Below, in pieces: positions 1 to 64,000 of a DNA stretch of 64,000 nucleotides (positions are counted from its first letter, which is position 1; the number at the start of each line of letters is the position of its first letter). Source of the DNA: Parapedobacter tibetensis (GTDB taxonomy: Bacteria; Bacteroidota; Bacteroidia; Sphingobacteriales; Sphingobacteriaceae). The notes under the pieces were generated by a model. It was not told where the DNA came from. It made no database searches and saw only the letters and a program-made list of their open reading frames with translations. The position numbers and the translations under genes are program-made. The stretch covers positions 186,001 through 250,000 of the forward strand of contig NZ_JAMXBE010000004.1 in the NCBI RefSeq assembly GCF_024704835.1. Reading direction: 5' to 3'.

Positions 1-586
1 TGCGTATGCCACGTTGAGCGTATTTTTTGATCCGTTAGAAGTCATTCAATCACCTCATCTACGCGGCATCAATTGCTTTGAGCGGATTTCGAGTTATTTG
101 AGTAGGCTGGAAGATGAAGAGAAAAATCAGATCATAACCGAAAATGGAACAATGACCATTCCCATTTGTTATGGCGGTAAATTTGGCCCGGATCTGGATG
201 AAGTGGCACGGTTACATGGGATGACGGCCAACGAAGTAATCCATTTACATAGCACCGCCATTTACCATGTATACTTAATAGGCTTTACACCGGGGTTTGC
301 TTACCTTGGGGGGATGCCGGGACAATTGGCCACACCGCGCAAGTCATTTCCCCGTAGCGTTGTACCTGCCGGTTCAGTAGGTATAGCGGGCAAGCAAACG
401 GGAATATACTCGTTGGATACACCGGGTGGCTGGCAAATCATCGGTCGGACACCACTTCATCTCTTCAATCCCAACCGTGCCCAGCCCGCATTGCTGAAAG
501 CCGGGGATAAAGTGGTCTTCAAGGCAATGGAATATGATAGGTTTGAACACTACAATGGCAGCAAAGATGCAGATACGTATCATTAA
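1..586 (+). CDS. pxpB: 5-oxoprolinase subunit PxpB (KipI family), 5' end cut by the window
   Basis: Subunit B of the ATP-dependent 5-oxoprolinase PxpABC, which opens 5-oxoproline to glutamate in the cytoplasm. The reading frame is open from base 2 (reading AYATLSVFFDP), so the gene begins left of the window and the TTG at 14 is not the start. Seen: the family signatures GFTPGFAYLGGM and VPAGSVGIAGKQTGIYS followed by DTPGGWQIIGRTP. About 195 residues are present of the usual 230-240. It overlaps pxpC, and pxpA follows, giving the classic B-C-A order. Kinase-inhibitor (KipI) naming comes from Bacillus; the metabolic role is the better established one. Confidence 0.93.
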   Translation, partial: AYATLSVFFDPLEVIQSPHLRGINCFERISSYLSRLEDEEKNQIITENGTMTIPICYGGKFGPDLDEVARLHGMTANEVIHLHSTAIYHVYLIGFTPGFAYLGGMPGQLATPRKSFPRSVVPAGSVGIAGKQTGIYSLDTPGGWQIIGRTPLHLFNPNRAQPALLKAGDKVVFKAMEYDRFEHYNGSKDADTYH

Positions 587-1571
587 ACCCGGGTTATTGA
601 GCACCATGCAGGATACAGGCCGCTGGAATTACCTATCACAGGGTATGCCTATCTCCGGGGCTATGGATACCTTGTCTTCCCGCATCGCCAATTTAGCAGT
701 GGGGAATAATGCGCATGATGTGGTCATTGAATTCACCTATGGTGAAGCCGAGTTCCAAGCAGAAACCGACATCCTCCTTGCCTATTCAGGTGATGGGGCC
801 ACATTAAGGGTGAATTCCCTACCCTTGCCTCCCGATAGACCGTTGTTTATCCCATCGGGTACGAACATCCATCTTGCCAATAACCCGCTGGGCAGCCGCA
901 CTTACCTAGCTATTGCTGGTGGATGGGATGTCGCCGAAGTATTGGGCAGTAAAAGCACCTATGTCACCGCTGGGATAGGTGGATATAAGGGCAGGGCACT
1001 TGAGCCGGACGACCTATTGAACGCCTGCGGTCAACTGAACGAAACATCGGCAAGAATCCTCCAAAGCCTAAAAGGAACAACCATCAAACATTCGAAATGG
1101 GGTATTGCCCGCTGGCTTTTTTTGCCCAAGTACCGCAAAACCGTACACGTAATTCCAGCCCATGAGTTTACATGGTTTGCCGGCAAATCGGTGGTGGATT
1201 TCCTATCGACACCTTATACGGTAAGCATACAAAGTAATCGCATGGGATATCGATTGGAAGGCCCATCTATCCATCGATTTGTCAAGCAGGAATTATTATC
1301 TACCGCCGTTGTACCGGGCACGATACAGGTGACCGGGGACGGCAGTATCGTGCTATTAATGGCTGATTGCCAAACAACCGGAGGCTATCCGCGTATCGCC
1401 CAGGTAGCCGCTGTGGATATCCCATTATGCGCCCAGCTGAAGCCGGGTGATGCCGTCAATTTCAAAGAAATAAGCCGAACCGACGCTGAAAAGCTATATA
1501 TTCACCAAGAAAACCAGTTGGACAGATTGGCTATTGCCCTGAAAACCGACATGTTAACCGTTTTTAGATGA
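567..1571 (+). CDS. pxpC: 5-oxoprolinase subunit PxpC (biotin-dependent carboxyltransferase-like, KipA family)
   Basis: Subunit C of the 5-oxoprolinase complex, working with PxpB and PxpA. The protein of about 334 residues begins MQIRIIKPGLLSTMQDTGR, the canonical N-terminus of the family, which is why I prefer the ATG at 567; ATGs at 555 and 534 are in frame and would lengthen it by 4 or 11 residues. The motif LSQGMPISGAMDTLSSRIAN and the C-terminal QTTGGYPRIAQVAAVD are family typical. It overlaps the end of pxpB, and its stop overlaps the start of pxpA (ATGA), so the three are translationally coupled. Confidence 0.93.
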   Translation: MQIRIIKPGLLSTMQDTGRWNYLSQGMPISGAMDTLSSRIANLAVGNNAHDVVIEFTYGEAEFQAETDILLAYSGDGATLRVNSLPLPPDRPLFIPSGTNIHLANNPLGSRTYLAIAGGWDVAEVLGSKSTYVTAGIGGYKGRALEPDDLLNACGQLNETSARILQSLKGTTIKHSKWGIARWLFLPKYRKTVHVIPAHEFTWFAGKSVVDFLSTPYTVSIQSNRMGYRLEGPSIHRFVKQELLSTAVVPGTIQVTGDGSIVLLMADCQTTGGYPRIAQVAAVDIPLCAQLKPGDAVNFKEISRTDAEKLYIHQENQLDRLAIALKTDMLTVFR

Positions 1572-2329
1572 TTTGCATAGACTTGAATTGCGATATGGGT
1601 GAGACTGCGGGAAACCAACCCGGCTCACCGGACGAGGCACTGCTTGATTACGTCTCTTCCGCCAATATTGCCTGTGGTTTCCATGCAGGGGATGCTCAAC
1701 GGATGCAACTTACCGTCCATGCGGCGCTAACAAAAGGTGTAGCCATTGGCGCCCATCCGGGATTGCCCGATTTGGATGGTTTTGGCAGGCAGGAAATACG
1801 AGTTACTGCCAATGAAGTATACCAACTGACCACCTACCAAATCGGCGCCTTATATGGTTTCGTCAAAGCCGCTGGCGGAAAACTTCACCATGTAAAACCT
1901 CATGGAGCCTTGTACAATATGGCTGCGCGGGATGCCGACTTGGCTGGGGGGCTGGTGACTGCGTTATATGATTTTGACCCCAAGCTGATACTTTACGCAC
2001 TTGCGGGCAGCGAAATGATCAAGGCCGCCCAGGGAAAGGGTATTGCTGTAGCCGCTGAAGGGTTTTCGGATCGCACCTACCAAGCTGATGGTTCACTGAC
2101 CCCCCGAAATCACACTGATTCTTTAGTTACCGATGTACAAGAAGCAATAAAACAATCGATTATGTTAACAAAATATCAACAAGTAATCAGCGTCACCAAC
2201 TCAGTCATTTTCCATCAGGTAGACACGATGTGCATACATGGTGACACGCCCTACGCCGCGGAATTTGCTCAGGCCATCCATGGTGCGTTAGTTCAGGAAG
2301 GCATCATGATCAAAGCCCCTTCCATGTGA
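1568..2329 (+). CDS. pxpA: 5-oxoprolinase subunit PxpA (LamB/YcsF family)
   Basis: Catalytic LamB/YcsF-type subunit of PxpABC, 253 residues. Seen: the N-terminal DLNCDMGE motif, ANIACGFHAGD, IGAHPGLPD and KPHGALYN, which are the conserved blocks of this family and hold the presumed active-site acidic and His residues. The ATG at 1568 overlaps the pxpC stop by four bases, and the stop at 2327-2329 overlaps the next gene. The coupling of pxpB-pxpC-pxpA with an NRAMP-like transporter matches the ycsF/ycsG/ycsI-kip arrangement of Bacillus (known), suggesting uptake and use of 5-oxoproline or a cofactor metal (inference). Confidence 0.95.
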   Translation: MICIDLNCDMGETAGNQPGSPDEALLDYVSSANIACGFHAGDAQRMQLTVHAALTKGVAIGAHPGLPDLDGFGRQEIRVTANEVYQLTTYQIGALYGFVKAAGGKLHHVKPHGALYNMAARDADLAGGLVTALYDFDPKLILYALAGSEMIKAAQGKGIAVAAEGFSDRTYQADGSLTPRNHTDSLVTDVQEAIKQSIMLTKYQQVISVTNSVIFHQVDTMCIHGDTPYAAEFAQAIHGALVQEGIMIKAPSM

Positions 2330-3504
2330 TGGGGAAATACAACTGGAGTGTTTTATTGGGTGCAGCCTTCCTGATGGCCACATCAGCTATCGGCCCTGGT
2401 TTTCTGACACAAACCGCCGTTTTCACGGCCCAATTGGGGGCAAATTTCGGTTTCATTATCCTGCTTTCCATTTTGATAGATGCGGTGGCCCAACTGAATA
2501 TATGGCGGGTTATCACCGTTGCAGACCAACCGGCCCAGGAAGTTGCCAATCGTGTATTACCCGGCTTGGGTTACCTGGTTTCTTTTTTGGTTTTCCTTGG
2601 CGGCATGGCCTTCAATATTGGCAACCTTGCCGGCGCAGGCCTAGGCCTGAACGTATTGGCGGGATTGGATGTGGAACACGGAGCCATCATCAGTGCCGCC
2701 ATTGCCATTGGCATCTTTCTTTATAAGGAAGCCGGTAAAGCAATGGATTTGTTTACCAAGGGACTTGGCCTGCTTATGATTATGCTTATGCTTTATGTCG
2801 CCTATCAAAGCAAACCTCCTATGGCAGAAGCCCTTGTCCGGTCAGTTGCACCCACGCAATTCAGTTTTGCAGCGGTGCTCACTATCGTAGGGGGCACGGT
2901 GGGTGGTTACATTACCTTTGCGGGGGCACATCGGCTATTGGATGCCCGTATAACGGGCCAAGAAAACCTTCGAGCAGTAAACAGAGGAGCTATCGGTGCC
3001 ATTGGCATCGCTTCATTGATGCGCGTCCTTTTGTTCGTCACTGCATTGGGGGTCATCAGTGCAGGCAATGTGTTGGATAGCAATAATCCACCCGCTTCCA
3101 TTTTCAAGCTCGCCAGTGGTCAGATTGGATACAAGTTGTTTGGTTTAGTCATGTGGTCCGCGGCCATTACCTCCGTTGTCGGCGCCGCCTATACGTCAGT
3201 TTCTTTTATCCGGAACTTCCACCCACGGATAGCACGGTTAAATCGCACAGTGACCATCGGCTTCATCTTAGTTTCCTGCATCATATATGTGATCGTTGGC
3301 CGACCCATCAAAACGCTAATCGTTGTAGGAGCGCTCAATGGGCTAATCTTACCACTTTCGCTTGGTATCATGCTGGTCGCTGCCTATCGCTCCAAGATTG
3401 TAGGTGCATATAAACAACCGCTTTGGCTGAGTGTCCCCGGAGTAGCCGTGGTACTTCTCATGACATGGATGGGGTATCAAACCATTGTCCAGCTATTGGA
3501 ATGA
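2329..3504 (+). CDS. NRAMP-family transporter (YcsG-like) in the pxp operon
   Basis: Integral membrane protein of about 391 residues with roughly ten to eleven hydrophobic segments. It opens MGKYNWSVLLGAAFLMATSAIGPGF; the GPGF stretch is the conserved NRAMP helix-1 metal-site region (DPGN in true Mn transporters), so the ligands differ from MntH and metal transport is uncertain. The ATG at 2329 overlaps the pxpA stop as TGATG; a GTG at 2326 is the alternative. Its fixed partnership with pxpABC in several phyla suggests that it serves 5-oxoprolinase, either importing substrate or a cation. No experimental substrate is implied by the sequence. Confidence 0.85.
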   Translation: MGKYNWSVLLGAAFLMATSAIGPGFLTQTAVFTAQLGANFGFIILLSILIDAVAQLNIWRVITVADQPAQEVANRVLPGLGYLVSFLVFLGGMAFNIGNLAGAGLGLNVLAGLDVEHGAIISAAIAIGIFLYKEAGKAMDLFTKGLGLLMIMLMLYVAYQSKPPMAEALVRSVAPTQFSFAAVLTIVGGTVGGYITFAGAHRLLDARITGQENLRAVNRGAIGAIGIASLMRVLLFVTALGVISAGNVLDSNNPPASIFKLASGQIGYKLFGLVMWSAAITSVVGAAYTSVSFIRNFHPRIARLNRTVTIGFILVSCIIYVIVGRPIKTLIVVGALNGLILPLSLGIMLVAAYRSKIVGAYKQPLWLSVPGVAVVLLMTWMGYQTIVQLLE

Positions 3505-3524
3505 TATTATTTCCATAATTTGCA

Positions 3525-3532
3525 TACCTTTG
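3525..3532 (+). promoter_or_regulatory. Bacteroidota-type -7 element TACCTTTG upstream of the P-type ATPase gene
   Basis: TACCTTTG fits the TAnnTTTG -7 consensus of the phylum's housekeeping sigma factor and lies 28 nt before the first ATG at 3561. No clear TTTG -33 element is seen at the right distance. Confidence 0.4.
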
Positions 3533-3560
3533 GGTATTACTGTTTATTGAAGCATTTTAT

Positions 3561-5588
3561 ATGATGATGAATACCGATCCAAACCATATACATACCTATG
3601 ACGAACAAGGCCGGCGGACCTGCTGCACCATGGAAGAACATGTATATGAGAAGGCTGGAGCGTCTGATTTGCTCGATGCTGTTGGCGATAAGCAGATACC
3701 TCAAGTCCAACCTAAAGAATATCCTATCTTCCGGTTGTTTTTACCAGCCATCATCAGCTTGGTATTATTGCTGCTGGGACTCAGTTTCGACCAAGGGTGG
3801 ATATCCCGGCCGGCATTTTTCGCGGGCTGGGTACGCATAGGTTGGTATGCGGCTGCCTATGCACCCGTAGGCCTCCCGGTCATATGGGAAATGCTGCAAG
3901 CCTTTGCCAAAAGAGAGTTTTTTTCTGAATTTACCCTAATGACCATAGCCACCATCGGGGCATTTCTCATTGGCGAATATCCTGAAGGCGTGGCCGTAAT
4001 GCTATTTTATACCGTGGGGGAAAACTTCCAAAGCATGGCAGTACGCCGCGCAAAGGGAAATATCAAGGCCTTGCTGGACCAGCGCCCGGATGAAGTGACC
4101 GTTCTTGAAAACAATGTACCGCGCCCAGCTAAAGCCGAAACCGTAGCCATCGGGCAAACCATACAGCTCAGGCCGGGCGATAAGCTGGCATTGGATGGCG
4201 AGTTGCTTTCTGATGGCGCTTCCTTCAACACGTCAGCGCTAACCGGCGAAAGCAAACCGCAGACCAAGACCAAAGGAGAGCCTGTACTGGCAGGCATGAT
4301 CAACCTAAATAGGGTCGCCCTGGTGAAAATCACCACCGCTTATACCGATAGCAAACTCAGTAAAATTATCGACCTGGTACAGCATGCCACCACCCGAAAA
4401 GCGCCCACCGAATTATTCATCCGTAAATTTGCGAAGGTCTATACCCCTATTGTGGTGCTGCTGGCCCTACTTATCACGGTAATGCCTTATTTCTTCCTTG
4501 CCGATTACGTGTTTGCCGATTGGCTGTACCGGGCACTTGTTTTCCTAGTCATCTCTTGCCCTTGCGCCTTGGTTATTTCCATCCCGCTCGGCTATTTTGG
4601 AGGCATTGGCGCCGGCAGTCGTCATGGCATCCTTTTCAAGGGAGGCAATTTTTTGGACACCATGGCTGGTGTGAAGCAAGTGGTTATGGACAAAACCGGC
4701 ACCCTCACCAAGGGAGTTTTTAAGGTTCAAGAAGTGCTGATGGAAGAGGGGTTCGACCAACAAGAAATGCTTCAGTTGGTCAACGCGCTGGAAAGCAATA
4801 GCACCCATCCTGTAGCTACGGCCATCCATGAATATGTGGGGCAGGTAGACCGAAGCATCTCCTTGGGCCATGTGGAGGAAATAGCGGGGCACGGCCTCAA
4901 GGCCACCGTGGATGGCAAGGAGTTGCTTGTAGGCAATTTCAAGCTGATGGACAAATTTGACGTCACCTATGGCGCCGACCTTTCAGACATCGTGCATACG
5001 GTCATTGCCATAGCTTATGATGGTCGTTTTGCGGGCTATCTCTCCATTGCCGATGCAATCAAGCCCGATGCGGCAGAAACCATCCGGCAATTGAAGGCTC
5101 TGAGCATAACACCAACGATGCTAAGCGGCGATAAATCAGCCGTGGTGCGGGCAGTCGCTGAAAAATTGGGCATCGCGCATGCATATGGTGATTTATTGCC
5201 GGAAGATAAAGTAAATAAAATCAATGAAATAAAGGCAATGAATGTAAGTGTAGCTTTTGTGGGCGATGGGGTAAACGATGCGCCAGTGATTGCGCTGAGT
5301 GATGTGGGCATCGCCATGGGTGGACTGGGTAGTGATGCCACCATCGAAACAGCCGACGTGGTCATCCAAGACGATGCCCCCGGTAAGATCCCTGTGGCCA
5401 TCCGCATTGGCAAGGCCACCAAAAAAATAGTTTGGCAAAATATCACGATGGCTTTTGTGGTCAAAGCCACTGTACTAGCCCTCGGTGCCGGAGGATTGGC
5501 CAGTATGTGGGAGGCTGTGTTTGCCGATGTTGGAGTGGCTTTACTGGCCATTCTGAACGCCGTACGCATACAACGCATGAAATTTTAA
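3561..5588 (+). CDS. Heavy-metal-exporting P1B-type ATPase (Zn/Cd/Pb/Co type)
   Basis: A 675-residue inner-membrane pump that uses ATP to move divalent soft metals. Seen: TGES actuator motif near residue 228, the intramembrane CPC motif (SCPCALVISIP) near 331, the phosphorylated DKTGT near 376, the SxxHP nucleotide-site motif (STHPVAT) near 414 and GDGVNDAP near 567. CPC with this downstream context is the ZntA/CadA class. The N-terminus lacks a full HMA fold but has HIHTYDE and a CC pair that could bind metal. ATGs at 3561, 3564 and 3567 are all possible starts. No metalloregulator is adjacent. Confidence 0.93.
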   Translation: MMMNTDPNHIHTYDEQGRRTCCTMEEHVYEKAGASDLLDAVGDKQIPQVQPKEYPIFRLFLPAIISLVLLLLGLSFDQGWISRPAFFAGWVRIGWYAAAYAPVGLPVIWEMLQAFAKREFFSEFTLMTIATIGAFLIGEYPEGVAVMLFYTVGENFQSMAVRRAKGNIKALLDQRPDEVTVLENNVPRPAKAETVAIGQTIQLRPGDKLALDGELLSDGASFNTSALTGESKPQTKTKGEPVLAGMINLNRVALVKITTAYTDSKLSKIIDLVQHATTRKAPTELFIRKFAKVYTPIVVLLALLITVMPYFFLADYVFADWLYRALVFLVISCPCALVISIPLGYFGGIGAGSRHGILFKGGNFLDTMAGVKQVVMDKTGTLTKGVFKVQEVLMEEGFDQQEMLQLVNALESNSTHPVATAIHEYVGQVDRSISLGHVEEIAGHGLKATVDGKELLVGNFKLMDKFDVTYGADLSDIVHTVIAIAYDGRFAGYLSIADAIKPDAAETIRQLKALSITPTMLSGDKSAVVRAVAEKLGIAHAYGDLLPEDKVNKINEIKAMNVSVAFVGDGVNDAPVIALSDVGIAMGGLGSDATIETADVVIQDDAPGKIPVAIRIGKATKKIVWQNITMAFVVKATVLALGAGGLASMWEAVFADVGVALLAILNAVRIQRMKF

Positions 5589-5745
5589 ATCAAACTATAC
5601 GTTAGCACGACTTTATTATCTCATTATATTTTCGTATATTCGCAAAAAGTAGCACTGTGCCTTTCGTATTTGCTCCCCAGATTGCAAATCCTCGAGCACT
5701 ATAATTGTATACTAGCGAACCGCATGTTTAATTTAAAATTTATAA

Positions 5746-6213
5746 ATGGGAAGATCACAAGAAACATTCAGTAAAAAAGAAAACACTAAAAAGCGCCTTC
5801 AGAAGAAGAAGGAAAAAGAGCAGCGCCGGGAGGAAAAACGGCAAACAGGTACATCTCCCAAGAGCAAGAGCCTGGATGAGATGCTGGCTTATGTGGATGA
5901 AAACGGCAACCTCTCCACTGTACCACCAGATCCGAAGAAACTGAAAAAGGTATCAGCTGAGGAAATTATGATCAGCACACCGAAACTAGAAGCCATAGAA
6001 GATGGCGATGGCACACGAATAGGCCGTGTGTCTTATTTCAATGAAGCAAAGGGTTATGGCTTTATATCAGACGCGCAAACAGGGGAGCGTGTATTCATAC
6101 ACATCAATGACCTTGCCGAACCGGTATTGGTAGACGACCAAGTGGAATTTGTCGTCAAAAATGGCCCCCGTGGCCTACAGGCAGAATCCGTAAAGAAACT
6201 TAGCAACACATAG
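5746..6213 (+). CDS. Cold-shock-domain protein with a Lys-rich N-terminal extension
   Basis: A 155-residue single-stranded nucleic-acid-binding protein. Residues about 1-40 are a Lys/Glu/Arg-rich, probably disordered tail; residues about 87-150 form a cold-shock domain with the RNP-1-like KGYGFISD and RNP-2-like RVFIHI motifs. Such long-tailed CSD proteins are common in Bacteroidota, where they are thought to act as RNA chaperones (family knowledge). It stands alone and is followed by an intrinsic terminator. Confidence 0.9.
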   Translation: MGRSQETFSKKENTKKRLQKKKEKEQRREEKRQTGTSPKSKSLDEMLAYVDENGNLSTVPPDPKKLKKVSAEEIMISTPKLEAIEDGDGTRIGRVSYFNEAKGYGFISDAQTGERVFIHINDLAEPVLVDDQVEFVVKNGPRGLQAESVKKLSNT

Positions 6214-6220
6214 CGAAAAG

Positions 6221-6246
6221 GCTGCTCCAATTGGGCAGCTTTTTTT
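6221..6246 (+). terminator. Intrinsic terminator after the cold-shock gene
   Basis: GCTGC paired with GCAGC plus inner CC/GG pairs, followed by seven T residues, starting 8 bp after the stop codon at 6213. Confidence 0.85.
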
Positions 6247-6297
6247 GTATGATCGCCCACACCTTCCCTCACGGTATACAGAACTGACTTCATGGAT

Positions 6298-6325
6298 GTG
6301 GCATTCCATATGCATGGAATGCCAC
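6298..6325. repeat. Perfect inverted repeat, 12-bp arms, 4-nt loop
   Basis: GTGGCATTCCAT, loop ATGC, then the exact reverse complement. It lies between the cold-shock gene and the 3' end of the convergent VWA gene. There is no T run on either side, so it is not a typical intrinsic terminator; a Rho-type RNA 3'-end hairpin or a protein site are alternatives. Confidence 0.8.
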
Positions 6326-6359
6326 CCAGTCCATAAAAGGAACGCGGTGATTTATAACA

Positions 6360-8240
6360 TTACTGCGTTTCTACCGCCAAATCATTGCTTTTGGAAAGTA
6401 GTTTAGCGCTCTCGGCCAAACGAATGAATTCAGCCCGGTAGCCTTCGCCATCGACTCCTTTTGCTGCCTTGGCCCGGGCAATGAGCTCATCATAACCTGA
6501 TTGCTGCTTATATTCGGAATCGCGCAAAAGCATGCCCAGCTCGGCAACGGCACTGGCAAAACGGAAATCTTCACTTGTTTTCGATAAATCTTGCGGCTTG
6601 TCCGCAATGGCCACTTGTTGCATGCGGCTTTTTTCGCCATGTGGGTCTTTATACCGGAATTTGATATTGGCTACTTCAGACGAATTGGAAACCACGGTAT
6701 TGCCCTTGGTCTGTTGGTATTTCAGCGGGTCTACATCACCTGGGTAATCGCTCTTCACCCCTACCGGGACGATTTCATACAGTGCCGTGACTGTGTGGCC
6801 CACGCCCATGTCGCCCCCCAGTTTCTGGTCGTTGTTGAAATCTTCCTTTTCCAATAGACGGTTTTCGTAGCCCACCAATCGATAAGCCTGTACTTTAGCG
6901 GGGTTGAATTCTACCTGTATTTTCACATCTTTAGCCACGGTAAATAGCGTGCCGCCAAACTCCGTGACCATCGCCTTACGGGCTTCCATGATGTTGTCGA
7001 TATACGCGTAGTTGCCATGCCCTTTATTAGCCATTAGCTCCATTTTACTGTCCTTGAGGTTGCCCATACCAAAGCCCAGCACCGATAGGCTCACCCCAGA
7101 TTCCCGCTCCTTGGCGATAAGATGTTCCATATCGCCATCGCTGGACGGCCCCACATTGAAATCCCCGTCTGAAGCAAGGATGATCCGGTTATTTCCGCCC
7201 TTGATGAAATGCTCACGAGCAGTACGGTAGGCCAGCTTCAGGCCAGCTCCCCCGGCGGTAGATCCGCTGGCCACCAATCCGTCAATGGCATCCTTGATTT
7301 TTGTTTTCTGATTGCCAGGTGTACGCTCCAGCTTTAACTCCGATGTACCCGCATACGTAACGATGGATACATGGTCATTGTCCCGTAATTGATCGACCAA
7401 CATTTTCATCGAAGCCTTTACCAAGGGTAGTCGATTCATGCTGGCCATGGAGCCAGATACATCCAACAAAAACACGAGATTGGACGGAGGAAGTTGGTCG
7501 GTGGGCACTGATTTAGCCTTTAATCCGATTCGTAGCAATTGGTGCTTCGGATTCCATGGGGCTATCGAAAGCTCAGTGTGGATAGCTACTGGATCGCCGT
7601 TGGATGGGCCCTTTAGGTTGTATTGAAAATAGTTTACCATCTCTTCAATACGCACTGCATCTGTTGGGGGCAACTGCCCGTTGTTGATGAAACGGCGCAC
7701 GTTGCTGTAAGATGCGGCATCTACATCGATTGCGAACGTGGATAATGGCTCGCTCTTCGGGTTGAAAAAGCGGTTTTCCGTTATACCTTTATAGGATTCG
7801 GAATCCATCGCATATAACATCGGAGGGCGACTTTCATAGGCAATCCGATGCCTTGTTCCCGTCGTCACACCTGCGACGCGGCCGATAAGTACATTTTTCA
7901 GTTGAGTGCCATTGCCTACTACAACTATTTCTTCTAATGCCTGAACCGATGGATTAAGCCAAACATCCAGCTTATCGGATTTGCCAATCCCCATCCGTTG
8001 GGTTTCATACCCAATAAACTGGAACACCAGGTATTTATCCCCTTTGGCTAGGGCAATGGAATAATGGCCATTGGCATCGGTTTGTGCCCGGGCATTGTGA
8101 CCTTCTACCTTTACGGATACGCCGGCTAACAGTGTCCCGTTAGCTTTGTCATAAACCGTTCCGCTGATCTGTCGCGGAGTACTGTTCCTAAATCCCACCA
8201 GGGATAGCGTCAGCACGATTACATAAAAATAAGTCTTCAT
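6360..8240 (-). CDS. VWA/YfbK-type protein with N-terminal carboxypeptidase-like regulatory domain
   Basis: A 626-residue exported protein. In order: signal peptide (MKTYFYVIVLTLSLVGF), CarboxypepD_reg-like domain (about 25-105), a short SusC-plug-like stretch with EEIVVVGNG and GRVAGV, a YfbK-type N-terminal domain (STFAIDVDAASYSNVRRFI), a VWA domain with the MIDAS motif DVSGS, and a C-terminal DUF3520-type region. VWA domains bind protein partners through a metal ion. The start at 8240 is chosen because it begins a signal peptide; a longer open frame runs into the divergent sigma gene. It is divergent from an ECF sigma/anti-sigma pair and probably belongs to that regulon (inference). Confidence 0.88.
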   Translation of the reverse strand: MKTYFYVIVLTLSLVGFRNSTPRQISGTVYDKANGTLLAGVSVKVEGHNARAQTDANGHYSIALAKGDKYLVFQFIGYETQRMGIGKSDKLDVWLNPSVQALEEIVVVGNGTQLKNVLIGRVAGVTTGTRHRIAYESRPPMLYAMDSESYKGITENRFFNPKSEPLSTFAIDVDAASYSNVRRFINNGQLPPTDAVRIEEMVNYFQYNLKGPSNGDPVAIHTELSIAPWNPKHQLLRIGLKAKSVPTDQLPPSNLVFLLDVSGSMASMNRLPLVKASMKMLVDQLRDNDHVSIVTYAGTSELKLERTPGNQKTKIKDAIDGLVASGSTAGGAGLKLAYRTAREHFIKGGNNRIILASDGDFNVGPSSDGDMEHLIAKERESGVSLSVLGFGMGNLKDSKMELMANKGHGNYAYIDNIMEARKAMVTEFGGTLFTVAKDVKIQVEFNPAKVQAYRLVGYENRLLEKEDFNNDQKLGGDMGVGHTVTALYEIVPVGVKSDYPGDVDPLKYQQTKGNTVVSNSSEVANIKFRYKDPHGEKSRMQQVAIADKPQDLSKTSEDFRFASAVAELGMLLRDSEYKQQSGYDELIARAKAAKGVDGEGYRAEFIRLAESAKLLSKSNDLAVETQ

Positions 8241-8318
8241 GGTATTGAATTTTGGCCAAGGATGCATCAATAAGTATATTTCCATAAACAAGAAAAATAA
8301 TTTATTTTGCCCATCACA

Positions 8319-8900
8319 ATGAATCGGTTCGGCAACTCCAAAAAACCAGACACAGCAAACGATGAACAGCTGTTGAAGCGTTATCGCGAAACGGGGGATT
8401 TGGCTGTGCTGGGGGATTTGTTTCACACCCATGCGGAAATGGTGTATTACGTATGCTTCCGGTATTTACAGGATAGCGAACGCAGCAAGGATGCCGTCAT
8501 GCAAATCTTTGAGGAACTGATAACCAAGGTAAACAAACAGGAAATCCGGCAATTTGGAAGCTGGCTCTATGTATTGAGCCGCAACCATTGCCTGATGCAA
8601 CTACGTTCGGAAAAGAAGATGCAGCAAATTTCTCTTGATGAATTTGTGGAATTTCCGATAGCTGCGCATCAGGAGGATAGCCATGAAAACAAGGAGAAAC
8701 AACTTACAGCGCTTGAACACTGTTTGGAAAAGCTCCCTGAAAAGCAAAAACGTAGCATTGATTTGTTTTTTATGGACGAAAAGTGCTACAAGGAAATAGC
8801 CGAGATGACCGGATATAGCTTAAAGGATGTAAAAAGTTACATCCAAAATGGGAAAAGGAACTTGAAAATATGCATGGAGGCAACCCATGAAGAAGCATAA
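8319..8900 (+). CDS. ECF-type RNA polymerase sigma factor
   Basis: A 193-residue ECF sigma factor. Region 2 is around residues 19-90 (YRETGDLAVLGDLFHTHAEMV, CFRYLQDSERSKDAVMQIFEE) and region 4 around 128-185, with the helix-turn-helix YKEIAEMTGYSLKDVKSYIQNGKR. The ATG at 8319 is preferred over the TTG at 8307. Its 3' end overlaps the next gene, which encodes a membrane protein with an anti-sigma-like N-terminus, so the pair is co-translated. The divergent VWA gene lies 78 bp away, and control of that gene is a reasonable guess. Confidence 0.93.
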   Translation: MNRFGNSKKPDTANDEQLLKRYRETGDLAVLGDLFHTHAEMVYYVCFRYLQDSERSKDAVMQIFEELITKVNKQEIRQFGSWLYVLSRNHCLMQLRSEKKMQQISLDEFVEFPIAAHQEDSHENKEKQLTALEHCLEKLPEKQKRSIDLFFMDEKCYKEIAEMTGYSLKDVKSYIQNGKRNLKICMEATHEEA

Positions 8901-10185
8901 ACCCGATATCGCATTGATCCGCAAGTACCTCAACGGGGAGCTGAGCCCACGTGAGATGTATGAAATGGAGCGGCAGGCGCAGGACGACCCCCTGCTGATG
9001 GATATCATCATGGGCATGGAGCATGGCGAACTAGGAGAGCATGATGCCAATTTATCGGACATCCACAAGCGAATCGAACAGCGTGTAAAACAGGGAGGCA
9101 AAAAGGCAAACATGGTGTTATGGTGGCGTTGGGGAGCAGCCGCATCGGTTGTTTTCCTATTAGCCATAGGTGGTGCATTATGGTTGTTCCGCGAGCAGCC
9201 AACACCAATGGAAGAACGTATTGCGCAGCAGGCCCCGTTGCAAAAACAAGAAGAAACAGCTCCCGATACGCCAGCTGAAAAAGCCACCCGTGCCCCTGTT
9301 GCAGCTGAAAGCGAGGTTGCCGATAGTCCACAGGTACTGGCAGCACGACCAGCACCAAAACAATCAGAAGAATCCATTCCCCCATCCGCAGACACACGCT
9401 TAGCAAGCCGCAAGATGGCTGATACTTCACCTACGAGGTTGGCTGCTTTACGCCCCATGGAGCAAGTCCGGCTTCGCGGTGTGAATGACACGCTGGGCGA
9501 AGCACAGGTTGCAGATTACATGGCCCAAAAGAAAGAAAATGCTGTGGCTTACTTATCAGCCATCAACACACCCGACTCCCCAAATCTAACCGAGGCATTA
9601 ACAGGTCGCGTGGCCGGTGTATCCATAAGGGGAACCAAGGAACAGCCAGCCTTTACCGGAACTGTAGTGGACAGGGAAACGAATGAACCGTTAGCCGGAG
9701 CTACCATAAGGCTCCGCGATGGCAGCTATACCATCATGACCGATTCGACGGGTAAGTTTACCGTCGGCAGGGAAGCCAAGGCACAAATGGAAGCCATGAT
9801 GATTGGTTATAAAAGTCGGCAAATCAACCTAACCGATAATGATAGCCTCATCATCGGGTTGGAGTCGGATAAACAGACACTTAGTGAAGTAGTGGTAGTA
9901 GGCTACGATCCCATCAAGCAAAAGAAGAAAGCCGAACCAAGGATAGGCTGGGAAGCCTATAATCAATACCTCAAGGACCATGCGCGCAGCCATGATGACC
10001 AAAATGGCATTGTTAAGTTGGCCTTCATGTTGGATGCTGAAGGCAACCCCATCAATATCCGCATCGTGAACGGCCTTAACGACGACTTGGATCAACAAGC
10101 GATCCAACTGGTGCGCGATGGCTCAACGTGGGTGCTGGGCAATGACGAAAGCCAAGAAATCCAATTGAAAATTAGGTTCCATTGA
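8887..10185 (+). CDS. Membrane anti-sigma-like protein with carboxypeptidase-like and TonB C-terminal-like domains
   Basis: A 432-residue one-span membrane protein. The cytoplasmic part (about 1-75) reads ALIRKYLNGELSPREMYEME, typical of Bacteroidota anti-sigma factors. A membrane helix follows at about 78-102, then a Pro/Ala/Gln-rich periplasmic linker, a GRVAGV plug-like stretch, a CarboxypepD_reg-like domain (about 257-330), EVVVVGYD, and a TonB-C-like end (KLAFMLDAEGNPINIRIVNG). The gene overlaps the sigma gene by 14 bp, which supports the anti-sigma role. What the periplasmic domains sense is unknown; an envelope partner such as the divergent VWA protein is a guess. Confidence 0.8.
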   Translation: MKKHKPDIALIRKYLNGELSPREMYEMERQAQDDPLLMDIIMGMEHGELGEHDANLSDIHKRIEQRVKQGGKKANMVLWWRWGAAASVVFLLAIGGALWLFREQPTPMEERIAQQAPLQKQEETAPDTPAEKATRAPVAAESEVADSPQVLAARPAPKQSEESIPPSADTRLASRKMADTSPTRLAALRPMEQVRLRGVNDTLGEAQVADYMAQKKENAVAYLSAINTPDSPNLTEALTGRVAGVSIRGTKEQPAFTGTVVDRETNEPLAGATIRLRDGSYTIMTDSTGKFTVGREAKAQMEAMMIGYKSRQINLTDNDSLIIGLESDKQTLSEVVVVGYDPIKQKKKAEPRIGWEAYNQYLKDHARSHDDQNGIVKLAFMLDAEGNPINIRIVNGLNDDLDQQAIQLVRDGSTWVLGNDESQEIQLKIRFH

Positions 10186-10305
10186 GTAGCATATGTTCCG
10201 TTCACTCGCGATTTGTCCAAATTTGAACAAGCCTTTGATTTTAAGCCCACTCCATACGAGGAAGGCATCAAGGCGACGGCAACATGGTTTTTGCAAAACG
10301 ACTAA
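10186..10305 (+). pseudogene. Possible 3' remnant of an NAD-dependent epimerase gene
   Basis: Directly after the stop of the preceding gene, in the same frame, 39 codons read through to a stop at 10303-10305 and end FDFKPTPYEEGIKATATWF. Pro-rich TPxxEGIxxTxxWF tails are typical of NAD-dependent epimerase/dehydratase C-termini. There is no start codon or N-terminal part, so if real it is a deletion remnant. The match is by recall and short. Confidence 0.35.
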
Positions 10306-10317
10306 AAACATTTTTCG

Positions 10318-10347
10318 TTTGAAATCCTAAAAAAAACCTTATTTTTG
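10318..10347 (+). promoter_or_regulatory. Promoter of tRNA-Ser
   Basis: TTTG at 10318-10321 and TATTTTTG at 10340-10347, separated by 18 nt, match the Bacteroidota -33/-7 consensus. The mature tRNA starts 17 nt after the -7 element. Confidence 0.7.
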
Positions 10348-10364
10348 CGGGCCCAGAGACCCAA

Positions 10365-10455
10365 GGAGAGGTGTCAGAGTGGTCGAATGAGCACGCCTGG
10401 AAAGTGTGTATACGGGCTAACCGTATCGAGGGTTCGAATCCCTCCCTCTCCGCCA
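10365..10455 (+). tRNA. tRNA-Ser(GGA)
   Basis: A class II tRNA. Acceptor GGAGAGG pairs with CCTCTCC, the anticodon loop CTGGAAA gives GGA, there is a long variable arm, the T loop is TTCGAAT, and CCA is encoded at 10453-10455. Confidence 0.96.
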
Positions 10456-10467
10456 AGCAATCAATGT

Positions 10468-10493
10468 CCCCGCCCTATAGGCGGGGCATTTTT
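10468..10493 (+). terminator. Intrinsic terminator after tRNA-Ser
   Basis: CCCCGCC and GGCGGGG arms around a 5-nt loop, followed by CA and five T residues. Confidence 0.85.
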
Positions 10494-10647
10494 GTTTTGG
10501 AGCAAGGCCAAGCGTTAACTTGAGCTAATCCCGACCACGTTTACCAAGCACCAGCTTCGGAAAAGCGGAAGAACTAAAAAAGAAGTAAACGGAAACGAGC
10601 GGCTTCTTTTGCTTGAACAGCTTCCCCATTTTATTTTCGTCTACTTT

Positions 10648-11391
10648 TTAATACAGACCAACTAACGAATTTTCGGCCTTGATGCCTGTTACCAAGCCTT
10701 CTACTTTTCTATAACCAACTGAATATAAAATCCCAGCCATACTGATTCTTTTTACACCACAGGTGGCGAGTAAAGGAACGGAGGAGAGTTTGGAGACACC
10801 CACTACATTTAAGGGCAGTGAAATGGCGGAGACAATTTCTTTGATTGTTTCTGTATCCTGCACACCGGTAACAAATAAACCATCAGCACCCGCATCCTTA
10901 TAGAGCCCGGCCCTAACTATGATCGTTTCCACAGGATTGGGCCGTTTCATGAGAATGACGTCGGTCCTGGCATTGATAAACAATTGTTGGTTGGTCTGCT
11001 GTAGATAGTTCCTTATGGCGTGCAATTTTCTAAGGAAGATATCTTCACCCTGATTGTCTTCCAGATTAATGCCCACTGCACCTGTATCGATTATCTGTTG
11101 GATGTGCTGATTCAAAATCTTGAGGTTATCGCTATATCCCCGTTCCATATCGATTGATAATGGAATGCTGGTTACGGCCTTTATCCGCTGCACCATATAA
11201 AGCAGTTCAGCAAAGGGTATATGCTCTCCATCCTTATAACCCAGCGAATCCGCTATAGCCCCACTTGAGGTAGCTATAGCATCGAATCCTACTTTCTCTA
11301 TAATCTGGGCACTTCTGGCATTCCAGACATTAGCGATCACTAAGGGGTGCTCCCGATGATGGAGATCGTAAAATGTTTGATAATGATTCAT
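10648..11391 (-). CDS. Isocitrate lyase/PEP mutase superfamily protein
   Basis: A 247-residue TIM-barrel protein of the PEP mutase/2-methylisocitrate lyase superfamily. Seen: PLVIANVWNARSAQIIEKVGF at the N-terminus, IDMERGY at the Mg-site strand, GAVGINLEDNQ, and INARTDV, the conserved order for the COG2513 group. These enzymes cleave or form C-C or C-P bonds next to a carboxylate. The canonical KRCGH lyase loop is not seen (the region reads NQGEDIFLRKLH), so the reaction is open. It lies 20 bp downstream of an SRPBCC gene and presumably shares its transcript. Confidence 0.85.
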   Translation of the reverse strand: MNHYQTFYDLHHREHPLVIANVWNARSAQIIEKVGFDAIATSSGAIADSLGYKDGEHIPFAELLYMVQRIKAVTSIPLSIDMERGYSDNLKILNQHIQQIIDTGAVGINLEDNQGEDIFLRKLHAIRNYLQQTNQQLFINARTDVILMKRPNPVETIIVRAGLYKDAGADGLFVTGVQDTETIKEIVSAISLPLNVVGVSKLSSVPLLATCGVKRISMAGILYSVGYRKVEGLVTGIKAENSLVGLY

Positions 11392-11411
11392 GTTGTTTTT
11401 AAATCTAAAAG

Positions 11412-11855
11412 TTAATAAGGAAAATCGGGGGTTCCGATGCCTGTGGTTATCAGATTTTTCAAGCTAATATTGATATAACCGGCCCACCCCTTGGAACAGC
11501 CCTGGAAGCACGAAAATTGCGGAACCAAGCCACTATGTATGAATCGTAACTTTGTTTGAGTACCACTGCGAGAAATTTCAAAGTTAACCGTCGTGCCAGT
11601 CCATTCGTACTGGTCTTCGTTCCACGGCATGTAGCTACCGCTAACCTGCCACCCCACTTTCTGATCGGGAACAGTTTCAATAATTCTAAGTGCCCACCAA
11701 TGTGACCCGAAATCAACCATAAATTCATCATGGAGATTGACAGTGTTTCCCTTGGTGGTTGCCGACCACCAAGCCCGAACATTATTAACAGCATTGAATA
11801 CTTCTTGAGGCGATTGATCAACCAAAATTGTTGTGCTGAAATCTTGATTTTCCAT
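11412..11855 (-). CDS. SRPBCC (AHSA1-like, START-fold) domain protein
   Basis: A 147-residue soluble protein with the opening FSTTILVDQSPQEVFNAVNNVRAWWS and later GTTVNFEISRSGTQTKLRFIHSGL, characteristic of the START/AHSA1 ligand-binding fold in Bacteroidota. No enzyme residues can be assigned. It sits between the deleted SDR gene and the PEP-mutase-family gene, spaced about 20 bp from each, so the three formed an operon. Confidence 0.82.
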   Translation of the reverse strand: MENQDFSTTILVDQSPQEVFNAVNNVRAWWSATTKGNTVNLHDEFMVDFGSHWWALRIIETVPDQKVGWQVSGSYMPWNEDQYEWTGTTVNFEISRSGTQTKLRFIHSGLVPQFSCFQGCSKGWAGYINISLKNLITTGIGTPDFPY

Positions 11856-11875
11856 AATAGTTAGTATTATCCGGT

Positions 11876-12027
11876 CTAATTGACAATTATTCCGGCGGTT
11901 AAATTTAAAATGGTTCCGGTAATGGCCTTACCAAAAACACTGCTGCTTTTGCTAGGTCATTAATGGAGGTGAGATGTTTCGTATGAGTCTTACTTTCCAT
12001 GGCTACTTTTTCTTTTAATCTATCCAT
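11876..12027 (-). pseudogene. Short-chain dehydrogenase gene with a large internal deletion and frameshift
   Basis: On the minus strand the frame starts MDRLKEKVA, the first residues of a typical SDR (MxxLxGKVA before TGGxxGIG), then jumps to SINDLAKAAVF and, after a frame change, ends KAITGTILNLTAGIIVN, an SDR C-terminus. The whole Rossmann core and catalytic YxxxK are gone. About 150 bp remain of a usual 750. The promoter and the downstream operon genes are intact. Confidence 0.7.
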
Positions 12028-12055
12028 ATTGACTAATTGAGATAAAAAAACATTA

Positions 12056-12063
12056 CAAAAGTA
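12056..12063 (-). promoter_or_regulatory. -7 element TACTTTTG for the SDR-remnant/SRPBCC/PEP-mutase operon
   Basis: Read on the minus strand, TACTTTTG fits TAnnTTTG and lies 28 nt before the old SDR start codon at 12027. Confidence 0.5.
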
Positions 12064-12184
12064 TAGTGAAACAATGATCTTGAAAGGGGGATAATAAGAC
12101 AATTTGACGGGCTGATTTAGACAGGTGTAATAGTAACTTTGCAGAAAAAACCTAATGAAGCATATTTAAACATTCCAATATAGG

Positions 12185-12230
12185 TTCTATGCTGAAAAAC
12201 TCACCGGTAAAGTTGTTTTTCAGCATAGAA
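12185..12230. repeat. Inverted repeat with 16-bp perfect arms
   Basis: Arms 12185-12200 (TTCTATGCTGAAAAAC) and 12215-12230 are exact reverse complements around a 14-nt loop. The repeat sits alone in the 330-bp stretch 12028-12357, which otherwise holds only the minus-strand promoter and a plus-strand TAACTTTG at 12134-12141. It could be the transcription terminator of the minus-strand lipoprotein cluster that ends at 12358 (the loop side lacks a long T run) or the stem of a small RNA. Confidence 0.75.
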
Positions 12231-12357
12231 GACAGCCCCTTTTGGTTTTTATCGTTGGGAAGCATTAGCTTCAGCATAAGCAGAAAAAGCAATAAGCGGA
12301 GCAAATGGCTTCATTTGGCCCGAAGCCTCCTCCACAAAGGGTAGCCTTCATGGCTAA

Positions 12358-13680
12358 TCAGAAAATGAAATTCGTCCAACCAATCATCCAATCGCTATGC
12401 CTTTCCGGCAATGCCCCAATAGCGTCTGTGCCATCAAAGGCCAATGTAACCGGTGAATTGGGAGCATTGTACCAGGGTTGCCCCATCCCGAGTCTGGAAG
12501 CCTTTGCTGCCACGCTGAACGTGCTTCGTCTGCCCCAGTATTCACCTACCTGCCAAGTAATGGCATCCCTGAGTCCGTGCACAACTACGTCCGTCAGTGT
12601 GGAACCATCCGCATCCGTATTTTCATCGAATACCATACCTTTCGGGTATCCAGTAATGATGGAGTTCTCCAGTTTCAGTGCGGCACCGTTCCGCAGCGCA
12701 ATGCCGTGGCCCAAACCGGGATCCATGGTACCCAGCATCTCCGTGCCGATAACGGTGAAGTGCATCAGCACGGGGTGAGTCCTTGGCTCGGCATCATAGC
12801 GATCTGCATGGTTATCCAACTCGATACCGTGGGCGTCTGGAAGACCGGTCACGCTGTTCATCGAATGCCCGCTATTACAGTCGGCCACGGCCAGGGCATA
12901 GCGGATGGTGCCGCGGTAGCCGCTGTCAAAATCGAACTGGTCATCCCGCGAAGCAAGGGCCACTAAGTGCGAAGCATTGACCGTTCCTCCGAAAAACTCG
13001 AACCCGTCATCCAGCGCATAGGATACCTGGATGTGGTCGACAGTGGTACTCCTACCCACACCGCCCAAGGTCAGCGCATTCACTTCATTGTCGAGGGATT
13101 TATCAAAACCGGCATATTCAATTCGCACATACCGGATGACACCTCGGTCGTCGTTCTCATCGCGGCCGCCATAGCGGAAAGCCGGCTCATCGGGCAACCC
13201 TTCTACGGCCCGTTCGCCTCCGGGGTCGTTGATGGGTGCATTTCCAAGGATTACCAGGCCTCCAAAATCCCCCGACGAACCTACGGTATAGGGGTCACCA
13301 TCCAGCAGGTAACGACTGGTCATCACAATGGGTGCGTCGCCAGTGCCAATCGCATGGATGCGGCCGTCACGAGCAACCACCAGCACGCCTTTGGGTTCAC
13401 CGGGGGTTTGGATGGTCGATTTGATGTGAGTACCTGATTCGATGGTCAGCGTTGCACCCATCCGCACAGTAACCACCCCATCTATTTCCCAGACATGCGC
13501 CGCATCCCAGGTCATGTTGCCGGTAATATCTCCGCTTATCGTCACCACGGGCAGCGCCAATGCGGCATAATCGGGTGCCGCAGGGCTGTACGGATCGAGC
13601 GGAAATTGCTCAACTTCTTCGCAGGCCGCGAGCCAAAGCATGGCAAATGGGATTATGAACAGAATGGGATGTCGGGACAT
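12358..13680 (-). CDS. Asp-rich beta-helix-like lipoprotein, paralog 1 of 3
   Basis: A 440-residue exported lipoprotein (lipobox LAAC, Cys at about 20). The body has the parallel-beta-helix style of short Gly/Val/Asp-rich repeats: TLTIESGTHI, FGGLVILG, LTLGGVGRSTTVDHIQVSYALDDGFEFFGG, then DDQFDFDSGYRGTIRYALAV. The acidic DDxFDFD segment could hold Ca2+ (inference). Two paralogs follow upstream on the same strand; this one is the most divergent and lacks their Ser/Gly/Asn-rich insert and their C-terminal Cys pair. It is downstream of an ECF sigma/FecR/TonB-receptor module. Such proteins are often labelled hypothetical or, wrongly, multidrug transporter. Confidence 0.75.
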   Translation of the reverse strand: MSRHPILFIIPFAMLWLAACEEVEQFPLDPYSPAAPDYAALALPVVTISGDITGNMTWDAAHVWEIDGVVTVRMGATLTIESGTHIKSTIQTPGEPKGVLVVARDGRIHAIGTGDAPIVMTSRYLLDGDPYTVGSSGDFGGLVILGNAPINDPGGERAVEGLPDEPAFRYGGRDENDDRGVIRYVRIEYAGFDKSLDNEVNALTLGGVGRSTTVDHIQVSYALDDGFEFFGGTVNASHLVALASRDDQFDFDSGYRGTIRYALAVADCNSGHSMNSVTGLPDAHGIELDNHADRYDAEPRTHPVLMHFTVIGTEMLGTMDPGLGHGIALRNGAALKLENSIITGYPKGMVFDENTDADGSTLTDVVVHGLRDAITWQVGEYWGRRSTFSVAAKASRLGMGQPWYNAPNSPVTLAFDGTDAIGALPERHSDWMIGWTNFIF

Positions 13681-13836
13681 TTTATTGTTTATGATGACTT
13701 AGCTTCCTGCTCGATGTAGGTCAGCCAGTCTGGGGTCAATGCTTCTTCCGATGCGAATAAGATTTTGGACACGGTACTTCTTCTCAATTTGTTTTAAAGG
13801 AATCGTATAGGAGAATGAATTGATTATCGAAACTGA

Positions 13837-15303
13837 CTAGTTACAGCAGAACTCTGGATTGAAGTCCGTCCAGCCTGCTGTCCAGATGGTTCCGCCACTT
13901 GGCTGAAACGCACCTTTATAGGTTGTTGTTCCGTTTCCAAATGCAGGAGATCCTCCGTTACGAGGCAATAAATATGCTGGATTATAGGAAGCAGCGTTCG
14001 AACAGTTGTAGAAAGGCGTTCCACCAAGTGGGTGTCCCAATTGCAGATAATTATTAGCTGTACTCGTTCCCTGATTGATAATGTTTCCCACCCATGTTGA
14101 TGGAGGATTAGGTGGAGTTGGTGAAGCTGGGAGATGATCATCGGCAAACCCGAGAAGTACATTATTGCTGAATATGCTTCCAGTTGATGACGTACCTACG
14201 AAATCAGCACCAGTAGGAAATCCTCCAATAATTGAATATTGAATATCCAAAGAGGTACCCCTTCTCCAACGATTTCCTCTGAGCAGGTCACTTGAAGTGG
14301 TATTATACCCCAATAACGTGAAGTGGCGCAATGTTGGCCCCGTCAATGGAGTAGCTCCTGATCCAGAGCCATCATTGTCTGACTCGATACCATTGGAATC
14401 TGAGTTTCCACCACTGGTACTGTGAGTCGAATTGGGATCTTTCAGACCAATGGCGTAATCAATCGTTCCATTATAACCAAAGTCAAAATCGAAGTCGTCA
14501 TCACTCGTACCGATGGCTACCAAGTGATCGGCATTCACCGTGCCTCCGAAGAAGGCAAAAGCATCGGTCGAACTATAAGATACCTGAATGTGGGATAGTG
14601 TGGTACCCGAACCCACTCCTCCCAGTGTCAAACCACTTAGAACATTGGTTTCCGTTAACTTATCACCAGGAAATTCGATCCTGACATATTTAAGAATCCC
14701 TGAATTATCATTGTTAATATTGTTTGACACGCCACCGTATGTTATATCAGCTCCAGCCGGTTGTGCAATTCCATCAATTCGTACAGAAAAGGTTCTATTT
14801 GTAGAGGCCCTTCCGATGATGACAATACCCCCAAAACTTCCTGCTGTATTGCAAGAATTGCTTTTGCAGCCTACTCGCTGCGGAGTAGTAAATACAATAG
14901 GCTCATTAGGAGTTCCTTCGGCAATAAGTTTCGCCGTTCTGGGTACGACCAATACACCAGCCATATCTTGAGGACCATATAATGGATCGTCATAACGCTT
15001 AGTTGCCCCCGTTACCACTATAGTTCCGGGAGCGATAGTCAGCGTTTGTCCGGGACGAACATAAGAAATCCCGTCCAAAAGCCAATTATTGGTGTTTGAA
15101 AGCGAGCTTATCGTAATAAGACCATTCGCATCTACGGGGATAGGAACACAGGGCCGTCCATTGCTCAATGCGCCGGCTGTAGTTGACCGGTTGAAGTCTC
15201 CACTGTCATGGAGTTTATTCTTTTTACAACAGGTAAATCCAATTGTCGTGATAATTGCAAAACATGCTATTAATCCGATCCGTTTGAGAGTTTCTTTAAA
15301 CAT
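13837..15303 (-). CDS. Asp-rich beta-helix-like lipoprotein, paralog 2 of 3
   Basis: A 488-residue exported lipoprotein (lipobox GFTC, Cys about 25). Domains follow paralog 3 closely along the whole length: GRPCVPIPVDANGLITISSL, the beta-helix repeats, LTLGGVGSGTTLSHIQVSYS, the acidic SDDDFDFDFGY block, a Ser/Gly/Asn-rich insert (STHSTSGGNSDSNG), and the end DFNPEFCCN. Two Cys near residues 165-170 and the terminal CC could form disulfides. In the part encoding the insert it is identical in DNA to paralog 3 for 53 bp. Function unknown; a surface partner of the TonB receptor encoded upstream is the best guess. Confidence 0.77.
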   Translation of the reverse strand: MFKETLKRIGLIACFAIITTIGFTCCKKNKLHDSGDFNRSTTAGALSNGRPCVPIPVDANGLITISSLSNTNNWLLDGISYVRPGQTLTIAPGTIVVTGATKRYDDPLYGPQDMAGVLVVPRTAKLIAEGTPNEPIVFTTPQRVGCKSNSCNTAGSFGGIVIIGRASTNRTFSVRIDGIAQPAGADITYGGVSNNINNDNSGILKYVRIEFPGDKLTETNVLSGLTLGGVGSGTTLSHIQVSYSSTDAFAFFGGTVNADHLVAIGTSDDDFDFDFGYNGTIDYAIGLKDPNSTHSTSGGNSDSNGIESDNDGSGSGATPLTGPTLRHFTLLGYNTTSSDLLRGNRWRRGTSLDIQYSIIGGFPTGADFVGTSSTGSIFSNNVLLGFADDHLPASPTPPNPPSTWVGNIINQGTSTANNYLQLGHPLGGTPFYNCSNAASYNPAYLLPRNGGSPAFGNGTTTYKGAFQPSGGTIWTAGWTDFNPEFCCN

Positions 15304-15439
15304 AAGTTTTAATTTTAAAATTATTTATAAATATACTTCTGCATCATTTGTTCGTACAAACCATACCGTCGTCAGGATGAATAGGAGCCATGTATAATTC
15401 AATTTCTGTTACTTTATTATCATATATAGCAAGTGTCAA

Positions 15440-16270
15440 TTAATCGCTAAACAGAACCTTTGGCTCAATATCATAATACGTTCCTCCGTAAGCTAAATGC
15501 TCCTCAGACTCACCCCATTGTTCATAGGGAATTAGATACACGGTAAATACGGCTTTTTGTGCATTTGGATATTCAAATTCAGGAAAGAAAGCAAAACTTG
15601 ATATATACAGCCGTCCTCCGTGGTTTAGGACATCCATGCCTGTATTAGAATCCCTGAAGGCAAATAGAATACTTCCGGTGAAGTCACCACCAGTCGGTTT
15701 GGGAATCAACCGATACGATTCATCACCCAAGTTCCGTCCAACGTCTTCAAGCATTGCCAATTCTTCATATGACAACTCAAATGTCTCCAAATTGAATTTC
15801 TCACCCATTACAATGATATCGATTTTTTCAAAGGGCAATAGATCAAATGAATAATTGGCCAGCTTCATTTTGTAAAATCCTTCAGGTGCGGCCTCTTCAT
15901 CGGCTTGTTCATTGGGATCGAGAAATGCCACTGGGGCGTCGATTGTTGGTTGGAATACCAGAAAGGTTTCTGGATGGGATGCAATCACTTGTACCGTTTT
16001 CTCCCCCAAGACTTTGCCGGTCCTTTTATTATAAAACTCAAAGCTTGCTTCCCCTTCTGGAACCTTTACCATGCCTGTGCCTCCTTGCCAAGCTATTGGC
16101 TCCCCTTTATATTTTATACTCAAATCAGTATTCAATACACTTTGGTTCTGGAAATACACATTGCCAAATGTGACAAACCCATCTTCGTAGTTCTGTTTTT
16201 GACAGGAATAGAAACTAACGACGCAGCAAAGAATCCAGAAACCACCAAACATGTAAAATCTTTTTTTCAT
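15440..16270 (-). CDS. Lipoprotein of unknown function between two paralogs
   Basis: A 276-residue protein with a signal peptide and lipobox (SFYSC, Cys about 23). I do not recognise the family. It reads as a beta-rich protein: FGNVYFQNQSVLNTDLSIKY near the N-terminus, an Ig-like stretch (VKVPEGEASFEFYNKRTGK), and an acidic middle (DPNEQADEEAAPEGF). It lies within the minus-strand cluster between paralogs 2 and 3 and is probably exported to the same surface complex. DUF4397-like or carbohydrate-binding folds are possible but not shown. Confidence 0.7.
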   Translation of the reverse strand: MKKRFYMFGGFWILCCVVSFYSCQKQNYEDGFVTFGNVYFQNQSVLNTDLSIKYKGEPIAWQGGTGMVKVPEGEASFEFYNKRTGKVLGEKTVQVIASHPETFLVFQPTIDAPVAFLDPNEQADEEAAPEGFYKMKLANYSFDLLPFEKIDIIVMGEKFNLETFELSYEELAMLEDVGRNLGDESYRLIPKPTGGDFTGSILFAFRDSNTGMDVLNHGGRLYISSFAFFPEFEYPNAQKAVFTVYLIPYEQWGESEEHLAYGGTYYDIEPKVLFSD

Positions 16271-16368
16271 TTCTTTATTTCAGTTATTATATAACCAAGG
16301 TGGCCCATTGTGCCACCTTGGTCTATCATTTAAATTACATTACCAATGCACGTACATGCTTTTGTTTT

Positions 16369-17829
16369 TTAGTTACAGCAGAATTCTGGATTGAAATCCG
16401 TCCAGCCAGCTGTCCAAACAGGCTGACCTGGTTGGAATGCACCCTTATATGTCGTGGCGTTTCCGAATGCCGGGGAACTGCTTCTTGGTATCAATAAAGC
16501 TGGATTGTAGGATGCCGCAGTGGAACAAGAGTAGAATGGATTGCTTGCAGTTGTCGGCCCTAATTGCAAGAAATTATTTGCCAAAGTCACAGATTGGTTA
16601 TTTATATTCCCGAACAAAATTGAGGGCTTGGGCGTATTGATAACCTCGACAGAATCGGTATATCCGTGAACAACGTTGTTTACGAAAGTAGAAGGATTAG
16701 TGATGCCGGTAGTGCGGCCATACTCAATCCCCGTAGGGAATCCTGCAATAATTGATCTGGTCATATTCAATGATGTAGCCCTTCTCCATCGATTACCATC
16801 CTGAAGATCAGTCAAATTACTGTTATTGGCATATCCCAATAATGTAAAATTAACTAAGATAGGATTTGTCTTAGGGTTTGCTCCACTACCGGATCCATCA
16901 TTATCGGATTCTATACCATTGGAATCTGAGTTTCCACCACTGGTACTGTGAGTCGAATTGGGATCCTTTAAGCCCAGTGCATACTGAATGGTGCCGGTAT
17001 ATCCAAAGTCAAAATCAAAATCGTCATCGTCCGTACCGATGGCCACCAAGTGGTCGGCATTCACCGTGCCTCCGAAAAATTCAAAGGCGTCATCCGCACT
17101 GTAAGAAACCTGGATGTGTGACAATGTCGTACCAGATCCTACTCCTCCAAGGGTAAGACCGTTAATTTCATTCCCTTCAGCCAATCTGTACCCTGGATAT
17201 TCAATCCGTACATATTCAATAATTCCTGAATTATCGTTGTTAATGTTGTTGGCAGTACCACCGAAGGTGATGTCCGTGCCGGCTGGCTGAGGTATGCCTT
17301 CAATCCGGACTGGAGTTGTGCGATTAGTTGTAGCCCTTCCAAGGACTACGATTCCGCCGAACTGACCAGCAGTACTACATGTGCCCGAAGAACAACCTAC
17401 CCGTTGGGGCGTGGTGAAGACGATCGGATTTCCTGCGGTACCTTGTGCAATTAATCTAGCGGTCTTCGGTACCACCAATACGCCGGCCAACGTTTGCGGG
17501 CCAAACGCTGGATCATTATATGTCTTCGTCGCACCAGTGACAATGACCGTTCCGGGATCAATGGTCAGCGTTTGACCGGGTGCCACATAGGCAACACCAT
17601 CAAGCAACCAGTTGTTGGCATTCGAAAGACTGCTTACCGTAATGATGCCACTGGCATTCACGGGAATGGAAACACAAGGTCGGCCGTTATTCAGCGCCCC
17701 AGCAGTGGCAGATTGGTCGAAATTTCCCTCGCCAGAGTCAAATTTGTTTTTTTCGCAGCTTGTAAAGCTTACGCCCGTAATTGCGACGCTTGCCGCAATC
17801 AACATCGATTTAACAAAATTTAGTTTCAT
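16369..17829 (-). CDS. Asp-rich beta-helix-like lipoprotein, paralog 3 of 3
   Basis: A 486-residue exported lipoprotein (lipobox SFTSC, Cys about 25), first of the three paralogs after the TonB receptor. Clear landmarks: GRPCVSIPVNASGIITVSSL, RVGCSSGTCSTAG, EVNGLTLGG-type helix rung, VSYSADDAFEFFGG, the very acidic TDDDDFDFDFGYTG, the STHSTSGGNSDSNG insert and the terminal DFNPEFCCN. The gene starts about 100 bp after the receptor gene and is probably co-transcribed with it. The family role is not established; Ca2+ binding by the Asp block and cargo capture for the receptor are inferences. Confidence 0.77.
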   Translation of the reverse strand: MKLNFVKSMLIAASVAITGVSFTSCEKNKFDSGEGNFDQSATAGALNNGRPCVSIPVNASGIITVSSLSNANNWLLDGVAYVAPGQTLTIDPGTVIVTGATKTYNDPAFGPQTLAGVLVVPKTARLIAQGTAGNPIVFTTPQRVGCSSGTCSTAGQFGGIVVLGRATTNRTTPVRIEGIPQPAGTDITFGGTANNINNDNSGIIEYVRIEYPGYRLAEGNEINGLTLGGVGSGTTLSHIQVSYSADDAFEFFGGTVNADHLVAIGTDDDDFDFDFGYTGTIQYALGLKDPNSTHSTSGGNSDSNGIESDNDGSGSGANPKTNPILVNFTLLGYANNSNLTDLQDGNRWRRATSLNMTRSIIAGFPTGIEYGRTTGITNPSTFVNNVVHGYTDSVEVINTPKPSILFGNINNQSVTLANNFLQLGPTTASNPFYSCSTAASYNPALLIPRSSSPAFGNATTYKGAFQPGQPVWTAGWTDFNPEFCCN

Positions 17830-17928
17830 TGTTTTGATTTTTTAATTAATGAATCGTGTATGAAAAAAGCACATCGTGCCCTGGTAATGTTCATTCAATT
17901 CTTTTTTGTCGGTATTTTCATGATGGAG

Positions 17929-20900
17929 CTAAAAGTTATAGGTGAATGAAAGGGTTGCAGCCCTCCCTGTTTTGATTCGATAGGTCACCCGGTCACCGCT
18001 GTCTTTCTCAAAAGCAGTTGTGCCATTAACCAATCTCCAACCTAAAGCTGGGCCGGTTTCTGAATCCATGATTTCTTCGTACGCACTGATATTCTGATAA
18101 AACAAGATGTACTCATCCAGCAGGTTGCTCAGATTCAGCTTCAATTCCGCACGTTGCTTTAGCAACCGTGCGTTAACCTGGATATCCAGTAGATTACGTC
18201 CGTTTTCATATTCCACGCCTTGGGGTTGCAAATCTATGGTATTGCTTCGGTGGCCCGACCGGTTGTAGCTGGCCGTCAGGCCGATGATATTCCCCTGATA
18301 GGATAGTCCGGCATTGGCGATCCACGGGGCTTGTCCATAGAGCGGTCGGTCTAGGCTTGGTAGGCGTTCGGCCTCTATAAATTCTCCGGGCAAGGGTTGT
18401 GTCTGTACCTCTACCTTAGATTTGATCAACGTACCGTTGCCGAATATCACCAGGTTATGGAGCCATTGCTTATCCGCAATAAATCCCAGCGATTTGCGGA
18501 ACTCTACTTCCAGCCCGTAATTGACCGCCGCATGCTGGTTCTGGAAAATATATTGCCTAGCCCGTGCAAGGACTAATTCAATAGGATCATGCAGCTTCTT
18601 GTAAAACCCAGAAACTGAAACAATCTCCCCAGCAGTGGGATACCATTCATAGCGCAAATCCAAGTTTTCTACAATCGTGGAAATCAGCTGCTTGCCGGAA
18701 ATATTCGCGTCCAGTTCATAATCGTAGAAACCGAAGTAGGCCGTCTCCCGGAAATCAGGTCGGATGGCGGTCTTGCTATACGCGACTCGTACATTCATTT
18801 GGGAAGTTAAGCCGTACGTTACGTTGACCGATGGCAGCACACGCCAGTTCTTTTCGCCGGTTGTGCTGAACAGCGTGAAATGATCGGGAATCTCTCCGAA
18901 TCGGTTGATGATATACTGTTCCTGCCGGTTACCCAGGTTGTAATGCTCCATGCGAATGCCATACACCAATCGCAGCTTCTGAAAGAAGCGCTGGTCCAGC
19001 ATGGCGTATGCAGCATGGGTTTCCATCGTGCCATCAAAGGCGGGGCCGTTCAGCATTTCTGCATAATAGTAGGCTAAGCCTTCTCCAACGCCAATATTAT
19101 CCGGATCAAGTAAGACATGATAGGGTTGTTCAAAGGAGTGAAAGCTTCCATATAGCCCATAAGGAATCATGCGGTTCACACCAAGGGTGCGATGTTTATG
19201 CCAACCGTTGTATCCCACTTTGGCGGTATTGCGTACGCTATGACCAAGATCAAAATCTCGGCTAAGCGCTACACCCCAATTGTAATCGGTTTCCTTGACT
19301 TGGGTCCACATCCGGTAGTCATAATCATTATCCACACGACTGGGGTTATAGATATTCGGTGTCTGGAAATACTCCACCCCGCCTACGTCAGCGGTCTTCC
19401 AATAACGGAGCCTGCGTTGATCCAGCACCTGCTGCCCGATGCGCGTCATCCCACCGGAATAGGCCAACCTGATACCTGTACTACCTAACAGGTTCTCGCC
19501 TTCCAGTTTGTGCTGCCAAACTTCGGTTGTCTGCGGCTCCTGGAACATCTCCCGGTATTTGTTGAGGTTATCTCCACCAAGGTTCAGGCGATAAGCCTCA
19601 TTGAAATTATCGTCAAAAATACGGGAATACATATTCTTCAATGCTAGTTTAAAACTTTCACCCTGCAAGCCAAGGTTCAATACAGCGCCCACCGTACTAT
19701 TGAAGCGGTAGGAACGGCCGCTGCCATTCTCCAAACTATCCATATAATTGCTTGCTATCGCGCTTCCGGCGCCACCTTGCCCCCTCACATTATTGAAATC
19801 GGCAATGTTCTGTTGGTTACGGTAGGTCGCCCCACCGGCAAAACCGGCCCGTAGACCATTTTTCAGGTCATAGATGCGACCGAGGGCAAAACGCATGTTC
19901 TGGTGCGGGAACGCCTGGTAATTGTTAACCGATAAACCTTCGGCATTCAGCCGTTTGCTTTGAGCAATCGCATCGAGACTACTGTAAGGCGCGTCACTGC
20001 CGGGCCGAAGGGGAAAATCATTGCCGGGTTCGCCTGGGGGCGGTATATCTACGCCACTCGGAAATCGCCATGGAATAAGGTTGGCCGGCTCCTTACGCTG
20101 CCCATCGTCAAACCCAAGATAATCCCAGCCCCTCCGTTCGCCCAGCATCAGGAAATCCTTTCCCGTGCTCCGACTATTATAACCTGTACCAATCGTGATG
20201 CTAGTGAAATTTTCTTCCGGGATATCCAGCGTATTCACCGATATCTGCCCGCCGCTGAACTCGGCAGACATATCTGGCGTAGCCGTCTTATTGACCACCA
20301 CATTGCTTACCAGTTCCTGTGGCAGCACGTCAAAGGAAAAATTCCGGCGGTTCATGTTCGTACTGGGCAATACCACGCCATCGATCATGGCTTGGTTGTA
20401 ACGTTCTGTCAATCCGCGTACCACCACATACTTGTTGTCTACGGTGGTTACCCCGCTCACACGCCTCAAAACCTGCCCCATGTTGTTGTCGGGGGTGCGG
20501 CTAATCTGCTCCGCGGAAATCCCATCGGTGATGGAAGCGGCGTTTTTCTGCTGGGCATACAGGCCCTCGATGGAAGCCCGCTGGTAGCTGGCGGTTACGC
20601 TCACTTCGCCCAGGGCGGCGCTGGCCGGTTGCAGGGACACGTCCAATGGGGTCTGCGCCCCTTCGCGCACTACCACATCGGTGATGCGCTTGGTCTGGAA
20701 GCCAAGGAAGGAGACTTCTATGGTATACGTGCCGGGATCCAACGGGAAATTGAAGCCTCCATCTACACTGCTTTGGAGAGAACGGTTGGGCTCCACGACT
20801 TTCACCGTAGCCCCAGCCAGCGGTTCGCCACGCTCATCCACCACCTTGCCAGACACGCGTCCGGGCTGTTGTTCTCTGAATAACAGTACGGTCCTGGTGT

Positions 20901-21243
20901 CAACAATCTGGTAGCCAACCTGCGTATTCCGAAGCAATCTTTTGAGTATCTGCGTAAACTTCATGCCTTGCTCGGCATGAACGCTGACTCGCCGGTTTCG
21001 GTCGAATAACATCCGGTTGTAATTGATCGAGATACCAGCGCGTTCTCCCAGATCACTTAAGGCTTCCTCAATGGTCACTTCGCGGACACTCATGACCACC
21101 GGTGTCATGTTTACATGTTGTTCAAGGGGTTTAGAAAGGGTGTCGTTAGCCAATAACAGGATTACCAAAGGCATTAACATAAGTTTCCTTAGTTTTAGAT
21201 TGGAATAAAATTTGTTTCTTTGTATAAAGATTCCTATATCCAT
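17929..21243 (-). CDS. TonB-dependent receptor with STN and carboxypeptidase-like domains
   Basis: An 1104-residue outer-membrane receptor. Order: signal region with a hydrophobic segment (LMLMPLVILLLA), STN domain (about 50-115, the part that signals to FecR), CarboxypepD_reg domain (about 128-205), plug (about 225-345, with RRVSGVTTVDNKYVVVRGL), then a 22-strand-type barrel ending in TLSFTYNF with terminal Phe. The start at 21243 is chosen because it gives a plausible signal; the open frame runs 41 codons further upstream. STN plus the adjacent FecR and ECF sigma genes mark it as a transducing, self-regulated receptor. The cargo is unknown; the three linked lipoproteins suggest a dedicated surface system. 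Confidence 0.92.
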   Translation of the reverse strand: MDIGIFIQRNKFYSNLKLRKLMLMPLVILLLANDTLSKPLEQHVNMTPVVMSVREVTIEEALSDLGERAGISINYNRMLFDRNRRVSVHAEQGMKFTQILKRLLRNTQVGYQIVDTRTVLLFREQQPGRVSGKVVDERGEPLAGATVKVVEPNRSLQSSVDGGFNFPLDPGTYTIEVSFLGFQTKRITDVVVREGAQTPLDVSLQPASAALGEVSVTASYQRASIEGLYAQQKNAASITDGISAEQISRTPDNNMGQVLRRVSGVTTVDNKYVVVRGLTERYNQAMIDGVVLPSTNMNRRNFSFDVLPQELVSNVVVNKTATPDMSAEFSGGQISVNTLDIPEENFTSITIGTGYNSRSTGKDFLMLGERRGWDYLGFDDGQRKEPANLIPWRFPSGVDIPPPGEPGNDFPLRPGSDAPYSSLDAIAQSKRLNAEGLSVNNYQAFPHQNMRFALGRIYDLKNGLRAGFAGGATYRNQQNIADFNNVRGQGGAGSAIASNYMDSLENGSGRSYRFNSTVGAVLNLGLQGESFKLALKNMYSRIFDDNFNEAYRLNLGGDNLNKYREMFQEPQTTEVWQHKLEGENLLGSTGIRLAYSGGMTRIGQQVLDQRRLRYWKTADVGGVEYFQTPNIYNPSRVDNDYDYRMWTQVKETDYNWGVALSRDFDLGHSVRNTAKVGYNGWHKHRTLGVNRMIPYGLYGSFHSFEQPYHVLLDPDNIGVGEGLAYYYAEMLNGPAFDGTMETHAAYAMLDQRFFQKLRLVYGIRMEHYNLGNRQEQYIINRFGEIPDHFTLFSTTGEKNWRVLPSVNVTYGLTSQMNVRVAYSKTAIRPDFRETAYFGFYDYELDANISGKQLISTIVENLDLRYEWYPTAGEIVSVSGFYKKLHDPIELVLARARQYIFQNQHAAVNYGLEVEFRKSLGFIADKQWLHNLVIFGNGTLIKSKVEVQTQPLPGEFIEAERLPSLDRPLYGQAPWIANAGLSYQGNIIGLTASYNRSGHRSNTIDLQPQGVEYENGRNLLDIQVNARLLKQRAELKLNLSNLLDEYILFYQNISAYEEIMDSETGPALGWRLVNGTTAFEKDSGDRVTYRIKTGRAATLSFTYNF

Positions 21244-21404
21244 AGGGATGAAGTGTTTTTTAATGTTTACAGCGTTAAAAACTATTGTTGGAAAGCCGTT
21301 CTGTTGGCGCAGAGCGGTTTTCTTTTTTCTAAATTTATTTCTTATCGAGACGAGTGCATGCTCCACCCGGATCCGATTCGTTGTTAGACATGTAGTAGCT
21401 TATG

Positions 21405-22439
21405 TCATCGGCATACCCCCCCCCACAAGGTGATTTTATCATTGTCCCCGGATACCCGGTAGTGCAGTTTTCCGCCGCTCATGATCTGCAGTTCGTCCAT
21501 CACCTCCTTGATGCTCTTCTTGTCAAACGTTGCATTGAACGGGCAATCGAGACCGGGATCTCCCTGCCACATGAACTGTATATTGTAGTACCGTTCTAAC
21601 TTCCTAAGGATGTTTTCCATCGGTTCATCCCGGAACACGAAACGGTTATGGGCCCAGCTATCCGCGTCTTCGGTGCGCTCCTTGTTCACGGCATAAGTAC
21701 CGTGGTCACGCTGATAGGTCAGTTCCATGCCGCTGGTCAGCACAGACAGCTGCCTTGTGCTGTCCTTGCTGAGTTCCGAAACTTCCACTTTTCCCGACTT
21801 GACCAGGACACTGGACTGGTTATCGGATGGATAGGAATAAACATTGAACGATGTCCCCAGCACGCGGGTCTGCAAGTTACCGGACCGAACGGTGAATGGC
21901 CGCAAGGTATCCCGTTTGACCTCAAAAAATGCTTCACCCTCCAGGAAAATATTCCGGTACGGCCCTTCCGCAAACTGATTCGGCCAGCTCAGGGTGCTTC
22001 CACCGCCTAAGTAAACGATGCTGCTATCCGGCAACACGACCTTTTTCTTTTCGCCCGGAAGGGTGGATTTGGTGACCAGTTGTACTAGCTTTTCGGTCTT
22101 GGACTCCTGCTGACCCAACTGGTAACTATACCAGCTCAATCCCACCGTAACAAACAATAGGGCTACGGCGGCATATTTCAGTAACCCATATCGGCGTTTG
22201 CGTACCGGCTCGCTATGCCCAATCCTGTCCCAAAGCTTATCCAGGCCTTGGGCTGCCCTGTTACCCTCAAGACGTGGCGCCGGCTCCTTCACCCATTGCT
22301 CATTAGCCAGTTCATCCAGCTCTTTTTCCGATAGGGTCCCGGCATGCAAGTGCCGGAACAGGAGTTTCTCCTGTAAGGGATTCGTGCGCCCCGCTAGGTA
22401 GAGTCTGAATAATCGCTTGATATCTTCCTTGCTTTCCAC
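21405..22439 (-). CDS. FecR-family anti-sigma factor
   Basis: A 344-residue one-span membrane regulator. The cytoplasmic N-terminus (about 1-82) reads DIKRLFRLYLAGRTNPLQEKLL; the membrane helix is about 85-105; the FecR domain with LPDSSIVYLGGGSTLSWP and EGEAFFEVKRDTLRPFTVRSG is about 125-225; and a DUF4974-type C-terminal domain (ERYYNIQFMW) follows. It would relay receptor status to the sigma factor encoded upstream. A run of nine G residues lies four codons before the stop, so a length change would alter the last residues. Confidence 0.95.
   Translation of the reverse strand: MESKEDIKRLFRLYLAGRTNPLQEKLLFRHLHAGTLSEKELDELANEQWVKEPAPRLEGNRAAQGLDKLWDRIGHSEPVRKRRYGLLKYAAVALLFVTVGLSWYSYQLGQQESKTEKLVQLVTKSTLPGEKKKVVLPDSSIVYLGGGSTLSWPNQFAEGPYRNIFLEGEAFFEVKRDTLRPFTVRSGNLQTRVLGTSFNVYSYPSDNQSSVLVKSGKVEVSELSKDSTRQLSVLTSGMELTYQRDHGTYAVNKERTEDADSWAHNRFVFRDEPMENILRKLERYYNIQFMWQGDPGLDCPFNATFDKKSIKEVMDELQIMSGGKLHYRVSGDNDKITLWGGVCR
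21416..21424 (-). repeat. G9 homopolymer near the 3' end of fecR
   Basis: Nine C on the plus strand, nine G in the coding strand. With nine the protein ends LWGGVCR; with eight or ten it would end in GMPMT at a stop about 10 bp further on. Confidence 0.9.
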
Positions 22440-22604
22440 GTTCGTTGTTATTTCCGGTTACCTAATGGGTACCCTTTATAACTATTGATCCACAAAACGC
22501 ATAGGTGGGTAGGTGACGGAGGTTACTTTTTCCTAAATGAATTATAACTTACTGGATGTCAATACGTAAAATTTTCGGAAAGATAAGGTGGCAAATGGCG
22601 GCTG

Positions 22605-23216
22605 CTAAATCAAACCCGAAAAAGAAAAAAAGCAGATAACCGACAACAGGGTATCGGGGGAATGGATTTCGAAATAGGTCCGTATCTGTTTGAGGGCGGT
22701 CTTGATGTGATACTTGACCGTATTTTGGGAGATATGGAGCTGACGCGAAATGGCATCACAGGACAGGCCCTTGTCTCGGCTCAGCAGGAAAACCGTTTTT
22801 GACTGCGGCGGAAGGGTTTCAATGGCCTCTTGGGCAAGCCGATGGGATTCCATGTAATCCAGACGTTCGGATACGGCATTTGAAATAGGCGCATGGGCCA
22901 GCTCATAAATGGGCGTTGCATTGGAACTGACCTCAAGCGACTTTTTTCGTAAGGCCTTCAACGCAATGTTTCGGCTGATGGTATTTAGAAAAGCATCGGC
23001 ATTGCGGATATCCCCTACTTTTGAACGGTTAGCCCAGAGATGGATAAAGACATCCTGGGCAAGGTCTTCCGCTTCATCGTCACAATGGACAAAACGCCGG
23101 ACAAAGTTCATCACCTTCACGACATACCGGAGGTAAATCTCATTAAAGGCTTCCCTATTGCCTGAACTGATCCCAGTTAACAATTCCTCCCCCGAATGAT
23201 TGGCAAACTTTTCCAT
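22605..23216 (-). CDS. ECF sigma factor (FecI-type) for the TonB-receptor module
   Basis: A 203-residue ECF sigma factor. Region 2 (about 22-90) includes NEIYLRYVVKVMNFVRRFV and DLAQDVFIHLW; region 4 (about 130-185) includes LPPQSKTVFLLSRDKGLSCDAISRQLHISQNTVKYHIKTAL. The C-terminal tail after about 188 is hydrophobic (LLSVICFFSFSG). Gene order sigma, fecR, receptor on one strand is the standard surface-signalling layout, so it most likely drives the receptor and the lipoprotein genes. Confidence 0.95.
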   Translation of the reverse strand: MEKFANHSGEELLTGISSGNREAFNEIYLRYVVKVMNFVRRFVHCDDEAEDLAQDVFIHLWANRSKVGDIRNADAFLNTISRNIALKALRKKSLEVSSNATPIYELAHAPISNAVSERLDYMESHRLAQEAIETLPPQSKTVFLLSRDKGLSCDAISRQLHISQNTVKYHIKTALKQIRTYFEIHSPDTLLSVICFFSFSGLI

Positions 23217-23402
23217 CAGTATAAGTTGTTTTTAAGTGGCAATGAAGCTTGCATGAGCAATTTGTTTATATCCATTTTTGAGTGGTAGCTCATGCAGGTT
23301 CCATCTCGCAATTGGTTAGTGCTTTCAAACGTTGTGCAAGATAGGGAGGTTATTTAAAGTTAATGTTAAATCTGGAATACGGTTTAAACCCAGCAATCTA
23401 AA

Positions 23403-24749
23403 TCATCGGACAAGGGGCACACCGGACTGTTTGTCGACCGCTATCCGTGTGTCCAAAATAATCTTGGGCGCAGTGGAAGCAGGCTGGGCGTAACGTTGGG
23501 ATTGGGCATTGGTGCCGGATAGCTGAGATAAGGCGGCTGCGACCAGCGGATCGGACTCGGCTCCCAAAGGGCGGAGCGGAAGTATCGACAATTCGTTGAC
23601 ACCGATATCGGGGGCAAGGCCTTCGGGATAATCACCGATTCCCTGTGCATTATATAGCTTGTAGACCAGTGGATGGAGGATCCAGCCGTCCGCAGGTGAG
23701 GGTTGCTGATGGTCCCGGATCACGAAAGCGGCCATGTCCTTGCCATGCGTCTGTTCCCCAATCCGGATGACGTCCATATAAGGTGCCAGGTTATTCACCA
23801 GCAGCTCCGCTGCTGAAAGGGTATGCCGGCCGGTTAAGAAGAAGACACGCGATAGGTTTAGTCGGCGGATTGCTAACCCTGACACGTTATGGTTGATGAA
23901 GGACAACTCCGCATCGAAGTTATTACGCTTGACCCCGGCATTCGTGTTGCCCCGGTATTCCGCAAAGATGTCCGCTCCATTGACCGGAGCTAGCAAAGCG
24001 GCAACCAATGCCGCCACAGGTACGTCACCTCCGGGATTGTAGCGTAGGTCGATGATGAGTTCGGAGACTCCGTGACTCCTGAAATAGTCAAATGCTTCCA
24101 TTACCGGCGAAAGGCGTCCCGAATCGAATCGATTCAGGAAAAGGTAACCCGTTTTCATACCTGTGCCCACCAAGTTGAACACATGCACGGGATTTTCGTT
24201 TATATGTGTCGCGACCAGGCTGATGGGCTCATCCATCCCGTCGATTTCCAGTTCCGCAATCCCATTGGCTATGCATCCATTGACCAAATCCGCGACGTTC
24301 CCTGCATCGGGTCTGATCGCATTGACTGTAACCACCCGTTGACCCCGTTTCAACCCACTGCGTGCTGCCATTGAGTTGGGTACAACCAGCGAGATGTAAA
24401 GCGCTAAATTCTGCCCGCTTTCTACGGCTACCAGATCGAGGCCGAAGTTTCCGGTCATGGTTTGCTGGTAAGTATCCGGCCGGGATGGATGGACCAACTC
24501 CGAGAAGCGGTCATCCCGATATCGGATGTCAGCAAAGAAATCTACCGGAGCCTTCCAACGTGCCGGATTTTTGGGCAGGTTACGGTTCCAGTAATAATAG
24601 ACCGCCATGCTGTCCAGCACCCAGTCATTGATTGCTTCATTACTACCGGGAGGATAGGACGGATCGGGTGCATCCTTCCTGCAGGCCCCAAGCAAAGCCA
24701 GAACGGCAAACAGGAATAACCCGTGAAAATAAAATCTAGATCTACACAT
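23403..24749 (-). CDS. S41 (C-terminal-processing-type) peptidase lipoprotein
   Basis: A 448-residue exported lipoprotein (lipobox LLGAC, Cys about 23). An N-terminal helical part carries NEAINDWVLDSMAVYYYWN, common in Bacteroidota S41 peptidases. A PDZ region follows (SMAARSGLKRGQRVVTVNAI), then the catalytic domain with LIIDLRYNPGG, the nucleophile Ser in TLSAAELL and the Lys in QTHGKDMA about 25 residues later. It is transcribed in the same direction, about 190 bp upstream of the sigma gene. Processing of FecR or of surface lipoproteins is possible but only inferred from position. Confidence 0.88.
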   Translation of the reverse strand: MCRSRFYFHGLFLFAVLALLGACRKDAPDPSYPPGSNEAINDWVLDSMAVYYYWNRNLPKNPARWKAPVDFFADIRYRDDRFSELVHPSRPDTYQQTMTGNFGLDLVAVESGQNLALYISLVVPNSMAARSGLKRGQRVVTVNAIRPDAGNVADLVNGCIANGIAELEIDGMDEPISLVATHINENPVHVFNLVGTGMKTGYLFLNRFDSGRLSPVMEAFDYFRSHGVSELIIDLRYNPGGDVPVAALVAALLAPVNGADIFAEYRGNTNAGVKRNNFDAELSFINHNVSGLAIRRLNLSRVFFLTGRHTLSAAELLVNNLAPYMDVIRIGEQTHGKDMAAFVIRDHQQPSPADGWILHPLVYKLYNAQGIGDYPEGLAPDIGVNELSILPLRPLGAESDPLVAAALSQLSGTNAQSQRYAQPASTAPKIILDTRIAVDKQSGVPLVR

Positions 24750-24825
24750 AACGGTCGCTTGTCGGATAGCAACAAAGATAACGGGTCAAGATGTAGTTAT
24801 TGTTAAATTTGGGTCGGGGACTAAA

Positions 24826-24895
24826 AAGGCTGACCTACTTATTTATGTAGATCAGCCTTGTCGCATGATGCGCCTTAATGTTATGATAACATTAA
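24826..24895. repeat. Two inverted repeats upstream of the S41 gene
   Basis: First: arms 24826-24838 and 24847-24859, 13 bp with one mismatch. Second: perfect 10-bp arms 24875-24884 and 24886-24895 around one base (TTAATGTTAT). They lie in the 361-bp gap 24750-25110, between divergent promoters, and may be operators or leftover terminators. The rest of the gap is AT-rich with no gene I can see. Confidence 0.6.
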
Positions 24896-25078
24896 TTAAA
24901 AAATCGGGGCAAAGGTAACACAAAAAATTGTTTACCTCAAAACGTTGTTGTTTATTTCACAGTCTTTTCTAACTTGTTCTTAACGGCTTTCCCCAGCACT
25001 TTGAATAATATATATTTAAATTATATATTAAGAAAACATTAAATTCCAATAACTTATCCGGGGTGGAAAGATTATACC

Positions 25079-25086
25079 TAACTTTG
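25079..25086 (+). promoter_or_regulatory. -7 element TAACTTTG upstream of the UspA fragment
   Basis: TAACTTTG fits TAnnTTTG and is 24 nt before the ATG at 25111. It may still drive the small membrane gene that follows. Confidence 0.5.
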
Positions 25087-25110
25087 TATTAGTTATTTCA
25101 GTCACATACC

Positions 25111-25209
25111 ATGCGAACCATCATCATTACCAACGATTTCTCGGAAGCAGCTACCCATGCCGCACAATACGCCGCTACGTTAAGTGGTCCGTTAGGTATT
25201 AAGAAGTGA
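25111..25209 (+). pseudogene. Truncated universal stress protein (UspA) N-terminus
   Basis: 32 codons reading MRTIIITNDFSEAATHAAQY and a little more, then a stop. This is the first strand and helix of a Bacteroidota UspA (usual length 270-280). The ATP-binding GxxGxxxxG end is missing. A deletion seems to have joined it to the following gene, 11 bp downstream. Confidence 0.75.
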
Positions 25210-25220
25210 ATAATATTTAC

Positions 25221-25382
25221 ATGATGGAAACGAACTATATAATCATTGGCCTGGTCCTGACAGCCGTCATTGTATTAATCATCTGGCTGATTAGAAGAAA
25301 CCAAAAGGACAGGAAAGATTTTGAAAGGACCGTAAATCAGTCTGAACTGAATCTTAAAAAACACAAAGAGGACGATATTTAA
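25221..25382 (+). CDS. Small single-span membrane protein (53 aa)
   Basis: Starts MMETNYIIIGLVLTAVIVL; one membrane helix (about 6-25), then a positively charged turn (IRRNQKDRKD) and an acidic/basic tail ending KEDDI. Proteins of this shape recur in Sphingobacteria without an assigned role. An ATG one codon later (25224) is also possible. It follows the truncated UspA gene by 11 bp. Confidence 0.7.
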   Translation: MMETNYIIIGLVLTAVIVLIIWLIRRNQKDRKDFERTVNQSELNLKKHKEDDI

Positions 25383-25420
25383 TAAAGGTGGCTACTTGTT
25401 CGGGGCGATTCATTGCCTTT

Positions 25421-25789
25421 TTAAAGAGCCTTTGGCGATTTCCGTTTGGAGGATTTGGCTTCCCCGTTGAATTGCAAGCACAGGGTAATCCAGTAATTCA
25501 GCCCTTCCCCGAATTGTACATTGGTGCCATCGACATACACGAAATCCTTCATCACCCGCCCCCCCATTACCGCTTGACGGCAATGGTCCTTTTCAAGTTC
25601 TGGTTTGGCCTGAACTTCACCGATGCGGCACAATAGTTCACTGTTCTTCACGCAAATGCACATCTTGTCGTTCACCATGAAACAGAGTCCTTGAAACATT
25701 GCCTTTTCTTCAATAGCCGGTTCCTTGACAACCAGTTGGTCAACCAATAACTCCCGGATACGATTGACTAGATTTTCGTTGAATGCCAT
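25421..25789 (-). CDS. TfoX N-terminal-domain protein
   Basis: A 122-residue protein starting MAFNENLVNRIRELL with KAMFQGLCFMVNDKMCICVKN and DFVYVDGTN, the pattern of TfoX_N proteins in Bacteroidota. In gammaproteobacteria TfoX/Sxy activates competence genes with CRP, but single-domain versions elsewhere have no shown role. The tail is basic (KSSKRKSPKAL). It is a single gene, convergent with the preceding small gene. Confidence 0.85.
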   Translation of the reverse strand: MAFNENLVNRIRELLVDQLVVKEPAIEEKAMFQGLCFMVNDKMCICVKNSELLCRIGEVQAKPELEKDHCRQAVMGGRVMKDFVYVDGTNVQFGEGLNYWITLCLQFNGEAKSSKRKSPKAL

Positions 25790-25961
25790 AAGTATTCAAA
25801 ATTATAAATAATTCCCTACTTTTTGCACTTCCCAATCGACACCTTATTCCATTTTGAAAATAATAAGATACAGCCAATACTTTATGCTTATTTTTACCAC
25901 GTAAAAGTAACAGAAATAGTCGGATTTCCCATAGATGGCCGGGATATGAAAACCCCTAATC

Positions 25962-26387
25962 ATGACAAAGAACAAAACCGCACCAACCGAAGCAAGTGTC
26001 GTCGATTTCATCAATGCCTTTGCGGACTCCGAGCAAAAGAAAAAAGACAGCTTTGAATTGCTGGAACTCATGCAACGGGTTTCCGGTCATGAACCCAAGC
26101 TATGGGGGCCTAGCATCATCGGCTTCGGTAGTTATCACTATCGGTATGATAGTGGGCACGAAGGCGATGCGCCGCTTGTCGGGTTTTCACCGCGAAAGGC
26201 CGCCATATCACTGTATGCCTTTACAGGACTGGAAGAGCATAGGCATTTGCTGGATGCTTTGGGCAAATTCAAAATGGGTAAAGCCTGTATCTATATCAAG
26301 AAATTGGCTGACATTGATACACGGAAGCTGACGAAACTCCTAACGGAAACCATCAGTTATTTAAAATCAAAATATGGGGATAATTGA
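25962..26387 (+). CDS. DUF1801 (YdhG/Fra-like) protein
   Basis: A 141-residue cytosolic protein with EASVVDFINAF, LWGPSIIGFGSYHYRY and KAAISLYAFTGLEE, then KACIYIKKLADIDTRKLTKLL, the standard blocks of DUF1801. The fold is a frataxin-like alpha/beta sandwich; no enzymatic role is established. No operon partner is seen. Confidence 0.88.
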   Translation: MTKNKTAPTEASVVDFINAFADSEQKKKDSFELLELMQRVSGHEPKLWGPSIIGFGSYHYRYDSGHEGDAPLVGFSPRKAAISLYAFTGLEEHRHLLDALGKFKMGKACIYIKKLADIDTRKLTKLLTETISYLKSKYGDN

Positions 26388-26442
26388 ATGGCTACGCGGC
26401 CACTGAAAAACGTATATTAAACTACCCCGCAGTTTTTGGGAT

Positions 26443-27399
26443 ATGAAAATTAAGCTAATGATCTGTTTTTTGATCCTCGCTGGTTTTACTGGTTTCAAAC
26501 CGCTATACAATCACGCCCCTACCAACCTAGACAGCTCGCTCGCAGGAAAATATCCCAGTGATATAGGTATTGAATATGATCCTGATGTCTTTTACACGGA
26601 GAAATTTAATGATGGCATGGCCAATATATTGGCCAGGTATACGGATGTATTGAACAGCGAAGGAATGAGTCTTGATACCGAGGACGTTCCAGCCAAAGGT
26701 TCTGTTGCCATCAAAATGACAAATCAGGGAGGGAAAAACCAAGGAGGGCATTTATTCAGACGATTTAACCCAGGATTTGACAGTACCATCTACATAAGAT
26801 ATTATGTAAAATACCCACTGAGCTCGAAAGGGTACATTCATCATGAATCGGTTTGGATCGGAGGTTATCATCCCTCAACAAGGTATCCAAGCCCGAATGC
26901 GGGCTCCTGCGGACTGGGAGATAAGCGAATCGCAATAAGCTATGAACCCGTCAATGCGCCAAATATGGACACCTATCTTTATTGGGGAGACATGAGGGCC
27001 GGCGCCCGGGGAAAATGCTATGGCAATGACATGGTCAATGGCAGTCCGCAGTCAAAAAAATTGGATTGGGGAAAGTGGATGTGCGTTGAATTGATGATCA
27101 AACTTAACAATCCGGTAAGGGCATACAATGGCGAATTAAAGGTTTGGCAAGACGGCCTTGAAATAGGACATTGGGGACCGGGCTTTCCAAACGGGAAGTG
27201 GGATGCCGATTCTTGGTTCAATGATCCGGCAGGGCAGCCATTTGAAGGATTTCGCTGGAGAATAAATGAAAAACTGAACCTCAATTATCTCTGGATCCAA
27301 TTCTACGATGATACCACACCAGAAGGACAGTCCCATCATATCAAATTTTCCAACCTGGTCATTGCCCGAAAATACATTGGACCGATCAAAAAATCATAA
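26443..27399 (+). CDS. Exported protein, probable concanavalin-A-like (polysaccharide-lyase-type) jelly roll
   Basis: A 318-residue protein with a signal peptide (MKIKLMICFLILAGFTGF). The mature part is rich in aromatic beta strands: STIYIRYYVKYPLSSKGYIHH, RISYEP-like IAISYEPVNAP, WMCVELMIKLNNP, GELKVWQDGLEIGHW and LNYLWIQFYDD, an order seen in LamG/PL14-like jelly-roll proteins. Four Cys are present. Polysaccharide binding or cleavage is inferred from fold style only; the catalytic residues cannot be named. Confidence 0.6.
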   Translation: MKIKLMICFLILAGFTGFKPLYNHAPTNLDSSLAGKYPSDIGIEYDPDVFYTEKFNDGMANILARYTDVLNSEGMSLDTEDVPAKGSVAIKMTNQGGKNQGGHLFRRFNPGFDSTIYIRYYVKYPLSSKGYIHHESVWIGGYHPSTRYPSPNAGSCGLGDKRIAISYEPVNAPNMDTYLYWGDMRAGARGKCYGNDMVNGSPQSKKLDWGKWMCVELMIKLNNPVRAYNGELKVWQDGLEIGHWGPGFPNGKWDADSWFNDPAGQPFEGFRWRINEKLNLNYLWIQFYDDTTPEGQSHHIKFSNLVIARKYIGPIKKS

Positions 27400-27708
27400 G
27401 AAGCCCTGCCTAGGCATACAAAAGTAGGTTAATTGGTTTTTGAGAGCCGGTTTAAAAACTGAGTGGCCTTCGCCTTGCTGACAAGCGGGAAATGTTGTAC
27501 AATCACGCGACTGCTGTTTTCATGATTTGACAAACAACAAAGCGTCAAATATCGTTATGGGGCAAGCGGAGGCATGTAAGTGGCAAAATTGTTCTTAAGG
27601 TGGCGGAATCAGATGACGTGTTTATCCCGTAATATCTTCATAGCTTCTAAACAAATTGTAGACAGTCGCTGTTAATGTTAGAAAAGGAGCACTTCAAAAA
27701 AAGAAATT

Positions 27709-28068
27709 ATGTTACAAGAAATCATCTTACAGGAAAAATTTAAAAGTTGTATAGAGGCTTGTTATCTGTGTGCAACTTCATGCGATCATTGTGCAACAGC
27801 CTGCCTTCAAGAGGAACATATAAAAGCTATGGCTACGTGCATCCACCTGAATAGGTTCTGCGTGGAAGCCTGCCAGACGGCAGCCTCGTTTATGGCAAAA
27901 ACCAGCGGTGTAGGACATGAAGGCTATGTCAAGCAGATGTGTAGTTTATGTGCTCAAATCTGTGAGGACTGTGCAAATGAATGCGAAAAACATGAGGTCG
28001 AGCATTGCAAGGTATGCGCAGAAGCCTGTAGAAAATGTGCGGACGAATGTTACAAAATGGCTGCTTAA
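27709..28068 (+). CDS. Four-helix-bundle copper-storage protein (Csp/DUF326)
   Basis: A 119-residue cytosolic protein with 19 cysteines in CxxC and CxxxC spacing along four helices (for example CIEACYLCATSC, CSLCAQICEDC, CKVCAEACRKC). Proteins of this family fill a helical bundle with Cu(I) through Cys thiolates (established for Csp proteins). No signal peptide is seen, so it is of the cytosolic Csp3 type. The 309-bp gap before it (27400-27708) shows no gene I can support. Confidence 0.93.
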   Translation: MLQEIILQEKFKSCIEACYLCATSCDHCATACLQEEHIKAMATCIHLNRFCVEACQTAASFMAKTSGVGHEGYVKQMCSLCAQICEDCANECEKHEVEHCKVCAEACRKCADECYKMAA

Positions 28069-28091
28069 AATTGGCTACTCCATACTCAAAA

Positions 28092-29609
28092 TTAACCCTT
28101 CAGCACGCGCAGGTCATATAAATCCTTCCGTCGGTCTTTCATCGTCTTCACCGTACCGTATTCATGCAGCTCACGCAGCAGGTAAAGGTCTACATCCGCG
28201 ATGAGTACCATTTCCGTGTTGGGCGTGGCCTCGGCCTTGACTGCATCATTTGGAAAAGCAAAATCCGATGGTGTGAATACCGCTGATTGAGCGTATTGGA
28301 TATCCATGTTGTTTACTTTGGGTAAGTTGCCCACGGCCCCAGCAATAGCCACATAACACTCATTCTCGATGGCCCTGGCCCGGGAGCAATGCCGTACACG
28401 CATATATCCATTTTGCGTGTCTGTAAGGAAAGGGACAAATAATATTTGCATCCCTTGATCGGCTAATATTCGACTAAGTTCCGGAAATTCGACATCATAA
28501 CAGATCAGCAAGCCCACCTTGCCACAGTCTGTATCAAATACCTTCACTTCATTGCCGCCGCTCATTCCATAATATTTTATTTCATTGGGCGTAATGTGTA
28601 TCTTTCGGAATTCGTCCGTTTTACCATTGCGGTGGCATAGGTATGACACATTGAACAACTTATTGCCTTTATCGACCAACGGCATGGTGCCGGCAATGAT
28701 GTTGACATTGTAAGCGACAGCCAATTCCTGCATTTTCTTTTTGATATGCGGCGTATGGTCAGCCAATTTACGCATGGCCTCGGTCTCCGGCATATCGTTG
28801 TAGGGACTCATCAATGGTGTATTGAAAAATTCGGGGAATACCGCAAAGTCAGCACCATAACCACTCACCACATCCACAAAAAACTCCACTTGGTCATAGA
28901 ACGCCTCAAGGTTATCAAACAACCGCATCTGCCACTGCACCAATCCCAGCCTGATGGTTTGTTTTGCTGGAGAACTAGATTTGGATTTCGGTTCATAATA
29001 GATGTTGTTCCATTCTAATAGCGTAGCATATGCCCTGGATTCCGTATCGCCTGGTAGGTAATCTTTCAGTATTTTCTTAACATGAAAATCATTGGAAAGC
29101 TGGAAGGTAAGCGTGGCATCATAAATTTCCTTACGTTTCACCTTTTCAATATATTGCCGCGGAGATAGCTTGTCTGCATATTTATGGTAATTGGGTATAC
29201 GTCCTCCGGCGATGATGCCTTTGAGGTTCATCTCCTCACATAGTTCCTTGCGTGCGTCATACAGCCTACGTCCCAATCGCAATTCCCTGAATTCCGGATG
29301 CACAAATACTTCAATGCCGTACAGCACATCGCCCTCCATATCGTGCTTACTGAATTTTCCATGATCGATGATCTCATAATAGGAATCACCACTATCCGTT
29401 ATTTTGGAATCCACAATGATAGATAGGGCACTCGCCACCACTTTCCCGTCAACAGCCACACATAACTGTCCTTCCGGAAAAAGATTAGTCAAATCAACAA
29501 TGTTTTTCCTGGTCCATATCCCCACATCGGAGCCTTCATAGGCTTCCGTCATGGAGTCTATCAGGTCACTGTAATCTTGCTTGCTCAACAAGCGTATTTG
29601 GATGTCCAT
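28092..29609 (-). CDS. GNAT acetyltransferase / carbon-nitrogen hydrolase fusion
   Basis: A 505-residue two-domain protein. Residues about 1-195 form a GNAT domain (EVFVHPEFRELRLGRRLYDARK gives the acetyl-CoA loop RxxRxGRR). Residues about 220-490 form a nitrilase-superfamily domain with the Glu of FPEFF, Lys of FRKIH and Cys of GLLICYDVEFPEL as catalytic triad. This architecture is a recognised bifunctional family with unknown substrate. It stands alone and is convergent with the copper protein gene. Confidence 0.93.
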   Translation of the reverse strand: MDIQIRLLSKQDYSDLIDSMTEAYEGSDVGIWTRKNIVDLTNLFPEGQLCVAVDGKVVASALSIIVDSKITDSGDSYYEIIDHGKFSKHDMEGDVLYGIEVFVHPEFRELRLGRRLYDARKELCEEMNLKGIIAGGRIPNYHKYADKLSPRQYIEKVKRKEIYDATLTFQLSNDFHVKKILKDYLPGDTESRAYATLLEWNNIYYEPKSKSSSPAKQTIRLGLVQWQMRLFDNLEAFYDQVEFFVDVVSGYGADFAVFPEFFNTPLMSPYNDMPETEAMRKLADHTPHIKKKMQELAVAYNVNIIAGTMPLVDKGNKLFNVSYLCHRNGKTDEFRKIHITPNEIKYYGMSGGNEVKVFDTDCGKVGLLICYDVEFPELSRILADQGMQILFVPFLTDTQNGYMRVRHCSRARAIENECYVAIAGAVGNLPKVNNMDIQYAQSAVFTPSDFAFPNDAVKAEATPNTEMVLIADVDLYLLRELHEYGTVKTMKDRRKDLYDLRVLKG

Positions 29610-29691
29610 ATTGTAGTTTCAATAATCCACTAACCCACTTGTTGCAAACAAAGTATGTTGTTTTCGAGTTTACTATAGAAAAGCAACAAGT

Positions 29692-29847
29692 ATGAGAACT
29701 TTTTTGTTTATCCTGGCCCTCGTCTTATTGGCTATCTGGGGCATTGGCATCTTTTTATATGCATTGAAAGGCTTGTTCAACATCATCGTTGTCTTTGCCG
29801 TAATCGCATTTATTTTGGCCATTTTCAATAAGCCAAAAAGCAGTTGA
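29692..29847 (+). CDS. Small membrane protein of the lmo0937 type (51 aa)
   Basis: MRTFLFILALVLLAIWGIGI followed by a Leu-Lys-Gly turn and a second helix (NIIVVFAVIAFILAIF): two membrane segments, matching the short lmo0937/DUF5670 family in length and layout. Role unknown. Confidence 0.75.
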   Translation: MRTFLFILALVLLAIWGIGIFLYALKGLFNIIVVFAVIAFILAIFNKPKSS

Positions 29848-29857
29848 CATGTTGTCG

Positions 29858-30166
29858 TTAAGCTTGTGCTGTAGGGCCGCCAAAATTCATGGGGAACGGT
29901 GGTTCTTCATGCGCGTCAATGGTACCATTTATGGATTCATATTTGGCAATATTGTCTTCCAAGGCCCGCAATAACCGCTTGGCATGCTCAGGGGTCAGGA
30001 TGATTCTCGATTTCACCTTCGCCTTAGGCACACCAGGCATCACCCGTATAAAATCGAGCACAAATTCCGTATTGGAATGAGTGATAATTGCCAAGTTGGA
30101 ATAGGTGCCATCAGCCACTTCTTCCGTCAATTCTATGTTCAGTTGATTTTCTTTCTTTTCTGTCAT
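29858..30166 (-). CDS. DUF3467 protein
   Basis: A 102-residue protein with the family's ADGTYSNLAIITHSNTEFVLDF and the helix ILTPEHAKRLLRALEDNI. Widespread in Bacteroidota and other phyla, with no known function. Soluble and single-domain, ending in a Pro-rich tail. The neighbouring small membrane gene is convergent, ending 10 bp away. Confidence 0.9.
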   Translation of the reverse strand: MTEKKENQLNIELTEEVADGTYSNLAIITHSNTEFVLDFIRVMPGVPKAKVKSRIILTPEHAKRLLRALEDNIAKYESINGTIDAHEEPPFPMNFGGPTAQA

Positions 30167-30270
30167 GATCCCTTAGCTAAATACAATTTAAATTTGTAGT
30201 CTTATAAGATTCGAAAATACCTTTTTTTTCTAAATGAATAAAGTGTTTGAGGGAATTTAAATCGAAATGG

Positions 30271-31389
30271 TCATTGTTTAAACGTTCTGAAATCATGCTC
30301 AGGTTTAATAGACAATAAGGTTTCGTAGATTAAACGGATGACATTGTCTACATCTTCCTTATGGATCATCTCCACGGTGGTGTGCATATAACGAAGCGGC
30401 AATGATATCAATACGGAGGGCACACCCTCATTGGAATAGGCAAAGGCATCGGTATCCGTACCTGTCCAACGGGAAGAGGCCTGCCGTTGGAAAGGTATCC
30501 CCTGTTTAGTGGCCGTGTCGATTAAAAGCCTATTGAAGTTTATCTGTACCGAAGGGGCATATGACACCACCGGCCCCCTGCCACAAGCCAAGTCGCCCTG
30601 CGTTACCTTGTTGATCATCGGGGTCTGTGTATCATGGGTAACATCCGTCACAATGGCCATATTGGGCTTGATGCGCTCAGCGATCATCTCGGCTCCGCGC
30701 AATCCGATTTCTTCTTGGACCGAATTGACGATATACAGCCCAAAAGGCAATTTCTTCTTGTTTTCCTTGAGGAGACGGGCTACTTCTGCTATCATAAAGC
30801 CCCCTGCCCTATTGTCTAACGCCCGCCCCACATAATAGCGATCGTTGAGTACCATGAATTGATCTTCATACGTAACTACAGCGCCTACATGTACACCTAG
30901 GGCCTCTACTTCCTCTTTACTGGTGCAGCCACAATCCAAAAAAATATTTTTCAGCGATGGCCCTTCTTCCTTTTCACCCGAACGGGTATGGATAGCGGGC
31001 CACCCAAACACTGCCTTTACAATCCCTTTGTCCGTGTGGATATCCACACGTTTGGACGGGGCTATCTGATGGTCCGATCCCCCGTTTCGGATTACATAGA
31101 TTAACCCTTCCTTGGTGATGTAATTGACAAACCAAGATATCTCATCGGCATGTGCCTCAATGACAACCTTGAAATTGGCCTTGGGGTTGATGACGGCAAC
31201 AGCAGTTCCGTAATGGTCCGTAAACATTTCATCCACATAGGGTTTTAAGTAATCCAACCAGAGGCGTTGTCCCGCCCATTCAAAGCCGGTAGGCGAAGGA
31301 TTGTTGATATATTTGCCAAAAAAAACTAATGATTTTGGGGTTACAATAGGGATATGTTTTTGTTCTATTTCTTTTTTTACTTTTGCCAT
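30271..31389 (-). CDS. M42-family metallo-aminopeptidase
   Basis: A 372-residue cytosolic dinuclear-metal peptidase of the M42 (glutamyl aminopeptidase/tetrahedral TET) family. Seen: VIEAHADEISWFV (first metal His plus Asp), GRALDNRAGG (bridging Asp), NSVQEEIGLRGA (general-base Glu and metal Glu), AIVTDVTHD, and the C-terminal RYMHTTVEM His. The N-terminus has an extra Lys-rich lead (VKKEIEQKHIP). No operon is evident. Confidence 0.92.
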   Translation of the reverse strand: MAKVKKEIEQKHIPIVTPKSLVFFGKYINNPSPTGFEWAGQRLWLDYLKPYVDEMFTDHYGTAVAVINPKANFKVVIEAHADEISWFVNYITKEGLIYVIRNGGSDHQIAPSKRVDIHTDKGIVKAVFGWPAIHTRSGEKEEGPSLKNIFLDCGCTSKEEVEALGVHVGAVVTYEDQFMVLNDRYYVGRALDNRAGGFMIAEVARLLKENKKKLPFGLYIVNSVQEEIGLRGAEMIAERIKPNMAIVTDVTHDTQTPMINKVTQGDLACGRGPVVSYAPSVQINFNRLLIDTATKQGIPFQRQASSRWTGTDTDAFAYSNEGVPSVLISLPLRYMHTTVEMIHKEDVDNVIRLIYETLLSIKPEHDFRTFKQ

Positions 31390-31541
31390 GTTATTTACGG
31401 ATATAAAAAGATGTGATTAAATTGCCATTGGCAAACTTAGATAAAGTGATTTTTTTTCACAAGTTAGTTTTTTGTGTTCGAGCTTCCGCCAAGGGGGAAG
31501 GGCATTTAAAACAAATTGGTTCATAGATTCGTTGAAGTGGT

Positions 31542-31685
31542 ATGAAGAAAGCAATTTTCAAATTACTCGTTAAAGTCAACAACAAATTACTGCCGAAGTA
31601 TTCGGGGAGTGATCCCACTGTCTTGACCAAAAGCCAGCGGGCCATCTTGGGGTTCCGGTATTGGGCCCTTATCAATTCACTTTGA
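31542..31685 (+). CDS. Small basic protein (47 aa), often mislabelled SsrA-binding protein
   Basis: MKKAIFKLLVKVNNKLLPKY, then LTKSQRAILGFRYWALINSL. This compact pattern (MKK..FK.L.K.N...LP...K.Q.AI.G.RY) recurs in Bacteroidota as 45-55 residue proteins that databases sometimes call SsrA-binding; it is not SmpB. Recognised from memory. It fills the gap between the M42 gene and the terC-like gene. Confidence 0.65.
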   Translation: MKKAIFKLLVKVNNKLLPKYSGSDPTVLTKSQRAILGFRYWALINSL

Positions 31686-31694
31686 CCCCTCTTG

Positions 31695-32450
31695 TCAAGT
31701 TTTTGATTTCACCTTCTTTTGCGCACGCATATTTAAAAACTCCACCAAAATAGAGAATGCCATGGCGAAATAGATATATCCCTTGGGTATGTGCTGTTCA
31801 AAGGCCTCTGCGGTCAATGATACCCCGATAAGCAAGAGGAAAGCCAGCGCAAGCATTTTTACGGTTGGATGTTTATTGACAAAGTCGCTTATGGCTCCTG
31901 CAGAAAGCATCATGATGATTACCGCAATGACTACTGCAGCAATCATCACCCCGATATAGTCAGCCATCCCCACAGCGGTGATCACCGAATCAAGTGAAAA
32001 TACAATATCTAATATAAGGATCTGTAAAATGACATTGCCAAAGGTAACAGCTTTGCCGCGCAATTCATGACCCTCTTCCCCACCCTCGATTTTATGATGG
32101 ATCTCCGTCGTACTTTTATAAATCAGGAATAAACCGCCCAACAACAGTATCAGGTCCCTACCGGAAAAACTCAAATACGCCTGCCATTTCTCATTGCTCA
32201 CATTGAACCAATCCGCCAAGTTCATGAACGTAGCAGTGAGCGACATGATCCACTTTATGGAAAACAGTAACGCCACGCGCATAAAAAGGGCGAGCAACAG
32301 CCCCAGTTGCCTAGCTTTTTTCTGCTGATCTAGCGGCAGTTTCCCGCTGAGAATCGAAATAAAAACAATATTATCGATACCCAATACAATTTCTAGGGCT
32401 GTAAGGGTAAGCAGTGAAATCCAAATTTCGGGGTCAGTGAGCCATTCCAT
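31695..32450 (-). CDS. TerC-family integral membrane protein
   Basis: A 251-residue membrane protein with about seven helices. Seen: EIVLGIDNIVFISILSGKLP near the N-terminus and the second acidic-helix motif ILDIVFSLDSVITAVGM, the two conserved TerC signatures whose Asp residues sit in the membrane. Family members are linked to tellurite resistance and Mn2+ export (Alx/MeeF-type). The start at 32450 removes a short upstream extension. It is about 45 bp downstream of the acyl-CoA dehydrogenase gene on the same strand. Confidence 0.93.
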   Translation of the reverse strand: MEWLTDPEIWISLLTLTALEIVLGIDNIVFISILSGKLPLDQQKKARQLGLLLALFMRVALLFSIKWIMSLTATFMNLADWFNVSNEKWQAYLSFSGRDLILLLGGLFLIYKSTTEIHHKIEGGEEGHELRGKAVTFGNVILQILILDIVFSLDSVITAVGMADYIGVMIAAVVIAVIIMMLSAGAISDFVNKHPTVKMLALAFLLLIGVSLTAEAFEQHIPKGYIYFAMAFSILVEFLNMRAQKKVKSKT

Positions 32451-32495
32451 AGTAAAAAAACAATGCACAAAACTACACATTGTTTTTAAATTACC

Positions 32496-33647
32496 CTACT
32501 TTAATACTTCCCTAGCGATCACCAGTTTCTGGATTTCGGAAGTTCCTTCCCCGATGGTGCATAATTTAGAATCCCGATAATATTTTTCAACTGGGAAATC
32601 CTTGGTATAGCCATAGCCTCCGAAAATCTGCACGGCTTCTGTAGCACATCGTACTGAAACTTCTGAAGCGTAATATTTGGCCATTGCTGAGTTTTTGGTC
32701 ACATCCTTCCCGAGGTTCTTCAATTCGCAAGCTTGTCTTATCAGCAACTCTGCCGCCTCAATCTCCGTAGCCATGTCTGCCAATTTGAACGATATGCCCT
32801 GGAAACTGGCTATCGGCTGTCCAAATTGATGACGTTCCTTTGCATACTTCGTAGCAGCTTCAAATGCCCCTTTGGCAATACCCAAAGCCAACGCAGCAAT
32901 AGAAATACGTCCGCCATCCAATACCTTCATCGCTTGCTTGAACCCTTCTCCCTCCTCACCAAGCAGATTTTCCTTAGGCACCCGGCAATTATCAAAGACC
33001 AGTTCCGTAGTCTCCGATGCACGCATACCAAGCTTGTTTTCCTTCTTGCCATGTGTAAATCCGGGCGTACCTTTTTCGATGACCAAGGTAGACACCCCAA
33101 GGGAGCGGTTCTTCTCGCCTGTGCGCACCATGACTACCGCTATGTCTCCACTTTTTCCGTGGGTAATCCAGTTCTTTGATCCATTCACCACATATTCATC
33201 CCCATCCAACACGGCCGTGGTGCCCATACCCAACGCATCTGACCCTGTATTGGCCTCCGTAAGTGCCCACGCTCCAATCCAATCTGCGGTGGCCAACTTA
33301 GGTAGCCAACGTTGTTTTTGCGTTTCATTCCCAAACGTGAGGATATGCCCCGTGCATAACGAATTGTGAGCAGCCAATGAAAGGCCTACTGAACCACATA
33401 CCTTGGCTACCTCTACAATGATGTCTACATATTCATGGTAACCCAAACCCGCCCCACCGTATACCTCTGGCACAAGCACCCCCATGATACCCAATTGCCC
33501 CATGGCTTTGAACGTATCCACAGGGAAAATCTGCGCTTCATCCCACTCCATCACATATGGCCGTATATGTTTGTCCGCAAATTCGCGTACCATGTTACGT
33601 ACCATCCGCCGATTTTCATCGCCCATCATTTCCGATTGTATTTGCAT
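32496..33647 (-). CDS. Acyl-CoA dehydrogenase
   Basis: A 383-residue FAD enzyme that desaturates acyl-CoA at C2-C3. Seen: ALTEANTGSDALGM (signature 1), KNWITHGKSGD, RVPKENLLGEEGEGF, RHQFGQPIASFQ, and signature 2 with the catalytic Glu in YRDSKLCTIGEGTSEIQ (GEGTSE). The position of the Glu fits short/medium-chain enzymes. The start at 33647 (MQIQSEMMGDENRRMV) is chosen over a longer frame whose N-terminal 51 codons read as low-complexity hydrophobic sequence. Confidence 0.95.
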   Translation of the reverse strand: MQIQSEMMGDENRRMVRNMVREFADKHIRPYVMEWDEAQIFPVDTFKAMGQLGIMGVLVPEVYGGAGLGYHEYVDIIVEVAKVCGSVGLSLAAHNSLCTGHILTFGNETQKQRWLPKLATADWIGAWALTEANTGSDALGMGTTAVLDGDEYVVNGSKNWITHGKSGDIAVVMVRTGEKNRSLGVSTLVIEKGTPGFTHGKKENKLGMRASETTELVFDNCRVPKENLLGEEGEGFKQAMKVLDGGRISIAALALGIAKGAFEAATKYAKERHQFGQPIASFQGISFKLADMATEIEAAELLIRQACELKNLGKDVTKNSAMAKYYASEVSVRCATEAVQIFGGYGYTKDFPVEKYYRDSKLCTIGEGTSEIQKLVIAREVLK

Positions 33648-33840
33648 AATAATAATTGGTGTTTGCGCAATTATAATCAATATGGAAGGAAATGCAAACC
33701 AAAAAAAATATTGTGTAATATAGAATAAATTGGTATTTGGTATGAAATCTATATAATCAAATGGTATTGCCGCTATATCGCAAGCCCGTGTCGACTCCAA
33801 AAAAGATAAAAAATTAATGATCGCAGATATTCATAAAGCG

Positions 33841-33848
33841 TATCTTTG
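33841..33848 (+). promoter_or_regulatory. -7 element TATCTTTG upstream of the DUF6263 gene
   Basis: TATCTTTG fits TAnnTTTG, 32 nt before the ATG at 33881. No clear -33 box is seen. Confidence 0.5.
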
Positions 33849-33880
33849 GGCAAGCATTTGATAATCTTAAAATAAAAACA

Positions 33881-34816
33881 ATGAAGTACTCCATGACGAC
33901 AGGGTTACTGTCTCTTTTATTTCTTATCCATGGCACCGCATCGGCTGATGAACCGGCATTAAAAAATGATAACCCGCTAAGCCGCCAAAAGGAAGTATTA
34001 TTGAAGTTTAATCTCCAGCCAGGAGATAAATATCATTTTTCATCTGTTACGAAACAAAATATTGTGCAGGAGGCTATGGGCCAACAGATGACCACCACCC
34101 AGGATATCGTGGCTGACTATATATATGACATCCAAGCTGTCCAAAATGGCATGACTACCATCAACGTGACCTTCGGAAGCATCAAAATGGATATGGATGT
34201 TGCAGGTATGCAAAAGCTCACGTATGATTCGGATAATCCAGATGGGGGAACCGAGGAATTGAAGGCGATGTCAAACATGGTTGGCAAATCATTCTTGATG
34301 GAAATCAATGAAGAAGGAAGTGTTGAAAAGATAGAAGGACTTGCCGAAATCATCAGCTCCATTGGTGGACAACAGGCTGAATTGCTGAAGCAGAGTTTTG
34401 GAGATTCCTCCATGATACAAAACATGAACCAAGTAACCAACATCTACCCCAATAAGAAAGTAAGGGTTGGTGATAAATGGATGAAGAAATTCTCCGGCCC
34501 GGTAGCGGGTATCATGCAATCGGAGGCCACCTCTGATTTTTCATTATCAGATATAGAAGGCGATTTGGCGATATTGGAAATGAACGGGGAAATGGATTTT
34601 TCCAAATTGGAGGGGGGCGGTGGCAACCCGATGCTACAGGGTGCGGAATTCAAACTGAAGGGTACACAAACGGGAACCTTGGAAGTGGATATCAAATCGG
34701 GATTACCGCTGCAAACCAAACTAAAGCAAGCGATATCTGGGAACCTCGAAGTACAGGGGATGCAAATTCCGATGACTATCACCTCGGATATTACCATCAC
34801 GGGTAAAAAGCTGTAA
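33881..34816 (+). CDS. Exported DUF6263-type protein
   Basis: A 311-residue protein with a signal peptide (MKYSMTTGLLSLLFLIHGTASA). The mature part is beta-rich: LLKFNLQPGDKYHFSSVTKQ, a central Gly/Met-poor stretch, IYPNKKVRVGDKWMKKFSG, then TGTLEVDIKSGLPLQTKL and the end TSDITITGKKL, as in DUF6263. Periplasmic or surface location; function unknown. A bidirectional terminator separates it from apt. Confidence 0.78.
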   Translation: MKYSMTTGLLSLLFLIHGTASADEPALKNDNPLSRQKEVLLKFNLQPGDKYHFSSVTKQNIVQEAMGQQMTTTQDIVADYIYDIQAVQNGMTTINVTFGSIKMDMDVAGMQKLTYDSDNPDGGTEELKAMSNMVGKSFLMEINEEGSVEKIEGLAEIISSIGGQQAELLKQSFGDSSMIQNMNQVTNIYPNKKVRVGDKWMKKFSGPVAGIMQSEATSDFSLSDIEGDLAILEMNGEMDFSKLEGGGGNPMLQGAEFKLKGTQTGTLEVDIKSGLPLQTKLKQAISGNLEVQGMQIPMTITSDITITGKKL

Positions 34817-34833
34817 ATTCAATTACCAGCGCC

Positions 34834-34873
34834 AAAACGCCACGGTACTGTTTAGTTACCCGTGGCGTTTTTT
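34834..34873. terminator. Bidirectional terminator between DUF6263 gene and apt
   Basis: ACGCCACGG and CCGTGGCGT arms with a loop of about 14 nt, A run on the left and T run on the right, so it can end both convergent transcripts. Confidence 0.85.
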
Positions 34874-34879
34874 ATTTGA

Positions 34880-35407
34880 TCAATACCCCACCAACGAAAC
34901 CACGTTTGGGCTATATGACAACAACCGCTCTTTGCCATTGAGGAAATCAAGGGTGATGATAAAGGCATATCCAGCCACGCTCCCACCCAGTTTTTGGATC
35001 AATTGGCTAGTAGCAGCCACCGTACCCCCCGTAGCCAGCAGGTCGTCATGAATAAGCACCCGTGCGCCCGGCATGAAGGCATCTTCATGGATTTCAATGG
35101 TAGCACTTCCATATTCAAGCTTATATTCTTGCTGCATTGCTGAGTAAGGCAGTTTGCCTTGCTTTCGAATAGGAACGAATGGTTTGCCCAAGCGTTGGGC
35201 AAGCATTAACCCAAACAAAAAGCCCCTGCTTTCTATCCCAGCTATTACATCAAAGGAGTCGACAGCCAATCGCATAATTAAATTGGTCAATATGGCTTCG
35301 CATAGTTTTGGGTCTTTAAGAATTGGCGTGATGTCTTTGAAAACAATGCCTGGTTTAGGGAAATCGGGCACGTCCCGTATGGTGGCTTTAAGCTGCTCGT
35401 CAATCAT
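34880..35407 (-). CDS. apt: Adenine phosphoribosyltransferase
   Basis: A 175-residue purine-salvage enzyme making AMP from adenine and PRPP. Seen: IRDVPDFPKPGIVFKDITPIL at the N-terminus, IAGIESRGFLFG, and the PRPP motif VLIHDDLLATGGT. Length and motifs are standard. Its start overlaps the end of the ComEA-like gene by 8 bp, so translation is probably coupled. Confidence 0.97.
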   Translation of the reverse strand: MIDEQLKATIRDVPDFPKPGIVFKDITPILKDPKLCEAILTNLIMRLAVDSFDVIAGIESRGFLFGLMLAQRLGKPFVPIRKQGKLPYSAMQQEYKLEYGSATIEIHEDAFMPGARVLIHDDLLATGGTVAATSQLIQKLGGSVAGYAFIITLDFLNGKERLLSYSPNVVSLVGY

Positions 35408-36368
35408 TCGAAATTGTTAAGTATGGTGCAATTTTACAAAAAATCTCTTCATCCACGATTACTATCCGCAATAAATCTTCAAGCGACCTATAGTGGCCAT
35501 GTTGTTGGCGATACCGAACGATGGCATTGGCCAACTTGGGGCTGATCAATGGGTGGTTTTTCAATTGATCATAATCGGCAACGTTCAAGGCCATTTTCTC
35601 CACAGAAGTCGTATCAACATACACGTATTCCTTCAACCCATCAAAACGTACAGAATCAAACCCATATACCGCCATCAATTGCGAAACATTATGGAAGCCG
35701 CCCAAGAGATCCCTGAACCGCACGATGCGTGAGGCGTATACCGGACCAATACCGGGCAATTGCTGCAATTCAAGTGAGTCGGTAGCATTTAAATCAATAA
35801 GCAATGTTTTTTGCATCATTGCTACATGAGGGGATGCAGCATATTGTCGGGTTTGCGTTTCAGGTTGACCCATAGAGTTCTCATCGTTAGCTGTCGCCTT
35901 TACCTGAATATCCTTTATGCTAATATAAGGGGCAAGGCGTGCATAATCAGCTTCATTGATGGCATAAATCTTTTTAAGGTCTTCATTTTTTCTAAACCGT
36001 CCACCTTTCGCCTCATAATTTTTGATCATCCGTATTTGCCGGTCAGAAAGCCCAAGTCGTTTCCAATCCACTATGGCCAAACCATTGGGATCGAACATAA
36101 AGTAAGTTATTTCATCAAAATGCGCCACGGGATTTGGCGAGGCAGCAATCGCCTTATCCTTATCGATGATGGATATACTATCGTTGGTAGAAGAAAGGAA
36201 ATGTTCGATATCGCGGATACGGGCGGATATATCCTCGTTTTCATTGGCATGATACACCTGAAAAAGGTAGGGCACCGACCATAACACCAATAGAAATACA
36301 CCTAGCACACAGATTCCGTTCAATTCCCTGCGGCTGAAAGCAAAATATTTCCCGAATTGTTTAAGCAT
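35400..36368 (-). CDS. ComEA-like helix-hairpin-helix protein
   Basis: A 322-residue protein with one N-terminal membrane helix (about 15-35, ICVLGVFLLVLWSVPYLF) and three HhH-type repeats. The clearest are ATDSLELQQLPGIGPVYASRIV and a second with NHPLISPKLANAIVRYR; HhH motifs bind DNA backbone. In ComEA this fold receives incoming DNA at the membrane; a role in natural transformation is possible but not shown. It precedes apt with an 8-bp overlap. Confidence 0.85.
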   Translation of the reverse strand: MLKQFGKYFAFSRRELNGICVLGVFLLVLWSVPYLFQVYHANENEDISARIRDIEHFLSSTNDSISIIDKDKAIAASPNPVAHFDEITYFMFDPNGLAIVDWKRLGLSDRQIRMIKNYEAKGGRFRKNEDLKKIYAINEADYARLAPYISIKDIQVKATANDENSMGQPETQTRQYAASPHVAMMQKTLLIDLNATDSLELQQLPGIGPVYASRIVRFRDLLGGFHNVSQLMAVYGFDSVRFDGLKEYVYVDTTSVEKMALNVADYDQLKNHPLISPKLANAIVRYRQQHGHYRSLEDLLRIVIVDEEIFCKIAPYLTISND

Positions 36369-36425
36369 ACACCATCCTCGAGGTTTTGGAGACCTAAGAT
36401 AGCAAATTTTGGTGATTTTTATTTA

Positions 36426-36462
36426 GCAAACCCAACAGTTACTTATGTTCTGTTGGGTTTGC
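36426..36462. terminator. Stem-loop between hpf and the ComEA-like gene
   Basis: Perfect 13-bp arms (GCAAACCCAACAG and its complement) with an 11-nt loop, and a run of five T on the plus-strand side. For the minus-strand hpf transcript the downstream tract is only weakly U-rich. Confidence 0.7.
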
Positions 36463-36477
36463 CTTTTTAGGGAGCGC

Positions 36478-36825
36478 CTATGCAAAGCTCTCGCTAGTCG
36501 AAACAAGCCATTCCTTATGGTTGCTTGCCTTGGCTCGTGTCTTGGTTTTATGTTTGTTGATCTGTCTACGCAATGATTCTATAGCGAGATCTGCGGCCTC
36601 TTCGAAGGATTTTGCCTGTCCTTTGGCAAACAATTGGTTGCCCGGGATGTTGAGCTTGAATTCCATGACCTTGTTTGCCTCATCTTCTACATTTTCCAGT
36701 TTCAGGTAACACTCACCATCAATGATATGATCAAAAAATTGATCGAGTTTGTTTGCCCTCTTTTGGATGAATTTGATTAGTCTCCTGTCTGCGTCAAACC
36801 GGATAGATTGCACAGTAATGTTCAT
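36478..36825 (-). CDS. hpf: Ribosome hibernation-promoting factor (short HPF/RaiA type)
   Basis: A 115-residue protein that binds the 30S decoding region and silences ribosomes in stationary phase. Seen: MNITVQSIRFDADRRLIKFI, IDGECYLKLENVEDEANKVMEFKLNIPG and EEAADLAIESLRRQINKHK. The C-terminal dimerisation domain of long HPF is absent, but an unusual tail (ASNHKEWLVSTSESFA) follows. A strong Shine-Dalgarno precedes it. It follows the tyrosine recombinase gene by 14 bp, so one transcript is likely. Confidence 0.95.
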   Translation of the reverse strand: MNITVQSIRFDADRRLIKFIQKRANKLDQFFDHIIDGECYLKLENVEDEANKVMEFKLNIPGNQLFAKGQAKSFEEAADLAIESLRRQINKHKTKTRAKASNHKEWLVSTSESFA

Positions 36826-36829
36826 GTTT

Positions 36830-36837
36830 CCTCCTTT
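36830..36837 (-). promoter_or_regulatory. Strong Shine-Dalgarno of hpf (AAAGGAGG)
   Basis: AAAGGAGG with 4 nt to the ATG at 36825. Strong Shine-Dalgarno sequences are rare in Bacteroidota messages, so this is notable. Confidence 0.75.
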
Positions 36838-36839
36838 TT

Positions 36840-37724
36840 TTAAGCCTTTGGATGGGCTTGTTTATAAATCGATTTAAGCCGTTCGACCGAATTATGTGTA
36901 TAAACTTGCGTAGCTGCCAGTCCTGCGTGCCCCAATAGCTCCTTAATCGCATTCAAGTCTGCCCCATTGTCGAGCAAGGCTGTGGCAAATGTGTGCCGCA
37001 ATACATGTGGGCTTTTCTTTTGTTGTGAAGATATTGCACTTAGGTAATGGTTTACTATATTATATATCAATCTAGGATACGCATCTTTTCCTTCTTTAGT
37101 AACGATTAAACGTGGGCAATTGTTGTCGAAACACTGTGCTTTTTTCTCATTTATGTAATGTTGAAGCAATATAGCCAACGTTTGATTCAAGGGAACAAGC
37201 CTTTCCTTCTTCCGTTTACCAAATATAAGGATATTCCCATTGTAAAAATCGATATGTTCATCATGAATTTGTAATAACTCAGACAGCCGTATGCCTGTGC
37301 CAAACAGTAGTTCCATAACGGTCTTGTCCCTAAGCCCTTCGAATGTACTCGAGAATACATCTTCCGTGTCTAACAATGATGACAATTTTTCCTTATCGAC
37401 AATCACAGGGAGTTTCTTGGGAGTCTTCAGTGCTTTTACTAGCGAAAATGGGCTTTGTGTAACCGTACCCTCGCGCATTAGGAATTTATAATAGGTACGA
37501 AGGGCCGATAGACTTCTGTTGATGCTTGTTGGACTTTGACCGAGTTCGAGCAATCCGGCCAGGTAAGTTCGTGCATAACGGTGGGTAACCGAACCTACAT
37601 CGATATCCTGTTCAGCCAGATATCCGATGTATCGCTGCACCTCATGGAGATATGCCGCAAGCGTGTGCTCGGAATAGCGCTTCTCATATTTCAGGAAATT
37701 AATAAAACGGTCTATAAGCATCAA
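36840..37724 (-). CDS. Tyrosine recombinase of the XerC/XerD type
   Basis: A 294-residue site-specific recombinase. The N-terminal SAM-like domain is about 1-90 (DRFINFLKYEKRYSEHTLAAYLHEVQRY). The catalytic residues are visible: Arg in LFGTGIRLSELLQ, Lys in the GKRKKERLVPL beta-hairpin, HxxR in HVLRHTFATAL, His in LLGHAGLAATQ and Tyr in QVYTH. Xer proteins resolve chromosome dimers at dif. Gene order rpsU, xer, hpf on one strand is common in Bacteroidota. It could be XerC or XerD; neither can be fixed from this window. Confidence 0.93.
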   Translation of the reverse strand: MMLIDRFINFLKYEKRYSEHTLAAYLHEVQRYIGYLAEQDIDVGSVTHRYARTYLAGLLELGQSPTSINRSLSALRTYYKFLMREGTVTQSPFSLVKALKTPKKLPVIVDKEKLSSLLDTEDVFSSTFEGLRDKTVMELLFGTGIRLSELLQIHDEHIDFYNGNILIFGKRKKERLVPLNQTLAILLQHYINEKKAQCFDNNCPRLIVTKEGKDAYPRLIYNIVNHYLSAISSQQKKSPHVLRHTFATALLDNGADLNAIKELLGHAGLAATQVYTHNSVERLKSIYKQAHPKA

Positions 37725-37806
37725 AAACTCCCCCCATATTCAACACGATGAATATAGGGATAGTTTTCTGATATTGCAAATAAATTGCTTGTCCACGACC
37801 AAAAAA

Positions 37807-37862
37807 GATAACCTGCCTTTATATGCTGTTTAGTGTAAACTTGCATATAAAGACAGGTTATC
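37807..37862 (-). terminator. Intrinsic terminator after rpsU
   Basis: 20-bp arms with one mismatch around a 16-nt loop; on the minus strand a run of six T follows. It is located 23 bp after the rpsU stop. Confidence 0.9.
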
Positions 37863-37884
37863 GTAGTTTGTATGGATAAAGTCC

Positions 37885-38076
37885 TTAAATCGTATCTTGG
37901 TTAAGGCCTTGTTTGTAAATTGCCTTTTTGATTTGCGTACGGCGGGTAACGGATTTCTTCTCATAAGCCTGACGTGAGCGAAGTTCCCTCAACACACCGG
38001 TTTTCTCGAATTTCTTCTTGAAACGCTTAAGCGCCCTGTCTAATGACTCTCCATCTTTTACATTAACTATAATCAT
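37885..38076 (-). CDS. rpsU: 30S ribosomal protein bS21
   Basis: A 63-residue basic ribosomal protein: [20 protein letters not shown], then [20 protein letters not shown]. It helps position the 3' end of 16S rRNA. The gene has a near-perfect Shine-Dalgarno and its own TAnnTTTG promoter. In Bacteroidota, bS21 helps hide the anti-Shine-Dalgarno, and rpsU with a strong Shine-Dalgarno is thought to be self-regulated (established for Flavobacterium; inferred here). Confidence 0.97.
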
Positions 38077-38086
38077 ATCGTGTAAT

Positions 38087-38095
38087 ACCTCCTTT
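38087..38095 (-). promoter_or_regulatory. Strong Shine-Dalgarno of rpsU (AAAGGAGGT)
   Basis: Nine bases complementary to the 16S 3' end, with 10 nt to the ATG at 38076. Confidence 0.85.
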
Positions 38096-38114
38096 CGTAC
38101 ATTTTTATGGAATG

Positions 38115-38122
38115 CAAAGGTA
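38115..38122 (-). promoter_or_regulatory. -7 element TACCTTTG of rpsU
   Basis: On the minus strand TACCTTTG fits TAnnTTTG, about 20 nt upstream of the Shine-Dalgarno. Confidence 0.6.
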
Positions 38123-38153
38123 ATACTTTATTCCGTATTATTAAAAACTCTTT

Positions 38154-38786
38154 TTATTTAACGCCAATGCGGTTCAGTAACGCAGGAAGTGTATCACCAG
38201 GCTCAAGCAGTTGGGCCTGTAACCCTATCTTTTTAGCTGAGGCAATATGCTGTGGACTATCGTCGATGAAGACCGTTTGCTGGGGATCTAACCCATGGGT
38301 GTCCAGCACGAACCTGAAAATCTCGGGATCGGGTTTCCTCATGCCCATCAAATGTGAATAGTAGTCCTTTTCGAAGAAATCCGAATTGCCCTCCAAATCG
38401 TGCTCACGCTTCAAATACTCCGTGATCCATTGATAATGGATTTCGTTGTTGTTGCTGAGTAGGAATGTCCGATAACGATCCCTAAGCTGGCGTAGCAATT
38501 GGTGGTACCCATCTGGCACGCCCACCAACAAGGTATTCCATGCGTGGTCGATTTCCTCCCCCTTCAACGTGGGTTTACCTGTAGTGCGCCTTATCTCCTC
38601 ATGGAATCCGGTTACCGTAAGTTCTCCCTTGTCAAACGCATCGAATAAAGGACTTTGACCCGAATGCGAGAAGAACGTTTCCGCATCCTTGAGGCCCAAA
38701 TTCATAAATGCTTGTCGCAGACGTGCAAAGTCCAAGGAGAAGATCACGTTGCCATAGTCGAAGATAATGTTTTTGATATTTTGCAT
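38154..38786 (-). CDS. HAD-superfamily hydrolase (subclass IA, YihX-like)
   Basis: A 210-residue phosphatase-type protein. Seen: FDYGNVIFSLD at the N-terminus (motif I, with DxGxV in place of DxDGT), FLLSNNNEIH (motif II), RKPDPEIFRFVL (motif III Lys) and VFIDDSPQHIASA (motif IV). Substrate open; YihX relatives use alpha-glucose-1-phosphate. The ATG at 38786 is preferred over one four codons upstream. It precedes rpsU but has its own spacing of about 80 bp. Confidence 0.88.
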   Translation of the reverse strand: MQNIKNIIFDYGNVIFSLDFARLRQAFMNLGLKDAETFFSHSGQSPLFDAFDKGELTVTGFHEEIRRTTGKPTLKGEEIDHAWNTLLVGVPDGYHQLLRQLRDRYRTFLLSNNNEIHYQWITEYLKREHDLEGNSDFFEKDYYSHLMGMRKPDPEIFRFVLDTHGLDPQQTVFIDDSPQHIASAKKIGLQAQLLEPGDTLPALLNRIGVK

Positions 38787-38847
38787 AAAAATTTCCAAAT
38801 GTGGCTACAAATATGTAAAATTGCACCCGCAAATCAATAGAATTGCC

Positions 38848-38921
38848 GCGCCTATAGCTCAGTTGGTTAGAGTAGAAGACTCATAATCTTTTGGTCCCTG
38901 GTTCGAGCCCAGGTGGGCGCA
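38848..38921 (+). tRNA. tRNA-Met(CAT), elongator, island attachment target
   Basis: Acceptor GCGCCTA pairs with TGGGCGC (one G-T pair). The anticodon loop CTCATAA gives CAT with stem GAAGA/TCTTT, and the T loop is TTCGAGC. CCA is not encoded. The 3' part from 38873 doubles as attL of the genomic island. An Ile-type CAT tRNA (lysidine) cannot be excluded from sequence alone, but the stem fits elongator Met. Confidence 0.92.
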
Positions 38922-38922
38922 C
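38873..38922 (+). repeat. attL, 50-bp repeat within tRNA-Met
   Basis: Runs from TAGAAGACTCATAATC to GTGGGCGCAC; the same 50 bp recurs at 57945-57994 with one C-to-T difference (38897 versus 57969). Confidence 0.9.
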
Positions 38923-38925
38923 TAT

Positions 38926-38964
38926 AAAACCGTCTTACAAAGAAATTTGGAGGCGGTTTTTTTG
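38926..38964 (+). terminator. Terminator-like hairpin after tRNA-Met
   Basis: AAACCGTCT and AGGCGGTTT arms (one G-T pair) around about 17 nt, then a T run. It is inside the island end, so the island brought or recreated the tRNA terminator. Confidence 0.6.
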
Positions 38965-39051
38965 TTTTCTGATGCTGATTACCGTCAGCAACCATGCTTT
39001 GAGGAAGCCCCTTTAAAGCAGGTTTTACATAATTTTTTGTTAAACTTTACG

Positions 39052-39077
39052 CAAAACCGTAACAAATACGTAACGGA
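39052..39077 (+). repeat. Left 26-bp terminal direct repeat of the island (probable integrase arm site)
   Basis: Contains CGTAAC twice (CCGTAACAAATACGTAACGG) and is identical over 26 bp to 57832-57857, same orientation. It ends 26 bp before the integrase ATG at 39104. Confidence 0.75.
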
Positions 39078-39103
39078 AATTTTTGCGTGCTAAAAAGAAA
39101 ATT

Positions 39104-40405
39104 ATGGCAACCGTAAGCGCGAAGGTTTATGAACACCACAAGAAAGCAGATGGCACCTATAACGTAAAAATCTGTGTCCATCACAAAGATCAAAGAAAAT
39201 TTATTGACACCAATCACTACGTAGTCAAGAAGCAATTATCTGCAAAACTAAAGATTAAGGACAATTTTTTAAACGACCTGATCGATGACCAGCTGAAAGG
39301 GTACCGCAAAATTATTAGTGAACTTGGCGAAAAGCTCAACTTCTTTAAGGCAGAATCTCTAAGGGATTATCTGCGGGATAAAGATGCTGATGTAGATTTT
39401 ATCAAGTTCTGTCAGCTGCACATTGAGCAGCTGAAAAAGGAAAACCGCACAGGAACAGCGGGTACCCATCGTACTGTACGAAACAGTCTGATCGATTATT
39501 TCAAACGGGACTCTGTATCTATTACTGAGATCAATTCAAATATGCTAGTCTCCTATGAAAGATTTCTAAGAAGCAGGCGTACCATGACCCGTATAGTTAC
39601 CGGGGACGGTCAAACAAAAGAGAGGACAATAGACGGCCTTTCCGATAGCGGCCTCCATAATCACATGCGTGACCTACGTACGTTATTCAATGCTGCTTGT
39701 AATATGTATAATAATGAAGACTTGGGCATCTACAGGATCAAGCATTATCCGTTTAAAAAGTACAAAGTCGGTTCTGCCCCTCTTACCAGAAAAAGAAACA
39801 ATAGTTTGGAGGAAGTCAGGGCGATAAGGGATTGCGTAACCAAAGCTGGCAGCCGGGCGGAATTGGCAAAAGAAATTTATATGTTATCGTTCTATTTATG
39901 CGGGATGAATGCAGTAGACTTCTTTCATTTAACAAGAAAAGATATTAAGAATGGACGAATCGACTATAATAGAGCCAAAACACAAGGCCGGAGAAAGGAC
40001 AACGCATTTATCAGTATCAAAGTTATTGAAGAAGCCAGGCCATTATTAGAAAAGTACATTGAAAAGCTACCTGTACGTTATTCAACATACGGTGTTTTGG
40101 ATACGGCGCTAAGCCAGGGGATGAAACAACTGCGTAAACTCACGGGTATTCCCGGATCAACTATTTATTGGGCGAGACACACCTTTGCAACCGTGGCACG
40201 CAATGCATGCCGAATAAGTAAAGATGATGTTGCTTTGGCGCTGAATCATGTGGACGATGAACACCGCACAACAGACATTTATATTGAAAAAGATTGGAGT
40301 ATCGTTGATGAGGTACAAATTAAAGTCATCAGCCTATTGAGAAGGTTAGATATAAAAATAGCGGCGAAACAAAAGAAAGAAGCATCATTAAAGAATGTTG
40401 CATAA
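39104..40405 (+). CDS. Tyrosine integrase of the genomic island
   Basis: A 433-residue recombinase: Arm-type DNA-binding domain (about 1-90), SAM-like core-binding domain (about 98-215, FCQLHIEQLKKENRTGTAGTH), catalytic domain (about 225-420). Box I reads LCGMNAVDFFHL, where Asn replaces the usual Arg; box II reads IYWARHTFAT, with Tyr in place of His of HxxR; then LNHVDDEHRT and the nucleophile Tyr in TDIYIEKDW. This variant set is common in Bacteroidota island integrases (family knowledge). The ATG at 39104 is preferred to an upstream TTG. It lies 180 bp from attL, typical for tRNA islands. Confidence 0.93.
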   Translation: MATVSAKVYEHHKKADGTYNVKICVHHKDQRKFIDTNHYVVKKQLSAKLKIKDNFLNDLIDDQLKGYRKIISELGEKLNFFKAESLRDYLRDKDADVDFIKFCQLHIEQLKKENRTGTAGTHRTVRNSLIDYFKRDSVSITEINSNMLVSYERFLRSRRTMTRIVTGDGQTKERTIDGLSDSGLHNHMRDLRTLFNAACNMYNNEDLGIYRIKHYPFKKYKVGSAPLTRKRNNSLEEVRAIRDCVTKAGSRAELAKEIYMLSFYLCGMNAVDFFHLTRKDIKNGRIDYNRAKTQGRRKDNAFISIKVIEEARPLLEKYIEKLPVRYSTYGVLDTALSQGMKQLRKLTGIPGSTIYWARHTFATVARNACRISKDDVALALNHVDDEHRTTDIYIEKDWSIVDEVQIKVISLLRRLDIKIAAKQKKEASLKNVA

Positions 40406-40478
40406 AATTGGCACCCTGCATGGTTTAGTTATTGGACCGTGCAGGTTTATATTAATTGAAATCTTAGATTTGAATATC

Positions 40479-40625
40479 ATGAAAAACCTAATTCTATTTT
40501 TTGTGACTTGTACTATTGCTACTGGAGCATTTTTGGCTGGCACAACTATGGACAATCCACTGCCAGCCTTCATTGTTGCATTTGTAGTATGGATGTTGTT
40601 TCTTTATCGAGTTTCAAAAAGATAA
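40479..40625 (+). CDS. Small two-span membrane protein (48 aa)
   Basis: MKNLILFFVTCTIATGAFLA, a short loop (GTTMDNPLP) and a second helix (AFIVAFVVWMLFLY) with a basic end. It follows the integrase gene by about 75 bp. No family recognised. Confidence 0.5.
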   Translation: MKNLILFFVTCTIATGAFLAGTTMDNPLPAFIVAFVVWMLFLYRVSKR

Positions 40626-40648
40626 AGAAAATCTATTAACAAAATTAT

Positions 40649-40932
40649 ACTGTGGTCAGCCACGACCGCAATATACATCGACCGGATATTGATGACATCA
40701 CCTCATCCCACATTTTTAACAGTAGTGTCGTGGACGTAGATGCCTTTCCAAACACAGGCTAAACCGTAACCTCTTTGCATACCAAGGGTAAAAAGGTGAT
40801 CGCTTATGTATCACTAGGTATGTTTGAAAGTGACAGCACCGATGGTGAGCCCCTAACCGAAGAGGTAATTGGTAAAAGTATGATAAATAACCGAAGACAA
40901 AATACCTAGATATCAGGCACCAACACACCTAA
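40649..40932 (+). pseudogene. Decayed GH114-like (endo-alpha-1,4-polygalactosaminidase) gene
   Basis: In one frame: SSVVDVDAFPNTG, an in-frame TAA at 40760-40762, then TVTSLHTKGKKVIAYVSLGM and later EVIGK; a one-base shift near 40903 restores EDK-YLDIRH. This order (DxF/A...LHxxGxxVIxYxxxGxxE...WLDIR) is the GH114 signature. Sequence to about 41170 continues with stops in all frames and contains no gene. The catalytic Asp/Glu region is not intact. Confidence 0.55.
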
Positions 40933-41301
40933 ACTATGGCTGAACTCAGCAAGGTTGGCAAGTGGGTGGTGGCCTATATCAAAATGAATAAGACGTTTTT
41001 TTCAACGAATACACCAAGGTGACGACGTAAAATACTATTTCACGATGAATAATGTCTAGAAGCGCAAAACTCGGCTTTACCGCGATACTTAAAAAGGCTT
41101 GGACAAATCACCCTATAATGTCAATGGTCAGTGGATGTTACAGTTGTTTAATCCCAACAAGGCCCCTTAATGACCTGCTTTTATTCTTTCTGGGTTAGGA
41201 AATGAACCAGTTTGTCGCGATAAAACACAAAACTGGATCATCGCGAGGTGAGGACACCTAACTATGTTTGTATCGCAATTAAACGCATAAATTTTATAAA
41301 A

Positions 41302-41535
41302 ATGGCAAAATCAATTTTCTATCACGCCGGTTGCCCGGTATGTGTAAGTGCTGAAAAAGACATTATCAGTCTGATCGGTGAATCAAATGTTGAAGTGGTA
41401 AACATTGGCGAAGACAGAAGTCGTGTCGACGAAGCGGAAAAAGCAGGCATTCAATCAGTACCTGCCTTAGTAACGCCTAATGGCAATGTACTGCACATTA
41501 ACTTTGGTGCCTCATTAACGGATGTAAAAGGCTAA
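41302..41535 (+). CDS. Thioredoxin-fold protein with CPVC motif
   Basis: A 77-residue protein: SIFYHAGCPVCVSAEKDI, then VEVVNIGEDRS and GIQSVPALVTPNG with the cis-Pro that faces the active site. It resembles small glutaredoxin/thioredoxin-like proteins that reduce or exchange disulfides. The ATG at 41302 is preferred; the frame is open 18 codons upstream. It is a single gene, convergent with the MocR regulator gene. Confidence 0.82.
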   Translation: MAKSIFYHAGCPVCVSAEKDIISLIGESNVEVVNIGEDRSRVDEAEKAGIQSVPALVTPNGNVLHINFGASLTDVKG

Positions 41536-41655
41536 ATCTATCTGGCATGAAATGATAAACGGCGTGCATTTTAGCCGGCTCATAGAGAGGCGATTTATTA
41601 TCGCTGCGTTGAAGGCGGACTGTGTCGATCTATTCCTATTGATGCAGTCCACTTG

Positions 41656-43068
41656 CTATAAGAGCTTCGCGATCTTTTTTAATCCCTCTTCCAGCTGCTC
41701 TTCAGATAATGAGGCGTAGCCGAGGCGCAGGCCATTGACGGGAATACCGTAGCTGAAACTCTCCGGCGGCATGATCTGCACGCCTTTTTCCAACAGATTT
41801 TTGTGTAAGCTAATCATATCGATCTTTTCTTTAGGCTGCAACCAAAAGGCCAGCCCGCCATCCGGTTTGTGAAAATCCACCTTCTCGCCGAGATGTTCCT
41901 TGATCATTTTATCGAACACATCACGTTTGCTTTTATATAGCAGTGTTGCCCGGCGCAAATGCCGTTTGATATGGCCGTCGTTGATCAATTGCAAAACCGC
42001 CTGTTCCATCATGTTATCTCCCTGCGTGTCGATGATCCGCCGCAATTTCCCTACTCTTTGGATCAATTCTTTGGAACTGGCCAGATAACCTATTCGTAAA
42101 GCCGGCGCCACGATCTTACTCATGGTGCCGATATATACAAAATGCTTTACGTTTTCAAAGCTGCTAATGGGTAGTATCGGGCGCTGCCCGAAGTGGAACT
42201 CGTTATCATAATCATCTTCAATAATGGTAAAGCTGTACTGATTGGATAGCGCGATCAGTTCCAGGCGACGGGTCAGGCTCAAAGTAACTGTGGTCGGGAA
42301 TTGGTGATGCGGGGTAATGTATATGGCTTTGATGGGTTTACCTTTTTGCAGGTAAGCCTTGAGGTCGTCCACAACAATACCGTTGCTATCAACATTTATC
42401 GGCAACAGCGTTGCGCCGGCATGCTCAAATGCCATCCAGGCAGGCTTATAGCCGGGGTTTTCAACAACTACAACATCACCTTGCTGTAATATACAATGCG
42501 CCGTCAGGTACATGGCCATCTGGCTGCCGCGGGTCACAAATATCTCCTCTACGGTAAGGCGCATGCCCCGTTTATAGTTGAGCATCCGTATGATGGCACT
42601 CCTGAAATCAAGGTCACCTGCGCTCTCAGTATACCCCATCATCTGCCAACGGCCTTTACGGTTAAATATCTGGCGGTAAGCTCTGGCCAGTTCAGGTATT
42701 GGCGCGATCCGGGTATCCGGTACGCCGTCATTAAAAATAATCTCAGGAACAATGTTCGCAGGCAGTTCTAACGGTAACGGGATCTCTGGTTTAGCCGCTC
42801 TGAATTCCGGTACGCGCTCTGCGACGAATGTACCTTTCCGTTCTTTGGAGATCAGCCAGCCCTCTGCCAGCAGTACATCCAAAGCCTCGATTACCGTATT
42901 GCGGTTCAACTTCAGCTGGGTAGCCAGTTGCCGGCTGCCGGGTAAGGGCGAGCCACATTGCAACTTCCCGGTTTTGATCGCGCTGATAATTGAATCTGCT
43001 ATCTGGATATATACTGCTCTTTCGCAGTTCACACTAATGTCGATTTGAAGATCCCAAGGTCTTAACAT
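41656..43068 (-). CDS. MocR-type transcriptional regulator (GntR HTH + aminotransferase domain)
   Basis: A 470-residue PLP-dependent regulator. Residues about 10-75 form a winged HTH (QIADSIISAIKTGKLQCGSPL, RQLATQLKLNRNTVIEALDVLL); about 105-465 form a fold-I aminotransferase domain with the PLP Lys in IGTMSKIVAPALRIGYL. MocR proteins sense PLP or amino compounds and often control a divergent gene. Here a cupin/DapA pair is divergent, and an inverted repeat lies between them. The gene is more GC-rich than most of the island. Confidence 0.93.
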   Translation of the reverse strand: MLRPWDLQIDISVNCERAVYIQIADSIISAIKTGKLQCGSPLPGSRQLATQLKLNRNTVIEALDVLLAEGWLISKERKGTFVAERVPEFRAAKPEIPLPLELPANIVPEIIFNDGVPDTRIAPIPELARAYRQIFNRKGRWQMMGYTESAGDLDFRSAIIRMLNYKRGMRLTVEEIFVTRGSQMAMYLTAHCILQQGDVVVVENPGYKPAWMAFEHAGATLLPINVDSNGIVVDDLKAYLQKGKPIKAIYITPHHQFPTTVTLSLTRRLELIALSNQYSFTIIEDDYDNEFHFGQRPILPISSFENVKHFVYIGTMSKIVAPALRIGYLASSKELIQRVGKLRRIIDTQGDNMMEQAVLQLINDGHIKRHLRRATLLYKSKRDVFDKMIKEHLGEKVDFHKPDGGLAFWLQPKEKIDMISLHKNLLEKGVQIMPPESFSYGIPVNGLRLGYASLSEEQLEEGLKKIAKLL

Positions 43069-43071
43069 AAC

Positions 43072-43115
43072 TGGACTACCCTATATTATAAATTCTGTAC
43101 TACTATAATAGTCCA
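43072..43115. promoter_or_regulatory. Putative MocR operator (nested inverted repeats)
   Basis: TGGACTA at 43072-43078 and TAGTCCA at 43109-43115 are reverse complements; inside them TATTATA (43084-43090) and TATAATA (43104-43110) form a second pair. The site lies in the 100-bp divergent intergenic region. Confidence 0.55.
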
Positions 43116-43168
43116 AATATATATGATTTTTGTAATGCAATAGTGCAACAACATTTAATTTTTTAAAG

Positions 43169-43678
43169 ATGTCAAAGTCGAAATTCGATGCTGCCGAGAC
43201 CGTGTTCAAAACAGCGATCCATGACGAACAAAAACAATTCAGTTCAAATGATTTTCATAAAACTTTTGCAAGGCCGGTGTTTGTAAAACCTCCGTACCTG
43301 GTTCACCGTAATGTAGAAAATGCTGGTGAGCATACTCAGTTCTCTACAGAGCGTAAACACCCAGTGTTTTTTGTAGACCTGCCAAGTAAAAACGTAAGCA
43401 TGACGATTGGTGGTTTGCTTCCAGGTCAGCTAACAAACAAACACCGTCACACCTATGAAACCGTACTGTATGTGCTGGAAGGAAATGGCTATACGGAAAT
43501 AGAAGGAGATAAGGTAGCATGGCAAAAAGGCGACGCGGTATATATCCCGTCGTGGGCATGGCACAAGCATAAGAACCTGAGCGATACTGAATCGGCCAAA
43601 TACATCGCTTGCGAGAACGCGCCACAGCTGCAAAATCTAGGTGTTGCGCTTCGTGAAGAAGAAGGCAGGGACCTTTAA
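43169..43678 (+). CDS. Cupin-domain protein
   Basis: A 169-residue single cupin. Motif 1 is seen as NKHRHTYETVLYVLEGNGYTEIEG and motif 2 as KGDAVYIPSWAWHKHKN, giving His/His/Glu/His metal ligands. The N-terminal about 65 residues are an added segment. It starts the divergent transcript opposite the MocR gene and is followed 58 bp later by a DapA-family gene. The metal and substrate are unknown; a dioxygenase or isomerase is possible. Confidence 0.9.
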   Translation: MSKSKFDAAETVFKTAIHDEQKQFSSNDFHKTFARPVFVKPPYLVHRNVENAGEHTQFSTERKHPVFFVDLPSKNVSMTIGGLLPGQLTNKHRHTYETVLYVLEGNGYTEIEGDKVAWQKGDAVYIPSWAWHKHKNLSDTESAKYIACENAPQLQNLGVALREEEGRDL

Positions 43679-43736
43679 GCTTATAAATTATTCAAGTTTC
43701 CTTATTATAGGCTTTCGAGCCCAGTGAAATAACATT

Positions 43737-44615
43737 ATGAAAAATATTCCATTCAAAGGTATCATTTCTTATCCGATCACTCCATTTGACAATAATGACC
43801 GGGTAGATATACCGCTATTTAAAAAATTAGTGGAACGCCTGGTTACAACAGGTTCACACGGTATTGCTCCATTGGGTAGTACAGGTGTGTTACCCTATTT
43901 AACCGACGAAGAAAAAGAAGCCGTTACCGAAGCAACTATGCAGCAAGTTGCAGGCCGTATACCAACCTTGGTCGGTGTCTCTAACCTCACAACCGAAAGA
44001 ACTGTCTACCATGCAAAATTCGCAGAAAATGCTGGTGCGACAGCTGTCATGATTATACCCATGAGCTATTGGAAATTGACCGATGATGAGATCCTGAAAC
44101 ACTATGATACTGTGGCGTCCAAAATCTCTATAACAATCATGGCCTACAATAATCCAGCAACTGGTGGAGTTGATATGTCTCCCGCCCTTTTGAAGCGTCT
44201 ATTGGAGATCCCCAACATCACCATGATAAAGGAAAGTACCGGTGATGTACAGCGGATGCACTATCTCAGACGGGAATTGGGCGATGAGATTGCATTTTAC
44301 AACGGTTCTAACCCGCTTGCTTTGGCTGCTTTTGCAGCGGGAGCTACAGGATGGTGCACTGCGGCGGCGAATTTGATACCTAAATTAAATCTGGACTTGT
44401 ACAAGGCCATTCAGAACAACGATCTTTCGACGGCGCAGGACGTATTTCTGCAACAACTCGACTTATTGAAATTCATTGTAACCAAAGGTTTGCCGAGAGC
44501 CATTAAAGCCGGCCTAGACCTGATCGGTGAACAGGGGGGACAGTTGCGCGGTCCGTTGCAACCTCTCACTACAAGTGAGATAGAACAGCTGGATCTGATT
44601 CTCAAAGCAACTTAA
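43737..44615 (+). CDS. DapA/NAL-superfamily aldolase
   Basis: A 292-residue TIM-barrel enzyme. Seen: GIISYPITPFDNNDRVD, LGSTGVLPYLTDEEKEAV (substrate loop), MAYNNPATG with the catalytic Tyr, and the Schiff-base Lys in ITMIKESTGD. It could be a 4-hydroxy-tetrahydrodipicolinate synthase paralog, an N-acetylneuraminate lyase or a 2-keto-3-deoxy acid aldolase. Its pairing with a cupin and a MocR regulator points to catabolism of an amino or hydroxy acid rather than to lysine synthesis (inference). Confidence 0.9.
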   Translation: MKNIPFKGIISYPITPFDNNDRVDIPLFKKLVERLVTTGSHGIAPLGSTGVLPYLTDEEKEAVTEATMQQVAGRIPTLVGVSNLTTERTVYHAKFAENAGATAVMIIPMSYWKLTDDEILKHYDTVASKISITIMAYNNPATGGVDMSPALLKRLLEIPNITMIKESTGDVQRMHYLRRELGDEIAFYNGSNPLALAAFAAGATGWCTAAANLIPKLNLDLYKAIQNNDLSTAQDVFLQQLDLLKFIVTKGLPRAIKAGLDLIGEQGGQLRGPLQPLTTSEIEQLDLILKAT

Positions 44616-44673
44616 TAAGCGATGAAAAACTACATTTCCCCACTCTTTCTTCCTGAATAAAATTGGTCCTGCC

Positions 44674-45393
44674 ATGAGAATACATTATTTTCAACACGTT
44701 TCCTATGAGGGGCTCGGTTATATTGCAAAATGGCTAATAGAAAATAAGCATCAAGTCTCTTCCACCCGATTTTACGAAATTGGTTACGAAATTCCTAGTC
44801 TTGGAGACATAGATGCTCTAATCATTATGGGTGGACCCATGGGCGTGCATGATGATGAAACTTTTCCCTGGTTGAAGCAGGAAAAGGAATTCATCAGAAG
44901 GTGTTTAGGTGAGAAGAAGAAAGTTTTCGGCGTGTGCTTAGGTGCCCAATTGATCGCTGTTTGTCTTGGAGTTGGGGTACATCGTGCCACCTTTAACGAA
45001 ATAGGCTGGTACAAGGTCTATCCCACCGAAGAGTGTAAACGACTTTTATGGTTTTATAACCTATTTAAAGATCATCCTACCGTATTTCATTGGCATGGAG
45101 ATTTGTTCGAAATTCCTAGCGATAGGGCAATACACCTGTTGAATTCCGAAGCAAACATAAATCAGGCTTTTATTTACGACGATACAGTTGTTGCATTGCA
45201 ATTTCATTTGGAAGTTGGAAGACCAAATGTCCTTCAAATGATTGAAAGTTGCAGTTTAGACTTAAATAACGAAAAATTCATTCAAAGCATCGATAACATA
45301 CTGAAAGGCGCAGAACATAGTAGTCAATGTGAAACTATCATAGGTAAACTATTAGATCACTTTATCGGATCAAGTAACGTTAACTACGAGTGA
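44674..45393 (+). CDS. Class-I glutamine amidotransferase-like protein
   Basis: A 239-residue protein of the GATase1/GMP-synthase-like group. Seen: LIIMGGPMGVHDDETFPWL, nucleophile Cys in FGVCLGAQLIA, and His in VALQFHLEVG. Stand-alone members hydrolyse glutamine or gamma-glutamyl compounds. It lies 58 bp downstream of the DapA-family gene and might belong to the same operon. Confidence 0.9.
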   Translation: MRIHYFQHVSYEGLGYIAKWLIENKHQVSSTRFYEIGYEIPSLGDIDALIIMGGPMGVHDDETFPWLKQEKEFIRRCLGEKKKVFGVCLGAQLIAVCLGVGVHRATFNEIGWYKVYPTEECKRLLWFYNLFKDHPTVFHWHGDLFEIPSDRAIHLLNSEANINQAFIYDDTVVALQFHLEVGRPNVLQMIESCSLDLNNEKFIQSIDNILKGAEHSSQCETIIGKLLDHFIGSSNVNYE

Positions 45394-45848
45394 ACAAAAA
45401 AAAAATAATTTTCCTTGGGACGGTTTGATTTTAGTCACAATAGCCTCAAAATCTTTCAGGATGGATTTAGCTTCGGTACCCACCCAACCGGGAGATTCGC
45501 CAAATGTAGCAGTGCAGCAGTCGAAGCAAAAAAATGTTTATCGGTTAACCTTGGGTCAATCGAAAGAGCAAAAATCGACGCCGGTACGTGGGTTCGTTTT
45601 TTTCGCATCTAGGATGATCTTGTCTTGACAAAAAACACTTTGTCTCTTAAGCAGAATTAGCCAAAGTCATGATGCTGTTTTTTTGGGATGGAGATGCAAA
45701 ACAATATTATTTTAACGCTTAAATTACCGATGTGTATTTCCTCCCATCAGATCACCCGAACAGGCCTGTACCTACAGGGAGATTTCTATGACGATAAAAC
45801 AATGGATAATTTACTTTACCTCTCGTAGGAACAGTAATTAGGAGGTTT
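45394..45848. other. 455-bp gap with short unassigned open frames
   Basis: Plus-strand frames of 40-65 codons occur here, none with a recognised motif. The most protein-like is 45694-45828, reading MQNNIILTLKLPMCISSHQI and ending DDKTMDNLLYLS (44 aa). It might be the tail of a lost gene. No RNA gene is seen. Confidence 0.3.
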
Positions 45849-46730
45849 TTATTTTGTTGCTATTGCAGTGATACCCGTTAAAAAGTAGTGTATTGATTTT
45901 GAAACCAATTCGGGTTGTTCTTCTTGGGGGAAATGTCCGCTCGTCTCTAATTTCAATATAGTCGAATTTTGAAATCCAGAAACAAATTTGTCCAAATAAT
46001 GTGGCTTGATTAGAGAATCTTTCATTCCCCAAACAAACAAGGTCGGCTTGGTGGAAATAGCCTGTTTTTTGTTCCAAAGTTCTTCAAACCAATCTTGATC
46101 ATTTACTAGCGACATAGCAAAAGCTACAGTTCCGTTTCGCTGAGTGGAGTCGGCAAACGGTTTTGTATACTGCTTTACTAATTGCATGGAAATTTTACGT
46201 TCGCCAAATGATTTGGGTAAAATATATTTAGCTGAAAAATTAAAATAACGATATAGGAAAGGCATTAGTGGACTTTTTAAGATTTTACTGACTTTGATAA
46301 AATCGGGGTCGTTACGGCTACTCCAAAGCCATGAGTTGAGAATGACTAATTTTTTCACTTTGTCGGGGAACTGTATGGCGAAGTTTAATCCGATGGGAAC
46401 ACCAAAATCATGAACAACCAGGGTGATATTTTGTAATTCCTTTTCCAAAATAAATTTTTCGAGCGTTTTGCTATGGTTTCGGGTCGAATAATCATAATGT
46501 TCGGGCTTGTCGGATAGTCCAAAACCAATATGATCAATTGCTATACAACGAAAATTTGTTTTCAGTTTCTTGATGATGTTGCGAAAATCAAAACTCCAAG
46601 AAGGCGTTCCGTGGACAAACAATATCGTTTCTCCCTTGCCTTCATCAATGTAATGTAGTTTATGTCCGTTCACATAAAAATAATTCGAAGTGAACGGATA
46701 TTCTGATCTATCAAGCCAAAGTTCTGTCAT
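45849..46730 (-). CDS. Alpha/beta hydrolase, haloalkane-dehalogenase-like
   Basis: A 293-residue hydrolase. Seen: FVHGTPSWSFDFRNII (oxyanion His-Gly), the nucleophile Asp in LVVHDFGVPIGL, LVILNSWLW, and the catalytic His in SGHFPQEEQP. An Asp nucleophile is characteristic of haloalkane dehalogenases and epoxide hydrolases; the halide-binding Trp usually next to it (HDWG) is Phe here. The ATG at 46730 is preferred over 46754. It is followed upstream by a Crp-type regulator gene on the same strand. Confidence 0.85.
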   Translation of the reverse strand: MTELWLDRSEYPFTSNYFYVNGHKLHYIDEGKGETILFVHGTPSWSFDFRNIIKKLKTNFRCIAIDHIGFGLSDKPEHYDYSTRNHSKTLEKFILEKELQNITLVVHDFGVPIGLNFAIQFPDKVKKLVILNSWLWSSRNDPDFIKVSKILKSPLMPFLYRYFNFSAKYILPKSFGERKISMQLVKQYTKPFADSTQRNGTVAFAMSLVNDQDWFEELWNKKQAISTKPTLFVWGMKDSLIKPHYLDKFVSGFQNSTILKLETSGHFPQEEQPELVSKSIHYFLTGITAIATK

Positions 46731-46788
46731 ATTGTTTTTTAACAAATTTCGCAAATCGACAGTACACCAAACTTGGTCTATACCAACA

Positions 46789-47385
46789 TCAGAATTTCAC
46801 ATTATTAAATAGCTTGCTAAAATTAGTTGGCGAAATGCCCAAATAGGAAGCAATGTGTTTGTGTGGAACAAGTTGAAGCAAATGTGGACTTCGCTCGCAG
46901 AAGTTCTTGTAACGTTCCTCGATAGTCATGGTATGAAGTTCAATATGGCGGTTAATCATGCCTGCCAAAACAAATTCGGTTATTCGCCTAAATAATCGCT
47001 CTAACTGTTGCGATTGATCAAAAAGAGCTATGAGTTCCTGATATGTAATATATTCCAGTTCACTATCAGTTAAGCAGGTAATAAAATATTTGGAAGGAGC
47101 CTGAAATGAAAATGATTCGGGGATTGCACACAAGTTCGGAGAGTAAGTAAATGCAATGACTTGCGTTTTGTGATCAGCCTCAAAATGGGACATTTGGACA
47201 CCACTTTTCACGAAGAAGAGTTCTTTTTGAACTTGTCCGGCAACAGTAATAAAGTCTCCCTTTTTGAACCTTTTTATCTTCAGGTTTTCGGTCAGCAACT
47301 CATAGTCGCTTTTATCAATGTCGTGAAAAAGTTTCAAGTAATCATGACGTTCCATAAAACTTGTGATGTGTAGGCTTATTTTCAT
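46789..47385 (-). CDS. Crp/Fnr-family regulator
   Basis: A 198-residue regulator. A cyclic-nucleotide-binding-like N-terminal domain (about 25-140, KRFKKGDFITVAGQVQKELFFVKSG) and a short HTH at the end (HKHIASYLGISPTNFSKLFNN). Such Bacteroidota proteins often control the adjacent gene, here the hydrolase gene about 60 bp downstream. The ligand is unknown. Confidence 0.88.
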   Translation of the reverse strand: MKISLHITSFMERHDYLKLFHDIDKSDYELLTENLKIKRFKKGDFITVAGQVQKELFFVKSGVQMSHFEADHKTQVIAFTYSPNLCAIPESFSFQAPSKYFITCLTDSELEYITYQELIALFDQSQQLERLFRRITEFVLAGMINRHIELHTMTIEERYKNFCERSPHLLQLVPHKHIASYLGISPTNFSKLFNNVKF

Positions 47386-47582
47386 CCAGTTGCATGATGT
47401 ATGCTATTCAGGAGCAGATATCGTACAACCAGAAAGGACTTAGGGCAACATTAAGGTTGCAAAACAAAGGAAACAATAACTGTTGCTTCGACAAAACTAT
47501 TCATTGCAATTGACTTGCACAAGAAAAGTTAGGCCGTTCTATAATTAGCACAGCACGAAGAAGATTACTAGCCAATGAAAAC

Positions 47583-48044
47583 TCAGCTAATAACCAAGAA
47601 CCTCCGATGATAATTAATTTGCCCTAGATGGTAACTCAAATGGCTGGTCAGGTGTACCAGAAAGTGTCCAATGCTCATTGTATTGCCCAATATCTTTGCG
47701 GGAAAATCTTTTAACAAATCTTCATCAGTAAAGTGGCGCAAGACCTCTTGCACAACATTTTTAGCGTCATTTAATCCGGAAAGGATTCCTTCAGTAGCAG
47801 TGCCGGCCGCGTTAAACTCGTAATCTCTGTCCCTCACAAATCCGTTATCGCCCAACACAGCCCCAATAAAATGATGGATTGCTCCGGCAATATGCAGTGC
47901 CAGATTTCCGGCTGAGTTGTTTATCGCACCTTCTTTAACCCAGAGCAGTTCATTATTTTCATATGATGATACTTCATCGATTGTGTTCTGTATATCTCTG
48001 ATCAGAATTTGCGCTATTGATGATATTATTGATTGATTTTCCAT
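47583..48044 (-). CDS. DinB-family protein
   Basis: A 153-residue four-helix protein: IRDIQNTIDEVSSYENNELLW, LALHIAGAIHHFIGAVLG and SIGHFLVHLTSHLSYHLGQINYHR. Three His in these helices would bind a metal, as in DinB/YfiT thiol-S-transferase-like proteins. It overlaps nothing and is 2 bp from the RclC-like gene, so one transcript is likely. Confidence 0.87.
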   Translation of the reverse strand: MENQSIISSIAQILIRDIQNTIDEVSSYENNELLWVKEGAINNSAGNLALHIAGAIHHFIGAVLGDNGFVRDRDYEFNAAGTATEGILSGLNDAKNVVQEVLRHFTDEDLLKDFPAKILGNTMSIGHFLVHLTSHLSYHLGQINYHRRFLVIS

Positions 48045-48046
48045 GA

Positions 48047-48619
48047 CTAAAATTGAATGTTATTTTTGCTTAAATAGAACCTAGCCGATTCACTCATGGT
48101 GAGGAATGAGCCTCCCAGAAGCAGCAGATCCTTGATGACAATTCTCCCCCTACCAGATAGATATGGGAAGCCGTTGTGCTGATCACCTAGCGCTGGCACC
48201 CAAGTTTCGGGTGTTGTCGCTAAAAAAGACAAAGTGCCTAATGCCATGATAAAAACAAGGACGCTTCCTATCACACTTAACAGTGGAGCGACTTTGTGCA
48301 GGCCCACCAATATACCCATGCCCATAAGGAGAATACCAAGACCCTTAGAAAAGCCATAGGTATTATTGGCAATGTGCCACTGGTGGTTTTTAGAAACAAG
48401 TTCGCCCTCTTTGTTCACATGTTTTTTGTATTCCGAAGGGTGGTTATAAAAGGACGACATCAATGGGCTGTTGGCTACAAATGGAGTGATGCCGTCAGCT
48501 TCATAGGTTGCGAATTTTAACGCACCGATCCATACTAATATCAGTACTGTTCCGTAACGGATGATGTTATAGTCAAATATGTCAAGGCCTGCCATTGTTT
48601 TAAGGATAGAAATTTTCAT
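48047..48619 (-). CDS. YkgB/RclC-family (DUF417) membrane protein
   Basis: A 190-residue membrane protein with four helices. Seen: YGTVLILVWIGALKFATYEADGI, PFVANSPLMSSFY, and GSVLVFIMALGTLSFLATTPETW, the core of DUF417. In E. coli the relative RclC helps survive reactive chlorine species (established). Here it pairs with a DinB-type gene and lies close to an AraC regulator, resembling the RclR/RclC idea, although the regulator does not show RclR cysteines. Confidence 0.85.
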   Translation of the reverse strand: MKISILKTMAGLDIFDYNIIRYGTVLILVWIGALKFATYEADGITPFVANSPLMSSFYNHPSEYKKHVNKEGELVSKNHQWHIANNTYGFSKGLGILLMGMGILVGLHKVAPLLSVIGSVLVFIMALGTLSFLATTPETWVPALGDQHNGFPYLSGRGRIVIKDLLLLGGSFLTMSESARFYLSKNNIQF

Positions 48620-48683
48620 GCTGTATTAATTTAATCCAAAATTACATCAGCATAAATTGTTAAAACATGGACGAAAAAGGATT

Positions 48684-49541
48684 TTACCTGTTCAAATCTG
48701 CCACAATTGATATCCCAATTTTATCACGGAAAGCTTGGGGCGACACTTTGGTAAACCGCTTAAAAACCCGACTGAAATAGAATTCGTCTTGGAAGTTCAG
48801 CGCATAAGCGATCTCTTTGATACTTTTACGGGTAAGGTGAAGCTGCTTCTTGGCCTCTAGGATGAGCCTTTCAGTTATTAAATGGCGGGGTGGCTTCTTG
48901 AAATAGTTTGAGCAACGCTTGGTCAGAGTATTTGGGGCCATGCCTAATAGCGAGGCATAATCCTTCGGGCTATGGAGTGAAAGGTAATGCTCATCCACTA
49001 ATTCTCTGAGCCGTTCCATCACCTCATCATACTGCCGTTGCTCAACTTGTTGTGAAATAGAAGCTGTCTTAACAGTGCTTGCCTTAGCCAAAAACAGTTG
49101 AAGATAAGCTCTTAATACAATCTCTGAAGGATCTTTCTTTTCAAATTCATGTGTAATTTGATCCGCCAAGACTTGGAATTCGTGTGCATCACCGATGGTT
49201 AGGTTTACTAATGGCTGAATGTAAACATTATTGAACAGCAGGCCATTGCAACATACTTCCGCACGGTGATATTCAATACAGTAAAAGTCACCATGAAATC
49301 GAAGCATCCAAGACTTCTTAGACAATGAGGCATCAAGCTCAATGGTTTGCAGCGGGGTCGCAAATAAAAGTACTGGTCCTTCAAAAGGAAAGACGCCAAA
49401 ATCTGCACGGTAATGACCCCTGCCCTCTGGAATGTATAAGATTGAATACTCCGTATATTGCGTAGGTCGGTTCTGCAATTTGTTGAGCCCAGTTGTAAGG
49501 CCAAACATATAGTCACCAGATTTTGAAACAATTTCTTTCAC
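48684..49541 (-). CDS. AraC-family transcriptional regulator
   Basis: A 285-residue regulator. The N-terminal cupin-type sensor domain is about 15-150; the double HTH AraC domain is about 190-280 (YASLLGMAPNTLTKRCSNYF and KEIAYALNFQDEFYFSRVFKRF). It is upstream of the RclC-like gene on the same strand and divergent from the glyoxalase operon, so either could be a target. A repeated motif lies in the divergent region at 49614-49635. Confidence 0.92.
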   Translation of the reverse strand: MKEIVSKSGDYMFGLTTGLNKLQNRPTQYTEYSILYIPEGRGHYRADFGVFPFEGPVLLFATPLQTIELDASLSKKSWMLRFHGDFYCIEYHRAEVCCNGLLFNNVYIQPLVNLTIGDAHEFQVLADQITHEFEKKDPSEIVLRAYLQLFLAKASTVKTASISQQVEQRQYDEVMERLRELVDEHYLSLHSPKDYASLLGMAPNTLTKRCSNYFKKPPRHLITERLILEAKKQLHLTRKSIKEIAYALNFQDEFYFSRVFKRFTKVSPQAFRDKIGISIVADLNR

Positions 49542-49613
49542 GTTGTAAAATTATAACATTCGTATGAAATATACCTTTTTACGAGTAAGCCAATTCTGTT
49601 CATCAACTACACA

Positions 49614-49635
49614 AATTTTGTCGCATTTTTCCAAA
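49614..49635 (+). promoter_or_regulatory. Repeated island motif, copy 1 (candidate operator/promoter)
   Basis: TTTTGTCGCATTTTTCCAAA core. The TTTG inside it sits 20 nt before CAGCTTTG (49641-49648), a near -7 box, so it overlaps the -33 to -7 spacer of a likely promoter for the glyoxalase operon. Confidence 0.55.
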
Positions 49636-49775
49636 TTATACAGCTTTGAACTCAGCATCTTTGTCGTACCTTATTTAAGGTCACTTTGGACTTGAAGCAG
49701 GTACACTACGGCAAACTTATTCACAGAAGAAAGCTTCAGATTTGCCAATTGCACATTGAACTTAGCATCTAAAAA

Positions 49776-50171
49776 ATGAAAATAAAAGTTATCGGCATTC
49801 CAGTGCAGGACCAAGAAAAAGCGTTAAAGTTTTATACAGAAAAGTTAGGCTTTTTAAAAAAAAGTGACGTGCCGTTAGACGAAAATACCAGATGGCTGAC
49901 CGTTGTAAGCAAAGATGACCAGGATGGGGCCGAAATTCTTCTAGAACCTTCACCTAGCCATTTTGGGCCAACAAAGACCTACCAAAGTTCATTATTTGAA
50001 GCTGGTATTCCATACACCCAACTCGATTCAGACAATGTTCAGCGAGACTACGAACGTCTTTTGAGTTTAGGAGTTGAATTTAGTGTTGAACCTAAGACTT
50101 TAGGAACAGAAAAATTTGCAGTATTCAATGACACGTGCGGAAACCATATTCAGATCGTTGAAATGCTTTGA
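49776..50171 (+). CDS. VOC-family (glyoxalase/bleomycin-resistance-like) protein
   Basis: A 131-residue protein with the paired beta-alpha-beta-beta-beta modules: KVIGIPVQDQEKALKFYTEKLGF, and CGNHIQIVEM at the end with the metal Glu position. Metal-dependent lyases, dioxygenases or antibiotic binders are all in this family. The stop overlaps the next start (TTGA), and two DUF2867 genes and an AraC regulator follow, which makes a four-gene operon. Confidence 0.9.
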   Translation: MKIKVIGIPVQDQEKALKFYTEKLGFLKKSDVPLDENTRWLTVVSKDDQDGAEILLEPSPSHFGPTKTYQSSLFEAGIPYTQLDSDNVQRDYERLLSLGVEFSVEPKTLGTEKFAVFNDTCGNHIQIVEML

Positions 50172-50728
50172 AAATTATTAAAACTAATCTTCCGATGAGT
50201 TCCATTTTAAAAAACAATCACCTACAATATGATTATATAGACTGTTTTCAGGGAGTCTTAATAGCCAAGAACGATGAGCTTACGATATCTGACGCCTGCA
50301 TCGCATTTTTATCTTCAGTTAGAGAAACCGTCCAGAAACTATCAACTATTAAAGCTAAAATTGTATCCATGGTCGGTCTTAAAGCTAAACCTTTTAAAAT
50401 GCAAAAACTTGATAAATTTAAGTACGAAGCAGGAGAACAATTAGGAATTTTAAAAGTGTATGAAAGAAGTGATAATGAAATAACTCTGGGTTCAAACGGT
50501 ACCCATTTTAATTTTAGAATATCGCTGATCCTTGGATACACTATAATTGATAAGCCTAGAACCCTTTCGATGAGTACAAGGGTGGTTTTTAACAACTGGT
50601 TAGGAAGGTTTTATTTCTCGCTAATTAAGCCGCTACATTTAATTTTCTCCAAGATTTTATTAGGATCGACAATAAGAAAATTAGAAAGAAAGGCCTTGTT
50701 AAAAGACAATAACTTTAATTCAATATAA
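50168..50728 (+). CDS. DUF2867 protein, copy 1
   Basis: A 186-residue protein starting (TTG) KIIKTNLPMSSILKNNHLQY. The TTG at 50168 overlaps the previous stop and is supported by the tandem paralog, which begins MKILQTNLPKSSLL. Core block: DYIDCFQGVLI, GEQLGILKVYERSDNEITLG, FNNWLGRFYFSLIKPLHLIF. A START-like fold has been proposed for the family; role unknown. Confidence 0.85.
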   Translation: MKIIKTNLPMSSILKNNHLQYDYIDCFQGVLIAKNDELTISDACIAFLSSVRETVQKLSTIKAKIVSMVGLKAKPFKMQKLDKFKYEAGEQLGILKVYERSDNEITLGSNGTHFNFRISLILGYTIIDKPRTLSMSTRVVFNNWLGRFYFSLIKPLHLIFSKILLGSTIRKLERKALLKDNNFNSI

Positions 50729-50732
50729 AGAC

Positions 50733-51272
50733 ATGAAAATACTTCAAACTAATCTTCCTAAAAGTTCATTACTTAATATCGATTATAAAAAATATCACTA
50801 CATCGACTGCTTCCAAGGGACACTCATCGACAAAGCAACTACCTTTACGCCAACCGAAGTCAGTAATGCATTTTTTTTATCGCTGCCTAATTGGGGAAAG
50901 GTCCTACTCAGCCTTAGAAACAAAATTGTTTCCGTATTTGGCCTAAAGGTGTCTGGTGATGCGAACAAATTAAAAGAATTTGCTAATGCTAATTACAAGA
51001 AAGGCGACCAGCTCGGATATTTAAAAGTATTTGATGTAAACAAAAATGAACTCGTGTTTGGGATGGATGACAAACACTTGGATTTTAGAGGCTCCTTATT
51101 ACTCGAAGAAACGAAAGTTGGTAGTCAAAAAAAAATTACGATTTCTACAGTGGTGCTCTATAACAACTGGTTTGGGCGATTTTATTTTTTCCTGATAAAG
51201 CCGCTTCATAAAATTATCATGAAGGTTATGTTAAAAAGATTAATCGAGAAATTAGAAATGAAAAGCATATAA
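50733..51272 (+). CDS. DUF2867 protein, copy 2
   Basis: A 179-residue tandem paralog of the preceding gene, 4 bp downstream. Matching blocks: YHYIDCFQGTLID, GDQLGYLKVFDVNKNELVFG, YNNWFGRFYFFLIKPLHKII. The two copies differ throughout, so the duplication is old. No catalytic residue is obvious. Confidence 0.85.
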   Translation: MKILQTNLPKSSLLNIDYKKYHYIDCFQGTLIDKATTFTPTEVSNAFFLSLPNWGKVLLSLRNKIVSVFGLKVSGDANKLKEFANANYKKGDQLGYLKVFDVNKNELVFGMDDKHLDFRGSLLLEETKVGSQKKITISTVVLYNNWFGRFYFFLIKPLHKIIMKVMLKRLIEKLEMKSI

Positions 51273-51299
51273 TTATTACCTTAGGATATTTGCTAGCAA

Positions 51300-52034
51300 G
51301 TGAAATATACAGAGTGTAAACCTCACATCTTATTGGCGCCTTTTATAGATGCATATTGGGAGCTCACCTGCAAAGCGGGTGGAACTGCTATTCATAAGAT
51401 CTTGCCCGACGGATGTGTAGACCTCGCCATAAATATCGGAGACGACTTTCTTAATGAAAAAGATAATTCAGTTTTCAAAAGCGAAAAGGCATATTTGGGT
51501 GGAGCAATAACGCAGTTTGTGGAGGCCATTTTTTCGCAGGAAACCCATTTAATTGGTGTTCGTTTTAAACCTTCAGCATTCTCACATTTTTATGCGTACT
51601 CCTCATTGCATGAAGTAACCAATAACGTTGTTGAACTTTCAAATGATCTGGTTCCAAAAATTAGCTCATTCTCTGACGATATTGCTACGGCATTCGATTC
51701 CTTCTTTCACAATAAACTTAATCAATCCAAACATTCCTTGTTGCCTATCGTTGCAACTGTTAAGCAGTACGTTGGTCGTATATCAGTAAGTGAGTTAGCC
51801 AAAAAACATTTCACGACTGTTAGGCAGTTGGAAAGAAATTTCAGCTACCACATTGGCTTGAGCCCAAAGGAATTTATAAATATTATTCGATACCGGTATG
51901 CGCAGCAGCTCATACTAGAAAAGTATCCTGAAATAAAGCTTGCTGAAATTGCTTTTGATAGTGGCTACTATGACCAAGCGCACTTGAGTAACGAAATTAA
52001 AAAATACTCAGGGGTTGTTCCGACAAATCTCTAA
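51300..52034 (+). CDS. AraC-family regulator with DUF6597-type N-terminus
   Basis: A 244-residue regulator, GTG start at 51300. The N-terminal domain has PDGCVDLAINIGDDF and LIGVRFKPSAFSHFY, typical of DUF6597. The HTH is about 155-240 (SVSELAKKHFTTVRQLERNFSYH and KLAEIAFDSGYYDQAHLSNE). Last gene of the glyoxalase operon. Motif copies stand upstream of this operon, before ubiE and before the later membrane/SRPBCC pair, so this protein is a candidate for binding them. Confidence 0.9.
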   Translation: MKYTECKPHILLAPFIDAYWELTCKAGGTAIHKILPDGCVDLAINIGDDFLNEKDNSVFKSEKAYLGGAITQFVEAIFSQETHLIGVRFKPSAFSHFYAYSSLHEVTNNVVELSNDLVPKISSFSDDIATAFDSFFHNKLNQSKHSLLPIVATVKQYVGRISVSELAKKHFTTVRQLERNFSYHIGLSPKEFINIIRYRYAQQLILEKYPEIKLAEIAFDSGYYDQAHLSNEIKKYSGVVPTNL

Positions 52035-52068
52035 TTAATCACTCTTTGTGTCAGTTCATGGCATTTTG

Positions 52069-52090
52069 AATTTTGTCGTATTTTTCCAAA
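52069..52090 (+). promoter_or_regulatory. Repeated island motif, copy 2
   Basis: Same core with T in place of C (GTCGTATTTTTCCAAA), 60 bp upstream of the ubiE-like ATG. A TACTTTTG -7-like box lies at about 52106-52113. Confidence 0.55.
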
Positions 52091-52149
52091 CGACACGGTT
52101 TTTGCCGATGTACTTTTGGTTTCCAAAACCTGATCGTCACGCGTAATAA

Positions 52150-52890
52150 ATGAATGCACAAACAACCCCTAGAGCTTCTTCCGAAAGCAGCCATGAACAA
52201 ATTGAAAAAATGTTTGACAGCGTGTCTGATCACTATGACTCCATGAATAGGATAATCACCTGGGGCTTAGATAGAAAGTGGCGCAACAATGTACTAAAAC
52301 TGATCATTGAAAGAAAACCCAATTCAGTTTTAGACATTGCCACAGGTACCGGTGAAATGGCCATTTTATTAAGCAAAACTGGCGCTGAACATATCTTAGC
52401 CGTTGACATATCTCAGGGAATGTTAGCCCTTGCCAATGAAAAAATCCAACTTTTAAACTTACGAAAGCAAGTTAAAACCGAAATTCAAAATGCGGAAAAC
52501 TTGAGTGTACCGGATAGCTCCTTTGATGTGGTAACCGTCGTTTATGGAATAAGAAATTTTGAGAACTTAGAAAAGGGTCTTTCGCAAATACTGCGAGTAC
52601 TTAAACCGGGCGGTGTCATGATTATATTGGAAACATCAATTCCAGACAATCGAATATTAGAATTTGGATATCTCTTTTATGCAAGACAAATAATGCCTTT
52701 AATAGCGAGCTTATTTTCCAAGGATAAAAGCGCCTACACTTATCTGTGCAAATCCGCAATTCGGTTTCCTTACGGCAGGGAATTCGTAAAAATTTTAGAG
52801 GAAGCTGGGTTTAAAGATGTAAAATCAATGCCCCAGACTTATGGAATCTCAACTATTTACCATGCAAAAAAGGAAATTTGTCGAAAATAA
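52150..52890 (+). CDS. UbiE/MenG-type methyltransferase
   Basis: A 246-residue SAM methyltransferase of the demethylmenaquinone C-methyltransferase family. Seen: MFDSVSDHYDSMNRIITWGLDRKWR, SAM motif VLDIATGTGEMAI, VVYGIRNFENLEKGL, LRVLKPGGVMIILETSIP and RFPYGREFVKILEEAGF. Motifs match MenG, so it could make menaquinone, but placement on an island makes it a likely second copy with another quinone or substrate. It overlaps the following gene by 29 bp. Confidence 0.9.
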   Translation: MNAQTTPRASSESSHEQIEKMFDSVSDHYDSMNRIITWGLDRKWRNNVLKLIIERKPNSVLDIATGTGEMAILLSKTGAEHILAVDISQGMLALANEKIQLLNLRKQVKTEIQNAENLSVPDSSFDVVTVVYGIRNFENLEKGLSQILRVLKPGGVMIILETSIPDNRILEFGYLFYARQIMPLIASLFSKDKSAYTYLCKSAIRFPYGREFVKILEEAGFKDVKSMPQTYGISTIYHAKKEICRK

Positions 52891-53257
52891 TATTTTTCTG
52901 ATAGATGCGGTTGGGGCATTGCTCTCTGGTACGTTATTACTTGTTGTAGTCACCCCACTTTATCAGGAATTTGGAATGCCCAAAAAGGTACTGTACTGGC
53001 TATCTGCAATTGCGTATGCTTTTTCGCTTTATTCATTCTGTTGCGCATTTACTAAAAGTGATCAGCGGTTGTTACTTTTAAGAGTTATCGCAGTTGCTAA
53101 CTACATTTACTGCATTCTCATCGTCATACTTCTGATAATAAATGAACCAACTCTTACCCTGTTAGGCTTAGCCTATTTTATTGGAGAAATTACTGTCATC
53201 ATTTGTTTGGCATCTTTGGAAATAAGGATAGCGAGTTCGCCTAATGCAGCGACCTGA
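52862..53257 (+). CDS. Four-span membrane protein overlapping ubiE
   Basis: A 131-residue protein: helix pairs around LIDAVGALLSGTLLLVVV, VLYWLSAIAYAFSLYSFCCAF, YIYCILIVILLIIN and TLLGLAYFIGEITVIICLASL. No family recognised. The ATG at 52862 is chosen; the open frame extends 7 codons further. Overlap with the methyltransferase implies coupled translation. Confidence 0.65.
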   Translation: MQKRKFVENNIFLIDAVGALLSGTLLLVVVTPLYQEFGMPKKVLYWLSAIAYAFSLYSFCCAFTKSDQRLLLLRVIAVANYIYCILIVILLIINEPTLTLLGLAYFIGEITVIICLASLEIRIASSPNAAT

Positions 53258-53301
53258 GCAAGTCTGCAGTCCCGTGGGTTTGAAGTCTTCAAATGTCGCA
53301 G

Positions 53302-53323
53302 AATTTTGTCGCATTTTTCCAAA
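53302..53323 (+). promoter_or_regulatory. Repeated island motif, copy 3
   Basis: Same core as copy 1 and preceded by TGTCGCAGAA, a second half-copy. It lies upstream of the membrane protein gene at 53438; TAGCTTTG (53344-53351) is a -7-like box. Confidence 0.55.
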
Positions 53324-53437
53324 GTTGGTGTGCAAACGATAGGTAGCTTTGACATAACTTTAGATTAATGGTTTTAAAGTCATAAAAAATATGATAGCAG
53401 TTTCCCCCTGACCGCGATTAACAACTGAATAGGACAA

Positions 53438-53893
53438 ATGGCAAAAATTCAATCAATTGCAAGGATTAGCATAATGTTAGGGTCAGCAACCTTGTTGTTT
53501 TTCGGCCTGTTGCATCTACATGGTACATTTTTTTCAACGGATCTAGCTCCTGCAGACCAAGAACTACTCGTTCGTCTCAAATCATCCCATATACAAATGG
53601 ATAAGACCGGGAATTTGTGGAAATTATGGATAGGATTTAATGCGATGTTTAGCGTTGGCCTGATTTTTATCGGTGCCATAAATTTATATTTAGCTGCAAG
53701 AAAAAATCAATTGTTCCCCAGTTTACAGTTCATATCGCTACTTACTGTTGTGTCTAACGCTTTTTTCGTTTGGGTTGGATATCAATATATGATAGCAGAT
53801 TTCGCCATTAGCATGGTAATTCCACTATCATTATTTGTTATCGGATTTGCCTTCAATCAATATCAACATATGAAACAAAATAAAATATCATGA
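53438..53893 (+). CDS. Membrane protein of the LIC_13387 type
   Basis: A 151-residue protein with four membrane helices. Seen: FFGLLHLHGTFFSTDLAP, SSHIQMDKTGNLWKLWIGFNAMFSVGL and the ending KQNKIS. The DKTGNLWKLWIGFN block matches the LIC_13387 family by recall. Its stop overlaps the SRPBCC gene start (ATGA). Confidence 0.7.
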   Translation: MAKIQSIARISIMLGSATLLFFGLLHLHGTFFSTDLAPADQELLVRLKSSHIQMDKTGNLWKLWIGFNAMFSVGLIFIGAINLYLAARKNQLFPSLQFISLLTVVSNAFFVWVGYQYMIADFAISMVIPLSLFVIGFAFNQYQHMKQNKIS

Positions 53894-54345
53894 ATACAGA
53901 ATATGTCCCAACAGTGGAAACACAAATGCTCATAAGAAAACCTGTCTCAGAAGTTTTTCAAGCATTTATCAACCCAGAAATTACGACCAATTTCTGGTTT
54001 ACAAAATCAAGTGGACGACTAGAAATTGGTCAAACAATAACTTGGGAGTGGGAAATGTACGGTGTCTCAGAAAAAGTGTTGGTAAAGGAGATTATCCCTA
54101 ACGGTAGAATCTTGACCGAATGGGGTGACCCAGCTACCGAAGTAATATATGAATTTACTGCTTTAACAAACGATACCACCTACGTAGTCATCAAAAATTT
54201 CGGTTTCAAACAAACCGGGAATGAACTTATCCGGGCTATAAATGACAATACCGGCGGTTTTACTACGGTATTAGACGGGCTAAAAGCCTATTTAGAGCAT
54301 GGTATCAAGTTAAATTTAGTTGCCGACAAATTCCCCTTCAAATAG
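53890..54345 (+). CDS. SRPBCC/AHSA1-type protein
   Basis: A 151-residue START-fold protein: TQMLIRKPVSEVFQAFINPEITTNFW, IGQTITWEWEMYGVSEKVLVKEI, then DGLKAYLEHGIKLNL at the C-terminus. Ligand unknown. It overlaps the upstream membrane gene by 4 bp and shares its promoter. Confidence 0.87.
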   Translation: MNTEYVPTVETQMLIRKPVSEVFQAFINPEITTNFWFTKSSGRLEIGQTITWEWEMYGVSEKVLVKEIIPNGRILTEWGDPATEVIYEFTALTNDTTYVVIKNFGFKQTGNELIRAINDNTGGFTTVLDGLKAYLEHGIKLNLVADKFPFK

Positions 54346-54420
54346 CCTTTTAAACAGCTCTTTTCTTACGCCACCTACTGCTAACACTAAAGATTTTTCA
54401 TCATCATTCATAAAATAAAG

Positions 54421-54858
54421 ATGTCAAAAAGATTAATTATTGAACATGTCGAACCTGCCGCCATGAGCGCTTTAATGCAACTTGAGGCTTACCTTTCAAC
54501 TGTCTCCGTTCCAAAAAAAAACATATTCCTGATGGAGGTTAGGGCTTCGCAAATTAACGGTTGTTCTTACTGTATAAATATGCACACTAAAAATGCTTTG
54601 CATCTTGGGGAAACACAGGAACGCATTGATTTAATCAGTAACTGGAAACAAACAACCGCTTTTAGCCCCGAAGAAAAGCTTTTATTTGCCATTACTGAAG
54701 AAATTACATTGATTAGCGAACACGGATTAAGCGATGAATTATATAACGATGCGGAATCACACTTCGGAAAAAAGCTCACGGCACAAATTATAATGATCGT
54801 CATAATTATCAATGCCTGGAATCGATTGGCGGTCTCTCTTAAAACCGGAAAAGTCTAA
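54421..54858 (+). CDS. Carboxymuconolactone-decarboxylase/AhpD-like protein
   Basis: A 145-residue helical protein with the catalytic-type CxxC in INGCSYCINMHTKNAL followed by His, and the preceding EVRASQ helix. AhpD-like members reduce peroxiredoxins or act as decarboxylases; the CxxC plus His favours the thiol-redox group. It stands 76 bp after the SRPBCC gene. Confidence 0.88.
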   Translation: MSKRLIIEHVEPAAMSALMQLEAYLSTVSVPKKNIFLMEVRASQINGCSYCINMHTKNALHLGETQERIDLISNWKQTTAFSPEEKLLFAITEEITLISEHGLSDELYNDAESHFGKKLTAQIIMIVIIINAWNRLAVSLKTGKV

Positions 54859-54875
54859 CCTAACCAACATTGTGA

Positions 54876-55292
54876 ATGATGAGTAAAGCATTAGATAGGT
54901 ATTCAAGCCGTGTAGGCATTTTTATCATAGTAATCGGAACAGGTCATTTAATACTCGGCTTTATTGAAAATTGGCCAGTGGTTATTGACATCCTCCAATC
55001 AGGTGTTATCAATACGGTTAATGAAACACCAGAGAGATATAGCTTTTATTGGTATGAAATAAGTGGTCTATTTGTGTTGTATATTGGTTTCATTCTACAA
55101 CAATATCAAAATGAATTCAAAAAACCTGTTCCGAAAAAATTCGGTTATTATCTATTAATCATAGTAACTATTGGTTGTTTACTTGAGCCAGTATCTGGAT
55201 TCTATTTTTTTATAATACCCGCACTCCTAATCATTTTTGTACACAACAAAAACTCACCTCCTGATGGACGGGGTTTAGAAAGCACTGACTAA
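54876..55292 (+). CDS. DUF6463-type membrane protein
   Basis: A 138-residue protein with four membrane helices and a Trp/Tyr-rich loop (NTVNETPERYSFYWYEISGLF). That loop between helices 1 and 2 is typical of DUF6463 and related four-span proteins. Role unknown. The start may be 54876 or the next ATG 3 bp later. It follows the AhpD-like gene by 17 bp and likely shares a transcript. Confidence 0.7.
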   Translation: MMSKALDRYSSRVGIFIIVIGTGHLILGFIENWPVVIDILQSGVINTVNETPERYSFYWYEISGLFVLYIGFILQQYQNEFKKPVPKKFGYYLLIIVTIGCLLEPVSGFYFFIIPALLIIFVHNKNSPPDGRGLESTD

Positions 55293-55303
55293 AAATAATA
55301 AAC

Positions 55304-55780
55304 ATGATTAATCAACTCACGTTTAGGCTAGCGCATGACAAAGATGCGGAAGGCTTAAGTCAAATGATAACTGAGAATGCACAGGCGATGCTACTTCCCC
55401 ACTATACTGAAAATCAATGGAATGTCTTCATTAAATACTACTCTCCGGAGGAAATTAGAAACAAAATAAAAAAACAATATACTTTTTGCGCAGAATTGGA
55501 TAACAAAATTGTGGGAACAATTGCCCTTGATAAAGATTTCATTGTTGGTTTTTATACAAGGCTTGAATGTCTGAATCAAGGCGTAGGTAAATCGATAATG
55601 CAACATCTCGAAAAGTTCGCATTGGATAAAGGCTTAAATAAAATTCAATTGGCCGCCTCTCCCGAAGGCTTATCATTTTACTACAAGCATGGATGGAAAA
55701 AAATAAAAGACATAACTATTGAACATTACGGTGTTGGTTTTAAAGAAATATTGATGGTTAAACAAATTAAAAAGGAGTAA
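55304..55780 (+). CDS. GNAT-family N-acetyltransferase
   Basis: A 158-residue acetyltransferase: LTFRLAHDKDAEGLSQMI, IVGTIALDKDFIVGFYTRLECLNQGVGKSIMQHLEKFA (acetyl-CoA loop QGVGKS), KIQLAASPEGLSFYYKHGW. Substrate unknown. It begins 11 bp after the previous stop. Confidence 0.92.
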   Translation: MINQLTFRLAHDKDAEGLSQMITENAQAMLLPHYTENQWNVFIKYYSPEEIRNKIKKQYTFCAELDNKIVGTIALDKDFIVGFYTRLECLNQGVGKSIMQHLEKFALDKGLNKIQLAASPEGLSFYYKHGWKKIKDITIEHYGVGFKEILMVKQIKKE

Positions 55781-55919
55781 TCTCCAAACGATTTCAAAGC
55801 AGCACAACCAGAGCACGGCGGAAATTACGGCAGGACCATTGCGCATAAACCTTGCATTATGGTGCGGTATGGCCAAGTATATACTCAACGTTGTATTTAC
55901 TTTAAACAACAAATAAAAT

Positions 55920-56501
55920 ATGAAGAAAGCCGTTATAGTAACGTTTGACAAATTTACAGACATAGATATTTTTTTACCTTGGGACTTATTAAACAGAGTA
56001 AAATTGAGTGACAAAGAATTTCAAGTCAAAATAGTAGGCACTGAAACCACTCACAAGTCTATATGTGGACTTGACCTGACAACTCACGGACATATTGAAG
56101 AATGTAATGACGCAGACTTAGTGTTTTTTGGCAGTGGACCAGGAACAAGAAGTGTAATCAAAGACAATTCATACCTTGAACGTTTCGATTTAAAACCAGA
56201 CAAGCAAATTATTTGTTCAATGTGTTCAGGGGCCTTAGTTATTGCAGCACTTGGACACTTAAAAGGACTTTCTGCAACAACTTACCCAACTGCATTTGAA
56301 ACATTAAGGAATTACGGAGTGGAAGTTATTGAGAACACCCATTTAGTAACTCACGGAAATATCGGAACAGCAGCAGGTTGTTTAGCATCAGTTGACTTGA
56401 TTAGTTGGGCAATAGAAAAATTGTATGACAAAAAAGTGAGACAGGATGTTATTGCTTCTGTTTTACCAAATGGACAAGGACAAGTTTGTATTTATCCCTA
56501 G
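55920..56501 (+). CDS. DJ-1/PfpI-family protein
   Basis: A 193-residue protein. Seen: VIVTFDKFTDIDIFLPWDLL, GCLASVDLISWAIE and the nucleophile elbow IICSMCSGALVIAALG with Cys in the elbow. Members include glyoxalases III, deglycases and isonitrile hydratases; the CSG elbow plus TPE-like region suggests the isonitrile-hydratase/ThiJ branch. The preceding 139 bp (55781-55919) hold no gene. Confidence 0.9.
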   Translation: MKKAVIVTFDKFTDIDIFLPWDLLNRVKLSDKEFQVKIVGTETTHKSICGLDLTTHGHIEECNDADLVFFGSGPGTRSVIKDNSYLERFDLKPDKQIICSMCSGALVIAALGHLKGLSATTYPTAFETLRNYGVEVIENTHLVTHGNIGTAAGCLASVDLISWAIEKLYDKKVRQDVIASVLPNGQGQVCIYP

Positions 56502-56660
56502 TATAATAGTAGATATCCTTTGGGTTGTCTCAAGTTTTGTGTTGTTATTATTTATAAAATCCAACCTATCTATCATAGGTATTGCAGCAATAATCTTAAT
56601 TGCAGGTTGGGTAGCCTAATGGCTATTTTGCAAATAAGAGGGATAAAAGAAGTTGGATAG
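56470..56660 (+). pseudogene. Small membrane protein, apparently frameshifted
   Basis: A frame starting MDKDKFVFIPSIIVDILWVV overlaps the DJ-1 3' end and closes at 56617-56619 after two helices. In another frame the next codons read AILQIRGIKEVG before a stop, a natural continuation of such membrane proteins. A base loss near 56620 would explain this; the alternative is a real 49-residue protein. Confidence 0.4.
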
Positions 56661-56675
56661 AAATATATTCAAATT

Positions 56676-56930
56676 ATGATTAAAAGCAAATTCAATATTG
56701 CTAATGAAAAGATCTTAAAAAATGTGTTGGTTTTTAAGACAAATGTATTTACAGAAGAAGAGTCGAAAATGATTGTCTATATAATACTAGACCAATTCCC
56801 CACTCATAAAGTAAATTTCGACTTGGATGACTGTGATAATATATTAAGAATTGAGGGAGTAAAAATTAGCCCTATAAAGGTTATTAATATTATGATGGAA
56901 AACCAATATCAATGTTGTCTTTTAGAGTAA
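56676..56930 (+). CDS. Small HMA-like protein
   Basis: An 84-residue protein with KNVLVFKTNVFTEEES and NFDLDDCDNILRIEG, the pattern of Bacteroidota ferredoxin-like HMA-fold proteins that lack the CxxC metal site (one Cys in DDCDN only). Function unknown. It stands between the frameshifted gene and the GIY-YIG gene. Confidence 0.65.
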   Translation: MIKSKFNIANEKILKNVLVFKTNVFTEEESKMIVYIILDQFPTHKVNFDLDDCDNILRIEGVKISPIKVINIMMENQYQCCLLE

Positions 56931-57008
56931 ATCACATATTCCAAAAAATATGTAGGGTGACGGAACAACAGTAAAAATGGCTTATATTTAAGGTTTATAA
57001 ATAGAGTT

Positions 57009-57794
57009 ATGGCTGCTACTGACAAAACAAAGGATAAGTATCACACCTGCTGTTTTACATTGTCAAAGGAAGATATCCTAAAGTTTGATGAGGAAGATAA
57101 CGGGCCAATAAATAACGTGATAATCGGTATAGCGTATCATTGTTATGGGGTACGTTTATTTGATGATCTTCATGGATTATCGGTCGAGATGTTTTACATA
57201 AACGGGAAGGGTGAACTAAAAGGCGACATCATTCAACTGGAAGTGCGGGATAAGGATTACTATGAACTGCTGCTGCGGTTTTGTATCATGCTAGCTGATG
57301 GTTATAAAGAAGTGGATGCGCTGATGGCCTTTAATACTTTCCAGCAAAAACTCAGAGGTTTTTTGGAAAAGCGAGGTATAGTAACTGTTACCAGTTTAGA
57401 ACTTAGGCGTTTCAGGGGGCAAAATGCTGTACTTTTAAGTCCGTCCCAAAGAGATATGATCAAGCTTGATTTCATTGATCAAAAGGAGTTTTATCTGGAT
57501 TTTTTTAACAACATTAATAACCAGATCATAGAAAAAGGGAGGGAATATGTTTACCTGATAGTAAATACGGATACCGGCTATATTAAGATCGGCAGGAGTA
57601 ATAATCCTATTTATAGGGAACGAACGCTTCATTCAAAGGAACCAAGTGTTCACCGCATCGCGTTGTGGTGTTGCGGTCAGGAAATAGAAAAGAAGCTACA
57701 TGCCAGGTACAAGCACAAGCGTATCCGGGGCGAATGGTTCAGGCTTTCAATAGCAGACCTTGCCGAGATAGAAAAAATCATGAATAAAATTTAA
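57009..57794 (+). CDS. GIY-YIG (T5orf172/Mug113) nuclease-domain protein
   Basis: A 261-residue protein. The C-terminal about 85 residues form a T5orf172-type GIY-YIG domain: YVYLIVNTDTGYIKIGRSNNP, RERTLHS, EKKLHARYKHKRIRGEWF. The YLI...YIKIG core keeps the Tyr, Arg (GRS) and Glu (GEWF) positions. The N-terminal about 170 residues are not recognised. It lies next to attR, a usual place for island defence or mobility genes. Confidence 0.82.
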   Translation: MAATDKTKDKYHTCCFTLSKEDILKFDEEDNGPINNVIIGIAYHCYGVRLFDDLHGLSVEMFYINGKGELKGDIIQLEVRDKDYYELLLRFCIMLADGYKEVDALMAFNTFQQKLRGFLEKRGIVTVTSLELRRFRGQNAVLLSPSQRDMIKLDFIDQKEFYLDFFNNINNQIIEKGREYVYLIVNTDTGYIKIGRSNNPIYRERTLHSKEPSVHRIALWCCGQEIEKKLHARYKHKRIRGEWFRLSIADLAEIEKIMNKI

Positions 57795-57831
57795 CGGTGT
57801 TCAAAGCCTCTCACATTTCAATAGTTGCTTT

Positions 57832-57857
57832 CAAAACCGTAACAAATACGTAACGGA
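57832..57857 (+). repeat. Right 26-bp terminal direct repeat of the island
   Basis: Identical to 39052-39077 in the same orientation; 88 bp before attR. Both copies are followed by a TTTTGCG stretch. Confidence 0.75.
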
Positions 57858-57944
57858 GCAAAATTTTGCGGTTTCAAAAATAGTTTGTAAATTACTTCTG
57901 TAAGTCAGAAAAGCACATTTTGCCTCATAATAGGGCGGTTAGGC

Positions 57945-57994
57945 TAGAAGACTCATAATCTTTTGGTCTCTGGTTCGAGCCCAGGTGGGCGCAC
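57945..57994 (+). repeat. attR, decayed tRNA-Met 3' fragment
   Basis: 50-bp match to attL with one change in the T stem (C to T). The tRNA 5' half is absent, so this copy is not a functional tRNA. Confidence 0.9.
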
Positions 57995-58057
57995 CAACTA
58001 CAAAAAGGACTTTTTTTATGTATTAGCGTACGCTAAAGCTTATGCTAACGGTAACAA

Positions 58058-58918
58058 TTACTTTTTCAATTTACCTAATCCTTCTTTACTTTCTTTATCC
58101 GGGCTCCTGCTCAAGAGGGCCGACCAAGGGCGAATCTTTGTAAAAGGTAGTTTTAAGAGACGACCAATTGTTAGCTCGTTTTCATCAGCATAGGAAGGAA
58201 CGCCTGTTACAATTTCGTGTTGATGAACATTCAATCGAACAGTTCGATGTATCCTATCCCAAAAGGAAAAAATAATGGAGTAATTGCTATCGGTCTCTTT
58301 CTTAAAGACAGAATGATGGATGCCATGCATTCGAGGCGTTACAATCAAAAAATTCAATGCTTTTTCTAAGCGAAAAGGAATTTTAATATTGCTATGATGA
58401 AATTGAGTAGCTGCTTCAAATACGATTTCGTAAATAAGCACCATTAATGGTGAAGCTCCGATTAAAACAATGGCGGCTCCGCGGAAGATCACGGAACCGA
58501 TCATCTCTCCGAAATGAAACCGGAAAGCGGTTGTAATGTCCAGATCAAGATCACAATGGTGTACTAAATGAAAACGCCAAAGGATAGGCAATTTATGCAG
58601 TAAAATATGCCAGAGGTAATTGCTATAGTCAAGTAAGAGAAACGTAATAAGCATGCTAACAATAGCGGGTGCGTCTAATAAATAGTTCAGGCCAATTTGC
58701 CACGATTGGTTTTCAATCGCCAGCCACACCATTGCAGGGATAAGCAAAAGACGGAGCAGTAAAAATGCGGGTATGGAAACCATGAAATTAATGAACACCC
58801 GCTTCCATCGGCCCTGCACTCTTTTTCGTAACTGAAACCTGCTTTCAAGTAAAAAAAGAACAATAAAGGCGACTACCAAAATCGGCGTGCCATAACTATC
58901 AAAAATGGACTTAATCAT
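58058..58918 (-). CDS. Sterol-desaturase/fatty-acid-hydroxylase family protein
   Basis: A 286-residue membrane di-iron enzyme with about four helices. His boxes: HILLHK, HLVHH, and the last HGIHHS. These make the non-haem di-iron site that hydroxylates or desaturates lipids. It overlaps the upstream TIGR04283-type glycosyltransferase gene by 8 bp and ends the operon, so it may modify the lipid or aglycone used there (inference). Confidence 0.92.
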   Translation of the reverse strand: MIKSIFDSYGTPILVVAFIVLFLLESRFQLRKRVQGRWKRVFINFMVSIPAFLLLRLLLIPAMVWLAIENQSWQIGLNYLLDAPAIVSMLITFLLLDYSNYLWHILLHKLPILWRFHLVHHCDLDLDITTAFRFHFGEMIGSVIFRGAAIVLIGASPLMVLIYEIVFEAATQFHHSNIKIPFRLEKALNFLIVTPRMHGIHHSVFKKETDSNYSIIFSFWDRIHRTVRLNVHQHEIVTGVPSYADENELTIGRLLKLPFTKIRPWSALLSRSPDKESKEGLGKLKK

Positions 58919-59627
58919 GACCGCTAAGTTTATCTCGTTGTCGGATTAATTTTCTGTGTAGCCCTATCAATCGCTCTTGTGGATAACCAAGGTAATATAA
59001 AGCCCAGATGCGAAAAAAAAGGCCCTGCATCCTGTATATGCCATTATCCAGGTATTTTCGTGCTGAAGTAATGACTACATCATTCAGTACTGCAAATTTT
59101 CCATGTTTCTTTAAGCGGTGGATAATTTCCTGATCTTCCATCACCCATAGATCTTCCCTGAAGCCACCGGTTTGCTGAAATACTTCTTTTGTTACAAACA
59201 AACTCTGGTCGCCAAAACGCACAGCATTTAGGTTAAACTTGGTAAACCAGGCATTGGCTCTGAGGAACCAATGATTATAATCGAAAGCAAGCCGAAAGCA
59301 ACCGCTTTTAGCTCCACGATGATAAGCATCTAAAATTTGTGTGGTGAAATTATCCGGGGGAATGCTATCAGCATGCAGAAAATAAAGGATTTCACCTTTT
59401 GCGATAGCGGCCCCTTTATTCATTTGGGCCGCCCGGCCTTGCTGTTCGCTCGCTATTACGATTGCTCCGGATTCTTTTGCTAATGCCTTTGTGTTGTCTG
59501 AACTGCCTCCATCTACCACGATGATTTCTGCCTCATTCGTTCTATTGGCAGCGTGTGTCTTACTGATGGTTTGCACGATTTGATCAGCTTCATTATAGGT
59601 CGGAATGATGATGCTGAACATATTCAT
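58911..59627 (-). CDS. TIGR04283-type glycosyltransferase (GT2)
   Basis: A 238-residue GT2 enzyme: SIIIPTYNEADQIVQTI, EIIVVDGGSSDNTKAL, LHADSIPPDNF with the DxD-like centre, and QTGGFREDLWVMEDQEI. The TIGR04283 subgroup is named for a link to arsenosugar biosynthesis. It overlaps the TIGR04282-type gene by 4 bp, the usual pair. Confidence 0.9.
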   Translation of the reverse strand: MNMFSIIIPTYNEADQIVQTISKTHAANRTNEAEIIVVDGGSSDNTKALAKESGAIVIASEQQGRAAQMNKGAAIAKGEILYFLHADSIPPDNFTTQILDAYHRGAKSGCFRLAFDYNHWFLRANAWFTKFNLNAVRFGDQSLFVTKEVFQQTGGFREDLWVMEDQEIIHRLKKHGKFAVLNDVVITSARKYLDNGIYRMQGLFFRIWALYYLGYPQERLIGLHRKLIRQRDKLSGHD

Positions 59628-60223
59628 CCCTTCAAGGCTTTCAGGTGTACTAAATCCCTTTCTTCGTCTATATCATGTAATACAGGCAATAAGGAATAGC
59701 TAAGATTGTTGTTTATGCAACTAACGATCGTTTCATCTAAAACAACCGATGTACTCCACTGAATATGATCAAACAAAGCTTCATGCAATGCTTTTAATCC
59801 CAATAAATAATAACCTCCATCGTGTGCGGGGCCGATGACAACATCATTTTTTTCTAACCTGTCGAAAGCATCCACTATGATCGCTTCAGTTATCATCGGG
59901 CAGTCGGTTCCTATAATCACTGCTTTTGTATACCCCTGTTGGAATACCGCTTTAAAAGCATTTTTCATTCGCTCGCCCAAATCCGCCCCTTGCTGGATTG
60001 CTTTAGCGAAATCGTCCGACCATCCATCATTTGGCGGTATCTGCTCGGAGTAAAATATGATTTTATCGACCGTTGTCTTTCTAGCTATTTCGGTTGTAAA
60101 CTGTAGCAATTCCTTATACACTTCAAAAGCAGCAGATGGGCCAATAGACGCAGCAAGTCGGGTTTTAACCTTGCCGTGAATAAGGTTTTTGGCAAAAATC
60201 ATGAGCATGTTTTGTTGTTTCAT
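59624..60223 (-). CDS. TIGR04282-type glycosyltransferase/nucleotidyltransferase-like protein
   Basis: A 199-residue protein of the GT-A fold: LMIFAKNLIHGKVKTRLA at the N-terminus, VIIGTDCPMITEA, and VIGPAHDGGYYLLGL. This is the TIGR04282 family, usually found beside TIGR04283 and a radical-SAM arsenosugar enzyme; the latter is not in this window. The start at 60223 (MKQQNMLM) is preferred to 60232. Head of the three-gene operon. Confidence 0.9.
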   Translation of the reverse strand: MKQQNMLMIFAKNLIHGKVKTRLAASIGPSAAFEVYKELLQFTTEIARKTTVDKIIFYSEQIPPNDGWSDDFAKAIQQGADLGERMKNAFKAVFQQGYTKAVIIGTDCPMITEAIIVDAFDRLEKNDVVIGPAHDGGYYLLGLKALHEALFDHIQWSTSVVLDETIVSCINNNLSYSLLPVLHDIDEERDLVHLKALKG

Positions 60224-60421
60224 ATACTGCATTTTTTTACAATTCTATTGCTTTGAACTGCTTGTTACGCCACAATACATCAAGGCACTGCCTCATGGTT
60301 TCTACTGCACCATACAAGCCCCGAAAAAGGCCATGTAAAGATGGTAAATTAAGGCATGTAAAACTAATTTGCAACTTTTTTAAGGCTCTCTTGTTATCTT
60401 TTTGACCAACTTTTATATATT

Positions 60422-60540
60422 ATGAGAGCGATCTGGACAGGCGCCATAGGTTTCGGGCTTGTCAATATACCCACCAAGATATTCAGCGCCACTACAGACA
60501 GCAGGCCAGATTTTGATATGCTCGATCGCAAAGATAAAGG
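60422..60540 (+). pseudogene. Ku N-terminal fragment
   Basis: [20 protein letters not shown] followed by [19 protein letters not shown]: the first about 38 residues of a bacterial Ku protein (usual length about 260). It runs directly into a LigD N-terminal stretch, so a deletion joined two neighbouring end-joining genes. Confidence 0.75.
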
Positions 60541-60880
60541 TAAGCGACCGACCATAAGGAAGTTCAAGGCAAAAAAGATCGTTTGATCATACTCCTGAAC
60601 CCCAAACAGGAAAGTCATCCGGTAAGGGCTTGTGTCTTATCATCCGGTTGGAAATGGGTTGGGTGCTTAAAAGTTGGGCGGTACCTAAAGGCCCTTCGAC
60701 TGATCCATCAGTTAAACGGCTGGCCATGGAGGTAGAGGACCATCCTTTCGATTATAAAGATTTTGAAGGCATCATTCCCAAAGGGAATTCTGGAGCGGGC
60801 ATGGTAATGGTATGAAGGTACCTATGAACCGATAAAGGCATCGAGAAGACATGGAATGGCCGGCAAAAGACATTTAGCTT
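60541..60880 (+). pseudogene. LigD 3'-phosphoesterase-domain fragment
   Basis: Frames read [19 protein letters not shown], a LigD start, and then [38 protein letters not shown] and [13 protein letters not shown], the phosphoesterase core. Two frameshifts or deletions are present (near 60640 the HARRLHYD part is missing; near 60812 a base is lost before EGTYEPIKA). The ligase and polymerase domains are absent. Confidence 0.75.
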
Positions 60881-60951
60881 GGAGCATACCACCGGAAGTC
60901 TGGTGCAAAACAAGGGTAGTTTGTCCCAAAATACAGGGATTCCCAGGCCGA

Positions 60952-61182
60952 GGAAATGTATTCCGGGATGGAAGCCATGTAACCTGATCTGGAAGCCATG
61001 TAATCTAAGGCAAAAGACATGTAGGTTGATGTAAAAGACATGTAGGTTGATGTAAAAGACATGTAACCTGAGATAAAAGACATGTAATCTGAGGCAAAAG
61101 ACATGTAATCCGAGACAAAAGACATGTAATCTGCGATAAAAGACACGTAGTCTGAGACAAAAGACATGTAATCTGAGACAAA
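60952..61182. repeat. 21-bp tandem repeat (minisatellite), about 11 units
   Basis: Unit close to AAAAGACATGTAATCTGAGAC. The most regular units are at 61050-61182; those to the left are more diverged. Because 21 is a multiple of three, two minus-strand frames stay open through the array and would give heptapeptide repeats (FVSDYMS type), but no real gene start is evident. Sequence from 61183 to 61475 contains nothing I recognise. Confidence 0.85.
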
Positions 61183-61475
61183 AGCACTTCGATAAATTTC
61201 GAATAAATGCCTTTTTGATAGCATAGATGCGATTTTTTACAAAAAACCGGAAGGCAACTTACGGGGTTGACAAGACAAAGGTGTAAAATCGTGCCAACTT
61301 TTGGACAGGCCTATCAAAACAACGGCACGATCCTCCACCTTTGGCGGCAGGGATTAGTCGCAATTTTGCATCGTTAATTAATTGTTTTTTCACACCTACT
61401 GTTTCTGGAGCCCGACTGATTAGCATTTATTTTTTTTCACTATATTTACGATATTATACAAAACACGACTCCAAC

Positions 61476-62042
61476 ATGTTCAACAAAAACATCCCCCAGG
61501 TGGCAAGTTTGCTCATATCGGAACCATTTATGTTGGATCCCAATTTCCAACGGGCCGTGGTATTACTCTGCGAGCATCATGTGGAGGATGGCACTGTAGG
61601 TTATGTACTTAATCAGCCAGCCACCATACAGCTCAAGGATGTAATGGATGATTTCCCAGAAGCGGATTTCCCCTTGTTTTTTGGCGGACCCGTAGCGCAG
61701 GAAAGCATCCATTTCATACACAAATGTTACGACAGGCTTAATAGTGGCATAGGCTTGGGCAATGGCATCTATTGGGGTGGCAACTTTGAGAGTTTGCAGA
61801 TATTAATCCGAAACGGCGACATCACAAAAGACGAAATCAAGTTTTTCATCGGTTATTCTGGGTGGAGTCCCGGGCAATTAGATAATGAACTCAAGGAAAA
61901 TACCTGGGTCATTAGCAACCATTATAACCCCGATATCACTTTTGGTAATGACAGTGAAAGCCTATGGAAAGAAGCTATCGTTTCCTTGGGCCCAAAGTAT
62001 GCCCATGTGGCGAATTTTCCGCAAAACCCAATGTGGAATTGA
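61476..62042 (+). CDS. YqgE/AlgH-family protein
   Basis: A 188-residue cytosolic protein with ASLLISEPFMLDPNFQRAVVLLCEH, GYVLNQP, FFGGPVAQESIHFIH, GYSGWSPGQLDNELKENTW and the terminal PQNPMWN, the ordered signatures of YqgE. Widely conserved; function still unsettled. The ATG at 61476 fits the family N-terminus, though an open frame runs 45 codons further upstream. Confidence 0.94.
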   Translation: MFNKNIPQVASLLISEPFMLDPNFQRAVVLLCEHHVEDGTVGYVLNQPATIQLKDVMDDFPEADFPLFFGGPVAQESIHFIHKCYDRLNSGIGLGNGIYWGGNFESLQILIRNGDITKDEIKFFIGYSGWSPGQLDNELKENTWVISNHYNPDITFGNDSESLWKEAIVSLGPKYAHVANFPQNPMWN

Positions 62043-62106
62043 GATAGCGAAGCGCAAAGGATATGTAAGGCCTGTAACTTAAATCGTTGTAAGCATCGGA
62101 GTTTAC

Positions 62107-62154
62107 CCAAACAAAAAAGCATTCGGATAGCTATCCGAATGCTTTTTTGTTTGG
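62107..62154. terminator. Perfect 48-bp palindrome, bidirectional terminator
   Basis: Two 24-bp arms, exact complements with no loop base between. T6 runs inside each arm. It separates yqgE from the convergent tRNA-His. Confidence 0.85.
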
Positions 62155-62229
62155 GGTGGATGATGGGGCTCGAACCCACGACCCTCGGTACCACAAACCG
62201 ATGCTCTAACCAACTGAGCTACAACCACC
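62155..62229 (-). tRNA. tRNA-His(GTG)
   Basis: Read on the minus strand: extra G at -1 opposite C73, anticodon loop TTGTGGT (GTG), T loop TTCGAGC, stem TCGGT/ACCGA. CCA is not encoded. The acceptor stem has a T-T mismatch at position 5-68. Confidence 0.95.
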
Positions 62230-62286
62230 GTGTTTTGGATTGCAAAAGTAAGAATTAAAATAAATATTTCGCAACAAATTTATAAA

Positions 62287-62341
62287 AAACCTCATAGGGT
62301 TTACGGACGAATTTGGTATTGCCCATAACCCTATGAGGTTT
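62287..62341 (-). terminator. Terminator of htpG
   Basis: 15-bp perfect arms (62287-62301 and 62327-62341) with a 25-nt loop; on the minus strand a run of T follows. It is located 10 bp after the htpG stop. Confidence 0.85.
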
Positions 62342-62350
62342 GCGAAGTTA

Positions 62351-64000
62351 TCAACCAATCAGGCTCACGCTACGCTTCACGAAATTGGTCAACTCGTTTC
62401 CGGTAAGCAGTCCGCGCGATAATAGTGCTAGGTCAAATGCCTGTTTAGCCAGTTGTGCTTGCTCCTCCTCATTTTCACCCGTAAGGATGCGCTTGACCAG
62501 GGGGTGGTTCCCATTTACGGTTACCGTATAATTATCGGGCATCGTTCCATAGAAACTCATTCCCCCTCCTGTCTGTGCCATATCCTTCATCCGGCGCATG
62601 AATTCATCAATCGTCACCGTTACAGGCAACTCATTTTCACTTAGCGCTTCCACCTGTACCTTCATATTGTCCCTGCTGATAGCCTTCTCAAAGAGCGTTA
62701 CGGCCTTTTTACTTTCCTCCTCAGTCAATTGCAGTGCCTTAGTATCCGCTTGTTGGATGAGCTTGTCAATAACATCAGCATCCACACGTTTTAGTTGGGT
62801 CTTTTCTGTTTTCTGCTCTAGGTAGGCCACAAAATGGCTATCAATCGGCGAATCAAACACCAGCACATCATACCCCCTATCTCTGGCGGTAGCAACATAA
62901 CTGTCTTGGTGCGCCACATCGTTGGTGTAAAGGTATACTACATTGCCATCTTTATCCTTCTGGATATCTTTCACCTTCTCTCCATACTCCTTAATCGTGT
63001 ACGATTCGTTTTCAGTGTTTTTCACCAAGCAGAAGTCGTTTGCCTTCTCGGCAAACTTCTCGTCACTCAACATGCCATATTTGACAAAGAGCCCGATATC
63101 TTTCCATTTTTCCTCGAATCCTTTGCGGTCGGTTTTGAATAGTTCTGCAAGTTTGTCTGCCACCTTTTTGGTAATATGGGCATTGATTTTCTTTACATTG
63201 CTGTCGGCTTGCAGGAAACTTCTCGATACGTTCAGCGGAATATCCGGGGAATCAATTACACCATGCAATAACATCAAGAACTCTGGCACGATGTCCTTTA
63301 CTTCATCCGTGATGAAAACTTGGCGGGAAAATAGCTTGATCTTGTTCTTTTGTAATTCGAAGTCACTCTTGACTTTAGGGAAATACAAAATACCTGTTAG
63401 GTTGAAGGGATAGTCGACATTGAGGTGAATCCAGAAGAGGGGTTCATCCAGCGAATACGGATACAACTCGCGATAAAAGGCCAAGTAATCCTCGTCTTTC
63501 AGTTCGGATGGCGACCTAGTCCAAGCGGGATTTGTATTGTTAATGATGTTGTCTACTTCTACCGATTTATATTGGGGTTTACCTTCGCTATCTTCTCCAT
63601 CAGGCTCGCTGGTTGTCCGTTTGCCAAAGCGAATAGGTACCGGTAAGAACTTACCGTATTTCTCCAATATTTCTTGTAATCGACCCTGATCAAGGAATTC
63701 CTCGGAATCCTTGTTGATATACAGGATCACATCTGTGCCCCTTGTGGTGCGGCTACCTTCGGAGATTTCATAAGAGGTGCTGCCATCGCATGACCAAAGC
63801 GCTGATTCTGCGCCTTCTTGATAAGACAGGGTTTGAATCTCCACCTTATCCGCTACCATAAACGCGGAGTAAAAACCCAATCCGAAGCGCCCGATAATCT
63901 CATTGGCATCCTTGGCTTCCTTAAATTTCTCCACGAATTCCGTTGCACCAGAAAAAGCGATTTGGTTGATGTACTTCTTCACCTCTTCGGCGGTCATACC
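62351..64000 (-). CDS. htpG: Chaperone HtpG (Hsp90), N-terminus beyond the right edge
   Basis: At least 549 residues of bacterial Hsp90. The visible part starts at GMTAEEVKKYINQIAFSGATEF and has IIGRFGLGFYSAFMVADKVE (ATP lid and Gly-rich loop), TSYEISEGSRTTRGTDVILYI, SRSFLQADSNVKKI and the C-terminal dimerisation domain. About 75-80 N-terminal residues, with the first ATP-site motif, are outside the window. ATP-dependent cytosolic folding chaperone. A terminator follows. Confidence 0.97.
   Translation of the reverse strand, partial: GMTAEEVKKYINQIAFSGATEFVEKFKEAKDANEIIGRFGLGFYSAFMVADKVEIQTLSYQEGAESALWSCDGSTSYEISEGSRTTRGTDVILYINKDSEEFLDQGRLQEILEKYGKFLPVPIRFGKRTTSEPDGEDSEGKPQYKSVEVDNIINNTNPAWTRSPSELKDEDYLAFYRELYPYSLDEPLFWIHLNVDYPFNLTGILYFPKVKSDFELQKNKIKLFSRQVFITDEVKDIVPEFLMLLHGVIDSPDIPLNVSRSFLQADSNVKKINAHITKKVADKLAELFKTDRKGFEEKWKDIGLFVKYGMLSDEKFAEKANDFCLVKNTENESYTIKEYGEKVKDIQKDKDGNVVYLYTNDVAHQDSYVATARDRGYDVLVFDSPIDSHFVAYLEQKTEKTQLKRVDADVIDKLIQQADTKALQLTEEESKKAVTLFEKAISRDNMKVQVEALSENELPVTVTIDEFMRRMKDMAQTGGGMSFYGTMPDNYTVTVNGNHPLVKRILTGENEEEQAQLAKQAFDLALLSRGLLTGNELTNFVKRSVSLIG

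Follow-up and report, generated by a model that had tools for sequence, protein, structure and literature searches.

The eight-gene block at positions 12358 to 24749 of the window, the whole 64-kb stretch of DNA analyzed, is likely a PUSIII-type, phosphate-starvation-induced and ligand-sensing operon for the surface scavenging of phosphorus-containing molecules. Gene content, kinship, the promoter pattern and a chimeric receptor were computed here and point to this reading; low-phosphate induction and surface or exoprotein location come from papers on relatives.

Gene Content and Layout

An open reading frame check, with which the coordinates agree, found eight co-directional genes on the minus strand in the order S41 peptidase, ECF sigma factor, FecR, TonB receptor, P3, U, P2 and P1. 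The first gene (23403..24749, minus) encodes an S41 peptidase of the C-terminal-processing type with a lipobox-like signal, matching Peptidase_S41 (PF03572) and Pept_S41_N; against the NCBIfam S41 equivalog GFO_1087 it reached 243.1 bits, below the cut-off of 455. The ECF sigma factor (22605..23216, minus) passed TIGR02985 (130.8 against a cut-off of 126.4) and carries the Pfam domains Sigma70_r2/r4, and the FecR-type anti-sigma regulator (21405..22439, minus) contains PF04773 (FecR) and PF16344 (FecR_C). The TonB-dependent receptor (17929..21366, minus), which probably starts at an internal ATG near 21243, combines Plug, TonB barrel and CarboxypepD domains by Pfam. It is followed by the lipoproteins P3 (16369..17829), U (15440..16270), P2 (13837..15303) and P1 (12358..13680), all on the minus strand. 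Pfam identified no phosphatase, phytase or phosphodiesterase among the eight proteins.

The first-pass annotation described a compact block on one strand. The same-strand layout holds, and the compactness is qualified by a 186 bp gap between the S41 and sigma genes, each of which is preceded by a promoter-like stretch of its own. General scans of the block for sigma70-type promoters and terminators yielded no more hits than shuffled sequences.

Beta-Helix Lipoproteins

P1, P2 and P3 are paralogs: P2 and P3 share 69% identity, P1 is 40-41% identical to each, and all three contain a common FEFFGGTVN...DDDFDFD block and a lipobox-like N-terminus, as read from the sequence. The P3 model is a right-handed beta-helix with a mean pLDDT of 87.8. 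These identities of 40-69%, the common acidic block, the N-termini and the model agree with the earlier description of three acidic-block beta-helix lipoprotein paralogs. No Pfam or NCBIfam model matched P1-P3 or U at E 0.1, and a sequence search of solved structures with P3 gave six matches, none convincing (best E 0.22).

The paralogs had been proposed to sit beside the receptor, with their occurrence mainly without a receptor in other genomes as the counter-observation. The reverse was found, which leaves the proposal standing: a receptor lay at most three genes upstream of 76 of 89 beta-helix genes (at least 300 aa; 80 loci), and of 30 of 43 such genes in a second sample of 40 hand-picked further regions. 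Together with the P3 model, these neighborhood counts show a pectin-lyase-fold lipoprotein encoded beside a TBDR, as in the ElpS / F-I, F-II, F-III family. The beta-helix family is widespread and little studied, with members in 252 of the 395 Bacteroidota genomes sampled, and related bacteria switch on genes of this kind when phosphate runs out. Among the members scanned, no Pfam model (3/3) and no NCBIfam model (5/5) was found, even though a published relative, FI, tops the exoproteins of F. johnsoniae in abundance under phosphate starvation (PMC8115612).

Chimeric Receptor and Its Partners

The receptor's STN signaling domain (20869..21114, minus; residues 85-166 of the long ORF) belongs to a type-1 lineage, unlike its type-2 plug and barrel. 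Sigma, FecR, STN and P1 all fall in the type-1 lineage; the barrel, P2, P3, U and S41 fall in the other (type 2). By this comparison the receptor is a natural chimera, a new observation, which offers a direct way to test the matching of receptor, FecR and sigma. The STN scored 20.5 bits in Pfam, below its cut-off of 28.4, and the stretch matches the N-termini of other receptors; with the STN at that score, the window holds the ECF sigma, FecR and STN receptor of FecI/FecR/FecA-type surface signaling.

No SusD model from Pfam or NCBIfam was matched by any of the eight proteins, as the first-pass annotation had also noted, and the receptor reached 63 bits against a cut-off of 368 for TIGR04056 (SusC); a SusCD/PUL locus was rejected on these results. 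With the receptor linkage counts, this supports the earlier idea of a surface complex adjoining the receptor outside a SusCD system.

On sequence evidence, the partner that accompanies the receptor almost without exception in sigma/FecR-type loci is U rather than the beta-helix protein. Its model is beta-rich and of low confidence (pLDDT 67.5) with scattered structural matches, U belongs to a divergent family, and its sequence matched no solved structure. An S41 gene lies at most eight genes away in 22 of 25 sigma/FecR-type loci versus 0 of 44 other loci.

Putative Pho-Type Promoter Box

A box found de novo in relatives consists of a TTAACATT repeat (TAACAT) that recurs every 11 bp, in phase with a -7 element, TAnnTTTG, at spacings of 28, 50 or 72. 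Of 50 promoters from relatives, 21 contained the TAACAT repeat with period 11 (0.1 expected), and phase-correct copies of at least 5 bits were present in 4 of 1090 control upstreams. As a predicted element, the phased TTAACATT box is a mark of phosphate-linked relatives. In R. anatipestifer, the PhoP DAP-seq motif is TTTAACA, with 583 targets and a resemblance to the E. coli ArcA motif (PMC9603813).

Only two phase-correct copies occur in the window, before S41 and before sigma. The putative promoter of S41 (24773..24808, minus), the better one at 10.9 bits, comprises the box ATTTAACAATAACTACATCTTGAC and the -7 element TATCTTTG at phase +28; that of sigma (23336..23371, minus) comprises ATTTAACATTAACTTTAAATAACC and TATCTTGC, also at phase +28, and reaches 8.5 bits with a -7 variant that was admitted post hoc, after being seen. 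Both scores are modest against the unphased control 95% value of 13.45 bits, and both boxes lie more than two mismatches from the phased consensus that yields perfect hits. The genome contains only two perfect phased copies, one before phoU-like/pitA genes and the other before a second sigma-FecR-TBDR-U locus. Among class A upstreams, copies of at least 5 bits at phase +28 preceded 2 of 27 S41 genes, 4 of 40 sigma genes and none of 39 FecR genes; in class B, none did so for 10 PhoU_div and 9 OprP genes. Other phases account for part of these low counts. Since the class B receptor promoters served to train the scoring matrix, their high scores are not independent.

An unphased box at 24873-24897, the window's best at 16.1 bits and a match to the strict pattern, was considered as the operon's Pho box and dropped: it is a palindrome able to fold as a hairpin, upstream of a terminator-like hairpin, and the phase-correct sites were relied on instead. 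The phased promoter provides a simple sequence test for receptors, lipoproteins and sigma factors that are candidates for the phosphate response.

Proposed Mechanism and Alternative Explanations

In the scavenging model, low phosphate would lead PhoB to bind the phased TTAACATT boxes, turning on S41 and the sigma-FecR-receptor-lipoprotein genes. P1-P3 at the surface would capture a phosphorus-containing molecule through conserved acidic residues, and U would sit with the receptor. The receptor would import the ligand with TonB energy and signal via STN to FecR, releasing sigma, which would boost transcription only when ligand is present; the circuit would work as an AND gate with starvation and ligand as its two inputs. 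S41 would process a partner at the surface or in the periplasm, perhaps by trimming FecR or by freeing the lipoproteins. Here we infer PhoB as the binder, the ligand class, its capture, the AND gate and the S41 role. The cargo, earlier called not evident, is less opaque given the PUSIII layout and the Pho-type box; among the initial guesses, a phosphate ester gains from the PUSIII/PUSIV and ElpS layouts and the Pho-type promoters, and a metal chelate or peptide finds little support. More speculative, and on balance doubtful, is a fuller picture of a two-key switch in which a PhoB-driven ECF sigma/FecR module is coupled to a receptor needing a phosphorylated ligand, U is a receptor partner of a new kind, distinct from SusD, and a phosphorylated polymer is captured by an array of the acidic beta-helix lipoproteins bridged by metal; this modular system would have had its signaling half (sigma, FecR, STN, P1) grafted onto another system's transport half (barrel, U, P2, P3).

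Scavenging of a glycan (uronate, pectin or alginate), in which P1-P3, as enzymes or binders resembling polysaccharide lyases, would supply the receptor with oligosaccharides alongside a non-SusD lipoprotein partner, is unlikely. P3 has the fold of polysaccharide lyases and epimerases, and the best structural matches of its model include PL6 lyases, polygalacturonases and, at Z 22.9-22.2, an alginate epimerase/lyase together with mannuronan epimerases. With respect to the polysaccharide lyase and epimerase families of this fold, P3 has no Pfam match and a fold-level Z of 22.9 at 12% identity. The receptor has a sub-threshold match to TonB-Xanth-Caul (213 bits against a cut-off of 310), and the F. 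johnsoniae authors also suggested plant cell-wall targets (PMC8115612). However, the fold is generic: identities across the 50 matches listed are 8-16%, with tailspikes, adhesins and NosD also among them. The absence of any carbohydrate enzyme by Pfam among the eight proteins and the phosphate control of relatives also argue against it. If the glycan carried phosphate, this account and the scavenging of phosphorus-containing molecules would become one. An ElpS-like accessory role, in which the lipoproteins serve to activate or display a phosphatase outside the cell, are set free by proteolysis, perhaps by S41, and do not feed the receptor, appears improbable as well. ElpS is released by cleavage, and supernatants show more phosphatase activity when it is overproduced (PMC2996285); S41 accompanies sigma/FecR-type loci; on the other hand, the eight proteins include no phosphatase, and the receptor linkage and the similar grouping of the receptor and beta-helix trees argue for a joint complex.

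The sigma/FecR/STN-receptor architecture is of the classical iron-citrate type, yet FecIRA-type uptake of iron or another metal chelate is very improbable. In F. johnsoniae, three TBDTs and two SusCD complexes are described as induced only under Pi depletion, and the table concerned includes the PUSIII TBDT (PMC8115612). The putative phosphate-type promoters before S41 and sigma weigh against iron as well as against peptide or protein acquisition with S41 as a digestive protease, the least probable account of all. RagA-type peptide importers do exist in Bacteroidota, and an S41 is present in the block; the eight proteins include no other peptidase, however, and this one is of the processing type. 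Iron and peptide uptake were rejected as the main reading.

Comparison with Known Systems

FecIRA, the ferric citrate system, signals from an STN receptor through FecR to an ECF sigma factor as the window's genes would; unlike them, it has iron as cargo and no such lipoprotein set. Gene layout, taken with the papers' statements, places the window with PUSIII and more distantly with ElpS. In F. johnsoniae, PMC8115612 lists PUSIII as Fjoh_3859 (sigma), 3858 (FecR-like), 3857 (TBDT), 3856 (F-I lipoprotein), 3855 and 3854 (T9SS-domain proteins, the latter a lipoprotein), 3853 (S41) and 3851 (Ppk-like), with low-Pi FC values of 7.80-14.47, log2 by the text's usage, and FI highest. The same paper describes such uncharacterized P-responsive loci as being under tight repression when N and Fe are limiting. 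The window shares with this cluster (Fjoh_3851-3859) a sigma factor, FecR-like protein, TBDT, F-form lipoprotein, further lipoprotein and S41, the first four in the same arrangement; unlike there, S41 stands at the head of the window's block instead of the tail, the beta-helix paralogs number three and belong to two lineages, the receptor is chimeric, and the eight genes include no T9SS-domain protein and no Ppk-like gene. Low-Pi induction is a property reported for PUSIII. A Ppk cluster is absent also from the class A loci listed. Neither Ppk nor the T9SS protein is taken as defining, and the window is filed as a PUSIII variant. Loci in three genomes (L087, L092 and L103) have the order sigma, FecR, TBDR, beta-helix, T9SS protein, lipoprotein, S41, with sigma divergent in L092 and L103, and their receptors fall with the window's in a 26-row set (support 99) of a FastTree phylogeny built without the F. 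johnsoniae sequence.

PUSIV (Fjoh_0541-0549), given in PMC8115612 as a phoBR-linked TBDT with an F-II lipoprotein, likewise has a receptor followed by a lipoprotein of the same type; unlike the window, it adjoins phoB-phoR-oprP, and its counterparts L091, L096 and L097 are without sigma, FecR, S41 and U. Neighbors of these sigma-less loci are a PhoB-like regulator, a kinase and, identified by profile in L091, a porin of the OprP type. The L091 regulator scores below the PhoB cut-offs (203.9 versus 270; 215.1 versus 296.2), the cluster labeled 'RR' contains PhoB alongside other regulators, and no cut-off is reached by the kinase cluster's representative. The label 'OprP27' for one gene cluster was dropped, as the Pfam result is no more than a weak, generic barrel. 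Phosphate-gene clusters accompany 14 of 44 sigma-less versus 1 of 25 sigma/FecR-type loci, counts made without a random control.

ElpS (CC0170) of Caulobacter crescentus is a same-type lipoprotein beside a TBDR (CC0171), made in phosphate starvation, surface-bound and then released by cleavage; deletion of elpS leaves phosphatase activity unchanged (PMC2996285). FI-FIII are 31-36% identical to the Caulobacter protein, according to PMC8115612. Unlike the window, ElpS adjoins a type II secretion system and its receptor gene is on in both rich and poor media (PMC2996285). In the present comparison, two alphaproteobacterial plasmids have this beta-helix - TBDR - T2SS layout. VreAIR (PUMA3) of Pseudomonas aeruginosa, as described in PMC4971064, resembles the window in having an ECF sigma/anti-sigma surface-signaling module, PhoB-dependent in VreAIR; it differs in that VreA is receptor-like and the system controls virulence functions.

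Gene block and its beta-helix lipoproteins

All the genes that the first-pass annotation had read in this block were found on the reverse strand, from the S41 peptidase (24749) to P1 (12358), and Pfam matches back the identities of the sigma factor, FecR, the TonB receptor and the S41 peptidase. The three beta-helix lipoproteins (P1–P3) and the lipoprotein U yielded zero Pfam or NCBIfam matches, even at E 0.1. The acidic block proposed as common to P1–P3 is indeed present in all three (FEFFGGTVN...DDxFDFDxGY...GIExDN), with several acidic residues, D246, D247, E250, D268, D269, D272, E307 and D309 in P3 numbering, conserved at 90% or more in a 68-row alignment. The predicted model of P3 (486 aa, pLDDT 87.8) is a beta-helix, probably right-handed to judge from its fold matches. 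Foldseek returned 284 matches to this model at E ≤ 10 and none at E ≤ 0.001, while VIA-align placed an alginate epimerase/lyase at the top (8ja4; Z 22.9, rmsd 3.4, 274 aligned, 12% identity), in a tie with tailspikes and epimerases. The fold is thus clear, the enzyme class not.

Relatives were drawn from a scan of named genomes with ORF calling and clustering. Far from occurring mainly without a receptor, the paralogs keep the linkage first suggested: in the best 80 of at least 270 loci, 89 beta-helix proteins reach 300 aa, and 76 of them have a same-strand receptor within three genes upstream. The receptor is downstream in L026 and L081, four genes upstream in L033, and not seen at five genes (the second copy of L011, L041, L055, L078 and L080). 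At the other five (L023, L075, L076, L082, L083), the beta-helix gene comes after a different beta-barrel protein, a small outer-membrane one standing in place of the TonB receptor. In 40 further regions, chosen non-randomly, 30 of 43 beta-helix genes have a same-strand receptor within three genes, and a crude lipobox pattern marks 22 of these 30 products as lipoprotein-like versus 2 of the other 13. Matches to the beta-helix profile turn up in 252 of 395 Bacteroidota genomes, and within the window's family in 53 of 61.

One genome family (f4; L088–L090, L093–L095, L098–L100, L105) carries orphan beta-helix proteins with no recognisable lipobox and no receptor nearby; in L090, L094 and L100 the orphan gene is followed by three genes of ~140, ~490 and ~1340–1640 aa, and a comparable set is present in L105. 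The window's own genome holds a fourth paralog at a contig end (L085:9163-12883, contig C6), followed by a distant TonB receptor.

Two classes of loci and the U family

Loci with a sigma factor or FecR upstream (class A) differ in content from sigma-less loci (class B). An S41 peptidase lies within eight genes in 22/25 class A versus 0/44 class B loci, and a U-family lipoprotein within three genes in 23/25 versus 2/44; the two class B exceptions, L011 and L013, group with class A in trees. Genes of the PitA, PhoU_div, Porin_O_P, Ppk, GDPD or PhoR-like kinase clusters, named from Pfam/NCBIfam matches of their representatives, occur in 14/44 class B versus 1/25 class A loci, in a comparison confined to these two classes. 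The regulator of L053 exceeds the Bacteroidetes PhoB equivalog cut-off (342.7 vs 270), that of L091 falls below it (203.9 vs 270), and the kinase-cluster representative reaches no PhoR cut-off. Class A receptors measure about 1050–1130 aa and class B receptors mostly about 930–950 aa. The former compose one clade (FastTree support 98), whose 27 rows are the window, L011 and 25 members of the class. The beta-helix tree keeps class A almost but not wholly intact, with the second copies of L044 and L048 placed elsewhere.

U proteins are very divergent among themselves, and profile–profile comparison joins many of their groups (for example U16–U25, 97.5% over 228 columns; U16–U31, 96% over 233 columns), several pairs weakly; no group was linked to c117, an unrelated protein of L044 and L048. 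U looks like the near-constant receptor partner, because a second locus of the window's genome (L140) and one in a same-genus genome (L141) have U with no beta-helix gene nearby; the beta-helix proteins would be an accessory capture layer. In a same-genus genome, a receptor ORF that is truncated adjoins two U genes (L142:7512-10329), apparently a decayed copy of the system.

A chimeric receptor

Among the best 80 of at least 270 loci, the window's sigma factor, FecR, STN domain and P1 are closest to L005–L010 (type 1), with 256–212 bits for FecR_C (next 111) and 54–34 bits for STN (next 15). The plug, barrel, P2, P3, U and S41 are closest to L012, L014, L017, L018, L022, L024, L032, L039 and L064 (type 2), the barrel reaching 712 bits; the CarboxypepD stretch has mixed affinity. 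Separate trees concur, setting the barrel within type 2 (99) and the STN nearest type 1, the latter over 81 columns and without starred support. Sigma, FecR and STN share one lineage and the barrel another, so the parts that have to be in contact in FecA-type signalling seem to have moved together.

L140 (7125-13198, contig C2) is a second sigma-FecR-receptor-U locus, whose sigma gene is immediately preceded by a perfect copy of the phased Pho-type promoter. Its receptor is 52% identical to the window's over 140–1145 and gives no hit with the window's STN at E 1e-5, its FecR is less similar (143 bits), and it has one U gene, with no beta-helix or S41 gene within the 19 kb read. The layout of L141 is identical.

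A phased box of probable Pho type

A TAACAT direct repeat of period 11 occurs in 21 of 50 class B receptor upstreams (380 bp each) against 0.1 expected; at periods 9, 10 and 12, any word reaches at most 5. A matrix (AGTTAACATTnnGnTAACATTGGn) was built from class B receptor boxes, the 95% level among 1090 control upstreams serving as threshold. It is exceeded by 51/74 class B receptors, training set included, 8/10 PhoU_div genes, some of which have their intergenic stretch in common with a receptor or porin gene, 5/9 Porin_O_P-cluster genes and 10/26 regulators. For class A, taken here as every locus that has both FecR and a beta-helix gene, the level is exceeded by 12/40 sigma and 12/39 FecR genes, some divergent pairs sharing one stretch, and by 1/27 S41, 0/50 receptor, 1/42 beta-helix and 0/23 U genes.

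The Bacteroidota -7 consensus is TAnnTTTG. In a set of 25 strong class B boxes, this element lies at a distance of 72 (seven times), 50 (five), 28 (three) or 39 (once), two other distances are each seen once, and some boxes lack the element; the box array is therefore phased to the promoter. With a looser -7, class A sigma promoters show spacings of 28 (6), 39 (3), 50 (3) and 20 (3). A phase test (box at +28 to TAnnTT followed by TG or GC, at least 5 bits) is reached by 21/74 class B receptors, 4/40 class A sigma and 2/27 class A S41 genes, 0/10 PhoU_div and 0/9 porin genes, and 4/1090 controls. The four control sites look like phosphate-gene neighbours: a metallophosphoesterase-like ORF, two Pit/PhoU-locus ORFs and a transporter-like ORF.

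Only two sites anywhere in the 64-kb window pass this test, one before S41 (TATCTTTG, 10.9 bits, phase +28) and one before sigma (TATCTTGC, 8.5 bits, phase +28), both putative promoter boxes; the S41 site alone is left when the -7 is limited to TTTG, the TTGC variant having been admitted after the window and L005–L008 were viewed. Allowing every other spacing between 0 and 60, at a score of at least 8 bits, brings in one further site, which is unrelated. Across the window's genome, the phased consensus has two matches without mismatch, one 16 bp before a phoU-like gene adjoining pitA- and phoR-like genes, the other 4 bp ahead of the L140 sigma gene, taking the start of its longest ORF. With up to two mismatches there are 21 matches, the window's own two sites not among them, versus 9 for a reversed control, so the weaker matches are little evidence. 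A phased site with one mismatch (L151, C85:203402) stands 11 bp ahead of another ECF-sigma-like gene, a hint that relays from PhoB to ECF sigma factors may be more widespread.

The S41 promoter is preceded, at 24821-24917 (-), by a TACCTTTG element (24917), then a palindromic hairpin, then a second hairpin of 13 bp that resembles a terminator, its 3' arm continuing into a U tract. This stretch (-29.3 kcal/mol, z -6.7; no Rfam match) is a candidate small RNA or leader of ~85 nt. Upstream of the L085 paralog lies an unphased box, TTAATGTT-n5-AACATTAA, with arms identical to the palindrome at 24873-24897. Elsewhere in the window, 32496-37724 (-) holds genes of clusters 23, 24, 29, 40 and 57, clusters that Pedobacter relatives have, in a different order, beside their sigma-less beta-helix loci; this is possibly a chance neighbourhood.

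Comparison with published low-phosphate systems

Four low-phosphate clusters have been reported in F. johnsoniae (PMC8115612). PUSIII comprises a sigma factor (3859), FecR-like protein (3858), TBDT (3857), F-I lipoprotein (3856), two T9SS-domain proteins (3855, 3854), S41 (3853) and a Ppk-like protein (3851), its genes being listed with FC values of 7.80–14.47 in low Pi, log2 to judge from usage in the text (PMC8115612). This is the class A layout, a likeness drawn from gene arrangement and that paper's statements. The same gene set and order were seen in L087, L092 and L103, with sigma on the opposite strand in the last two; their receptors sit in the window's clade, and their lipoprotein links to U16 (95% over 168 columns), with no link to U15 or U25. 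PUSIV (OprP, PhoR, PhoB, TBDT, F-II; PMC8115612) has the class B layout, as in L091, L096 and L097. Colony expansion was reported as unaffected without Fjoh_3856 or Fjoh_0546 (PMC7807042).

FI–FIII are said to resemble a low-Pi lipoprotein of Caulobacter (PMC8115612), namely ElpS, described as surface-exposed and later released, whose gene adjoins a TBDR and a type II secretion system (PMC2996285). Two of three plasmid hits inspected, both alphaproteobacterial, match this layout exactly, in a comparison of gene arrangement; the third, from Pseudoalteromonas, has a beta-helix gene then a TBDR, with no type II secretion system in the stretch viewed.

For the box, DAP-seq of R. anatipestifer PhoP gave TTTAACA as the most conserved nucleotides, and a TonB receptor promoter was among the EMSA-tested targets (PMC9603813). 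This is independent wet-lab support for the motif, yet not phosphate-specific evidence, because the authors note likeness to the ArcA motif and report 583 targets (PMC9603813). The literature searched yielded no Bacteroidota Pho box of this form, which is no proof of novelty. VreAIR offers a published precedent for PhoB joined with an ECF sigma/anti-sigma surface module (PMC4971064).

Gene content, kinship, promoter pattern and chimera are observed in the DNA compared here. Low-Pi induction and a surface or exoprotein location would follow by analogy with relatives in those papers, and the ligand, metal, AND gate of starvation and ligand, and S41 target are guesses. The observation is real, and a kind of system that has been published but little studied accounts for most of it; this block is a variant whose chimeric receptor and promoter signature make the phosphate reading directly testable.
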